Assembly: GCA_947561395.2 (NCBI GenBank)
Contig: OX387194.1
Span: 30,638,036 to 30,702,035, forward strand
Reading direction: 5' to 3'
Length of the DNA stretch: 64,000 nt
Source: Buxus sempervirens
Taxonomy: Eukaryota > Streptophyta > Magnoliopsida > Buxales > Buxaceae
The position numbers were made by a program, and so were the translations under genes. How positions within the stretch are numbered: position 1 is the first letter of the stretch; every line of letters begins with the position of its first letter. The notes under the pieces are model-generated. The model was not told the origin of the DNA. It made no database searches and was given only the letters and a program-made list of their open reading frames with translations. This document shows, piece by piece, positions 1 to 64,000 of this stretch.

Positions 1-608
1 CTGTGTACATGGAGGTGTGGAGTGTCTACTTGGCATGTTTAATTTATCAACTAAACGATAGTCATGACATTGACCAATCGATGGGTTCTCCTACTTAACT
101 GAGATGTGATTTGTTTGATTTGAACAAGTTTTGATTTGAACTTGGGAATTGATGTTGGTTGTTAATCCGTATTGAGTGTTTGTCGATGCATAGTTTTAAA
201 TTGTGGTCAACTATTTCTGCATGCATGTGCTACTCGCTGGGATATTCGTATCTCACTCCGTTGTTTGTTTTGTTTGTTTTTCAGATACTCGTGGTGAGGC
301 GATTACTGGGGTAGATCCTGCTGAGGCTTATAGGGAGGAGGATTACTATTACCTTCCTTAGACTTGTAGGTTATCTTGTTCTGAATTTGAGAACTTTGAA
401 TAATTGAGATGTGTTAAAGTTAATTGGGGTTGAACCATATGATTCTAGTTCAGTTTTAAATGTTACCATTTTGGATAAATGAAATTGTGCACTCTGTCAG
501 GTTATAGCTAGATGATTATCCAGCGATCATAATTGATTAACGATCCTTGCCTAACCTCCGTGAGACGTGTTATATCTTTATTGAACAACACGGATCCGGG
601 GCGTTACA
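1..608 (+). mobile_element. 3' part of an LTR (LTR-0), Ty3/gypsy-like
   Basis: The segment ends with GGGGCGTTACA, the same 3' end as the other LTRs here, and the LINE reading frame resumes directly after it at 609. It is therefore the right end of an LTR element inserted in the LINE, with most of it outside the window. It is a diverged relative of the LTR at 12311-14685. It carries the shared hairpin at 239-254, a polypyrimidine-CAG acceptor-like site at 282-284, and a short frame (285-361) ending in acidic and tyrosine residues. The expected target duplication would be TTAAC (609-613), but its partner lies outside the window. Confidence 0.8.
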
Positions 609-2404
609 TTAACACAATTCAACACCACTCTAATAACCTTGATACCGAAGTGCTGTAACCCCTCATTCGTGGTGGACTATAGGCCCATATCATGTGTAAA
701 TACAATATATAAATGTGTATCGAAGATCATCGCCAACAGATTGAAAGAGTGCATATCAGATTTAGTGGGTCCCCACCAAAGTGCCTTTGTACCGAGAAGA
801 TCAATGTCAGATAATATCCTCATTGCACAGGAGCTGCTCCACAATTACCACCTGAATAAAGGTAGTCCGAAATGCACACTAAAAGCAGATATCATGAAGG
901 CATATGACTCAGTCCGATGGGAAGTGATTCCATGCATACTTAAAGCCATGAATGTTCCCCAACAATTTATATCTTGGATAATGGCTTGTGTGTCATCAAC
1001 CTCGTTCTCTCTAGTTATGAATGGATGTGTGGTTGGATATTTCAAAGGAACAAGAGGCTTGAGGCAAGGAGACCCCATTTCCCCCTACCTCTCCATACTT
1101 GTTATGGAGATTTTTTCTGGTATATTGAATGATAAGTCAAAGGAAGGATTTACCCATCACTTTAGATGCAAGAAGGTAGATATCAAAGCATTATACTTTG
1201 CGGATGATCTCATGGTATTTGAAAATGGTGATGAGAAATCAATGAGCATTGTTTTTGATAGCCTTGAAGAGTTGGGGAGGATAACAGGACTTCATATGAA
1301 CCCGGAGAAAAGTGTTATCTACTGTAGTGCAATACCTCAACAGGTACAAGAAAATATTGTGAATGCGGCAAAGGTGGCTGTAGGAGCTCTTCCTATGAGG
1401 TACCTGGGTTTGCCAATTATCACGAAAAGACTTAGAGCTGAGGATTGTGAACCACTCATCTTAAAAATCCAAGGGAAGATACAAAGCTGGAAATCAAGGG
1501 TGTTATCATATGCAAGGCGTGTGCAATTGGTCAAATCTGTCCTATTTTCTACAGCAATGAATTGGTTATCTACTTTTATTTTGCCGAGGAAGGTGATATC
1601 TGTTATGGAAAGATTATGTAGATCTTTCTTGTGGGCAGGCCCAGGTATGCAAAGGAAAGTAGTTCCAATTGCGTGGGAGAAAGTTTGCAAACCACTTGAA
1701 GAGGGAGGACTGGGTTTAATTGACATACAACAATGGAACAAGGCAGCAACAGCGAAGTACATTTGGAGGCTTCTTACACCCGATCACTCAATCTGGGCAC
1801 AGTGGGTAAAGGCTTATTTGTTGAGAGGAAGAAACTTATGGCAAGTCCCAATCCTGTCTGCAGCTACTTGGGTATGGAGAAAGATACTAAAGCAACGTGA
1901 TGACATATTTCCTTTGATCAAGTACGAAATAGGAAATGGTGAAAACACGTGGTTGTGGCTAGATAATTGGCATCCTATGGGCTCGTTGCTAAGGAGGTAT
2001 GGCCACAGACTTCGTTATGATGCAGGTATCCCGTTGAATGCAAAAGTTGCAACTATCATTGATGGACAAACATGGGTTCCGCCTATTACTCAAAGTCAGG
2101 TCTTAAATGAAGTATGGGAAGCATTATACTTGCTGCCACCTCCAAACCAGGTACGATGTGATAAAGTAGTATGGAACCCGTCACCTTCAGGATTGTTCTC
2201 CATTAAATCAACTTACAATGCATTGAGGATGGTCTTTCCGAAAGTCGTATGGAATAAGATTGTGTGGTTTAAGGACAATGTTCCACGACATGCATTTATT
2301 CTTTGGACAGCCATTCACCGAAGGATTCTTACTCAAGATAGGCTCCAACATTTGAATATAATTGATAGATCTCGATGTGTACTTTGTCAAGCAACTCATG
2401 AGGA
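609..2404 (+). pseudogene. LINE (L1-like) ORF2 fragment: reverse transcriptase and zf-RVT region
   Basis: A non-LTR retrotransposon polymerase that would copy LINE RNA at a nicked target. The open frame runs without a stop across the whole segment. It begins in the reverse transcriptase domain (DYRPISC near 675, KIIANRL near 730) and includes the active-site FADD near 1196-1208 and the GLRQGDPISP motif near 1058. It continues into the plant LINE C-terminal region (WRLL, NGENTWLWLDNW) and the start of the zinc-binding zf-RVT domain (CVLC near 2380). The endonuclease half is missing because LTR-0 cuts it off on the left, and the C-terminus is missing because CACTA-1 begins at 2405. The unbroken frame over about 600 codons suggests the LINE was fairly young when both insertions occurred. 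No start codon is expected here. Confidence 0.92.
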
Positions 2405-2416
2405 CACTACAAAAAA
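2405..2416 (+). repeat. CACTA-1 5' terminal inverted repeat
   Basis: CACTACAAAAAA, the transposase-recognised end of CACTA elements. The 3 bp before it (GGA, 2402-2404) would be the target-site duplication, but the partner is not seen because the right end is missing. Confidence 0.85.
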
Positions 2417-2958
2417 GCGGGGTTTTAGCGGCGGTTTTTTTTTGTGGCGGTAGCCAATTACCGCCGCTAAAAGCCCTTAAATAAATTTAAGTGGCGGGAG
2501 GCCATGTGTCATCGTTGAAACCAGTCTTTAGCGGCGGTAAATTGTTACCGCCGCTAAAAAGAATGGCGCGAACTTGAATTTTGGCACGAATGTTTGGCGG
2601 GTCTTTTTACCGGCGGTAGCGCTGCAGGTAATAATGCAAACCACCGCCGGGTAAAATAATATAAGTTATGTTTTTCTTAATTAAAATAAATATTTTTAGC
2701 GGCGGTAATTAGTTACCGCCGCAAAAAGGTTATAATCCCAATCGCGAATTGGGGTTTTCGCGGTGGTAACTTATTACCACCGCTAAAAGGTTATAATCCC
2801 CAATCGCGCAAACTGGGGTTTTAGCGGTGGTAACTTATTACCGCCGCTAAAAGGTTATAATCCCCAATCGCGCGAACTGGGGTTTTAGCCGCGGTAACTT
2901 ATTACCGCCGCTAAAAGGGTATAAATCCCCAATTTGCGCGAACTGGGGTTTTCTTCTC
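2417..2958. repeat. CACTA-1 subterminal repeats, GCGGCGGTAA / TTACCGCCGC
   Basis: Dispersed and tandem copies of an inverted motif (AGCGGCGGTAA...TTACCGCCGCTAAA). From about 2696 they become a tandem array of about four units with a period of roughly 62-64 bp. Each unit pairs the GCGG palindrome with a CCCCAATCGCG...CTGGGG palindrome. Such arrays are the usual binding sites for the TNPA-like protein of CACTA elements. Confidence 0.85.
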
Positions 2959-4040
2959 TGTGCGAAGTTTTCTTTTGTTCTTGCCGGGGTTTGCTTGCTG
3001 CCGCCGTTTGCTCATCGCCGTCGCTATTCTCCGTCGCCGTCGCCATTCTCCATCGCCAAGCCGCAATCGCCGTTCGTAGGTATTAATGGATCTTGGTCCT
3101 AAAGCCTCACAGAAAGCCTTTTAGCAAACCAAAATTTTCATGCCTTCTTTGTGTACTAGGCGTTAACATTTGAGAAGTTGTGAAATGGTATGTGTTGAAA
3201 CTTGAAAGATCTAAAAGGGGTGGGGTGTGGTTTGGTTGGGGTAAGAGGAAGATCAATCAATGGCGTTAACACTCTCGAGTCTTGACATACTCTTAAGGGC
3301 AAAAGAACTAATTAGCTATATCACTGAACGTGTGTGGTGTGGTGTGTGCCTCAAGGGAGATGAACTACTTAGCTATATCGTTGAACTTGTGTGTTTTGTG
3401 CCCAAAGGGCCAGGAGTCAATGAATCACAAATTTTTTCATTGTGAGTTCGTCGGTTCCTTTGGTCATTCCTCTTAAGCATGACAGTGCTTGAGATGGATC
3501 TTTTCGAGGATCCTATTGGATCTTGTGGAGCAATGGTGGTTCATATACCTTAGGCGGAAAGGTAAGTTAATGTATAATGCAGCCTTCTTCACCACCATTT
3601 GGTTTGTATGATTGGCTAGTAATCAATGTATCTCTGAGAGGGCACAAATAAGGAAGCTAGGGATTCTTGAGGACAAAGTGGCGCTAGTGGGCTCATGGTT
3701 TTTATCCTAGATGAATTTAAGGTGATCCCTTGTAATGATATTATGCATGATTGGTCTACTGTAGCATTCTTGGGGTAGTTTATCTCTCTATGATGACACA
3801 ATGTACTTCTTGGATTACCTTTTCTTTTACGGCTTTGAATCTGTCTCTCATGGGTGCTATGTGCTTTCTCTCACTTTGATCCTTTATGATATCTCTCATT
3901 AATTATCCAAAAGAAAAAAAATCAATAAGAATATTCAAAAAGACATTTTAATTGTTGCTTTTCTAAACAATAACCACCATTTAACTAGCTCAGTTATGCG
4001 TTATATAAAACCTTACTTTAGAGGATATTTACATTTTAAT

Positions 4041-4121
<81 letters not shown>

Positions 4122-4799
4122 TCTTCTGTGGTCAACTATTTTGGTAAGTTGTGTTGTATCTACTTATATAAAATAATCCAGGTTTGTTATGCCATCAATG
4201 ATGTTGATTTAGAATCCAACATGGTAAATCTATTGTTGCTGAATTGTTGTGTTTCTGTAAAAAAAAAAGGGTATTTGGTTGGATGACTTGTATTACTGAA
4301 TTTTTCAACAGAGAAAATAAACATCAATGGGATATTTGCTGTTCTTGCCATCTCAAAGCAATGCTATGGTGTACTAATTAAGAAGAAGGATTCTGATGTT
4401 ATGTTTTCAACGTTCTAGCATTTTGTTTCTTTCTCACGATTAGATTGGGACTTATTTTAAATATAAATAAAGATTGCAAGCCTTTTGAATTTTGTTTCTT
4501 TCTCACGATTAGATTGGGATATTTGTTTCTTTTTCACATTTTAGCTTTATGTTCTTTCATACTCTCCTTGACAAAGATGCTAGCATCTTTCCTTCCAAAC
4601 ACCACCAAGTTGCATAGGGTAGCCTTTAAAGTAGTTCATTACCTTTTTTCTCGTTCTTAGCTTTCATCTTTTTGTTATATCCTTGGCTCATTCTTGGATC
4701 ACCCAAGGCTCAAATTAATCCATGTTAAAACAATTTGTGCATTGGTGCTTTGTGTGGTGTGCAGATGAAATTTGTGCGGAATGGCACAATAAATAGATC
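2959..4799. other. CACTA-1 5' non-coding region, no gene seen
   Basis: No convincing coding region. It starts with a pyrimidine-rich CCGTCGCC-type stretch (3000-3080), possibly the transposase promoter or leader. It holds a long (TA)n microsatellite at about 4044-4117. Short open frames here show no family resemblance. Confidence 0.5.
4044..4117. repeat. (AT)n microsatellite
   Basis: About 37 uninterrupted AT dinucleotides inside the 5' non-coding part of CACTA-1. Confidence 0.95.
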
Positions 4800-5142
4800 C
4801 TGGGAATAACTTCTTGGAAACCCTTCAAACGGCTTAATGTTGTCATCTATACCCACTTTAGGTGCATACGTGCTGATAATGTTTAAAAATTTCTTGACCT
4901 ATGACTAACGTAATCAACATTATTCTATTTTTAGTTTTTCTAACACAAAAAATATTATTTTTCGTATTGTTATTAGTTGTTAAGCCCACTGCATTTCTAT
5001 TGTTACCTTTCAATTTGAACCAAAGTTTATACCCATTAACGTTCTCAGCCTTATCCCCTTTCCATTTGGTTTCTTGTAAACACATTAGATTTATTTGCTG
5101 TCTTTTTATAGTATGTACAAACATAGTTTCTTCACTTCTCAT
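4800..5142 (-). pseudogene. RTE-type LINE endonuclease fragment
   Basis: On the minus strand the frame reads IKRQQINLMCLQETKWKG, then NGYKLWF, RIMLITLVIG and, after a frame change, ISTYAPKVGI. This is the order of motifs at the start of the apurinic-type endonuclease/exonuclease/phosphatase domain of plant RTE LINEs (QET is part of the active site, YAP follows). Only about 110 codons remain, with no reverse transcriptase. It is an inverted fragment inside the 5' region of CACTA-1, so either a secondary insertion or captured sequence. Assignment to RTE rather than another LINE clade rests on motif spacing only. Confidence 0.7.
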
Positions 5143-6681
5143 TGCAGTCGGAAAGTATTAAGGGTATAAATACTGTATTAATGGATCCTGTTTGTTTTCT
5201 GTGAAACAAAGAGGCTTTTTGTGAGGCATTTAATTGTAAGTATTAACGGATCCTGTTTGTTTCTGTGAGGCATTTAATTTGATTTTTTTTGCCTCTAGAA
5301 CGGGTAAGTATTTATTCTCTAGTATCTATAATGTCTCATGCTGTAAGTATTTAGGCCATGGCATATGATATGCATCGTAATTTTTGGTATTCGTTTTGCT
5401 GTCTTCAATTTCTTTCAAAAATCAAAAGATTTGATCGATAAGTTTAATTTCTCAAGATCATGTCATGGTTGGCTCTGCCGCCTTTTAGGGACTCTAGAAG
5501 TACTGAGACAGATCAATAGACGCCCCCTGGCTTGAGATCTGTACCTATGTTCAACAAATACCGCCTACCGGGCTCTGCCGAGGAATAGCTTTCGGATTAT
5601 CATCCAACTACGATTGAAGACAACTTAGGGGAACTAACTGGTATTTGGAAAGTCCCTTCAGTTAATCTGATTTATTGATCTATTTGATCTGATTAGATGA
5701 TTAATTTATCTGTGTTTTAGTTTATTTTCTTATGATGAATATCGTGGTGGATATGGATGTGGATGCTATTTTTTGATTGTATATGAATGCAAGATTTCAG
5801 CTCTGTCTTTGTTTCCAGGTTAAACTATTATTATTTTAGACCAATTTGGTCTGGACAATGCTCTATTTTTAGGGGAGATGCTGTCGAAATTTGTATTTTT
5901 TCTTTATTTATCTCTTTAAGTTCCTTGTTTTTATATTTCTGTTCTAATGTTGTTTAATCGCACTGATATTATGATTAGCGGTTCTTTATTCCATTTTTTG
6001 TTAACCTGGTTATTGTTTTTATATTTATTTATCTCATAAAAAAAGTGGGAATAATCCAAATACCCGTCTGAGAGGTTACATGTGTAACTATGCCCATCCT
6101 ATTTTGTGTACTTTGAAGATATTGCATCTTTGCAGTAAATTTGCAATGACTCCTAGTATTTAAATATGAAGGCATAGATTTGCACATGTAACATCTTGGA
6201 TTGTCAGATTGATAGATTGGGGATATCAAGTACGTTACTTGTTGACATGTGATTTATGTATATCTCTAATTGTAATTTTGGTTTCATCTCTTTGTTCTTC
6301 AAATACGTAGTTTTATTGACTTTACGTCAAAAAACTTTACGTATTTGAAGAACTACGCAGAGATGCTACTGAAATTCGTAGAGAAATATATAAATCTTAT
6401 GCCAAAGAAGTAATGTACTTGGTATTCCTAAATGGGTAAAATCAAGCATAAATTTTAAAAGTAATTAACCTAAGTACCGTTTGCTATTAGCTAGATTCAT
6501 TTATGGAGTACGTTTTGCAGAAGGTAATCTTATTCAAAAGTGACGGGTAAATTCTTCCACAACATACTAATAGATGGATCGAAGGTGGATGAGGAGATCT
6601 AGGTATTCGGAAAGTTAATTTCTTAATGTTTTGATGAAGGGTGTGTATCTATATTTATTAACTAAATATTTTACGTATACT
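5143..6681. other. CACTA-1 non-coding region with an internal duplication and a hairpin
   Basis: No gene recognised. About 5780-5940 repeats, with changes, sequence found at about 11400-11560 near the second CACTA gene (shared core ACCAATTTG, TCTGGACAATGCTC, GGGGAGATGCTGTCG). A near-perfect inverted repeat lies at 6294-6352 (arms of about 19 nt beginning GTTCTTCAAATACGTA). The rest is AT-rich and featureless. Confidence 0.5.
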
Positions 6682-9600
6682 ATGGATGGAATAGGGCTAG
6701 TAAAGATTTTCGAGATGGAGTCTTGGGTTTCATCAAATTCGCATGTTCTCGTGGGGGCAACTATTAATGGGTTGTTGAAGTGTTCTTGTCCAAAATGTAA
6801 TAATGCGTTGTATCAGAGTGAAGAAGTTGCATACGAACACATGATTTGTAATGGATTTGACCAAAACTACATAAAGTGGTACTATCATGGGGAGGATTTT
6901 CTCGATTCACAACCCCCCCGTTTTAATCCCATAGTAGATGATGCACAATTTGTGGGTGATGAAGTTAGGCTCATGGTTAAAGAAGCTTATGGGGTGCAGG
7001 ATGAAATGAACGTATCTGCGAGTTCTTCACATAGGCCATCATATGATACCCCAAAAGAGGATAATCCATAGTTTGAGAAACTGTTCCATGATGCTGGAGA
7101 AGAGTTATACCCGGGGTATAAAAGCCACACCAAATTGTCGTTCATTGTTAAACTATTTCATATAAAGTGCCTCAGTGGATGGAACAATAATTCATTGAGT
7201 TTGTTGCTTGAGTTGTTGAGAGAGACATTTCCATTTGTGTCAAAATTGCAAGAAACTAGTTCATAGGTAAAGACAATGATATCAGATCTGGGTCTTAATT
7301 ATAACAAAATAGATGCATGCCCAAATGACTGTATGCTATATTGGAATGAAACTAGTGAAAAACAAAAGTATGATATTTTCGGTACTTCTAGATGGAAATC
7401 TGAAGACAGTCATTCCAATAAAAAGGGAAAGAAAAAGGCAGCAAAGATATTAAGGCACTTTCCTTTGAAGCCATGTCTTCAAAGATTGTATATGTCTTCA
7501 AAGATTGCCATTGATATGAGATGGCATGTAGATGGTCGTACTGATGATGATAAGTTAAGGCATCCTGCGGATTCTATGACTTGGAAATATTTTGATGTGA
7601 TGAATAGCGTGTTCAATTCTGATCCTTGTAATGTTAGACTGGGCTTAGCATCTGACGACTTCAATCCATTTAGAACAATGAGTATCACCCACAGCACTTG
7701 GCCAGTTATTTTGATTCCATATAACTTGCCACCGTGGTTTTGCATGAAACAACCAAACATGATCCTTTCTTTACTCATACCAGGGGCGAAGGGGCCGGGA
7801 AATGATATTGATGTGTACTTGCGCCCTCTTATAGAAGAGTTAAAAGACCTATGGGTTTCTGGGGTTGAGACATATGATGTGTCAAGAAAGGAGGTCTTCA
7901 CTCTGCGTGCAGGGTTAATTTGGACGATTAGTGATTTCCCTAAGTATGCTATTCTTTCGGGTTGGAGCACTAAAGGGAAACTTGCATGCCCTTCTTGTCA
8001 TAAAAACATGTGTTCTAAGTATTTGCGTCGTAGCCGGAAGCACTGTTAAATGGGTCATTGTCGATTCCTACCGCTTGATCATAAGTTTCGAAAGCAGAAA
8101 CAATCCTTCGATGGTACCGCAGAGACAAGGGAAGCTCCAACAGCATTAATCAGGTGGGATCTTCTCGATCACTTAACAGGCAGTTTACATGTATTCGGGA
8201 AGCATACCAGTAAGAAGTACTCTAAAAACACTGGTAAAGGAGCGATGCCCTTTAATTGGAAAAAAAGAGCATATTTTTTGAATTGCCATATTGGAGGGAT
8301 ATTATGTTGAAACATAATTTGGATGTGATGCATATTGAGAAGAATTTTTATGATAGTACACTTGGTACATTGTTAAATATTGATGGAAAAACGAAGGAAA
8401 ACTTTAAGGCGTGCTTGGATTTGGTTGACATGGGTATTAGACACGCACTTCATCCACAGATGTTACCAGATAGAAAGAAAACATGTTTGCCGGCTGGATG
8501 CTTCTCACTAGAGAAACGGGAACAAGATATATTTTGCAAAGTGTTGAAAAGTATAAAGGTTCCAGATGGTTATTCGTCCAACATTGCTAAACGGGTGAGT
8601 AGTAAAGAATGGAAGACATTTGGTCTTAAGAGTCATGATTTCCATGTGTTGCTGCATCAACTATTGCCTCTTGCTATTCGGAAAGTGTTGCTAAAGAATG
8701 TAGCATCCGTATTGATAGAGTTGAGCAACTTTTTTCATCAATTGTGCTCAAAAGTTTGTGAAGTTGATGACTTGAAGTGCCTTCAAGATAGTATTGCACA
8801 AGTATTATGCCAAATGGAGAGGATTTTCCCCCTCTCGTTCTTTGATATTATGGTGCATTTGCCAATTCACTTAGCTGCAGAAGCTATGGAAGGGGGGCCT
8901 ATCCAATATCGTTGGATGTATCCAATTGAAAGGTACGTATTACAACAGCGTTATTAAATGTGTTTCCTTGTATTTCGCCGTCGAATCATGTTGATTATCA
9001 AGATTTTTTGTTTTTCATAATAGGTACTTGTACACCCTAAAGTCATATGTGCGCAATCGAGCACAACCAAAGGGGTCAATTGAAGAAGGGTATATTGCGG
9101 AAGAATGTATGATATTCTGTTCCCGATACTTACCTAACGTAGAATCAAGAACTAATCGGCCACAAAGAAACTATGATGAAACTGCAATTGGAAGTGCCCA
9201 ACCATATAAACTATCCAATATTGAGTGGGCACAAGCGCATCGTTATGTGCTTTTCAATGACGATAGGGTTGCAAGTTTTCAAATGTAAGAAGTTACTTGC
9301 TCACCTCATCCATTTGTTTCTATATTACAATATTTTCATATTCTTTGAATTAATCATTGTATTTTACATTACAGGCACCATCTAAGCCTGCTTAAGATGT
9401 TAACTCCAAGGGCAAGGGAACATGACATACAAAAGAAACATAATAATGAATTCATGCAGTGGTTTAAAGAACATGTAAGAAACCTTATTTCATTTATAGA
9501 GTTATAGCTCCACATGTGTTGTTTAATATTGCATTTCTTAATCTACTTGGCCCCTTATTTATAGGTCGAGACACTAAATGCATCAAATAGTGCCGTCTCC

Positions 9601-10303
9601 GAGGACATTATGTTGTTGTCACAGGGGCCACAATCAATGGCAAAAAGATTCAAGGGATACATAAGTAATGGATATCGTTTTTGCACGATGGAGAAAGAGA
9701 AATCCTCAAAGAGTCAGAATAGCGGTGTTGTGGTAAACGCAAGCACTACTAGCTACGCTAGTACGAAAGATAAAAATCCAATAACAAGTTATGTCTTTTT
9801 ACGGGCGTCTGACTGATGTGGTTGAATTGGCATATTCAGAGCAGCTTAGACATGTGCTGTTTAAGTGTGATTGGGTTGATATCATGACACAAGGAAGAGG
9901 CATTAAGACAGATGAGTTAGGATTTACGCTTGTGAACTTCAAACGGTTATTATATACTGGTCAACATGTCATGGATGATCCGTTTGTGTTCGCATCTCAA
10001 GTTGAACAAGTTTTCTTTGTGGTGGATCCAATCAATGAAGAGTGGAATGTTGTTGTGAAGACTAAGCCAAGGGACTTGTTTGAATTGATCATGAATGATG
10101 ATCAACCCATTGATTGCGAGCCATATGCTACCCAATTTATAACCAATAATGAAGAAGAGGTTGATGGGTTGAGTTGGGCAAGGGAAGACGTACCTGGCAC
10201 AACAGGTGATGCTCATTCTCATACGAGTACAGAACAGCTTGCATCTTCTAGTGATCCTGTTCAGGACGAACAGGGATCGGATTCTGATGATGACCATGAA
10301 TGA
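6682..10303 (+). pseudogene. TNP2-like CACTA transposase, inactivated
   Basis: The DDE-type transposase that would cut CACTA ends. Domains in order: Transposase-associated domain (6682-6900; CSCPKCNN zinc-type motif, WYYHGE); TNP2 core (about 7080-8630; KIDACPNDCMLYW, RWHVDGR, HPADSMTWK, HNLDVMHIEKN); DUF4218 (8640-8935; HDFHVLLHQLLPLAIR); and DUF4216 (9790-10090; VLFKCDWVD, GFTLVNF). Introns are inferred at about 8932-9023, 9287-9374 and 9475-9564 from GT-AG sites that join conserved blocks. It is broken by in-frame stops at 7069-7071, 7264-7266 and 8047-8049, a frameshift near the A-run at about 8258-8264, and another near 9790. The ATG at 6682 is chosen because it precedes the first conserved domain; it is not certain. 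Confidence 0.88.
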
Positions 10304-10492
10304 ATTGTATTTGAATTGTAGTTGATAAATTTACAAAAATACGTACCTTTGCATGGTGCATTTTTTGTCTTGAATACGACACACTATTTTCTTCTATTAA
10401 ACTAACTAACAAACAATAGCCCTTTATGATGAATCAGATTGTTATTGACTTGTATGATTTTATTTTCTACAACATATAGTGTATTTTATTAG

Positions 10493-12310
10493 ATGGCAGA
10501 GGGTGGGGCAGCTAGGAGGGGTAGAGGCCCTACTAGATGCCTTGATTTACTAAAACTTCGACCTGGAGAAAAGTTCAACATTGATGTAGATGAATTGGGG
10601 CAGCCAATTGGACCAAATGCCTCCAAATTGGCTAGTTTTTGTGGGACACTGGCACGCGATGGACGTGTTATACCCCTAAATCGCTTTGGTTGGCGAGAAG
10701 TCACAAATAGGGAGAACGACCGAGTGTGGTCGCTTATAAAGGTAAATAATCTAAATTTTAATGTAGTTCATTGCTCAAAATGTCCACATATTTAGCTAAT
10801 TGGTATTAACTTTTAAATTTCAATTTGTTATGCACCGTAGGAAAAATTTGAGGTTGAACATAGGTTACGGGATGTTATCATGCAATCAATTAATAAAAAA
10901 TGGAGGGACTATAAGTCCGATTTGAAGCTGAACTGTTACGATCCATACGAAACAAATGCTGAACGTATAAATCATCGCCCACCAGATGTGGTAGAAGAGC
11001 AATAGGCAATTATAGTAGAGTACTAGAACTCACAAAGCGCCCAGGTAATTTGTTAATTAGTTAATATGTCTTCTAAAGCTACTGCATCCTTGTTTATTGA
11101 CTTTTTATGATTATATGTTGCAGAATGCATCATCAAGGAATAAAAGTAATCGTGCCAACCAAACACTTAATCATACGGGTAGGACAAAGAGCTTTGCCAG
11201 GGTCAGAAATGAACATGTATAACAAATGGCCACTTATGAATGTCTTGATATACTATTATAAATCTGGTCACCTCATCAACTTGATGATTGGTTTTCATAG
11301 TGTACGACCTTATTTCATTGCTTTCTTATCTCTTCTAAGTTGTATAGTAGCTTTTTTATTTTCTTGTATGATAAGATGAAATGTTTAAGTGAATGAGGAT
11401 TGTATATGAATGCTACGTTTTGCGTTCTTTTTTTGTTTTTCAGGTTGAATGGCTTTATTTTAGACCAATTTGATCTGGACAATGCTCTATTTTTAGGGGA
11501 GATGCTGTCGAAATTTGTATTATTTTTTCTTTATTTATCTCTACATGTGTTCTTTGTTTTTATATTTCTTCATCTTTTTAATCGAGTCAATTGTATTAAT
11601 TTCTGCTTGTGGATGTTTAAATGATTTATGATGAATTAACACCATATTTTTTTCATTAGGGATTAGCGGGCCGTGCTGAGACTTTTATAAGAACACATAC
11701 TCGAAAAGATGGCACACCAATCAATGATGAAGCAGCTGACAAGATAGTAAGTTATTTCATCTTATTGTATGTATAATTGTAGCATACGATTAACTTTATT
11801 AGCATCTATTTTGATAACTCAATGATTGCATAAATATTTTTTCCAGGATCAAATGCGAACTATCATGGAACAAGGCACGCTAGATTCGACAGCCCGAGAT
11901 GATGTATATACTAAAGTCATGGGGCATGACACACATGGCAGGGTGTGGTGTTGTGGGTTAGGCCACACTCCCACTAGGCTGTGGGGTAGCGCATCCTCGA
12001 GTACATCATCTCGGTATGTCGATATGGATGAGTTTAATAGGATGCAAGAACAATTGCAATGGATGGAGGAGCGGCTAGAAGAGGAGAAGAGACAACGAGA
12101 ATCAATTGAATTAATTGTTGCACAACATGCCAGAGATTTTGCAGAATTTAAAAACTTAATGATGAGCAACCGTCAAACACAGGTATTATATAAATGCCTT
12201 ACAAAAATACATATAGCACAAGTTCATATCATCTTTATATTTAAATGCCACACTAAATGATCTTTGTTACAATTTATAGCCTCCTGGCCAAACTTCTGCA
12301 AATGATAGTC
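10493..12310 (+). pseudogene. Second CACTA gene, Transposase_24 (Ptta/En/Spm) family, inactivated
   Basis: Resembles the plant En/Spm family protein that accompanies TNP2, a probable DNA-binding accessory transposase. Inferred exons: 10493-10741, 10841-11039, 11124-about 11212, 11660-11746, 11847-12182 and 12280-12310. The last continues after the LTR insertion at 20728-20747. Motifs: KKWRDYKSDLK and YDPYETNAERINHRPP in exon 2; NKSNRANQTLNHTGRTKSFA in exon 3; THTRKDGTPINDEAADKI in the next; EQGTLDSTARDDVYTKVMG and a Glu/Arg-rich coiled coil (12025-12120) in the largest. Two in-frame TAG stops (11003-11005, 11024-11026) stand where the family has tryptophan, which fits G-to-A decay. The gene is also split by the LTR element. 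Confidence 0.82.
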
Positions 12311-14629
12311 TGTAACGCCCCGAATCTGAGTCACAAGAAAAACCCGTAACTCGTCTCCAGAGGTTAATATAAATAGCAGGATCGCACTACCAGAGTAAAG
12401 AAAAACATGAATTCAATATTATTACGAAACAGAGTGTGCTACAATAACCCCAAAGTAATAACTCACATGGCCCAATACACAACCCGCAAGTATCGGCTCT
12501 CCATACGTATCTGAAAAACAAACAGAAACAAAAGAATGAGATACGAATATCTCAGCAAGCAGCACATGAATGCACAGATACACTTTATATTTTTGTGAGA
12601 TATGAGTCAAATAATCACATGAGTAAGCAAGCAATAACTCGATGGAACCGACAAAAATCCCCAATACTTTATTTGACTCAAGGATATAGATTAATGAAAA
12701 TCCGTAAGTATTTAATTTGGAACTCATTTGTTAAAAAACTTCCAATTGGTTTCAAAGAAACAATATCATTACGTCCACCTTCCAAGAAAACCCAATGCTA
12801 CCGCAATCCAATAATATATCTAAAAACTAGATAAACAAAAATCCCACAATGGTCAATGTAATGTAATTATTTGATTGGTTAATTAACACGCCAGAGAGAC
12901 CTCCACACCTCCATGTACACAGTTCCGGCCTACTCAAGGTTTCGGATACTCTGAAATGACGGCCTACTCAAGGTTTCGTCATCCAATGCCGGCCTACTCA
13001 GGGTTTCGACATTGACAACCAAGCCTACTCAGGGTTTCTGGCTGCTCTACACCGGTCGTGGCAACACTCTATGGCCATGCCATTACCCCAATAAAACAAA
13101 GGCATCACATTACTAAGCTTAGACTCTGGATCCAGGACAAGCTAAACCAAAACCGATAAATAACCAATTAAACTCCGCATTCAGTAAACCCACATTTATT
13201 TCAAACTTGTGTATCCCAATACACTCATCACATGTTGTTCCAACCAGAACATCAACTCACACAATTCGCAGGTTCCCAACCTCACAACAACATTTTCATG
13301 AAATAAATTCCTCTTACTCATACCAAGAAAAATAATCTTTACAATACATTTCAGAACTTGTCAACAAGTAAAACCAGGATTAAATAAATTCTCAAACAAG
13401 TACGGTGTTTAACCAAAGAGAAACTAAAATAGGAACTCCAAGTATTTGGTACCAAAACATCACCTACAAATGGCCTAAAAGTTGCCTTGGAAACTTCTAA
13501 GAATTTCTAGAATTTATACTTAATATTCTCATAGTAATTGAATAGGTAATATTGTTTCTAAAGTCATAAACAAGTGATTGGTTAAGTGTTTCAACCCTCA
13601 GATCATCAAAACCCAGCTCAGTTTAGTCAAACATGCACTTTGACAATATATCGGACCATGCGCTGACCTCCTGCGCTAGGCGCGAGGTCGGCGGATCGGT
13701 CGCTGGTCAAAAATGGAGTATGCGCCTACTTAACATCGAGTGAGCGCGAACTAGGTGCGAGGTGAGCGTGAGGTTCGCACGAAATGCGCATATATAATTT
13801 TGAGTTCGCGCGAGCTGAGCGCGAGGTTCGCACGAAAGCGCGTATTGAGTTCGAGTTCGCGCGAGCTGAGCGCGAACTGAGCGCAAGCTCGGCGGATGGG
13901 TAAATTGGTCCTTGCGCCCACTACCTGAAGTCGGCGCTAGTCAGCACCAACTAGGCGAATAGTAAACTGGGTTTTCGAGTCTCTGTTATTTCGAGATCTA
14001 CAACTCCGGCCGAACTTTTTCGGTCTGTAACAATTTCTTTTGTCTTCAAATGTCCCCAGAACACATTCAAACTAGTTTTGAAATTATTCCAACCCATTTT
14101 CATTTATCATCATTCAGTTCTAAAGAAAACACACTCGGACAACCTCCGTCCAGAAAACACATGAATATCTCCTTCCAGAAACATATGCATTTAGATTAAA
14201 CCTACGAATAATACGAAACCCAGGTTTTAAAATAGTGCCACTCACCGGAGTTGAGGATCTTCTTCTGGCTTGCAGCCCTTTTGATGGAGTCCTCTCGAGA
14301 TCCAAGCTTTTCTGCCGACGCCATAATTACAGGCAGCAACTTTTCCCGAATCTCCGAAAATTTTTATATTAGCTATGTATTTATAGACGTCGCAAGGTTT
14401 AACCTAATTTACCCCCGGTATTAAATTAACCCTCGGGATTCCATATCTACCCCTCATTCAAGTTGAGGTTACCCGGATTACTTATTTGCTAATTCCCTAT
14501 TTACTACATTGTTTTTAAGTTCGCAATTAATTACGTAATAATATTCTACTTATTTTCTTTGCCAACTAATGACCACAAATCTCCAGTAATAAATAAATTT
14601 TTGATTAAACCTAACAATAAATCCATGTG

Positions 14630-14663
<34 letters not shown>

Positions 14664-14685
14664 TTCTTTAAACTGGGGTTTTACA
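12311..14685 (-). repeat. 3' LTR of the LARD-like element
   Basis: Begins TGTAACGCCCC and ends GGGGTTTTACA on the plus strand, 2,375 bp. It holds the shared hairpin (12538-12553), four units of a roughly 32-bp repeat with core GGCCTACTCAGGGTTTC (about 12936-13055), a CpG-rich GAGCGCGA repeat stretch (13660-13930) and an AT microsatellite (about 14633-14660). Confidence 0.92.
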
Positions 14686-14722
14686 TTCTTCCCCCCCTAC
14701 AAAAATTTCGTCCTCGAAATTT
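14686..14722 (-). promoter_or_regulatory. Polypurine tract and conserved palindrome of the LARD-like element
   Basis: On the minus strand a purine run (GTAGGGGGGGAAGAA) abuts the 3' LTR. It is preceded by AAATTTCG-AGGA-CGAAATTT (14703-14722). The same palindrome lies beside the polypurine tract of the two gag-pol elements (39710-39729 and 57424-57443). Confidence 0.85.
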
Positions 14723-15419
14723 AACACACTAACTCCATGCTACTTTCACAATCAATTTGCATTTCATGATTTTTTTTTCAAAGCCGAATATTTCTTAACT
14801 TAAAATATTGTAGAAGAAATCCGCAAGTCTTCCATCCTCAACCTTTTCATATAAACGCGTCCGCCTATATGCAAGTTCGATAAGGAAGTTTGCAATTTTT
14901 ACTAATTTTTTTAACTTGAATATATGTATAACAACATCCGCCCTATGTATTTATACACTTCCTATTCATACTAATACATATCCCAATTTTCACAGGTTGC
15001 GCACTCAGTATAGTTCCACATGGTACCCTGCTTCACCACACATTGACACGCCGCTAGCTCAAATGGCTCAACAAACATCAGATAATATTCAGCAATCATA
15101 ATTTTAATATTGTCTCCATCCTTAATTATTTAATATACCATTGCATAATTCATTCTACCAATTCTACCAATACTCCTGAAAACATTATATCTATCAAAAG
15201 TCAGCCTAAACTTCCCAAAATTCTTACTTAAGTTGTCATATAGTACTGACTATTTATTTATTTATTTTTGAAGTTTAATTTAAACCCAGGTGCATTCAAC
15301 CTGATTAGTCATTATTTCTTTCTATATATTTCCATGATTAGTAAAATTTTGAACCTAACGGTCGCTTAATTTCAGTGTGCCCTTTTTTCGCATTAACCTT
15401 ACTGAGAAAGAAAAAAAAC

Positions 15420-16437
15420 AATATTGCATCTAAAGAACAAAACTAAGCGCTCACTCAAGAGTTTCCGCCGAGATTTTGGGTTTAAGACCCAACCGTTGCT
15501 AATTACTCGACCGGCCCAACCAACCCACCGGTTTCTCATGAGGAAAACGAAAATCTTAAAACCCTCAACCCACACCCAAAATTTTCACTCGCCAAAACCC
15601 CCTTTTCTTTTTTTCTCTTTTTCTTCCTCTCGACGCAACCTCGCTCGGCCATTTCTTCTTCTGCCAAGCCCTATTCACTCGGGCGGAAGCTCACTTTACT
15701 CGGTGCTAGCTCCTTTCAAATCTCCATCGATTGCCAAGACGAGGTACGCCCTCATCCGATTTTTCCTTTAGACAAAAAAAAAAATTTTCCATGCGGTTAG
15801 GGCAAAACTCAGAATCGGTTTTCGTTCGAAATTTTAGGGCTTGGTTCGAATCCGACCTTCCACTTCAATCACACTTACTGTTTACTTATCCGTGGTTTCG
15901 TTTTCAAGAAAAAAAAAATTTTTTTCTCCGCATTGGCTGCACTAAACATGGAAACCCCAATTTCCATTTGTAAAATGTAGGGTTTGCGCGGCCTTTGAGC
16001 GCTAATAGTCAATTTATTTATTTATTTATTTATTTATTTTTCTTTGTTGTTGTTTGTTTGCTCTTATTTCCTAGATACTTCTAGGTTGTATTAAGGATTA
16101 AACTTGTTGATGACTTTCACATTTTCTCACTCGGCATGTAAACCTCAATTTTCTAACCATGTCCGACTATGCGCTTAGTCTCCGGACTGAGCGGCACTCG
16201 GTCTACATCGGCGCACCCCGTGATATATATATATATATATTTATTTATTTTTCCACTTGTTTTTATCCTTAAGTTTGCAGCCCAAATCTTTTAAATTTTT
16301 ATTTCCACCTGCTTCCGCCCATTGTTTTATAATTTTTCTTTATTTGCAGTAATTTAGTTGCTATTGCGTACTAATTCTGTTTTCTGTTGTTTTTGTTATT
16401 TTTCCCTATTTCCAATTTGTTTGGTTTCAAAACTTAG
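15420..16437 (+). promoter_or_regulatory. Leader-like region of the antisense gene in the LARD element
   Basis: Antisense to the retroelement. It has a pyrimidine-rich, leader-like stretch (15590-15680). A donor-like site GACGAG/GTACGC is near 15740, and an acceptor-like TTCAAAACTTAG sits directly before the ATG at 16438. Together these suggest a spliced 5' leader of about 0.7 kb intron. A (TTTA)n run lies at about 16014-16040. No clear TATA box was picked out. Confidence 0.4.
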
Positions 16438-17892
16438 ATGACTAGGACCTCTTCCGGGAATCCCTCTAAGAGGGCTAGGGTTGAGCCTAGAGACGATAGG
16501 TTTCTTTCAGACAGTGAGAGGGAGATATATGATAGGTATCTGCAGCATCGTGCGGTTCTTGTTGAGAGAGAGGTTAGGTTTGATGACTTTGATCCTTCCA
16601 TAGAGGATATTTTCCGAGTCTGCGGGTGGTTACCCGTGTTCAGTGGCTTCACTCCCACTTGCAAGGAGCTAGTACAAGAGTTTTATAGTAACCTCCATGA
16701 TCTCTCTTCTGATCGTACCTCCTTCTATGTTTATATCCGAGGTACCTGGTTCTAGATTTCTCCTGAGTTCATAGCTGCCAGCCTTCAGGTTCTTAGGGTG
16801 GAGCACCCGGTATATCCCTACTCCAGTGAGACCATGCCCGATTATTCTGCTGTCACCACATTTCTTATCGGCCAGGCGACAGAGTATACTGGGGTGGGTC
16901 CTCTCCATACCTCGGGATTTTCTGCCAACATTTCTATCCTGTCGAGGATCGTTTTTACCGATCTTTGGCCTGTTTCTCATCTTTCTACTCTCCCCAGCTC
17001 TCGTGTTCTGCTCCTTTACGCCATACGGAGGGGAGATTCCATTAACCTTCCTTCGCTGATCATTTCCGTCATGCTTGGGGTTTTTGAGGATCGTAGGCGA
17101 TCAGTCGCTTTACCCTACGGTTGTTTGATATCTAGACTCATTTCCGCTTCTCCAGCCGTGTATCCTAGTTTTACTGTCTTGCCTCTTAGTCAGCCTACCT
17201 GCAGAGCTACCACGAGCATCTCCCATGGTAGGAGGGCTGCGATCATTGTTGCCGTGCCCCGCCCCTCTGTTCCTTCGACTTCCCTTTTCCCAGATCCTCC
17301 CTCTGCTTCTGCTCTACCCCCTTCTACTGACATTCCCTCTTCTTCTTCCTTTCCCTCCTTTTCTGACTTCACGTCTTCCTCTTATTTTCCCTCTTCCACT
17401 GACCTCCCATCCTCTTCTGATGCTCCCCCAGCTCCTACTTCGGACCCTCCTCCCTCCACTATTGAGGGTCTTTCTACTCTAGTTACTACTTTGACAGGTG
17501 AGGTGAGGACTCTACAGGAGGTGGCGAGGGCACTGGGCCATCACGTGCTCCACACGGTGAGGCACGTGGGTGAGATGTCGAGAGCCCAGACAGCGATACT
17601 ACAGACCCAGGTGGAGATGCTAGGGACTATATCGACCCTGCAGGGACATGTACAGTCCATGCATGCCACACACCGCCAGTTATTGCAGTGTTTCCTGGAT
17701 GATGACATGTCAAGTTTTGAGGCGGCTGCTGATGATGATTCTGATGATACGGGACATAGAGGTGGTGAGGATGGTGGAGCTGGAGCAGCTGAGGCTGGAG
17801 ATGGTGATGTTGATGCGGAGGGGGTGTGGGTGATGGAGGGGACGATGCAGGACCTTCTAGCTGACATTTCTTATTTCTTGGAGTCTTTGTAG
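16438..17892 (+). pseudogene. Antisense reading frame with a 'putative plant transposon protein'-like domain
   Basis: A long coding region on the strand opposite to the retroelement that carries it. The N-terminal part resembles the plant 'putative plant transposon protein' domain, which occurs widely in repeats (pattern GWLPV, then EFYSNL, then a V-x-x-RG block). The middle is rich in Ser and Pro. A helical, probably coiled-coil stretch (about 17490-17690) and an Asp/Glu/Gly-rich tail follow. Antisense frames are known from some plant Ty3 elements of the Tat lineage (for example Grande), but their function is unclear. This copy appears interrupted about once. It is the only substantial coding region of the element. 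Confidence 0.6.
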
Positions 17893-18300
17893 TTTATCTT
17901 TATGTCCTATTTTGGGTTGTACTCCAAACCTTGTACTTAGATTTTATGTGTATATATTACAGATCTTTTGTTCACTTCCTGTCTATTTTAATTCCTCTTA
18001 TTGTCTTGAGGTGAAGGTTCATTTGCTTTTATTCACAATTTACACTGCAAATTTAATCTTACAGATTTAAAATTTAACCTTCATCATTAACCCAGTTAAT
18101 CATCTTAATGCCGTATTGTTATATATATACAAATCGTACCATATTAATAACAATAAATAAATCAGATCTATAGAAGGAACCCTCTCAACCTATATTTTTT
18201 TTCTACTCCTTGGATTTCTACCTAGCGAGCACACCAACCTCCAAGGTCATCCTAGAATTTCTTAGTCCTATGTCATGTTTTTTTTTTATACCTCTGATAG

Positions 18301-18312
18301 GCTCTGATACCA
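18301..18312 (-). promoter_or_regulatory. Primer binding site, initiator tRNA-Met type
   Basis: The minus strand reads TGGTATCAGAGC, the usual plant initiator tRNA-Met primer site. It lies two bases inside the 5' LTR of the LARD-like element. Confidence 0.9.
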
Positions 18313-18314
18313 TC

Positions 18315-20630
18315 TGTAACGCCCCGAATCCGAGTCACAAGAAAAACCCGTAACTCGTCTCCAGAGGTTAATATAAATAGCAGGATCGCACTACCAGAGT
18401 AAAGAAAAACATGAATTCAATATTATTACGAAACAGAGTGCGCTACAATAACCCCAAAGTAATAACTCACATGGCCCAATACACAACCCGCAAGTATCGG
18501 CTCTCCATACGTATCTGAAAAACAAACAGAAACAAAAGAATGAGATACAAATATCTCAGCAAGCAGCACATGCATGCACAAATACACTTTATATTTTTGT
18601 GAGATATGAGTCGAATAATCACACGAGTAAGCAGGCAATAACTCGATGGAATTGATGAAAATCCCCAGTACTTTATTTGACTCAAGGATATAGATTAATG
18701 AAAATCCGTACGTATTCAATTCGGAACTCATTTGTTAACAAACTTCCAATTGGTTTCAAAGAAACAATATCATTATGTCCACCTTCCAAGAAAACCCAAT
18801 GCTACCACAATCCAATAATATATCTAAAAACTAGATAAACAAAAATCCCACAATGGTCAATGTCATTTAATTATTTGATTGGTTAATTAACACGCCAGAG
18901 CGACCTCCACACCTCCATGTACACAGTTCTGGCCTACTCAGGGTTTCGGATACTCTGAAATGACGGCCTACTCAGGGTTTCGTCATCCAATGCCGGCCTA
19001 CTCTGGGTTTCTGGCTGCTCTACACCGGTCGTGGCAATACTCTATGGCCATGCCATTACCCCAATAAAACAAAGGCATCACATTACTAAGCTTAGACTCT
19101 GGATCCAAGACAAGCTAAACCAAAACCGATATATAACCAATTAAACTCCGCATTCAGTAAACCCACATTTATTTCAAACCTGTGTATCCCAATACACTAA
19201 TCACACGTTGTTCCAACCAGAACATCAACTCACACAATTCGCAGGTTGCCAACCTCACAACAACATTTTCATGAAATAAATTCCTCTTACTCACACCAAG
19301 AAAAATAATCTTTACAATACATTTCAGAACTTGTCAACAAGTAAAACCAGGATTAAATAAATTCTCAAACAAGTACGGTGTTTAACCAAAGAGAAACTAA
19401 AATATGAACTCCAAGTATTTGGTACCAAAACATCACCTACAAATGGCCTAAAAGTTGCCTTGGAAACTTCTAAGAATTTCCAGAATTTACACTTAATATT
19501 CTTATAGTAATTGAATAGGTAATATTGTTTCTAAAGTCCTAAACAAGTGATTGGTTAAGTGTTTGAACCCTCAGATCATCAAAACCCAGCTCAGTTTAGT
19601 CAAACATGCACTTCAACAATATATCGGACCATGCGCTGACCTCCTGCGCTAGGCGCGAGGTCGACGGATCGGTCGCTAGTAAAAAATGGAGTATGCGGCT
19701 ACTTAACATCGAGTGAGCGCGAACTAGGCGCAAGGTAAGCGTGAGGTTCGCGCGAAATGCGCATATACAATTTTGAGTTCGCGCGAGCTGAGAGCAAGGT
19801 TCGCGCGAAATGCGCGTATTGAGTTCGAGTTTGCACGAGCTGAGCGCGAACTGGGCGCAAGCTCAGCGGATGGGTTAATTGGTCCTTGCGCCCACTACCT
19901 GAAGTCGGCGCCAGTCAGCGCCAACTGGGCGGATAGTAAACTGGGTTTTCGAGTCTCTGTTATTTTGAGATCTACAACTCTGGTCGAACTTTTTCGGTCT
20001 GTAACAATTTCTTTAGTCTCCAAATGTCCCCAGAACACATTCAAACTAGTTTTGAAATTATTCCAACCCATTTTCATTTATCATCATTCAGTTCTAAAGA
20101 AAACACACTCGGACAACCTCCGTCATGAAAACAAATGAATATCTCCTTCTAGAAACATATGCATTCAGATTAAACCTACGAATAATACGAAACCCAGGTT
20201 TTAAAATAGTGCCACTCACCGGAGTTGAGGATCTTCTTCTGGCTTGCAGCCCTTTTGATGGAGTCCTCTCGAGATCCAAGCTTTTCGGCCGATGCCCTAA
20301 TTACAGGCAGCAACTTTTCCCCAATCTCCGAATCTTTGAAAATTTTCATATTAGCTATATATTTATAGACGTCGCAAGGTTTAACCTAATTTACCCCCGG
20401 TATTAAATTAACCCTCGGGATTCCATATCTACCCCTTATTCAAGTTGAGGTTACCCAGATTACTTATTTGTTAATTCCCTATTTACTACATTATTTTTAA
20501 GTTCGCAATTAATTACGTAATAATATTCTACTTATTTTCTTTGCCAACTAATGACCACAAATCTCCAGTAATAATTAAATTTTTGATTAAACCTAACAAT
20601 AAATCCATGTGTCCATATATATATATATAT

Positions 20631-20682
<52 letters not shown>

Positions 20683-20722
20683 TTATTTATTATTTATTTT
20701 TTCTCAAAACTGGGGTTTTACA
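18315..20722 (-). repeat. 5' LTR of the LARD-like element
   Basis: The 2,408-bp partner of 12311-14685 with the same ends. It has three instead of four units of the GGCCTACTCAGGGTTTC repeat (about 18930-19025), a longer AT microsatellite (about 20616-20680), and the shared hairpin at 18542-18557. Confidence 0.92.
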
Positions 20723-20727
20723 TAGTC

Positions 20728-20968
20728 CTCCTTGGGATTTTAGCTAGACACTCTTATTATTTGAGGTGAGTGTCTCTCTTGAGACAATAGCTCAAACAGA
20801 ATTTTTTATACAAATTGGAATATACACTCGAATTTCATCTAGATTGGGTGTTTAGCTTTTAAGAGTGTCTCTCTTGAGTGGGAGCTCTATGTTTTTTTTC
20901 ATGTAAGTCCTTGTAAATCTTTACTAATATATATACATTGCTAACTTTCCACAAAAAAAAAAAAAGAA
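20728..20968 (+). other. CACTA-1 remainder: last codons of the second gene and 3' tail
   Basis: Directly after the TAGTC duplication the reading frame left at 12310 continues (PPWDFS) to a TAG at 20745-20747, so the two flanks were contiguous before the LTR insertion. The following 220 bp are AT-rich, with two copies of a GTGTCTCTCTTGAG-type motif, and end in an A-run (about 20953-20966). This could be CACTA 3' flank, or the 3' tail of another element such as the LINE joined by a deletion. Confidence 0.55.
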
Positions 20969-21939
20969 AGATCCACATCTTATTGACAATTGAGTTGAAA
21001 TTCTATAAAAATTCGTTTGCAATTGAAAACATGGCCAAATTGGTCAACGCTAAAAATCTGCAGTTTGCCACTCGAGCTGAGGTTGGGTATGGAGAGTAAA
21101 TCCGAAGTTTGAACTCGGGTCGAGCGAAGGGGTCGGGCATGAGCTGGCAGCGCTCAAGCTAGGGTCGTGAGCCGAGGGAAAAGGCTAAAAGTTTGTTTTT
21201 CTGGGGTTTTCCTGCAAGTCTGATTTTCCACTTTGGTCTGCTTAAAACATGATCGAACCTCTCGTAAAAAACCATAAAATCATACCCAAATCATCACAAC
21301 TCATCCGAACTTGAAGACCATAATAAACAGAAGATTAAACATCCGATAATAAGAGATTTCCGCCGTAAAATACATACAAAAGCATGTTTTAAAACCATTA
21401 TAACATTTCGAAACCTTCCAAATGATCAAAATCAGTATGAAACCACCAATGGCTTAACACTTAACCCGAAACATATGCAAGTTTAATTTGAGGTTTTCAA
21501 GGGTTGCTACTTTCCTTCGATTGCAAAACAATCCGCAAAGCCTCTCCCAAACGATCACAGCAACTCCTAGAAATCGGGATCTCTCAGAAATTAATGCTCC
21601 AAATATTTTTCACAAATCTGAGCGTCGGGTTTGTGGTTATTTTCCCTCTAAGTCGACTACTCCCCGACGAAATCAGCAATACAGTCCGAGAAAAGTAGCA
21701 ATTAGAAACTCTTTTATAATATAACCCTGATCTCATGTACCTCACCTCCAGTGTGCTCATATACATCATCCAATAAGATTTAAGATAAGTTACTTAAATA
21801 CAATTACCTTTGATAAAATAATTTCCAGCCATCTTATCACCACCTATTTAAAACAAACTTGGATTAATGCACGCATCCCAAGAACTAACCAATTTAATTT
21901 AATTAATTAAAATAGTTAAGGAAAAATCAGGGTGTTACA
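20969..21939 (-). mobile_element. Truncated LTR remnant
   Basis: The plus-strand right end reads GGGTGTTACA, so on the minus strand it starts TGTAACACCCTGATTTTTCC, close to the 5' ends of the other LTRs. It also has the GCTCGAGC-type CpG-rich segment (about 21068-21180) and a degenerate leader-donor region (about 21505). The end with the hairpin is missing, so it is an incomplete old LTR. Confidence 0.65.
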
Positions 21940-22877
21940 AAAGTTACCACGACGGCTGTGCCATGTGTTCATTTGAAGGTAAATTTTGATTTTTAGAAGT
22001 CTTTTTTGGAGCACCGTTGCGTTGATTTTAATTATTTTGGCTTCGTGAAAGGCGACAGGCATTGATTTCGTTTGCGCTAAGGAATTAAGGGTAGTGTTTT
22101 CTCATTAAGATTATTATTACTAGTGATCATTTACGTCCTGTTTAGTGTTTTCTTACAGCGACAATGAGAATTCGAATTTGAAGAAAACCGGACGGCAAAT
22201 TATACATTGGGAAGATTCATTTATTTATATATCGAAAATAAATTTCAACTTTAGTACATTAAAAATTTAGAATTGAGTAATCTTTCTGAAATTCCCACAC
22301 CAATATACTCTCATCGACATCAACCATGGAAGCCAAATTTCATGAAGTTATTTAGTCCCATATCATGGCCACGGCTAGCTACAACTCCAACGCCAGCAAG
22401 TACAGCGAGGACCTTGAAGAACGGAAAAGTAGAAGAAGACCCCACAAGTAATGCCCACGGAAATAGCATATATCCAATCAGCAACTGCTCATTGTGTTGT
22501 GGCATCAATGGCTATCCCTATCCTTACTCCAATGGTACTTGAAATAGCTAAAGCTAAAGAATAGGCATTGGTTACTAACAACGGTGAGAACGTGTTTTCC
22601 CACTAACAACGGTAACAACGGTGATAACAGTTCACAATTCCATTCAAGTAATACTTATCATTTTAAAGTTTAAACCAACTCTAAAAATAGACAAAATCAG
22701 CAGTTTTAAGATAAAATATAAAGAACCAATTCTAACCTGCCTCTTAAATATAGACATATATAGGTACCGACCAAATAACCGTATCCCCTCATAGACTAGA
22801 TAAGATCGACCATGTGACCAACTTAATTTGGAAATTACCTCCGAATTTAGAGCCCTTGAGTTTAGGCTCCCTGGTCC
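21940..22877. other. Upstream region of the beta-xylosidase gene, with an unidentified coding-like scrap
   Basis: Mostly AT-rich with no recognised repeat. Around 22365-22545 base composition becomes coding-like, and short frames read MATASYNSNASKYSEDLEER and then, in another frame, AYIQSATAHCVVASMAIPIL. I do not recognise the source. It may be a broken gene piece. The 40-bp stretch with repeated AACAACGGTGA (22575-22630) is a short local repeat. Confidence 0.4.
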
Positions 22878-22884
22878 TATAAAA
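22878..22884 (+). promoter_or_regulatory. TATA box of the beta-xylosidase gene
   Basis: TATAAAA, 46 bp before the ATG at 22930. It would place the transcription start near 22908-22915 and give a very short leader. Confidence 0.6.
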
Positions 22885-22929
22885 CCCATCAGCTCGTTTC
22901 ATTCTAAGCACAAAAGTACTCAAATCACC

Positions 22930-25814
22930 ATGGCTTCCCTTTCACTATTGTCCTCCCTTCTGCTCCTCCTCTCTATGCACTCCGGTGCGCAAGCCGAAAC
23001 TAAAATCTGCAACCCTGATGCATTCCGGGTGATGGGAACCAATATGAATACATTACCCTTCTGTGACACCAAATTGCCATACAATGTCCGAGCCAAGGAC
23101 TTGGTGGACCGAATGAAACTTCAAGAGAAGGTTGCACAGCTCGGAAACCAAGCTGAAGGCGTGAAGCAATTGAACCTCCCCGGTTATCAGTGGTGGTCAG
23201 AGGCTCTTCATGGAGTGTCTGATGTCGGACCTGGCACCCGTTTCGACAATAATGTGCCCGCCGCAACCACCTTTCCTACAGTGATCCTCTCCTCAGCCTC
23301 ATTCAATGAGACATTGTGGAAAACAATAGGCCAGGTATAATAAAAATGTAGCTCAAAACACACACTAGGACTTAAACATTGCACAAGTACATATACCAGC
23401 AGTTACTCATCTCTAGCCATTTTTAAAGCTGTGAATTGCATCATATTCTAATAGACCTTTCATTATCTTTTGGGTCCTCATTTTGTTTTGGAGCAGGCTG
23501 TATCGGACGAGGCTCGAGCAATGCACAATTTGGGGTTAGCAGGATTAACATTTTGGAGCCCAACCATTAATGTAGTTAGGGATCCAAGGTGGGGAAGGAT
23601 TACAGAAACGCCGGGGGAGGACCCATTCCTTGTTGGGCGATACGCAGCTAACTATGTTAGGGGTTTACAGGACGTGCCAGGCTTTGAGAAGACTAAAGAT
23701 CTCAATACAAGGCCACTTAAGGTTGCAGCTTGTTGCAAGCACTATGCAGCTTATGATGTTGATAATTGGAAGGGAATCGATCGTTATCATTTCGACGCCA
23801 AGGTGACTGAAAGAGATATGGCTGAGACCTTTGTGTATCCATTTGAGATGTGTGTGAGAGAAGGCGACGTAGCCAGTGTTATGTGTTCATACAACCGAGT
23901 GAATGGCATACCAACATGTGCAGATCCAAGGCTATTGAATCAGACAATCAGAGGACGATGGAACCTTCACGGGTAAGTCTATTGCAAGTACAATGTACCG
24001 GCAAAAACTGGTTTTGATCCCCTTTGTTATACTTAATTTACATCAAATTAATGAATGACAATATTAATGCAGGTACATCGTCGCCGATTGTGACTCCATC
24101 CAAGTCATGGTAGAAGGACACAAGTACCTCAACGACACGCCAGCAGAGGCGGTTGCACAAACATTGAACGCCGGTAAGTTCAATACGTTTGGTGTACGTA
24201 GTAGTAGAACATTTACCTTCCCACCGTTGCAACAACGTTTAGCTTATAATTGTATCCCCTTCTTCACGTTTTCTGATGATCAGGACTTGATCTGGACTGT
24301 GGTAAGTACTATCCCGACCACGCCACGGCAGCAGTGAAGGAAGGGAAAGTGACCGAGACAGAGATTGATAGTTCATTGAAGAATCTATACATTGTCTTGA
24401 TGAGGCTTGGGTGGTTCGATGGCAACCCCGGCGGATTCTCCGGACTTGGAAAGAATGACATATGCTCTTCACCACACCTAGAGTTGGCGGCCGAAGCTGC
24501 AAGAGAAAGCATTGTCTTGCTCAAGAATGACAAAGACATCTTACCATTGAATTTCAATGGTAAACGGCCTAAGTTTGCCGTTGTCGGACCGCATGGCAAT
24601 GCCACCAGAGCTATGCTTGGGAGTTATACAAGTAAGTTCATGTTGGTAGATATATTTCATCCATTTGGACATCTAATTAGAACAAGAATACAAATAAAGA
24701 TAAATACACACAATTCTTCAAGTCTATGTAAATTGTTGTCCTCATTTCCAACTGGATATATTGGTTTTCATCTTCCCCAGTCAGGAGCGGTCTTGCCTGC
24801 CGCTATTCAACCCCAGTAGGAGCTCTTAGGGAGTATGGAGATGTGGTGTATGCACCCGGGTGCCTCGATGTGAAGTGTCAAACAAATAATAATTTCGGCC
24901 AAGCAATCCAGGCCACTGTTGGAGTGGATGCAACATTTGTGTTCGCCGGATTAGACCGCACAGTAGAGGATGAGAGCTTAGACAGGGTCGACCTCAACTT
25001 CCCTGGGTTTCAACAATCACTCATCACTCAAATCGCTAATGCATCCACCAGCCCTGTGATTCTTGTGATTCTCTCCGCCGGAGGCATTGACATCTCATTT
25101 GCCAAGGACAATCCTAAGATCTCAGCCATCCTTTGGGCCGGCTATCCTGGTGCTGAAGGTGGTGGCGCAATCGCTGATGTCATCTTCGGAAAGTATAGCC
25201 CAGGTGGTCGGCTTCCGATTACATGGTACCCGGCCGATTATGTGAACAAGCTTCCAATGACATCGATGCAACTCAGACCAGATCCTAAAGCGGGCTACCC
25301 TGGAAGGACCTACAGGTTCTATAATGGATCGACCGTCTACCCATTTGGGTATGGATTGAGTTACACCACCTTCACATACACCATTAAGTCTGCACCAAAA
25401 CTTGTTACATTCAATCTAGGGAAACTCCAAAAATGCAAACAAATAACAATGCTTGACGAGAGCCAGCCAGATTGCCCAGCCATTACAGTGCACGATTCAA
25501 GCTGCAGGGAAGTGGTGAAAGTTGCAGTAGAAGTGAGAAACACAGGAAAGAGAGATGGGGCGAATGCAGTGCTTCTGTACTCAGTCCCACCATCTAATGT
25601 CGCAGATGGACCGATCAAGCGGCTCATCGGTTTCAACCGAGTGTTCTTGAGGGCCGGACAAGCTCAAGTGGTGAAATTCAGACTAAATGCTTGCAAGAGC
25701 TTTAGCATTATTGACGCGGATGCTTACGAACTGTTACCTTCTGGAGAGCACTCGATCATCGTAGGAGATGGAAACAATCCAGCTTCTGCCCAGATATCTT
25801 TCAGATTTCAATAG
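22930..25814 (+). CDS. Beta-D-xylosidase-like glycoside hydrolase family 3 (BXL-like)
   Basis: A secreted cell-wall enzyme that would release xylose (or arabinose in bifunctional members) from xylan and arabinoxylan. Exons inferred from GT-AG sites: 22930-23334, 23497-23972, 24073-24173, 24284-24631 and 24781-25814. They sum to 2,364 nt, an unbroken 787-residue protein, close to the usual 770-780 of plant BXL proteins. Residues 1-24 are a signal peptide (leucine-rich core, cut near AQA). The GH3 N-terminal barrel has [34 protein letters not shown] and CSYNRVNG. Asp299 in YIVADCDS is the likely nucleophile, and Glu506 in TVEDESLDR the likely acid/base. The GH3 C-terminal domain ([19 protein letters not shown]) and a fibronectin-III-like domain (about 690-780) follow. 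Most family members have SDC where this has ADC. The ATG at 22930 starts the signal peptide; the upstream in-frame extension is not used. The exact BXL subgroup is uncertain. Confidence 0.95.
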
Positions 25815-26075
25815 TACAAGGAAATGAGGTTCCACATTAATGATGAATCGGTGGCAATTGCCAGTATGTAATCCAAAGCTTTTTTGTGGATAAAGCATGT
25901 CTTTCTTTTTAATTTTTAAATGAATATTTGCATTCACTGCCCAAAAAATGAAAAAGTGGCCAGAAAAAGCCGATAAAAAGTGGAAAATCGTCGGTAACTT
26001 AGGTAATGGCGCTTTGTCTAAACGCCATTAACTCCAGTGTTGCAATTAAAATTAATAACTATCATGAACACTTAA

Positions 26076-26990
26076 GGCACTGTTTGCTTTGATATAAAAT
26101 CTAATGCAAAAAATGTTTTCAGGGTAAAATGGGGTTTTCCAAGTGTTTGTTTCCATGTAAAACACAATGTTGTGTAAAACTGTTTTCCTAAAAATTAGCT
26201 ATTTTCTGGAAAATGACATACCTTTGAATAACCCGTGTGCTTATACGCAATTGGGTGTTGTCCTTTGCGCAACACCAGGAGATCAGAAACCTACTACCCA
26301 TATGGGGAAAACCAGATGAAGAAAGTCAGACCCAGATGGGATTTCTACTGGTAATTAGTCTTCGTTTCTATCCTTTTGGAGATGGTGGCATGACAGAAAA
26401 GCACATCTTTATTAATTTGTAGAAGCTCAAATCCCATATCTCTATCCATGCTCGTGATACTCCAAAAGATGGGATCAAGTTGTGTTTTCAGTAAGTAGGA
26501 TTGAAAGCTTTTAAAGACCTTGTTGCAAAAAATCATTGCTGGATTTGGATGTAGCGTTTAGCTTTGGTTTATTTTAAATATCAATTCAGGATTGTTCTTC
26601 TTTATCTGCATGGAGGAAGGAATGTGTATATATCAACTTATTTCAGATTTGGTAACCCTTGGCTTTTGTTCATAGTCTTATTAGAAAAAGAAAAAGGGTC
26701 TCTCTACTCATAAGCTGGTCTAATATTTAAGGAGATAGAAACAACTCCATTAAAGAGGATCAGACAAAGTATTCTTCTCAGTGGTACAAATTGGCCCTTC
26801 AAAAGCGTATCTGCTTTGTCACTGATTATTTTCGTTGATTATTTTTCTTGTTCCAAACATAGGAAAATGAAAAAAAATCTCACTTTCAAGTCTATTGTCC
26901 AATGTCTATCCAAACATAAGAAAATGAAAACATTTTCTGATGTCAAATGTTTTACATAGAAAAGCATTTTACATCAAAACAAATGGAGCC
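26076..26990. mobile_element. Probable non-autonomous DNA transposon with imperfect terminal inverted repeats
   Basis: The left end GGCACTGTTTGCTTTGATAT matches, as an imperfect inverted repeat, the right end. The right end read on the minus strand is GGCTCCATTTGTTTTGATGT, and both are followed by AAAATGTTTT-type sequence. Length is about 915 bp with no transposase frame. The flanking bases do not give a clean target duplication, so the superfamily (hAT- or PIF-like) is undecided. Confidence 0.55.
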
Positions 26991-27017
26991 AAATCAAAAT
27001 GTTTCTAGTGAACCATA

Positions 27018-29245
27018 TGTAACGCCCCAAATCCAGGTTTATTTAAAAACAATAACCAGAACCTAGTACGTTAGAATAATGGCCAAAAACAACTAATTCC
27101 AGGCTTAAACAATTTCAATAATTATAATCAGAGTGCGGAATTTAAAGACATTTCCTCAAAGAAGCGTGGAATAATAAAACAATAATCATCCAATATTAAA
27201 CCATCAATCAAAGTCTGGTTTCGAGTCAACTAAAATAAATTAATCAACATCAACCAAAGTCATCTAAATAAATAATTCAAATATCTCTCAAACCACTATA
27301 TCAAAACTCAATGTATTCTCCCTAGACCTACACAGTAATAAAATAGTCGTCTTCCTGATAGTCAATATAATCCCCTGTAGTGTCTACCTCTGCGATGTCC
27401 TCTCCAGGAATATCTGAAAACAAAACCGATAAAACGATAATGTGAGAAACAACATCTCAGTAAGTAATTATGCAAATAGTTGGTAATAATAAAATATGCA
27501 ATGTTTAATGAGGTTAGTCACAAAACAAAAATACAGAATAATAATAATTAAATGAAACTTTAACAAACAAAAGCAATTCAACCTCATGGGACTCATGATA
27601 TAGAAAACCAGAGAAAGAGAATAGACATGTGCCAATATGCTACCTAACCGAATTACAGGTGGACTAGACGACCATACAGACTGGCTATTCGACACCCAAC
27701 GGAAGAACCCAACCGACAACCGGAATGAGTTAGCATGTACGGTCCAACCTATCTAGGAGTGGGTAACATAGCAATCGACCTATACAGGAGCGGTACCATC
27801 CTCGAGATGATGGAATGCCTATGACACAGAATTCAAACCACATTAGAAGACTTTTCACTTACTAGCTATTCTATGGATCCATGCAATTGCTAAACCCACT
27901 CAACAGTGGAAAACCAAACCAAGGAATGGACATATTTCCCAATAACACCCACACACGCGGAAACACAACTGTATCAATAACCAAACCCGCAACTGCGGAA
28001 TAAACAAACCAGGCAACTGTCTTGTCACAACTGTGACCCAAAACCCCACACAAGTGGCACCAAGTCATATGTCCAAACTCCATATTTCAACGTGCAACAA
28101 TGTCCCAGATGTGTATCGAATCCTTCGATGCACAAAATACACTCAAATAACCCAAATACAGGTGTATGAATTCTTAAAATCAAGTTTTGTTAAAAAGAGA
28201 ATTGTTTGGAACAATGGTTCTAAGTTAAAAAGCCTCTTTGGTAAAATATACCCAAAATCTTTATAAAATTAATTTTAAATATCCATTAGTGCAAACTATC
28301 TCTAAATACTCTAAACTTAATGGTACATAGATTTAAATTGAATAAAAACAATTTCATGGTGAAAAACTAGGCTAGTTGGGAGCTTTAGAAAAATCTGACA
28401 GATAGTCGCTCGAGCAACAATTGGGTGCTCGAGCGGGCTGTGTAAATCAAGCGATTTCAGGGTTGGTCACTCGAGAGGTCATTTGAGCGACGCTTCGGGT
28501 GTTCGTTGTTCTGAGTTTTGATCACTTTTGGGTTTCTGAAAATTAAAAAGCATAGGCGTGGCACCTTTGATATCGCTTGAGCAGTATCGAGCACCCGCGA
28601 ACTGCTCTCAAGACCCATATGGGCGCTTGAGCGGCAGTTCGAGCGACCTGTCGCAAGACACACATTCTGAATTTTTTCGAAAAGTTGCGTAAATCATTCA
28701 AAATTCGAAAAATTAAATTCTATAGAGTCAAATCCATACTAAACCATTCAGGAATACATTATAAACATGTTAGAACAATTTTTGAGCAATTAAAACACAA
28801 TATAATACACAAATGAACAATCAAACATGAGATTAAACACTATCCTCAAATAAACATGAAAATCTGTTTATGAAAATTTAAAAGGGACTACTTACCTCAT
28901 TTTGGGGCTTAAGTCTTCTCTAAAAGCAATGCAAAATCACCCCAAAGGATGTCCACACGAAACCAAATCTCCTTTATCTTGTCTAGATCAAACAAGTCAC
29001 TTTAAGAACTCATGATCATGTTTAAACTCCCAAAAACAGAAACTTTCTTCTAGCTTATTTCTTACCTGAAATCCTAGATGAAAATCCTCTCCTTCTCCTT
29101 CTGAAAAGTCTGCTCCAAAGGTTGCTTAGGATTAGGGTTTAATCACACCAAAGATGAGAAGAAGAATAGAGTAGAAGGTTGGTATGGGCGGTTGTTCACT
29201 TGGTTTTGGACATGAACAATCGCTTGCATGCTTAGGTTATTTAGA
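27018..29245 (-). mobile_element. LTR-A, Ty3/gypsy-like LTR, interrupted by LTR-B
   Basis: Starts TGTAACGCCCC on the plus strand (its 3' end) and is closely related to LTR-C. It carries a short acidic frame on the minus strand (27328-27413) ending DYFITV, an acceptor-like CAG (27414-27416), the hairpin site (27444-27458), the TATGGATCCAT palindrome (27872-27882), the CTCGAGC cassette (28395-28650) and a donor-like GAG/GTAAGTAG (28894). LTR-B begins at 29246. The remaining few hundred bases of LTR-A are not found farther right. Fossil, incomplete. Confidence 0.8.
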
Positions 29246-32200
29246 TGTAAAATCCCAGATTTTTAGTAATTAAGTAATTAAATAAAATAAATATATATAA
29301 ATTGAAATGTTATTATTTTATTGCAGAGAATGAGATTTTTTATCAATCCGGAGAATTGCAAGGTGAATCAAGAATTTGGAGAATTAAATTCCAGATGAGA
29401 TTACATTTTGGTATTATTATTATTATTATTGTTATTGTTAATGTTAATTTCTTTAGAATATTCATTAAGCTTTATAAAGATAAAATAATATGAACCATGT
29501 TTAAGGCTTGGTCGAACCCAAGCATATTAGCATGTAGACGGCTAGGTGATTGGGATTTAATCTCATAGCTTAAGAGGAAATCTATATAAGGAAGGAGATA
29601 TTAGGATAAATACTTTTGCTTGGTCGAAATCTAAGAAAAAAATTTAGAAAGTGTTGTTGTTGATGGAAAGAGGAGAAAAGGGAGAAAGGTGTGGCTGCAG
29701 ACTTCTCTTCTCCATTGGGGTTTCTCAAGAGTGTTGATCCTTTTACTGTTTGGTCAATCATATCAAATAGATAAGAGGGAGAGATATTTCGTTTCGATGT
29801 GAGGTATGTAAAATGTATAAACTCTTGGTTTATATTTTGTATGCATAGTTTAGTTTGTTGAAAGGTTCTAAGATTATATTCGTATTGATCTAGAAAAGAT
29901 AAAGTTGTTGTTTTCATTGGGATTGCAAGAGGGTGATATTTGGTCTTTCGATGGAGATTTGAATTGAGAAGCAAGGCAAGTAGCCCCTTACAACTTGCAT
30001 AAAATCAGAATTTCGGATTTCACCGAATACATGTTTATACGTATAGTTTTATTGGATTTTAGTTGATAAGCATGGTGTTTCAATGGTTTGATGATTTTAG
30101 ATTGATTTGTTATGTTTGGAAGATGCTATTGGATGTATTAGAACTGGTTTGAAGTGTTGAGAGCATGATCTATAGCTTTAGTTTTAAATTTCCAAAAGTT
30201 TAGAAAATCTGAAATTTTAGAGAATTTGTATGGCCGCCAAAGATTTTGCTTGAGCACCAAATCAAGCGCCCTTTTGTATGTTAAGGCCACTTGATACAAA
30301 TCGAACTTTCAATCAGGTGTCCCACCTGTGTATAAATTTCAATTTTTAAAACCCGAGAGTAATGTTTGCTCATTTGTTCTTGTACTCGAGGTGGAGCTCC
30401 AACGCTATATATAGCGCTCAAATGTTCTTAAACCTAGACTTCATCACCAATTTGTCACTTGAGCACGACAGCAAGCACCATTTTCTTTGATTTACCTGCT
30501 ATTGACACTTGACTTGACGCCCTACCTAGTGTAACGCCCCAGATCTAAGTTTATTTAAACACATAAACCCAAATCTGGTTCGTTAGGGAAAATGGCCCAA
30601 AACTATTATTCCAGATTTAAACAATTTCATTTATTATATCAGAATGCGGAAATAAAAACATCTTTCAAGAAGCGCGGAATTAAACCACCAAAATATCCAT
30701 TAATATATCATCGATATAGTCTGGAAAGGTTCAACTAAATAAAATAAATAACATCCACAAGGGTATGGAATAAAGATACTAATAATCCTTCAAATGACAT
30801 CAAAATCCTCAAATAAAATACTAAAGTTAATTCCTAAAAAAATAAATCTAAATAGCTCTCCATGTCCTCTTGGACCTACACAAGAATGAAATAGTCTTCT
30901 TCCTGGTAATTACAATAATCCCCCAGAGTCTCTACCCCAGCAACGTCCTCTCCAGGAATATCTGAAAACAAAACCGATAAAACAATAATGTGAGAAACAA
31001 CATCTCAGTAAACAGTCATGCAAATAGTTGACCACAATAAAATATGCAACGCTTAATCCGAATAATCACAATAAGATTCAAGACAACAATGAAACACAAT
31101 TTATCTACCTCATTTGACTCATGAAATAGTATACCAGAAAAAGAGAGTAGACATGTGCCAATGTGCTACCTAACCGAATTACGATGGACCAGCCGCCCTG
31201 CAGTCTGGCTATTCAACACCAACAGAAGAACACAACCATGAGTTAGCATGTACGGCCCAACCAATCCAGGAGTAGGTAACATAGCGATCGACCAATCTAG
31301 GAGCAGTACCATCCTCGAGATGATGGAATGCCTCAGACACAGAATTCAAACCCCTCTAATACAAATTTCACTTACTAGCTATTTTATGGATCCATATAAC
31401 TGCTAAGCCCACTCAACAGTGAGAAAAACCAATTAGGGTAATGGACATACTTCTCAATAACACCCACCAAATACAGAACCATATATGTATAACCAAATCT
31501 GCTTATGCGGGAAACAATAAATCAGGCACCAACCTTGCACACCAGTGACCCAAAACCAAAACAGAATGCACCAAGTCATATGTCCAAAACTCCAGGTTTC
31601 AACGGGTCAATATGTCCTGAATGTGTATCGACTCCATCGATGCACAAAATACCTTCATATCACCCAAATACAGGTGTATGAACTCACAAACCCAACCTTA
31701 GTTAAAAGTAAAATCTTTTGGAACAATGGAATCAAGTAAAAGTGCCTCTTTAGAAACATCTACCCAAAATCTTTATAAAATGAATTTTAAACATCCGCCA
31801 GTGCAAACACTTCCCAAATACCCCAATCTTGATGGTATATAGGTTAAATTTAGATAAAAACACTTTCGTGGTGAAAAACTAGGTTGAAAAGTAAATTTCC
31901 AAAATTTGACAAACGGGTCACTCGAGCAGCCAAGGGCGCTCGATCGGCCTTACAAAATAGGTTGTTTCAGGGGAGGTCACTCAATAGGTCACTCGAGCGA
32001 CTGTTCAATCTAGATAAAATTGCTCTCGGGTTTTGAATATATACATAGGACACTCGAGCGACTGCTCAAGCGGCCTGATACGTGAAAATTCCGTAACTTT
32101 GCGAAATTCAACAAAAATTCAACAACTCAATATTCAATGCATCAAAACCATTCTAAATCATTCTAAAACACTTATAAACATACTAGAACAATTTCCCACA

Positions 32201-32601
32201 ATTAAATCATCATAAATGTCAAAAACAACGCATCAAATCACCGAATAACCATGTATATCGTCTAAACATGAATTGTATTTTTATGCAAGCGTCAAGGGAC
32301 TACTTACCTGGCTTTAGGAACTTAAATCTTCTCTAAAACCAACGAAATATCACCACAAATATGCTCCAACAATCTCACAAGTATTGATCTCGTTTGGGTT
32401 AAGAAAAATCATGTTTTTAGAATCTAACAACACATTTATCTCTCCAAAAACAACGCTTTCCCTCGACTTGCTCTTACCTAAGTTTTACTGCACAAAAATC
32501 TCCTTCTTCCTTCTTTAAAACTGCACCAGCAAGTGCTTGAATATCAGGGTTTGATCACAAAGAAGCAACAAGAAGAATAGAGGGAAAGAGATGGAACACG
32601 C

Positions 32602-34948
32602 TGTAAAACCCCGAATTTTACTTAAATAATAAATTAAATTAGTAAATAATATTACTGAGGGTTATGATTGATGGGAATATTTTATTCTTGTAGGGGGTGA
32701 TCAGTTTAGTGAAGATCCAGAATTAGACGCAGATCTGACCGTCCGATCTTGAGATATCGAGGTACGTATTTTAATTGGGCGAGGTGTATGGGAGAGTTTG
32801 CATGGGAGATGCATGGGATCAGGGAGTATATATATGTATTAAATAACCTAATCGTATTCTCGCTCGTATTATTCAGCCGCAAACGACGAGAGTTGAAACG
32901 ACCGAGAAGAGAAGAAAGAGAAGGAAGGGGGAAGACCAAGGGAACTTGCTCAGAGCCTTGCCTTGCAACTGAGGAGAGGTTTGGGGGTTTGCTGTTCAGA
33001 AGAGAAGAGGAGAAACGCGTATACGAGGTAGGTGACACCGTTTTGGTTTTGAGTTTGGATTTTTCCTTGGTTAATCGCAAATGCATGTTTCTATGATATG
33101 TAATGTTGTATTTAGTTAGCTAAGCATGCTAGAAATACACTAGAATGAGTTTAGACGAGAAAAATCGTGATTTAGAACTATTTCTGCTCGATTTCGCACG
33201 ACCGCCGACCTCGACTGTGCTCGGCACTCGTCGGCGATCTTCGGCACTGGTTAAATAAAATTAGGGCGCCGTAGACCGCGAGAAGACGGACCGCGGGCGC
33301 TCGAAAATACACGACCGCTGACCTGGGACCGCCAGGGCGATCCTGAGCGATCCTAGGCGCTCTCAACAGAATTTCCAATTTTTCTTAATTTCGAACCTAA
33401 TTCAATTCTAAACTATTTTTAGACAATTTTAATGATTAATTAAGGTGCTTTAAGACCAAAATAAACTACCTAAACCCCTGTTTTACAGAAAAACAAATTA
33501 GGGAGATATTTAGGACAATAGTTGCCAAGTTTTGAAGGTAAATGAGAAACGTGATTTTGGAAAAGCCTAACTACCATTTGACTATCTAAATACCTCTAAA
33601 TGACATTATAAATCAGAATACCTTCTAAAGAGAATACTGAATTCAGATGAACAAATATTGAAGTAAATGTACAGATATAACCATTATATGCCGCTAGGCA
33701 CCAACCCTTATAGAATATGACACTTTAGGGAAGTTTTGGAGTCTAGTGGGCATAGCTGGTTGTGGATCCATAGTCGTAGCTAGATAGCTGAGGGATATGT
33801 CATTTGGGTTGAATTACTCCTATATGCGACGCGCTTCCTTTGCAAGTTAGTTTGTCTGGGAAGGTCCTATGTCTGGAGGGACACCCCGGTGAGCCGCTGG
33901 TGATTCCCTGTACATGTGGATAAGCAACCACCTCCATGTATTGATTCTGGTGCTGCATGCTGGTGGTACATGCCAACTTTGATGGGTACGTGTGCAATAA
34001 GTCGGTGACTACGGCTCTTGTCTAAGCTGCACTGCATGGGGCTTGAGTATCATTAGTAGCATCGCTCCTAAGTCGCACGGTGGTATAGCAATTGGTTGAG
34101 AATCATCTCAAAAGGTTTATCTAACTTTGTGGGTCCTACAATGACCCTGAAATCATAAAACTTGTTATTATTGTGGTACATGCGGAAGGCATGTGTTTGG
34201 GATATTGGTTGGATGTGACTGTTTAGTACATCCTGGCAATGTATAAATTATGTTACTGATTTGACTATGGTATTTTCATATTAAACTTGCTGGAATTCAT
34301 CTCTAGAACTGTTTAGTATATTGTTTTGTATTTACGAATGATACGAATGATTATACGAGCCTGATTAATCGATGTGACTTATTCGTGCATGAACTGCTAC
34401 TTTCCGTATATTAACTGTTTAATCATGCATGTGTCACCTACTGGGATATTCGTATCTCACCCTACTGTTATTCCATTTTTTCAGCTGATACGCGAGAGGG
34501 GGATCTCTTAGACTTCCAGGGAGAGATAGCTGAGTATTCTCCAGAGGATTACTATTATCCCGATCTGATCTGAGGTGGATTGATGTTATAGACTTAGCAT
34601 TTTTAATTGGTTTATTATCATTAATTGGATTTGATGTATGAGAGAGACCAGAGAGAGTTAGTAACCAGTTCATTCTACCAGACTTTGATACTATTGATTG
34701 ATGGTCAAGCTTCATGCTTGTTTGATGATTTTAATCTACACTTCCGCACATACTTGTTTCCGCAACTTTGATGGATTAATATATGGATTGGATTTACTTT
34801 CTTTGGTCTGGTATGTTATTGATGTTGTGATTCATATGGGCCAGTAACACCTCGGATTTGGTTGTTGAACTAAATTCGGGTTGTTACAGTAGCGAACCGG
34901 GTTCGGGTCAGGTGCCGGTTTGGACTGACCCGGGTTCGGGGCGTTACA
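32602..34948 (+). repeat. 5' LTR of the complete chromovirus
   Basis: Begins TGTAAAACCCC and ends GGGGCGTTACA. Order inside: TATATATA box-like stretch (about 32827), donor-like GAG/GTAGGTG at 33028, CpG-rich GCTCG/GGCGATC segment (33180-33370), GGATCCATA (33764-33772), hairpin (34443-34458), acceptor CAG (34482-34484), and short acidic frame (34485-34573). Confidence 0.97.
34443..34458 (+). promoter_or_regulatory. Shared LTR hairpin GGGATA-TTCG-TATCTC
   Basis: A six-pair stem (one G-U pair) closed by a TTCG loop, 24 nt before a polypyrimidine-CAG. Equivalent sites occur at 239-254, 41590-41605, 51448-51462 and 59877-59890 on the plus strand. On the minus strand they occur at 12538-12553, 18542-18557, 27444-27458, 30992-31006, 43188-43203, 44729-44742, 61303-61316 and 63727-63741. 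The stem sequence varies, but pairing is mostly kept. Its 3' arm contains CTCAC/CTCAT, a branch-site-like sequence. Confidence 0.6.
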
Positions 34949-34952
34949 GAGA

Positions 34953-34964
34953 TGGTATCAGAGC
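34953..34964 (+). promoter_or_regulatory. Primer binding site, initiator tRNA-Met type
   Basis: TGGTATCAGAGC, four bases after the 5' LTR of the complete chromovirus. Confidence 0.95.
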
Positions 34965-35074
34965 AATGGTCCTAACCTTAGAATTAGCCAAACTTTAGGG
35001 GAATGGGATTGTGAGTACGCTAGATAGAACCCCTAGAATTATTGGATTCTAACAAGTGGAATTGAATTTTGCAG

Positions 35075-38000
35075 ATGGCTGGCAGGGGACGACGTGCTAG
35101 AGTTGATCCTATAGAGGAGGAGCAGCAGGATGTTCCAGTACCTCCACCACCTCCAGGGGGTGATATATGGACTGTTGTTAGCAGCTTGGCAGAGCTTCTT
35201 GCCAAGGAGAGAGAGGAGAGGCTGAGCCAGCCGGGAAATGGCGGAAATGGTGGCAATGGTCATGGAGAGGAGCCTGTACACGAGAGGGCCATACATACGG
35301 CCAAGGATCTCGAGCAGTTCAGGAAGTTGGATCCACCTATCTTTAGTGGACGACCAGATCCTATGGAGGCTGAGAGGTGGCTGATGCGAGTCGAGTGGAT
35401 TTTTGAGGCCATGGGATGCCCGATGGACAGGAGAGTGCGATTGGTAGCATTCTTGTTTGAGGGAGAGGCAGTGCATTGGTGGACAGCCAGGAAGAGGCAG
35501 GATCCACAGGCTACGTACATGACTTGGGATAGATTCAGAGAGGTCTTCTATGACCAGTACTTTTCTGAGGAAGTCCGGCTCAAGAAGGAGCGGGAATTTA
35601 TGGAGATTACACAGGGAGGCCAGACAGTGGCTCAGTACGAGGCTAGATTTGTAGCCTTGTCTCGATTTGCACCTCATATGACGCAGGATGAGCGGAGGCT
35701 GACTTCACATTTTGAGCGGGGTCTGAAGCCTGAGATTAGGAGTATGCTGACCGTACTCCTGTGCACCGAATTGAAGTACGTGGTACGTAGAGCCACTAGA
35801 GCTGAGAGTGACTTGGAGGCTAGAGCGAGTCAGAGCAGAGCTAGGCCGCCTACGAGGCCGGCAGATCAGAGAGGTTTCCTTAGTGGGAACAAGAGATCCA
35901 GAGATTGGACTAGGGCAGAGCCTGCAGGAGGACAGTATAGAGCAGCTCCGAGGGCATGTGGCAGTTGTGGCAGATACCATGTACCTGGACCATGTGTTGC
36001 AGCGCCAGGCACCTGCTACCGATGCGGTAGGCCGGGTCACAGGATCACGGATTGTCGGTTTCCTACTAGTTATCAGCCGTTAGCAGTGCCACGACCGGCA
36101 TTACCATCGCCAGAGACCGCGCCTGCTTTTCCACAGAGGCCACAGTTTCAGCAGCCAGCTCAGAGAGCACCGGTTGGACAGAAGCCCCAGGGCAGAGGAT
36201 CAGTTCAGAGAGGAGGCCAGAGGCAGACCGTACCTGCTCAGCAGCAGCCAGCGAGGGTATATGCAGTGGATGCACATGAGGAGCGTGAGCCCGATCGTGT
36301 GGGGGATATTGAGGGTGATCCCGAGACACCTGAGTTGATTGGAGGTATTCTCTTCATCTGTGGTAGATCAGCATGTGTTCTGTTTGATTCTGGTGCTTCC
36401 CATTCTTTTATATCGCCTGCTTGTGCACAACGGATTGGTTTGTCACCCACTGAATTGGATGCTGTTTTGTCTGTGCACACACCTTTGGGAGAGTCTACTC
36501 GAGTGGAGCATATGTATAGAGACTGTATGATTAGATTGGGTAGATTAGAGTTGTCTGGTGATTTGATTGCCTTAGACATTGGAGGTTTTGATGTGATATT
36601 GGGGATGGATTGGCTATGTAGACACCATGTGACATTGGACTGTTATGCGGGTACCGTGATAGTTAGAGGGCCAGATCAGACCACTCACTGTTTCAAATGT
36701 GAGGGGTTGAAGTCACGGATTGGTCTGGTAGCATCTGTGATAGCAGAGGAGCTTAGGAGTGACACCCTTGTCATCTCCGATGTGCCCGTTGTACGGGAGT
36801 TTGCGGATGTGTTTCCAGAGGATTTACCTGGATTACCACCTGCTAGAGGAGTAGAGTTCAGAATACAGTTGATGCCTGGTACGGCTCCAGTTTCGAAACC
36901 ACCCTATAGGCTTGCGAAACCAGAACAGGAGGAACTTAAGAAACAGTTAGATGAGCTCCAGGAAAAAGGTTTCATCAGACCGAGTATGTCTCCGTGGGGC
37001 GCTCCAGTTCTATTTGTCCAGAAGAAGGATGGTAGCATGAGGATGTGTATCGATTATAGGCAACTGAATCAAGTAACAGTGAAGAACAAGTATCCGTTGC
37101 CTAGGATTGATGACCTGTTTGATCAGTTAGGAGGAGCATCTTGGTTCTCAAAGATAGACTTGAGGTCAGGATATCATCAGGTGAGAGTAGCAGAGGAGGA
37201 CATAGAGAAGACAGCTTTTCGTACACGCTATGGGCATTATGAGTTCTTGGTTATGCCTTTTGGGTTGACCAATGCCCCAGCTGTTTTCATGGACCTCATG
37301 AACAGGATTTTTCATGCATACTTGGACAGCTTTGTAGTGGTGTTCATTGATGACATCCTAGTATATTCTAAGACCCGAGAAGCACATGAAGGGCATTTGA
37401 AGTTAGTATTGTGCACTTTGAGAGACCACGGGTTGTACGGGAAATTTAGTAAATGCCAGTTTTGGCTAAGGCAAATTTCTTTCTTAGGTCATGTTATCTC
37501 AGGAGAGGGTATATCTGTGGACCCTGAGAAGGTTAAGGCAGTGGCAGAATGGCCTAGGCTTACTACAGTGACAGAGGTCAGGAGTTTCCTTGGTATGGCA
37601 GGTTACTATAGGAGATTCATTGCAGGATTTTCGCGTATAGCTGCACCGTTATCTAATCTAACCAAGAAAGCAGTGAAGTTTCAATGGGATGAAAAATGTG
37701 AGCAGAGTTTTCAGGAATTGAAGCAGAGATTGACTACTGCACCAGTGTTGATTGTGCCATCCATGGATGAGGCATTTGCAGTATATTGTGCTGCTTCTAG
37801 GATAGGCTTGGGATGTGTATTGATGCAGCAGGGCAGAGTTATAGCGTATGCTTCGAGGTTGTTGAGGCCACATGAGAAGAACTACCCTACCCACGATTTG
37901 GAGCTTGCAGCCATAGTCTTTGCATTGAAGCTATGGAGGCATTACCTTTATGGAGTAGAGTTTGAGATCTTTTCTGATCATAAGAGCTTGAGATATCTGT

Positions 38001-39772
38001 TTTCACAGAAAGACCTGAATATGAGGCAGCGAAGGTGGATGGATCTGCTAAAGGATTTCAAGTTTACTTTGCAATACCACCCTGGTAAGGCAAATGTAGT
38101 GGCGGATGCTTTGAGTAGAAAAAGTTCAGTTGAAGGTCAAATAGCTACTTTAGCAGCTTTCATGATGAGCCAGTGTAGATTGATTGATTCAGTCAGAGAT
38201 TGGCAGGGAGAGTTTAGCATGCCACAGGATGGAGTGATCCGAGTTGCTCGTGTTCAGATTGAACCAGATTTGGTCCAGTTGATTCGGGAGAAACAACTGA
38301 TTGACCCACAGTTGATTCAGACTAAGGGATTGATGAGTAGAGGATCTGAGGCAGCTGTAGACTTTTCAGATAGAGATGGGCTATTGAGATATAGAAGTCG
38401 TATTTGTGTTCTAGCTGATGAGGAGATTAAGGAGAAGATATTATCAGAGGGTCATAGATCGAAGTATGCAGTTCACCCAGGAAGTACGAAAATGTACAAG
38501 AACTTGAAAGAAATCTATTGGTGGTCAGGAATGAAGAGAGAGATTGCAGAGTATGTGGCAAAGTGTTTGATATGCCAGCAAGTAAAAGCTGAACATCGGA
38601 AACCACCTGGTTTACTTCAGTCACTTCCTATCCCAGAGTGGAAGTGGGAGCATGTAACTATGGATTTTGTATCTGGATTACCACTGACAGCAAGGAAGGA
38701 AGATGCTATTTGGGTTGTCATGGATAGACTGACTAAGTCTGCGCATTTCTTGCCTATGAGCACTACACAGCCATTGAAGTCTTTAGCTGAGTTATATGTC
38801 AGGGAGATAGTGAGACTTCATGGAGTGCCAGTTTCTATAGTGTCTGATAGAGATGCACGATTCATAGCACGCTTTTGGCTTGCATTTCAGGCAGCTTTGG
38901 GGACTAAGCTTAATTTCAGCACTAGTTATCATCCTCAGACAGATGGACAGTCCGAGCGTACCATTCAGACTTTGGAAGACATGTTGAGATGCTGTGTTAT
39001 GGATTGGGGAGGCAGTTGGAATCAGCACCTACCATTGGTGGAGTTTGCCTATAATAACAGCTATCAGGCGAGTATTCAGATGGCACCATTCGAGGCACTT
39101 TATGGAAGACCGTGTAGATCCCCAGTGTGCTGGGTGGAAGTTGGTGAAAGACAACTCATTGGGCCCCAGATTGTACAAGATAGCATTGAGAAGGTGAATC
39201 AGATTAGGCGAAACATGCTTACAGCCCAGAGTCGTCAAAAGCGTTATGCAGATACCAGAAGAAGAGACTTGCATTTTGAAGTTGGAGATTGGGTATTTCT
39301 GAAGATATCACCATCTCGTGGAATCAAGAGGTTTGGAAAGAAAGGCAAATTGGCTCCAAGATATATAGGTCCGTTTGAGATTAAGGGTATAGTGGGACCA
39401 TTAGCATACAGATTGGCTTTACCTACACAACTGGAAGGAGTTCATGACGTATTCCATGTTTCTATGTTGAGGAAGTACGTGCACGACCCTACTCATATCA
39501 TTCAGCATGAACCGATAGTAGTGCGGGGGGACTTGACTTACGAGGAGCATCTAGTTGAGATTTTGGACAGGAAGGAACAGGTTCTCCGTACTAAAGTAAT
39601 ACCACTTGTGAAAGTACTTTGGCAAAACCACACGACTGAGGAAGCTACATGGGAATTGGAATCGGAAATGCAGAGAAAGTATCCCAACTTATTTCCAGAA
39701 CCACAAGGTAAATTTCGAGGACGAAATTTTTCTTTTAGGAGGGGAGGATGTAAAACCCCGAATTTTACTTAA
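35075..39772 (+). CDS. Gag-pol polyprotein of the complete chromovirus
   Basis: One uninterrupted frame of about 1,565 residues from the ATG at 35075 ([12 protein letters not shown]). Approximate order: Gag capsid region (residues 75-230), CCHC zinc knuckle near 313 (CYRCGRPGH), aspartic protease near 437 (DSGAS), reverse transcriptase (about 590-770; FIDDIL near 757-762), RNase H (about 860-1010), integrase zinc-binding region (about 1120-1160) and catalytic core (about 1180-1300), and a C-terminal chromodomain (about 1490-1545; [11 protein letters not shown], then EEATWE). The chromodomain in this family is known to guide integration to marked chromatin. The end of the frame overlaps the palindrome at 39710-39729 and the polypurine tract. 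Confidence 0.96.
39710..39748 (+). promoter_or_regulatory. Conserved palindrome and polypurine tract
   Basis: AAATTTCG-AGGA-CGAAATTT (39710-39729) followed by a purine run AGGAGGGGAGGA that abuts the 3' LTR. The purine run primes plus-strand DNA. The palindrome recurs in the same place in the other two internal regions of this window. Confidence 0.85.
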
Positions 39773-42095
39773 ATAATAAATTAAATTAGTAAATAATATT
39801 ACTGAGGGTTATGATTGATGGGAATATTTTATTCTTGTAGGGGGTGATCAGTTTAGTGAAGATCCAGAATTAGACGCAGATCTGACCGTCCAATCTTGAG
39901 ATATCGAGGTACGTATTTTAATTGGGCGAGGTGTATGGGAGAGTTTGCATGGGAGATGCATGGGATCAGGGAGTATATATATGTATTAAATAACCTAATC
40001 GTATTCTCGCTCGTATTATTCAGCCGCAAACGACGAGAGTTGAAACGACCGAGAAGAGAAGAAAGAGAAGGAAGGGGGAAGACCAAGGGAACTTGCTCAG
40101 AGCCTTGCCTTGCAACTGAGGAGAGGTTTGGGGGTTTGCTGTTCAGAAGAGAAGAGGAGAAACGCGTATACGAGGTAGGTGACACCGTTTTGGTTTTGAG
40201 ATTGGATTTTTCCTTGGTTAATTGCAAACGCATGTTTCTATGATATGTAATGTTGTATTTAGTTAGCTAAGCATGTTAGAAATACACTAGAATGAGTTTA
40301 GACGAGAAAAATCGTGATTTAGAACTATTTCTGCTCGATTTCGCACGACCGCCGACCTCGACTGTGCTCGGCGCTCGTCGGCGATCTTCGGCGCTGGTTA
40401 AATAAAATTAGGGCGCCGTAGACCGCGAGAAGACGGACTGCGGGCGCTCGAAAATACACGACCGCTGACCTGGGACCGCCAGGGCGATCCTGAGCGATCC
40501 TAGGCGCTCTCAACAGAATTTCCAATTTTTCATAATTTCGAACCTAATTCAATTCTAAACTATTTTTAGACAATTTTAATGATTAATTAAGGTGCTTTAA
40601 GACCAAAATAAACTACCTAAACCCCTGTTTTACAGAAAAACAAATTAGGGAGATATTTAGGACAATAGTTGCCAAGTTTTGAAGGTAAATGAGAAACGTG
40701 ATTTTGGGAAAGCCTAACTACCATTTGACTATCTAAATACCTCTAAATGACATTATAAATCAGAATACCTTCTAAAGAGAATACTGAATTCAGATGAACA
40801 AATATTGAAGTAAATGTACAGATATAACCATTATATGCCGCTAGGCACCAACCCTTATAGAATATGACACTTTAGGGAAGTTTTGGAGTCTAGTGGGCAT
40901 AGCTGGTTGTGGATCCATAGTCGTAGCTAGATAGCTGAGGGATATGTCATTTGGGTTGAGTTACTCCTATATGCGACGCGCTTCCTTTGCAAGTTAGTTT
41001 GTCTGGGAAGGTCCTATGTCTGGAGGGACACCCCGGTGAGCCGCTGGTGATTCCCTGTACATGTGGATAAGCAACCACCTCCATGTATTGATTCTGGTGC
41101 TGCATGCTGGTGGTACATGCCAACTTTGATGGGTACGTGTGCAATAAGTCGGTGACTACGGCTCTTGTCTAAGCTGCGCTGCATGGGGCTTGAGTATCAT
41201 TAGTAGCATCGCTCCTAAGTCGCACGGTGGTATAGCAATTGGTTGAGAATCATCTCAAAAGGTTTATCTAACTTTGTGAGTCCTACAATGACCCTGAAAT
41301 CATAAAACTTGTTATTATTGTGGTACATGCGGAAGGCATGTGTTTGGGATATTGGTTGGATGTGACTGTTTAGTACATCCTGGCAATGTATGAATTATGT
41401 TACTGATTTGACTATGGTATTTTCATATTAAACTTGCTGGAATTCATCTCTAGAACTGTTTAGTATATTGTTTTGTATTTACGAATGATACGAATGATTA
41501 TACGAGCCTGATTAATCGATGTGACTTATTCGTGCATGAACTGCTACTTTCCGTATATTAACTGTTTAATCATGCATGTGTTACCTACTGGGATATTCGT
41601 ATCTCACCCTACTGTTATTCCATTTTTTCAGCTGATACGCGAGAGGGGGATCTCTTAGACTTCCAGGGAGAGATAGCTGAGTATTCTCCAGAGGATTACT
41701 ATTATCCCGATCTGATCTGAGGTGGATTGATGTTATAGACTTAGCATTTTTAATTGGTTTATTATCATTAATTGGATTTGATGTATGAGAGAGACCAGAG
41801 AGAGTTAGTAACCAGTTCATTCTACCAGACTTTGATACTATTGATTGATGGTCAAGCTTCATGCTTGTTTGATGATTTTAATCTACACTTCCGCACATAC
41901 TTTTTTCCGCAACTCTGATGGATTAATATATGGATTGGATTTACTTTCTTTGGTCTGGTATGTTATTGATGTTGTGATTGATATGGGCCAATAACACCTC
42001 GGATTTGGTTGTTGAACTAAATTCGGGTTGTTACAGTAGCGAACCGGGTTCGGGTCAGGTGCCGGTTTAGACTGACCCGGGTTCGGGGCGTTACA
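39749..42095 (+). repeat. 3' LTR of the complete chromovirus
   Basis: A near-identical copy of 32602-34948 (about 99%), followed by the target duplication CACGC. Confidence 0.97.
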
Positions 42096-44382
42096 CACGC
42101 GGCTGCTGGTTTCTATATTGTGTTTTAAACTCAACATGAATCACTTCATGCACTACTAGGTTTGTTTATTATTTAATTCATTTTTACTATATTACCCTCT
42201 TCACTAAACCAACTTTATTTTATCAAACCATAAAGTCTCAACCCAACTAAACCCTTGGGTCAACCCACTCTCTTTGGGTTTGACCAACTCTTTTTATTCT
42301 CCTTGTTTATTTCTCATTTTATTCTTACTAATATAAACCATAACAGCAATAATTATTATAATAAAATAATACCTAGTCCATAATCATGAACTCACCTTAT
42401 ATCGGCTCTCCTATCATCTCAGGTTCATCTTGAACTCCTCCGGGTTGAACCAAAATCTCATCTCCTGCATGTTATTAACCAATTAGTCTATTGATTTAGT
42501 TATTACTAAAATCTGGGATTTTACACCTTGGCTCGATTGCCGGTTCCTAAAATTTCAAAAGATTGATCAAAGTCTAGTTTTTTATTCTAAAATTATTTTT
42601 GAGTGATTCCAACTCATGTATCAACTAGATTAGGATATTTTGGGAGTGTTTACATTGGCCAAAACTTTATTTAGATTCTTTTAAGAATTTTGGGTACTTT
42701 TTGCTAAAAAAAACATGAGTTTGGATTTTTTCTAAACATGTGGATTTCTTTTAATTTGGAATGTATTTATTGTTTTCAACACTTGGATTTGAACTATTTG
42801 GGCATGATTTGAGTTTCATAAAGGTTTAAACAGAATTTGAACTTAATTTGAGAATTTTGGCCATGTTTTAGTTCATGGTTTAAAGAGATGAAATTTTCAA
42901 TTACCCTGTTCTTGACATGTATGTGTCACCGCGTATGCGAGTGTAATGCCCCAGATCCAAGTTACTTAGTGAAACCATAACTCATCTCCAAAGGGTTAAT
43001 TAATCCACAAGATCTATATATCAGAATGAACGAAAACATGAATAAAGTAATAAACTACGTAATCAGAGTCATCTATATTCCCAAACACAATATAAACTAC
43101 CATATCTCAAGTCTAAACTCACATGATCCAAACATCTACCCTCTTGTGTCAAGCTCTCCAAGACCTAAAAACAAGACAAAACTGAATGAGATACAAATAT
43201 CTCAGCAAGTAGCACATGAATGCTTAAATACATTTTATTCAGTTCTAAATCATGGATTAGTTATAAAACATATAACAGTGACGATAACATGAATATCCAA
43301 CCGTAATCCAACAATCAATATGAGATAAGCTCGTATAATCCATCATGTAAATCAAATCTGTTGTATCGAATCAGAAATCAATAAGTCACAGCAGGACTCA
43401 TGAAATAAGATTGCCTTTAACCAGGGTAATATCAATGTCCACTATGCCACCTCTCGGCTTATATGCGAAACTGAGTACACGATCATCGTCATTGCAGGAG
43501 AACCCAACCAGTATAGCGAAAGGGCATCTTCGAGTACACGGAGGTATAACATCTACCCAAGTACATGGGTATCTCAATCCATCTCTCCAATTACATGGAG
43601 GAAAACCAAATCAGAAATCAAATCTCAATCTTCGGGAATAATTCATAATAGTTGAAAACAATGCAAGTTTTCCCACAAGGTCAAATTATTCCAAAACAAC
43701 CCAAGATGGAGCTCAAAATACCAAATTTCCAAATCTGACCAGAAAGGTAATCTTAGAGGTTTATTTATATAAAACATGATTAAATACAATGATTACATAA
43801 AAGGAAATCCTTAAAATCTTTACAATCTAGTGTAGCATCCCAAAACACATTTTTAACCTCAAAATAAACTAATTTAATGGAATAGGTGGCCACTTATTTG
43901 CTAGAATCCCAATTATGCAATGTGCCTTTGGAAATATCTTAGAAATGATCTCAAGGAAGTGTTACAAGTGGTGGAATCCAAATAAACTCAATCTACTGTG
44001 ATTTGGAATCAAAAGTCTCTCAAGAACCTAGTTTAGTAGAATGTGCCCAAACTCTTTGTTAAATTTAATTTTAAGATAAACCCAGTATGAAAACTTTCTA
44101 AATACCTACATCTTATTTGTACATAGATTGGATTTGATCAAAAATCATTTTATAGTTGAAAAGTACTCAAAAGTGTGAAATTAGTGAAATTTCGGTTTGG
44201 GTGTTCGACATGGCGCTTGAGTGTCCAAATAGACGACAGAAGAACCAAATATTCAAGAATGGGCACTTGGCATAACACTTGAGCATCCTGTTGGACATTC
44301 GGCTTATTTGGAAAATTAAACTTTCAGGTTCTGAGATTTTTAAGAAAACACAGGCGGGGTGCTTGCGATAGCACTCGAGCGC

Positions 44383-47300
44383 TGTAACGCCCCGAACCCG
44401 GGTCAGTGCAAACCGGCACCTAACCCGAACCCGGTTCGCTACTGTAACAACCCAAGTCCGGTTCAACAACCAAACTCGAGGTGTTACCACGAAGCTGGGG
44501 TCAGATACAAACCAAGATTCACAATAATATTAAAATTTACAAATTAATTACATCAGAGTTATGGTGGCCAATAACAACAATTCTTTATTCAATAATATCA
44601 ATTCTGTTTACAATAAAGTTTATCTAATCAACATGTGGCATTAATACCAATTATATTTCTACCCATCAAAGTAAAACCCCATCTTCGCGATCTCTCCAAA
44701 CAACCTGAAAAATAGGGGAAAACGGAGTGAGATTTACATCTCAGCAAGTAGCAGGTGCATGCAATTTGAAACAGTCCAATATAAGCAAATAGTCATGAGG
44801 TATTCGATTAATCAACGATAAGACGAGAAATCCAAGTTATTCATGGCAATTACAAATAAGGCGATGAAACATATGATCATGTATAAATACCAGTCTCTTG
44901 ATGTTAACGAGGTAAAACCGACAAAGCGATAAAACACGTTCCATTGCAAGACTCACAAAGATGATAAGTATTTGAGATGACACTCAACTAAATGCTGTTC
45001 CACCGTGCGGCTTAGGGGCAGTGCTACTTGATGATACTCAAGCCCCATGCAGCGCAGCTTAGGCAAGAGCCGTAGTCACCGACTTATTGCGCACGAACCC
45101 CGCAGAGTTGGACGTACCACCAGCATGCAGCACCAGAATCAATACATGGAGTGTGGTCGCTTATCCACATGTACAGGGAATCACCAGCGGCTCACCGGGG
45201 TGTCCCTCCAGACATAGGACCCTCCCAGAGCAAACTAACTTGCAAAGGGAAGCGCGCTCGCAATATAAGAGTAAATCGACCCAAACTAAATACCACTTAG
45301 CTAACCAGCCAAAACTATGGATCCATATACAGCTAAGCCCACTGACACAAACCACAATAAAACCACATACGGGAGGATACGCTAATGTAGGAGGCATACA
45401 CACTTTTACCCGTAAAGGATTACACATCTCTACACAGAGGATTACCCATCTCTGCCGTAAAAGATAGTATCAAACTCTACCACAGAAGCCGTATCACCCA
45501 ACCGTAAAATTAAAGAGAACAATATCATACCACATACCAATCCATACCAAAGTATTCAATTCCAAGTGAAAACCATGTTTCAATCCTCAATAATCCAAAC
45601 AGAGCCTTTTGCATGATAACAGATGCAATTCTTTAATTATATTCAAAATAAACCCATGAATCATAAGTTCGATGGAACTTAAAGTTTATGCAAATCCAGT
45701 AGCCAATATTCATATTTAAAGCCCAAATAAAAGTAAATCAAATCATGCTTGAACTTTTCCTTCTTAATCCCCTTATTAGAATCCAATTTCCTACCTTAGC
45801 ACCTAAGCTAGTTTCTATTTGAATTTTCTGTATTTTATTTTTCCAGCATGTTCTACAGACCTAGAATGAAGTTTAAAAGATGTTTGTAAGCTATAAATTT
45901 CAGTAGTATTATTTCTAGCAATATCCATACCCTTTGACTCTTTTATAAACAATCCTTTCATTATAACCTTCTATTTATTGCTTAATCTTTCCCAATTAAT
46001 TTTATAATTTTTATAGCTTAATTAGGTCCTTATAAAGATGCTAACATGCTTAACTAATCATAAGAATTATTGGGTATTTATTCGAATTACAAAATCCCCA
46101 AAATCTACAAAATTTACTTAGAGCGCCTACCTCGACAGGCTGGGAGATCCTAGGCGATCCTAGGCGCTAGTGCAATTTTTAACAGAATTTTCCAGATTTT
46201 CCAATTTCGGATTCTTATGCTTTTGCTTTATATTTTCTTGGTCTAAATTAATCTACAAACTTTCTGAAACTTACCTAGAGCCTTCTAGAGTAATTTTTAT
46301 GAATTAAATACCCTCCTACCTTTATTTACATAATCCAACTAAACTTTCTTCACTAATTTGATAATTCCATCAAGAACACAAACCATGAAAATATAAGCAA
46401 CTTGATTCCATGTAAATATAGTTCCATCTAATCCAGGCTAACCATATGAAATCACAGAAATCAAAATCATGCAATTCCTCACGTTTTCCAAGGGTTACTA
46501 CTTGCCTTATACGCTAAATCCTTCTTCTAGTGCACCTTCTAATTCTGGACCAGAATGTTGCTCCCAACCGCACCAAGCTAGACTCTTCTAATTCAAATCT
46601 TCACCGTTCACAATGTATTTTTATCAGTCATGAACAAAACCTCCAAATTTGAGGCGATCCACCGCACGGATTTTCCCCGATCGCGTTTTGATGGTGGCTG
46701 GTCAGACACCTCCATTAGAGACCTCCTTCCTTTCTCTCCCTCTTTTCTCTCCATAAGAAACCCACGAAAATCCCCTCTCTTCTAACCTTAGTCTCCTATT
46801 TATACTAGGCTTTAGAAATCCTAAACCAACCCTAATTGGCTAATTTAATTTGGGCTAACTCAACCATGGTCTAGTTAAAGTCTAATCTTCTAATTTAATT
46901 CTTACTTTTTCTCCACCTTCTATTTTTCTACTTAAACAACACTAATTAAGTTTCTTATTATCTAAACTCATATTTATAACCTATTTTCGTGCAAAATATT
47001 TAATTAAACATTTTTATCACTTAAAACCTTATTTTCCCCAAATTAAGACGTGAAATCTCCTAATTACCCTTTTCTCCACTTTTAGGCTTTTATTAATTTC
47101 TTTTGATCTCTAACTTGTCAAACTAATTTGTTTTCTTCTATTTTCTATTTCTAATTATTATTTGATGATCTATTTACTAATTAACCTTTTCTGAAAATTA
47201 CCGAAATACCCTTTTTATTCTTTTAGGCTAATTTCATTAAAATTCTTTCTTTATTTTCAAATTAGAACTTATTTGAATTAATTATCCTCTAAATCTCCAC

Positions 47301-47383
47301 TTTTTATTTTAACTAGGACTTAACTCATATTTTATTTTATTTATTATTTATTTATTTATTAGGTGAAAATTCGGGGTTTTACA
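44383..47383 (-). mobile_element. Solo LTR-E, relative of the complete chromovirus
   Basis: 3,001 bp, TGTAACGCCCC to GGGGTTTTACA, with a perfect target duplication AGCGC (44378-44382 and 47384-47388) within LTR-D. Its 3'-end block (AACCCGGGTCAG, CCGGCACC, CGAACCCGGTTCGC) matches that of the complete element at 32602, so it belongs to a sister subfamily. It has the hairpin (44729-44742) and TATGGATCCATA (45316-45327). A single LTR with matching flanks is the usual product of LTR-LTR recombination. Confidence 0.9.
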
Positions 47384-48930
47384 AGCGCTATGGCATGCGC
47401 TTGGCCAAAATTCAAGTTCGCGACAGTTTTCCTAATTTTCTAAGTTTTTGAAAATTAAACTACCAAAACTTGATTCTATCACTCTAAATCGTTATGATCA
47501 TCTTCTAAATTATTAGTCTAACCTTTTCTACTAATTCAAATAACAATTTAGCATAATTAAAGATTAGATCATACTAATTCAACAAAACTAACTAAAAATT
47601 CTGAAATTCACGATCAACATTTCATTTTTCAACTCAACAGGTCTGTAATCCAAAAATTCACACATAGATTGATTTATAAGGGTTCTAATTACCTCAATCA
47701 AGCTATAATCCAGCTCCTAAAAGTGATTAGTTCATATATCTGAGTTTATATGATGCGATGTCCTCCAATTCTCTGAAATTTATATCAACATTCCATTCAA
47801 TCAACTCAATTTGAACATATCTAATTGAGATTGCCTGAATTAATTCTAATTTCAAAATCACAATTTAACTCACCTGAATTCCTCTCTGATTTGTTATTTC
47901 CTCAGGTTCTTCACTGCTCTAAGAAAATCTAACTCCTCCAAATACTCTCTCTCTCAATCAACAATCGGCCATGAAAAGAAAACTCCTCTTCTTTCCGTTT
48001 CTTCTCAAATCTGATCTCCTTCCTCTAATTCCATAGACTTCCAAACTCTCTGATCCCCATCCTCTTCCAGAAAATTCCAGCTCAACCGAAACAACTAACT
48101 AACTACCATCCTATTTACAAACTTGCTTTTGCTGCCCAACTCTTACTTTAATTTCCTCTTGTGATTTGCTACCATGCCACTTCACCTATGTACACACCTA
48201 TCCAATTTCATAAAATAATTCACTTAATCCCATGCTTCTATGCTTTGCCACATTATTAATTAAAAACAACATAATCACATATCTTAATTAATAGATTCTC
48301 CATTAAATTTCTGAAAATTTCCCCAAAATAGCTTTATTTCTCATTTCTTGAAATTTCTACAAACAAAATAATTATTAACCATACTGTAGACACCTAATTT
48401 TTGCACCCCTAAAATGAAGAAAAATGAAAAGTCAAATCCTGAGGGGGCCAAAAAGTGGCTTTTTAATCTAAGTAAATTTGGCCATCAAACTTCATCTCAT
48501 TGGAAAGATCACTTAGACACGGTTCCAACGTAACTGAATTTGCTGGAATCAGAGTCCGGATGAGAAAGTTATGAGCTGATCAAACTTTTGGGGAGCGAAA
48601 AGTTGACTTTTTGCTCGGCCCCAATACAGCTGCCCAAATTGATTCTAGTGGATAGTGGGTTCCGAGCTGATTCCAACGACACCAAGTTTGCTGAAATCGG
48701 ACACCGGATGAAGAAGTTATGAGCGGTTGAAGTTTTAAGAAAACTGCCCATTTGGCAAAATAACAGCAAGAAAGTAGAATAAATTAATAAAATAATCATT
48801 TTAAATAAACAATATCTTTATTTTTAATAAAAAATCTCGTTTTTTAATATAATAATCAAAGAAATCGAATAAAATCTTTAAAATAAGCTAAGTTGAATAA
48901 ACAGTTGAAATCCAACATTTAAAAAACGTG

Positions 48931-49178
48931 CATGACCGTATTTACTATACGGTCAAGGAATGACCGTATGGTAAATACAGTCAAGGCTTCTAGAAAGGGG
49001 GACACGCGTCCCGTACAGAGGGACAGCTGGAGATTCGCACGAGATTTGCGCACGAGGGCGGCATGTGCCATGACCGTATTTGAAATACGGTCGTGCCATG
49101 ACCGTATTTGAAATATGGTCGTGCCATGACCGTATTTACTATACGTTCATACCATGACCATATAGCAAATACGGTCAC
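48931..49178. repeat. Palindromic GACCGTATTT...AAATACGGTC array in LTR-F
   Basis: At least six copies of a palindromic unit of about 23-30 bp. Two are at 48931-48985 and four, with a 29-30 bp period, at 49070-49178. They end just before the TATA box. Diverged copies recur at about 50035-50130. Confidence 0.85.
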
Positions 49179-49189
49179 GATTTTTTGCC

Positions 49190-49198
49190 TATAAATAG
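49190..49198 (+). promoter_or_regulatory. TATA box of LTR-F
   Basis: TATAAATAG, 12 bp after the palindromic array and followed by GGGG, a strong plant core-promoter match on the sense strand of the LTR. Confidence 0.65.
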
Positions 49199-51850
49199 GG
49201 GGCCAGCCCCCCCATTTCAACAAGTTGGTCCCCCCTTTGGCCCCCATTCTCCTTCTCTGCCCTCTGCTCGTCCAAGCCCTGCCAAGCTCTGTCACTTTCA
49301 AAACCAAACCCCAAAATACCCCTAGGCTACACCCCTTTCTCTTCTCATTTTCAACCCTTTCAATCTTAAAGCAAGGGTGGTCCTGTTCAAACCCACTTCA
49401 GGAAATCAACAGGAGCGCGGAAGCACTGCCGAAATCACACGGAGAACCAACACTTGTCAAAAACAAGAAGGTAATAGCAATGAGACATTTCTAGTAACAT
49501 TGCAGTTATTATCTATCAAAGTTGATGTTTTCTACGTAAACCTTGTTTACTATTTTGTCTTGTCATCTATTTCTAACCTATTTGCTCTTGTTCTACATGA
49601 TTATGGGCTCCCATGGTGAGAGAGAGACCTCACTTGAAGAGAGGGAAGTAACTTCTTTAAAGTAAAAGAAAAAAAAGAGAGAATATAATACAAGATAATA
49701 TGACTCGGTTAATTTGTTTTGTTTGCATATTTCAAGAGGGGTATGTGTCCTCTTTTAATTCTTCAATGTACCCCCCAAATCCTTTTCTTCCCTCTCTCCT
49801 TTCCTATGAAGTATAACATATTGCCCAGCGAAGTGAATGGATAAAAAGAAAGGAATTTGAATTCCTTAGGAGAACATGAAGAAAAAGAAGAAGCATGGAT
49901 TGAAGATGAAGCATTTGTGAATATGTAAAGGAGCTGGGAACCCAAACAGAAGCCGCCGGAACCTCCAAGAAGGCAACCAAAATGATCTCGGCCGAAATCG
50001 GTGCAAAACTGTAAAATCAAGCAGAAATCATATTTACAATACGGTCCAGGCTTGCCCGTATTTCCTATACGGTTTGGCTTGAACCGCATTATATTCCCGG
50101 TTCAGACCAGACCGTATAGTAAATACGGTTAGCTTTAAAATAACTTAAAAAATGGAATTTTTGGACCCAGTTGGATCCGCTCTGACCCGAACCGGCTTGA
50201 CACGACCCTATAAGATTGTTTGGGCTATCCTGAGCCCATTTGTGGACTGTGGGCCTAAATGGGCCCACCAAGACCTCCTGGGCCCACCTTTTGACCGGCC
50301 AAAACCAAGCCCATTTTCAAAAAACGGGCTCAAGGCCATTGGTTTAATTGCTACTGGGCCAAACCCAAACCCAATAAGCCCTTAAAATGCTTGATTAATT
50401 TAATAAATAAACCAAAAAGGGTTACCCAATAACCCTTCTGGGCCCAAGCCCAAACTTGGCAATCCACAGGCCTTCCAACGGGGCCTGTCTCCGACCCACC
50501 TAATCTAAATAAAAAGATAAAAAATGAAATAAAAAAGGACCTACACCTTCAAAGGGTCCTGCCATACTAAAAGACCCATGCTAGTCTAGGAAAGGGTGAA
50601 AATTGACTCAAAAACCAGGAAGACCTGAGGGACCCGTCAAACCGACGGGGTAGGCCGGGGTGTCTTCGGACTTCCCCAGACGTAACCGAGGACTTAGCTA
50701 GATCTCTAATAAGCCGCAAACAAGACTTAGACCCGGATAGGCAATTCCCGTATCTGCCTGCACCTCTCAGGCAGTGGCGACTCCGAAAGTCCCAAGGCAC
50801 GCACGAACCCACGTGCGCCTCGTGTGCGATCTAGGCAAATTTAGGTGCGCACACATAGAATCCAATTTTAAATTTATATTATATTTAAAATTTATGGATT
50901 TTACAACGAGTGTACTTTTGACATGTATATATCTCCACGTATGTGGCCTTGTTATATCACGTATATAATTTCACGTATGTGGCAATTTATGACGTATGTC
51001 TCACCCAGTATTTGTGTTTTCCATTGTCGAGTGGGAGTAGCGTTTAATGGATCCATAGAGTAACTAGTAAATGAAATGGTTTATGGAGTTAGGATTCTAT
51101 GTCATAAGCATTCCATCATGTTTATGATGGTATCGCTCCAATATCTGTTGGTTATTAAGTTATCCACTATGGTATCGATTGGATCGTATATTCTAACTCA
51201 CTCCGGTATAGATTGAGTACTTCCGTTTGGCGTCGAATAGCCTGACCGGTATTAATTGGCATGCTTGTAATTCGGTTAGATAGCATGTTGGTATAGTCTG
51301 TCGACTTATCTCTATGTTCTATTTCATGAGTCCTACAAGACTTATCGTATATGCTTTGCTTTATGATTATATCTGTTTTGTTTAATCTGATTTTTTGTTG
51401 CATGTTTATAATTGTATAAAATTTAGTTTTCCGCATGGATACTTACTGAGATGTTGTTTCTCACATATTGTTTTATCGATTTTGTTTTCAAACCCTCGAG
51501 AAGAAACGTTGCGGATTTGGTTCTGAGGGAGACTACCTTGAATACAAAGAGGAGGATTATTTTACTGTGTAGGTTTAGGGGTTATTACTTTTATTTAATT
51601 TGAGACTTATGGATTTTGATTATGGGTTGTATTGGAACAATTTAGTTGACCAAGAACCAGAAATTTATTTTTGGAGGGTTATGTTGGATAATGATCACAT
51701 TAGTTGTTTTTATGCCACGCTTTGATAGAGGATTTTATTATTATTGCACTCTAATTATGAATTGCAATTAATTACCATTATTGTCTGGTTTAGTTTATGT
51801 TTTAGGCCACAAGTTAATGTTCAGGCCACAAGTTAATGTCCATTAACCAT

Positions 51851-52486
51851 CACTAAATCAAATAGCAGTGGTACGACCCCCCGGCCACTGAAAGCCTCAA
51901 CACTAAAGGAATTACCAGCGCAAATAGCGACGGTAAAGGTCTACTGCCTCTAAAGAGGACAGAAACGACGACCGTTGTTTTACCTGCGATGAATACCGTC
52001 GCTTATGACTATCAACTGCGGTAGGTTTCCGTTGCTAATAAAGTCAATGAGTGGCGGTAACCTACCGTCGAATGTGTCGAACAATTAGCAGCAGTAGGTT
52101 TCTGCCGCTAATAAAGTCAATGAGCGGCGGTAACCTATCGTCAGATGTGTCGAACAATTAGCGGCAGTAGGTTTCTGCCGCTAATAATGTCAATGAGCGG
52201 CGGTAACCTACCATTGGATGTGTCAAACAATTAGCGATGGTAGGTTTCCGCCGCTAATAAAGTCAATGAGCGGCGGTAACTTACAGCCGGATGTGTGGAA
52301 CAATTAGCGGCGGTAAGATTCCACCGCCAATAACCTAAATGAGCGGCGAATATTACTGCCGCTAATAATTTTTTGCTCCTTCCCTAGTATCATACAGTGG
52401 CGGTAAGTGACCGCTGCTGTTGATAATTAGCGGCGGTATTAGGCCTACCGCCACTAATGCTCTTACTGGCAAAAACAAAATTAGTG
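51851..52486. mobile_element. Short CACTA-like element or fragment (CACTA-2) with a tandem array
   Basis: Bounded by CACTA (51851) and TAGTG (52482-52486). The interior is filled with GCGGCGGTAACCTACCG...TTAGCGGCGGTAGG inverted motifs, and about four tandem units of roughly 73 bp (about 52050-52340). These are typical of CACTA subterminal regions. No transposase. A 3-bp target duplication is not evident (CAT versus AAG), so it may be the joined remains of a larger element. Confidence 0.55.
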
Positions 52487-52702
52487 AAGGGATTTTCGTG
52501 ACGACCTCAACCTTCGTATAGCTGCTGATATACTGAAGGGAGTGATAGTGGTGAAGTGTTCCTTCATATTTCTTCTCCTTCCTGTAACCAAGGGAATGCA
52601 TGCAAATTGTTGTTTTAAGTTGATTGTTGTAAATGGTTGTATTTGGTTGAAAGTGATTGGTTGAACTTGTCTAAAGTAGTTGCATCTTTAAATTTCAGTA
52701 TA

Positions 52703-55700
52703 ATGGCACCTAGACCCAAAGGCAGAGGTCGTAGAGCGGCTGCCACCTATATACCAGAGTATGATCCCGCGAATATTCCGGCGGAGGATCCAGTAATTTA
52801 CCCAGTAATAGATCCAGTAGAGGATCCTATGGCAGCTCTGGCTGGAGTTCCTGCTGCTGCAGATGTTGTCCCACCCGATGTCCCAATTGCTAGGGGACAG
52901 ATAGACCAAATTTGATGAGTTTTGGGTGAGGTATCCACCTTGACCCAGCAGAGGCTGCTGTAAATCACAATGGGCAGAATCCGCCCAGTTATGAGAGAGG
53001 TGACCAGATAGCAGATGCTATGGGATAGTTCAAGAGGATGTCTCCTCCTCCCTTTCATGGGCATCCTGATGCCATGGAGGCGAATAGGTGGTTGGTGAGG
53101 ATCAAGAAGATCTTTACAGCCACAAGGTGTCGAGATGCGGATAAGGTAGGCTTGGTTACCTATGTGTTAGAGGGCGAGGCTGACTTCTGGTGGAGGTCAG
53201 TGATAGCTGAGATGGGTGTAGATGGAGCCCCACTCATGTGGGAAGAGTTCAAGGATCGGTTTTATGATCGATATTTTCTTGAGGAGGTTCGGATTCAGGA
53301 GGCAGAGTTCCTCCATATCTCTCAGGGGAGCCAGACTGTGGCTAGATTTGCTGAGCTATCGAGATTCGCTCCCCATATCGTCGATACAGAGGGTAAGAAG
53401 ACCCGTCACTTTGAGAGAGGTCTTAGGCGAGATATCAGGGACCGAGTAGAGGTATTCCTGAGTGGTAGCTTCTCCGAGTCAGTGAGGAGGACTACTGTGG
53501 TTGAGAGGACACAGTCCAAAGGGACTGAGGAGGTGAGAGCACAGAGGGTGCCGCCTAGACCAGCACAAAGTCAGAGGAGGTACTCTGGTAGAGACAGTAT
53601 GCAGAGATATGCACCTGGTGATTAAAGGAGACCCATTGGAGGGGTCCAGGCTGGCGAAGAGTCTATCCAGAGAGTTATTAGCGCTAGTTGCCAGAGATGT
53701 GGCAGGTTCCACATGCCAGGGCCATGTTATGCGCCGGTAGCATGTTATCATTGTGGGCAGCAAGGACATCAGATCCGTGAGTGTCCGCATCCTTCCACAT
53801 ACCAATCGCTCCAGAGTAGACCTTATCAGTCTACTGAGGCACTGTCGATTGCAGCGCCACCTAGGCATCAGAGGCCACACCCATACCAAGGAGGTCATGG
53901 AGGCTCGAGGCAGCAGGGCAGGCCTGCGGGTAGAGGCAGACCACAACAGGTGGAGCAGAGATCTCAACTTGCACCACTACAGCCGCAGCCTCTACAGTTC
54001 CGAGCCTTCGCAGATGCCCCACTCTTGCAGTCTAGACCAGATGCAACGACAGTCGTAGGAGGTACTATTTTTATTTCTGGTAGAACTACTATGAGTCTAT
54101 TTGATTCGAGAGCTACCCATTCTTTTATTACGCCTGACTGTGCCTGCTATATTGGGTTAGTCCCTTCCCGCTTGAGTTATGCATTATCTATTTATACACC
54201 GTTGGGTGAGACAAGTACTGTGCAAATTGTCTATAGAGATTGTATGATTAGATTAGGCAAGATGGAGTTGCCTGGAGACTTGATTAGTCTGGACTTTAGT
54301 GGATATGACGTGATCCTAGGCATGGACTGGTTGTCAACACACCATGTGATTATTGACTACCACAACAAGTCAATCACAGTCAGTAAACCAGATAGTCCAA
54401 TCCATTCTTTCATGAGCCAAGGGTTGAACACCCGTATTAGCTTGATCGCTACGATTGAAGTGGAACTGGCCAAGGGCAAGGAACTGAGTATTGAGGAAGT
54501 ACCAGTAGTTCGTGGGTTTTCGAATGTATTTTTGGACAATTTATCTGGATTACCACCCCAGAGGGAGTTGAAATTCAAGATCCAGCTGATACCTGGTACA
54601 CATTCGATTTCTAAGCAACCGTATAGGATGTCTAGACCGGAGTATGATGAATTGAAGGTTTAGATTGATGATCTGTTAGCCAAGGGATTTATTAGGTAGA
54701 GTGCATCGCCTTGGGGTGCACCGGTGTTATTTGTGAAGAAAAAGGATGGCAGAATGAGATTGTGTATAGATTATAGACAGTTGAACCAAGTCACTGTCAA
54801 GAACAAGTATCCGTTGCCAAGGATAGATGATCTTTTTGATTAGTTGAAGGGAGCCTCCTGGTTTTCTAAGATAGACTTGAGATCAGGTTACCATCAGTTG
54901 AGAGTAGTTCCAAAGGATGTAGAGAAAACTGGGTTTCGTACTAGGTACGGCCATTTTGAGTTCTTGGTGATGCCGTTTGGGTTGACTAATGCCCCAACAG
55001 TCTTTATGGATTTGATGAACCGAATCTTCCACGAGCAATCGGACCACTTTGTGGTAGTCTTCATGGATGATATTTTGGTCTATTCAAGGACAAGGGAAGA
55101 GCATGAAGGTCATCTTAAGGTGGTTTTGCACACTTTGTGCAGCCATCAATTGTATGCCAAGTTTAGCAAGTGCGAATTCTAGTTGAAGCAGATCTCCTTT
55201 CTTGGGCACATTATATCCAGAGATGGCATATCAGTGGATCCATCTAAGGTGAAAGCAGTATCAAACTGGCCTAGACCTACTAATGTTTCAGAGATCCGTA
55301 GTTTCTTAGGAATGGCTGGATATTATCGTAGATTCATTGAGGCGTTTTCTAAGATTGCCGCCCCATTGTCCAACTTGATTAAGAAGTTTGTGACTTTTTA
55401 TTGGGATCAGAAGTGTGAGGACAGTTTCCAAGAGTTGAAAAGTAGATTGACATCAGCCCCAGTTTTGGTGATACCATCTGTGAATAAGGGATTTGCAGTG
55501 TATTGTGATGCGTCTGGCATCGGATTGGGCTATGTATTGATGCAGAGTGGTAGAGTAGTGGCATATGCTTCACGATTATTGAGGCCACATGAGCGTAATT
55601 ACCCTACGCACGATCTTGAGCTTGCAGCCATTGTGTTTGCCTTGAAGATTTGGCGATACTATCTATTTGGTGCACAATTCGTGATATACTCAGATCACAA

Positions 55701-57489
55701 GAGCTTAAGATACATTTTCTCCCAAAGAGATTTGAATATGAGACAAAGAAGATGGCTAGACCTTTTGAAGGATTATAGGTTTGATATTTAATACCACATA
55801 GGGAAAGCTAATGTAGTAGCGGATGCACTGAGTCACAGTGGAGTTTCAGATGAATCCATTGCCACCCTAGCGTCATTTATGGCTAGCCAGTGCAGCCTTG
55901 TAGCTACAGTTAGAGATTGGCCTGGAGAGTTTCGACTCTTTAGTCAGGGGGTGAGTCTGGCTCATATGCAGATAGAGTCGGATCTAGTACGTAGAATCAA
56001 AGAGAGACAGTTATCATATCCTGAATTGCAGAAAACGAGGGAATTGATGAGTAAAGGTTCAGAGAAGGCCAAAGACTTTAGTGTCAAGAATGATATCTTG
56101 AGATTCAGAGGCAGAATCTGTGTACCCAATGATGATGATATCAAGAGGGTAATCCTGGAGGAAGGGCACAGATCACGACATGTAGTACACCCCGGAAGCA
56201 CCAAGATGTACAAAAATCTTAGAGAGATTTATTGATGGTCTGGAATCAAAAGAGAGATAGCTGAATATGTACCAAAATGTTTAGTGTGTCAGCAAGTGAA
56301 GGCTGAGCACAAGAGGCCACCTGGGCTATTGCAACCGCTTCCTTTTCCTAAATGGAAGTGGGAGCATATAACGATGGATTTTTTTTCAGGGTTGCCTAAA
56401 ACAATGAAGCAATAGGATTCCATTTGGGTAATTGTAGACAGATTGACTAAGTCTACACATTTCCTACCTGTTCGGAAGGACCAACCCCTACGATCGCTTG
56501 CCGAGCTGTATATTCGTGAGATCGTCAGGTTGCATGGTATACCTGTATCTATCGTATCTGACCGCGATCCACGGTTCACTTCCAAGTTTTAGGATAGTTT
56601 GCATGAAGCCTTGGGAACGCAGTTGAAGTTTAGTACCAACTTCCATCCACAAACAGATGGACAATCCGAGCGTACGATTCAAACTCTAGAAGATATGTGG
56701 AGATGCTGTGTATTGGACTTTGGAAGTCATTGGAGTAAATATTTGGACTTGGTAGAGTTTGCCTACAACAACAGTTACCAAACGAGCATTAAGATGGCTC
56801 CATGTGAGGCTTTATATAGGAGGACTTGTAGATCTTCGTTATGTTGGGAAGAAGTAGGTGAAAGGCAATATTTGGGTTCACAGATTATTCAAGACAGTGT
56901 AGAAAAGGTGAACTTGATAAGAAAGCGGCTCAAAATTGCCCAAAGTAGACAAAAGAGCTATGCCGATGTAAGCAGACGAGAGTTGAAGCTCGAGGTAGGA
57001 GATATGGTGTTTCTGAAGATATCTCCCTACCGTGGCATATTGAGGTTCAGTAAGCAAGGCAAGTTGTCCCCCAGATTCATTGGTCCAGTTTGTATTAGTG
57101 GGACAGTTGGGCTTGTTGCTTATAGATTGGAGTTACCACCTCAGCTAGCCCGTGTACACGACGTATTCCACGTATCCATGCTTCGTTGTTATGTACTGGA
57201 TCCTAGCCACATCGTTGATCTAGAGCCATTGGAGGTTCATGAAGATGTGACGTTTGAAGAGCGTCCTATCCAAATTCTTGATAGAAGAGAGCAAGTTCTT
57301 CGCACCAAGACTGTACCACTGGTGAAAGTCTTGTGTCAGCACCATAATGTAGAAGAAGCTACATGGGAGAATGAAGCCGAGATGAGAAAGAAGTACCCTA
57401 TACTCTTCGGTGAATCACAAAGTAAATTTCGAGGGCGAAATTTTCTTTTTAGGAGGGTAGAATGTGAAACCTCATTCCGATATCCCTAG
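52703..57489 (+). pseudogene. Gag-pol remnant of the decayed chromovirus
   Basis: Recognisable in order: Gag (from MAPRPKGRGRR, with the capsid-like region about 53040-53500), CCHC zinc knuckle (about 53740), protease region (about 54100), reverse transcriptase (about 54560-55180), RNase H (about 55440-55790), integrase (about 56150-56850) and chromodomain (about 57240-57400). Broken in about ten places. Family and order match the complete chromovirus upstream. Confidence 0.9.
57424..57462 (+). promoter_or_regulatory. Conserved palindrome and polypurine tract of the decayed chromovirus
   Basis: AAATTTCG-AGGG-CGAAATTT (57424-57443), then AGGAGGGTAGAA directly before the 3' LTR. Confidence 0.8.
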
Positions 57490-60292
57490 CACACCCTAAT
57501 CAATGAGCTCGATGTGTAGGTGAAGCTGGAGAAGCTCAAGCCTAAAGCTAGCACAAGTGGTTAAGCCTCGGGCTATCAGTAGCCTGTGAAGGTGAGCATC
57601 TTTCATTTGGTTAAATAAGGCTCCCTAATGTGAGATAAAATAGCTAAATGTTTGTATTATGTGCAATGTAGGAGGAGAGTGGCAAACTCATAATAAAATG
57701 TGTCTGGTGGAGAAAGTTTGATTTAAGTGGAGAAAAACACAAAAGAATGCCTATACGACCAAACCCCTTTGCTCAAACCCTTTCTTCCTCTCCTCTTCTT
57801 CCACACTCCCATTTCTCTCCCATTCCTTCATCATCTTCTCCCATTTTCATCCCCATTCATTTCCAACTCATTAGAGGTGTTAGTTTGCAAGAAAGGCAAA
57901 AGAATAAACCCAAGGAACCATTTTTGTGTGGGTGCACTTGGTGGAGATTTGTGGAAGAAGTCAAACCAAGGAGCTCAAGAGCTGTTCATGGCTTGCAATA
58001 GGAGCTAAGAAACTTGCTCAAATGTTTGCAAGAGGTAAGCAACACCAACCCAACCTTGTTTTCCCATTTTCGGCCAAAAATCGCATCTTAGATGAATGTT
58101 AGGGTTGAGATGTGAAAATGAGTTCTAGGGCCAATGGGAGGGATTTCTTTGAGGGGTTTTGTTGGTAGTAGATTTCTACACATGCTAGGAGTGATTTCGA
58201 GCCCAAAAACACTCGGAAGAAGTGAGATTTGAGAAAAACCACAATCCCAAAAAGTTCGGATTTCGCGAACTGTCAAAAAATCCCAGCCACTTGAGCGGGC
58301 ATCGGGCGGTAGTTTTATGTAGCTTTAGGTAGAGTTTTAAGGCATGGCCACTCGAGCGAAGCTCGAGCGATTGTTCTAGCGACTTGTTTTAACAGAGAAC
58401 CCGAGAGCTAATTTATGGCTGCTCGAAGCAGGCTCGAGCGACCATCGAGCGCCCTTACCAGAAATTCCAAATTTTGAGTTTTAAACCAAGATTAAGCTAC
58501 CATTTGTTTTTGTTCAAATCCAACCTATGTATAAGTGAGAGTTAGTTGTCTAGGAGGTGTTCCAACTAGAAGTATCTCAAAATTCCAAATAACAAGGAAT
58601 TTGGGTACGTTTTGCCCAAGGAGGTCTTTGAAAGAGTTTCTGTCCCAGATTACTATAGAAATAGGATAAATTGATTCCACCACTTCAAATACCTTCCAAA
58701 TAACCACTAGAAGTAGAAAACAAAAGCCGAAACCAAGTTGTACAAGTATCAAAAGATTTGAGGCATATGTTGCCCAAAATGAGTCATGAGATGTAGAATT
58801 TCCAAAAAACCTAACCTTTACCATTGACCATCAATATGAGTCCACCACCCATGACCAGATGGGCTTTGGCTTGGTATTATACACATAGTATAAAGGGCAT
58901 TGGACCCGTGTTACACTTGACATGAGTTGCACGATAATGAGGGCATAGGCCCGTATTACATATGCATGACAACTAGGGCTTTGGCCCGTTACTAGCATAA
59001 AGAGATGAAAGGGCAGTGGTCCGTAGCATTGATATTGAATGAAGGGCAGTGGCCCCAGATCCATGAGTAATGAATGAGGGCAGTGGCTCCAATGAAATTG
59101 AGTTATATTGAGCAGAGGGCAGTAGCCCAAGATTGAATCGGGTAAGGCCATAGGCTACCCTTGAGAAATTTTCCATGCAAGAGGGCATGAGGTATTGATC
59201 ATGAGTAACTGACCAGTAAGTCTTGGTGGGTTGTTGAGCGGTTCATCTCAGTTGGGGTAGTGGACTGTTGTTCCTCCAAACTTGGAGATGGAGAACTAGC
59301 ATCCTCCACTCAAGCTTGGATATATTTGATGTGTTATTATTCCGTACTTTTTTGTTATACTTGTTATGAAATTGTTAAATGAACACATCCGCATAATGAA
59401 CTCTTAAGGTATGGATCCATAGTCTTAAATGTGAATGTTTGTATATATATGCCATGGCCAGTGTTATTGTTACTGTACCGCTCTATTGTGATATCATCCC
59501 GGCACCAGCATCATCGGTGGCCGATGCCCACTTGCTACGGGGAATCGGCAGTGGATGCCTGTACGTCAAGGGGAATCGGCGTATGGATGCCTACGTTAAG
59601 GGGAATCGGTGTAGATGCCTAGCTACCACGTGGAATCGGTGAAGCTAGATGAGGCCATGTGTAGTATATATAAACATCCTAGATAACAAGTGATAATATT
59701 GAGTACATGATTGCTATTAAATGGATTATCTGTACACTGAAGCACATGCATGCACTATTGTATGACACATGAGATGTCGTGGATTTTGTAGTATTAAAAC
59801 TACCTGCATGTCATGGTTTATCAAAAAGATATTGGCATAAACTGTGTTTTCACTGAATCCGCATGTGTTGCTTACTGAGACATTCGTCTCACAGTTGCTC
59901 TTTATCTTTTTTTTCAGATCCATCGACGTCCGGTGTGAAGGACTAGGCTGGGGATAGAGGCAAGGAGAAAGCTATAGGGTACAAAGAGGAAGACTACTAT
60001 AGGCCTTAGGATTTTCTTTTGTTCATACTTGTATAGTTTTGGATTGTAAAACCTTTACATTGAGAGGAGTGACTAGTCACCCAATATTTTGTAACTAAAC
60101 TCTTGCATATTGTTCCCTCTAAAATATATACATGAACACTTTGGATATGCACATGTATAAATTGTTTGTACCGACACCTGTATAGAAAAAGTTTTTAAAA
60201 TCCTTCGTGTTTTGTTAAGTATAATGGCCCACTTGCCATGGTCTGGGACGGGTTATGCCTTGGAGGGGCAAACCTGGTTCCAGGTCGTGACA
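57463..60292 (+). repeat. 3' LTR of the decayed chromovirus
   Basis: 2,830 bp from TGTGAAACC to GGTCGTGACA. Contains a donor-like GAG/GTAAGCAACACC (58035), the CTCGAGCG cassette (58280-58460), a degenerate minisatellite with GGGCAGTGGCCC (about 58855-59190), TATGGATCCATA (59410-59421), a GGGGAATCGG repeat (about 59535-59640), the hairpin (59877-59890), acceptor CAG (59915-59917), and sequence ending in EEDYY-like codons (to 60009). Confidence 0.88.
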
Positions 60293-60782
60293 GACCGTGT
60301 AGGGATTTCCATCTAGAAGTTCCACATATATCACATGACTCCTTGTGAGCATAATCTTTCCAATATAACATACAATCGTTTGGGCACGCATCAATTTTGC
60401 TATAACTTAAACCCAAATCTGTAATTATCTTTTTTGTTTGAGAGAAATTACCTGGCAAATTTATGCCATCTGGGAAGGCCTCCCTCAACAATTCCAGCAA
60501 CAAACTGAATATCTTGTTGCTTAATCCTCCCAAACACTTTAAATGTAATAGCCTAATAATGAAAGACAATTTTGTATGTCTTTTACACCCATCATACAAC
60601 TCTTGATCAGCATCACTTAACAGTTTTCCAAACTTCCAATTCTCCTGATTTTGCGTGTCAGCTGGTGATTTGTGTGATTAACTCACCGATATATCTCCTT
60701 CAGTCTGAACCCCAAAAATTTCACTCAACATAACCCTAGCCTCATCACCCTTCTTATGTAAATCATCTCCACCATATGCAAA
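60293..60782 (-). pseudogene. CACTA TNP2 transposase fragment (CACTA-3)
   Basis: On the minus strand the frame reads ELYDGCKRHTKLSFIIRLLH, then KIDACPNDCMLYW and CDICGTSRWKS, the start of the TNP2 core. Upstream, after a frame change near 60600-60680, lies a tail of the transposase-associated region (GDEARVMLSEIFGV). It resembles CACTA-1 at 7080-7400 but is a different family member. It is cut on the left by the decayed chromovirus LTR and on the right by LTR-G. Confidence 0.88.
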
Positions 60783-63700
60783 TGTAACACCTCAAATCTG
60801 GGTCATTTTTTTTTTCATGACTCGGATCAAGGCATTAACTTGTAGTAAATCACAATCAGCTCTATAGCGCCCTGGATCCGAATTGTTCATTAAAGATATA
60901 ACTCGTCTCACGGTCACACTATGCTTGAGCCCATAGCAAGCCAAAGCCATAATATAATTCAATAGTTATATCAATATCAAAGTGCGGAAACAAAAGGGAA
61001 ATAAAACCAACTAAACTAAAACTTTATTACTTCATAAAATCTGATCAAGTCTTCAAATAGACTAATAAAACTCCTACTATAAAAATCTGAACACGAAAGT
61101 TCACTACATTACTCACTCCCATTTCTCCAAAACATAGAATAACTTCCTAAGACATAAATCAGAAATCCTACATAAGACAATAGTAATCATCTTCCACGTA
61201 GTCGTCAGATAGATGCTGCTCACTAGTACCCTGTGGCTTTACCCCTGCAGAATCGTCCTCTTCAGGATAGAAGTTTGAAAACAAAACAAAACAAGCAAGA
61301 ATGAGATATAAATCCCAGCAAGTAACACATGCATGAATAAAGCAATTTATCATATAATTTTCTAGATAGCATGTGTTTCAAATACATAACAATGACGAAT
61401 AATTCAGTTGCAATTCATTTCTAAAATCACCATCAAATACAGTTACAATCAACAAACCAAATCCTCACGATGATATGACATCACACGACTCATGAAAACA
61501 ATATATCTTTAAAAAGCTAAATGCCTGAGTCAAGGGGTTGCCACCTCAGGGCTTAAGTGCGAAGCTGAGATACACAGTCATCGACTAATTGCGGATAATC
61601 CAACCGAGATACACGGAGGGCTAGCACGTACAATCCAATCAACTGCAACAACGGGGAATACCAGAGCAAGATACATGATGATAACCAAAATAACCACATC
61701 GAGATACACGATGAATGGGATTGCTGCAGAACAACCAGATACAGGAAGGCCTCATCGAGATACACGACGGGAGCATGATGTGAAACAAGTTTAACCAAAC
61801 AAAGAAAATACAATTCTCACTCCTAGCTAGACTATGGATCCATACCAAGCTATGCCCACTAGGCACAAAAAACAAAAACTCAAAAATCATATAATCTTTG
61901 ATACCCAAAACCAATTTATAACATTCACAATTCATCTCAAACCATCCCTAAGATACATGGAGGAAAATAATCACCCTGAGATACACTGAGGAAAATATAA
62001 GTAATTCTGTCAAAACCACTCTAGAAACATCTTTAGATAGTTCAAATACAAGTGTACGAATAGATAAAATCACAATAAGTTGAAAAGAAAAGAGTTTTTA
62101 ACGATAAACTCAAATAAAAGCTGTTTCAGTAGAACGTACCCAAAATCTTTATGAAACATCAATTTAATCAACGGCCAGTGCAAACAATCTCAAAACACTT
62201 AAATCTTATTAGTACATAAGTTGGAAAACAACAAAAACATTTTTATAGTGAAAAACTAGGCATTTTCTAAAATATCAAAAAATCTTTCTAGGGCGCTCGA
62301 GTGGCATCGAACGCTCGTGCAGGTGTCCTTCGAAAACAAGTTTTAAAAAGTCAGTGGCTCAAGTAGGTGCTCGAGCGAACACTCGGGTGTTCGGTCTACT
62401 GGAAATTGACAACTCTTGGGTTTTTGAAAATAAAAAAACCACAAGCGGGGTGCCTCCAATGACGCTCGAGCGTTGTCGAGCACCCTGCAATTCCACTCGA
62501 TGCCAAATAGGGCGCTCGAGCGGTAATGCAGACGACCGTTCAACTCAAAAAATCTGGGTTTTTCTGAACTTTGCAAAATTTCTTTCTAAAATCAAAACAC
62601 ACCAAACGAGTGCTTCAAATCACTTCTAAATCCTTTGTAAACCTCCTCTAGACATGTTAGGTCAATTTAAACCAAATAAAACTTCGTATATAATTCAAAT
62701 CGAATCAAAAACCTTCGAATAAACACACTTTTGACAGTTTAATGAAAACTGGAACAGCAATGTAAACCCACGAAAAACAGGTATTTAACAACATGGTTTG
62801 CTTCGAAAATCATTTCTTAATACATATATAAATCATCCATAACAAATACAAGACAAACATGAAGCGATTAAACAAAAACCAAAGGTGTTACTTGCCTTTA
62901 TTGCTAAAATCCAACTCTAAACTAGCAATCCAGCAACTCTACTTCTTCTCCTTTACTTCTAGGCGTGTTTTCTCCTTCTCAAAACCTCAAGCACAGGTCC
63001 ATCAATGCTCCTTCAATAGCACACGTCCAAACAAAAGATTAAACCTACTATTTTCTTAAAAGTTGCTTTTTATACTTAGGATTCTGTTTTTACCCTAATT
63101 AGGAGTTTCTATAGTCTTAACATAATTACTAAGAGTGTATGGATGTCCAAGCATGTCCATATAAGTAATTTGCTAGTGTTTAATTAAAATAAGATAGCCT
63201 ACCTTGCCTATTTATCATACTCATGCACCTTCACCAATCAAAATTCCAACAAAAGCACAATTGTGTACTTACTTGATGATTTATCCCTTCTCTTCTCTTC
63301 TCTAAAAATCTTTAGGCTTGATCTTCATCTTCCCTTCCTATTCATGTCAATAAAATTCCAATCAAAAACTTAAACCAATACTTTCCTTAATAAATAATTA
63401 AATTATTTAAAAGGGAAAATCGAGGGATTACAAGCTCAAAGATAAGGCTAAAAGATTTAAGAGTTATCAAAGTGCTAGGAAGCTTAAATTATTCATTAGA
63501 ATATATATCTTACCATTACATTAATTAATCAAATGAAATGCAACTACAATTTAACTAACTCTCAAACTCTACTAAATCATCTATTATTATTCTAGGAAAA
63601 TAAAAACACCTATATCAATATCCTACTCTTGTCTTTTGAATATTCTACACTTCAAGTCTACTATCAGACTAACCCAAGGCGTCCTCTCCTAGATCACCTG

Positions 63701-64000
63701 AAAACAAAACATTTAAAAGCAAGAATGAGATATAAAATCTTAGCAAGTAGCAACATGCATGAAAGAAAACAGTTTATATATATATACATATCCTTTACAA
63801 ACTTTTCATGAGTTGCAAAACAATATCACCAGTATTGCTAAATCAAGAAGACAAAGCCGTAAAAATCAAATCTACAATTTTCCACAAATTAATACAAATA
63901 GTTTTTTCCCAAAACAATTCATCATGTTAATCATGTCATATTAATATTTCTTTCGAACCATTCTTGTCAAAACATGGCTAAACCAATCAATCAATCTCTT
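60783..64000 (-). mobile_element. LTR-G, in two pieces (60783-60862, 63438-64000), cut by the window end
   Basis: Starts TGTAACACCTC on the plus strand within the CACTA fragment. Interrupted by solo LTR-H. The second piece carries an acceptor-like site (63698-63700) and the hairpin (63727-63741) in the usual order. The remainder lies beyond the window. Confidence 0.72.
60863..63432 (-). mobile_element. Solo LTR-H, Ty3/gypsy-like
   Basis: 2,570 bp with a perfect target duplication AGCTC (60858-60862 and 63433-63437) inside LTR-G. On the minus strand it has a short frame ending VEDDYYCLM (to 61168), the hairpin (61303-61316), a GAGATACACGAGG-type minisatellite (about 61560-61775), TATGGATCCATA (61833-61844), the CGCTCGAGCG cassette (62290-62535) and a donor-like GCAAGTAAC site (about 62890). 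Confidence 0.85.

Follow-up and report, generated by a model that had tools for sequence, protein, structure and literature searches.

Introduction

In retroviruses, short hairpins are found in the R region, HIV-1 TAR being one that starts at +1, and structured splice acceptors set the balance of splicing between genome and mRNA. Unlike TAR, the hairpin described here lies far downstream of the probable start of transcription, and directly on the 3′ splice site of a predicted intron. Among plant elements, the Ty3/gypsy retrotransposon Ogre has an intron between gag-pro and RT, in its internal region; unlike that of Ogre, the intron predicted here belongs to the LTR itself and terminates, on its 3′ side, in a conserved hairpin.

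Where a 2025 review takes up the question, plant LTR retrotransposons are described as generally without introns, with Ogre and EVADE as exceptions (PMC12786077). According to the part of that review concerned with EVADE and BARE1 (Ty1/copia), alternative splicing divides a short mRNA from the full-length RNA, a likeness to what is proposed below, but these elements belong to another superfamily, their short-GAG intron lies within gag-pol, and in that part neither an LTR acceptor nor a hairpin is described (PMC12786077). Closer in position is Diaspora, a soybean Ty3/gypsy element for which splice-site prediction places donors in the LTR and acceptors close to where gag starts, although in the sections of the paper dealing with them these splice sites are predictions only; its authors stated there, in 2005, that retroviruses and LTR retrotransposons were not known to have an intron upstream of gag (PMC1142308). 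A likeness of another kind is offered by the CRM chromoviruses, in which, in the passages that treat their coding region, the C-terminus of Pol is partly coded by the 3′ LTR and the chromodomain coding region extends into it, whereas here a splice across the PPT and U3 is predicted (PMC3605345). A survey of LTR structure, in the portions of its text consulted, describes no such feature (PMC3601003), and among the titles and abstract beginnings listed in searches of open-licence literature, none names an LTR-embedded intron or this hairpin.

The Hairpin and Its Copies in the Window

The window, that is, the whole 64-kb stretch of DNA that was analysed, contains a gypsy-type element (element A) whose LTRs, at 32602-34948 and 39749-42095, are 99% identical and have the ends TGTAAAACCC...GGGCGTTACA (TG...CA), with the PBS TGGTATCAGAGC at 34953, next to the 5′ LTR. 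Four pieces of 35075-39769 match, in this order, the Pfam families Retrotrans_gag, RVP_2, RVT_1, RT_RNaseH, Integrase_H2C2, and SH3_Tf2-1, with gag, protease, RT, RNase H, and integrase in the order of gypsy elements. The C-terminal piece matches SH3_Tf2-1 only and no Pfam chromodomain, and the type of its C-terminal sequence suggests a Ty3/gypsy chromovirus of the Tekay/Del group. Element B (12311-20722, minus strand) has LTRs that are about 95% identical, and no pol frame in it reaches 200 codons; an ORF at 16756-17892, on the strand opposite to it, matches Pfam Transposase_32. Also present in the window are a long open frame at 585-2453, whose matches to RVT_1 and zf-RVT mark it as a reverse transcriptase of LINE type, and two tandem arrays with similar CCGCCGCTAA-type units, at 52021-52348 (73 nt x 4.5) and 2694-2952 (64 nt x 4.1). 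In viral contigs, the RT query, the PBS pattern, and the pol-end pattern were all without match. In genome contigs of other organisms the PBS pattern was found in a single plant-like contig (L001), filed under Labilibacter sediminis, which looks like plant LTR retrotransposon DNA (LTR end plus PBS, at 1226-1246) and is probably a contamination, and in whose stretch 600-1300 no hairpin was seen.

An iterative nhmmer search of four rounds, seeded with window 34300-34700, gave 13 sites at E < 1e-8, five on the plus strand (207, 34301, 41448, 51431, 59842) and eight on the minus strand (12632, 18636, 27467, 31021, 43238, 44779, 61350, 63781); the first round alone gave eight sites and the later rounds the other five, and one further match, with an E of 0.18, is unrelated. 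A first-pass annotation of this DNA had reported a hairpin common to 13 LTR copies, which the search bears out, and the positions 59877, 44729, and 61303 that it had given are stem ends in our alignment of the 13 sites (A1). The alignment displays an upstream block, a short inverted repeat, a pyrimidine tract, and CAG. All 13 sites have TCTCAC or TCTCAT, and the acceptor triplet was scored as CAG in nine, TAG in one, CAA in two, and TAA in one, the TAA at 63741 being a scoring artefact, with a CAG further downstream in the alignment. The sites and their neighboring features are as follows:

34443..34458, plus strand: hairpin in the 5′ LTR of element A, GGGATA-TTCG-TATCTC, 6 bp including one G.U (sequence, alignment, and core fold)
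34442 with 34459, plus strand: seventh pair on the same hairpin, T34442-A34459 (core fold)
34459, plus strand: putative branch adenosine (CTCAC), 25 nt upstream of the AG and paired in the core fold, its role suggested by motif and distance
34482..34484, plus strand: predicted 3′ splice site, CAG after the pyrimidine tract (sequence)
41590..41605, plus strand: hairpin in the 3′ LTR of element A; leader donor 40175, exon 2 at 41632
239..254, plus strand: hairpin in a truncated LTR, GGGATA/TATCTC; tail DTRGEAITGVDPAEAYREEDYYYLP, stop
12538..12553, minus strand: hairpin in the 3′ LTR of element B; leader donor 14245, exon 2 from 12510
18542..18557, minus strand: hairpin in the 5′ LTR of element B; leader donor 20219, exon 2 from 18514
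27444..27458, minus strand: hairpin GAGA/TCTC; leader donor 28895, exon 2 from 27413
30992..31006, minus strand: hairpin GAGA/TCTC; leader donor 32307, exon 2 from 30961
43188..43203, minus strand: hairpin GAGATATTTGTATCTC in a truncated LTR
44729..44742, minus strand: hairpin GAGATGTAAATCTC with a GUAA loop; exon 2 from 44704
51448..51462, plus strand: hairpin GAGA/TCTC; acceptor decayed to CAA
59877..59890, plus strand: hairpin GAGACATTCGTCTC, pair 5 C-G instead of U-A; leader donor 58035, exon 2 from 59918
61303..61316, minus strand: hairpin GGGATTTATATCTC; GC-type leader donor 62895, acceptor decayed to CAA
63727..63741, minus strand: decayed hairpin, A.C at the first stem pair

The weak stems at 27458, 31006, and 51448 retain only GAGA/TCTC, and since 34443/41590 and 18557/12553 are the 5′/3′ LTR pairs of single elements, the window holds at most 11 independent copies. 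Rfam gave no match above the gathering threshold in the window. In many copies a CATGCATG block lies some 20 nt upstream of the hairpin (for example, at window 219-230).

Stability does not set individual hairpins apart from shuffled sequence (z from -1.73 to +0.51 in 11 folds), and in a 53-nt context the best fold of the reference copy is a different one, so that the evidence for pairing has to be comparative. In isolated cores, the outermost U-A pair includes the A of CUCAY in nine of nine folds, and it is this A that would be the putative branch adenosine.

Pairing of the Stem Across the Genome

The genome-wide counts refer to one genome, the assembly of the host plant (676.5 Mb). The pattern of the upstream block, CATGTGNTRCTTRCTG, which includes the first base of the stem, has 2,863 exact matches there, vs 1 for the backwards control, and in the first 30 loci listed (contig C1) an inverted repeat of 4 to 6 pairs adjoins the block in every case. 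At pair 2, a position that played no part in the selection of these 30 sites, a count by eye gives A-U in 13 and G.U in 17, with C or T never present on the 5′ arm. A set of 19 unique hairpins, taken from 45 sites (11 of the window, with two LTR twins left out, and 34 of the host genome), forms 98 contiguous base pairs vs a mean of 41 after shuffling, with 98 reached in none of 2000 shuffles; when the arms are swapped between copies the mean is 91.2, and 39 of 5000 swaps reach 98. Covariation within the window-type families alone is modest.

More distant families extend this picture, as in the family of L044/L077 (LTR ends TGTAATGACCC/GGGTCGTGACA), where the stem is GAGT/ACTC. The pattern CTTACTGAG-N(5-18)-CTCACY has 339 matches in the host genome vs 7 for the backwards control, and 47 unique inner sequences, drawn from the 100 listed of these 339 and with one overlapping row set aside, were used for covariation, the outer pairs being fixed by the search pattern and hence outside this test. 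Within this set, pair 4 is Watson-Crick in 44 of 47 (T-A 23, A-T 18, C-G 3; unpaired in 3), while shuffling of the 3′ letters gives a mean of 19.8 and reaches 44 in none of 20,000 permutations; pair 5 is Watson-Crick in 31 of 46, with 3 G-U besides (5 of 20,000 permutations), and pair 6 showed no significant covariation (12/42). The permutation preserves the make-up of the columns and not the relatedness of the copies, but three types of pair across several sequence backgrounds make descent alone unlikely. The stem is a covarying RNA structure, with compensatory changes beyond chance. The joint change of both arms from which the first-pass annotation had suggested RNA pairing is borne out at pairs 4 and 5, which covary strongly once the more distant LTR families are added; a lack of covariation, named there as the outcome that would speak against pairing, is the opposite of what these two pairs display.

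The Acceptor and the Putative Branch Site

Of the 30 sites selected through the upstream block, 28 have TCTCAY after the loop and 29 have CAG or TAG, when the acceptor is taken as the first [CT]A[GA] triplet of the T-run; the tract is 79% pyrimidine, and from the A of CTCAY to the AG there are 21-33 nt (median 26.5). Both the position of the hairpin just before an acceptor-like site and the CTCAC/CTCAT at 20-30 nt from the AG had been read earlier from the letters of the window, and these counts agree well with that reading. Another eight hairpin places have CAG (L088, L089, L093, L094) or TAG (L091, L092) after a U- or AU-rich stretch in six cases, L095 having AAG and L090 no clear AG.

So tightly kept a distance between branch site and AG would also be expected if the hairpin were an aid to splicing, that is, if it shortened this distance or presented the branch region to U2 or to a host protein, with the intron being removed efficiently; moreover, leader introns in plants often raise expression. 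However, the stem includes CUC and, in all nine isolated cores, the branch adenosine itself, which should hinder pairing with U2, and we regard such a helping role as unlikely.

A Predicted Leader Intron Within the LTR

If the hairpin stands at an acceptor, a donor should be sought upstream, and a donor in the same LTR that matches the hairpin acceptor is what is new here relative to the first-pass annotation. A 5′ splice-site motif was found by eye in the first 250-900 nt of nine of nine LTRs, and a TATA box, TATAAATA or TATATATA, precedes it in seven of them, while in L060 no TATA box was found before the donor and in L061 only a weak one. These donors are listed below, with a caret marking the predicted splice junction:

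Element A: CGAG^GTAGGTGACAC
Element B: TCCG^GTGAGTGGCAC
C (GC-type): AAG^GCAAGTAG
L044: AAACA^GTAAGGG
L052 (pol-less locus): ACAG^GTGAGTGGCAT
L053: CTAG^GTAAGTAGTCC
L054: TTAG^GTAAGTAGCAC
L060: AGAG^GTAAGC
L061: CTCAG^GTGAGTAGCAC

GC-type leader donors (AAG^GCAAGTA) occur in the window at 62895 (minus strand) and 29976 (plus strand). A profile of eight such donors has matches upstream of the window hairpins, and a degenerate donor consensus is found at 10 places in the window vs 1 in the reversed sequence, and eight of the 10 (33028, 40175, 58035, 62895, 32307, 28895, 20219, and 14245) are followed, after 1.3-1.84 kb, by a hairpin of the same strand; as the consensus was drawn from these and from sister families, this is a test of place and not of motif. 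The eight introns so predicted measure from 1346 to 1883 nt. Genome-wide, the donor of one family, CAGGTGAGTAGCACTGATTT, is found at 1,734 places with up to 2 mismatches, vs 0 for the control, and among the 33 exact matches on contig C1 within range of listed acceptors, 28 have a listed acceptor 1497-1589 nt downstream, with none upstream and none on the other strand. In the 5′ LTR of element A the predicted layout is:

32827..32834, plus strand: TATA-like box TATATATA, 225 nt from the LTR start at 32602
33028..34484, plus strand: predicted LTR-embedded leader intron of 1457 nt, ACGAG^GTAGGTGACACC ... TTTTTTCAG^CTGATACG

A predicted 5′ splice site, a putative branch site, a pyrimidine tract, and an AG thus succeed one another in the order of a spliceosomal intron, and since the donor is conserved in the same LTR as the acceptor, the hairpin probably closes a leader intron embedded in the LTR. 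The splicing alternative of the first-pass annotation is in this way strengthened, since its acceptor has a conserved counterpart donor in the LTR, and another at the end of pol (see below).

These same donors bear on the readings in which the hairpin has no primary role in splicing. One is that the inverted repeat is a palindrome at the DNA level, a transcription factor site or a cruciform in the LTR promoter, and in fact 18 of 39 rows have a TATA-like motif 27-31 nt before the block, and the CATGCATG block stands before the hairpin in many copies; nevertheless, the motif at -30 is absent from the other 21 rows, a TATA box is placed near the 5′ end of the LTR, with the donor behind it, in seven of nine LTRs, G.U pairs are common (17/30), and the polarity of the strand is fixed by branch site, tract, and AG, all of which leave this explanation very improbable. 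The related reading of a promoter with its TATA box some 30 nt before a TAR-like hairpin was weakened by the same TATA boxes (7/9), by the donors (9/9), and by the 21 of 39 rows without the motif. The first-pass annotation had offered as its alternative an R-region signal, which in the sense of TAR would place the hairpin at the 5′ end of the RNA; this is not supported, because in the reference LTR about 1.6 kb separate the hairpin from the likely TATA box upstream. Another possibility, which we consider a little less likely than the aid to splicing, is that the hairpin serves the genomic RNA, in packaging, dimer formation, or strand transfer in R, and that the proximity of the acceptor is secondary. 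The hairpin is indeed inside the probable R region, and is kept in element B without a pol frame, as cis signals of the genome would be; however, the acceptor AG and the spacing from CTCAY to AG are kept alongside it across families of very different sequence, and element B and the pol-less L052 also keep the leader donor, for which packaging has no need.

Returning to the leader intron, its predicted removal would have consequences for translation. In element A, exon 1 (169 nt, counted from an assumed start 32 nt past the TATA box) contains no ATG and the intron 36, and in element B the figures are 0 and 31; in other loci exon 1 has 0 (L061), 1 (L044), 3 (L052), 3 (L054), and 4 (L053). For element A, element B, and L061, the lack of any ATG in exon 1 speaks against a uORF that would begin there and extend into the tail, and this reading was rejected for them. 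Between LTR exon 2 and gag, element A still has 14 ATGs, so that removal of the leader intron would not by itself free the path to gag. Directly 5′ of the gag ATG at 35075, TTTTGCAG hints at another splice, and together with the 14 ATGs it suggests a further leader intron within window 34575-35075, which would remove the PBS.

If spliced RNA were copied, LTRs without the intron would be expected. A probe for the leader junction of one family has no match genome-wide within 1 mismatch, and at 2 mismatches it has nine, which by their letters are eight unspliced acceptors and one deletion (L085); the junction probes of two other families have none within 3 mismatches. This result fits the exclusion of spliced RNA from copying, and equally fits the absence of splicing.

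A Second Donor at the End of pol

The same acceptor, in its 3′ LTR copy, may have another partner, and the features concerned are these:

39700..39713, plus strand: predicted pol-end 5′ splice site ACCACAAG^GTAAAT, exon end 39707, phase 1
39708..41631, plus strand: candidate alternative intron, from the pol end across the PPT and U3 to the acceptor of the 3′ LTR, both ends in phase 1
34485..34573, plus strand: LTR exon 2, open in a frame that would code for an acidic tail ending ...SPEDYYYPDLI, stop

The pol frame of element A ends in ...PNLFPEPQ, followed by ACAAG^GTAAATTTCGAGGACGAAATTT before the PPT; the donor is in phase 1, which is also an open phase of the LTR exon. The anchor TTTCGAGGACGAAATTT alone is found at 913 places genome-wide vs 0 for the control, and of 30 anchor loci inspected by eye, 19 were judged to have a pol end and 11 to lack one. 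A YPxLF-like motif is present in 18/19 of the former vs 0/11 of the latter, AG^GT at 16 nt or less from the anchor in 14/19 vs 1/11, and GT at the exact place in 13/19 vs 0/11; a looser count, of any GT in the last 8 nt, gives 17/19 vs 6/11. Beside the PPT, TTTCGAGGACGAAA (window 39713-39726) forms an inverted repeat that is kept in pol-less loci without the adjoining donor; the 17-mer beside the PPT has 913 copies genome-wide.

With regard to the tail, it is kept whole in 13 of 41 sites, where it closes with an EEDYY-like acidic stretch that only a few residues separate from the stop, and two more sites were added. In one pol subfamily an in-frame TGA stands one codon before the pol-end donor in six of six loci (L048, L049, L054, L061, L062, L064), and the tail frame in the 3′ LTR behind L048 (L075) is nonetheless intact, despite this TGA; an intact LTR tail in that subfamily therefore cannot be a plain extension of Pol. 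Purifying selection on the tail is weak, with a pN/pS of 0.58 in frame vs 0.89 and 0.67 in the other frames, over 21 pairs chosen for an intact tail. A comparison of the LTRs in three frames for coding conservation was set aside, being confounded by nucleotide identity. In L044 the donor is in phase 0 and a 19-codon frame in phase 0 follows the acceptor, a length that chance alone allows. The hairpin acceptor may be open to a second donor, at the pol end, whose use would give Pol an acidic tail.

Discussion

Covarying hairpin, donor, acceptor, and the spacing between them are conserved in these LTRs, and from their arrangement we infer both the splicing itself and its restraint by the hairpin, as well as the roles of the two RNAs that would result. 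The order in the LTR would be a TATA box, a short exon 1, a conserved 5′ splice site, an ATG-rich intron, a hairpin with the branch site, a U-rich tract, CAG, and exon 2, with a leader intron of 1.3-1.9 kb wholly within the LTR. Its splicing would remove some thirty upstream start codons from the leader and would thus help to make an mRNA, while unspliced transcripts would retain the full R region that reverse transcription needs in order to rebuild the LTR. The conserved UGAG/CUCA stem would cover the CUCAY branch site and pair the branch adenosine itself, in such a way that folding and the binding of U2 snRNA would be mutually exclusive; the hairpin would hence hold splicing back, and both kinds of RNA would be kept. 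We incline, with somewhat more belief than doubt, to the reading of a structured 3′ splice site to which the hairpin belongs, and where it masks the branch site of the LTR leader intron and restrains its splicing.

In pol-bearing elements, the donor at the pol end would be joined to the same acceptor in the 3′ LTR, removing the PPT and U3 and placing the acidic tail on Pol. As element B shows no pol frame and keeps both the hairpin and the leader donor, the hairpin would be tied to the leader intron and not to the Pol tail. The full proposal, an RNA switch in many LTR families of one plant genome, in which a mask on the branch site divides mRNA from genome and the same acceptor also yields a second, tailed form of Pol, can be put forward only tentatively, and we would sooner doubt it than accept it in its entirety.

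If this is true, thousands of LTRs would each contain a leader intron that ends in a structured acceptor, which would alter the picture of plant LTR retrotransposons as poor in introns, and would suggest how such elements keep their genomic RNA apart from their mRNA. The donor together with the hairpin acceptor would be a sharp landmark for the annotation of LTRs, and where a solo LTR lands in a host gene, its splice acceptor could be drawn into that gene.
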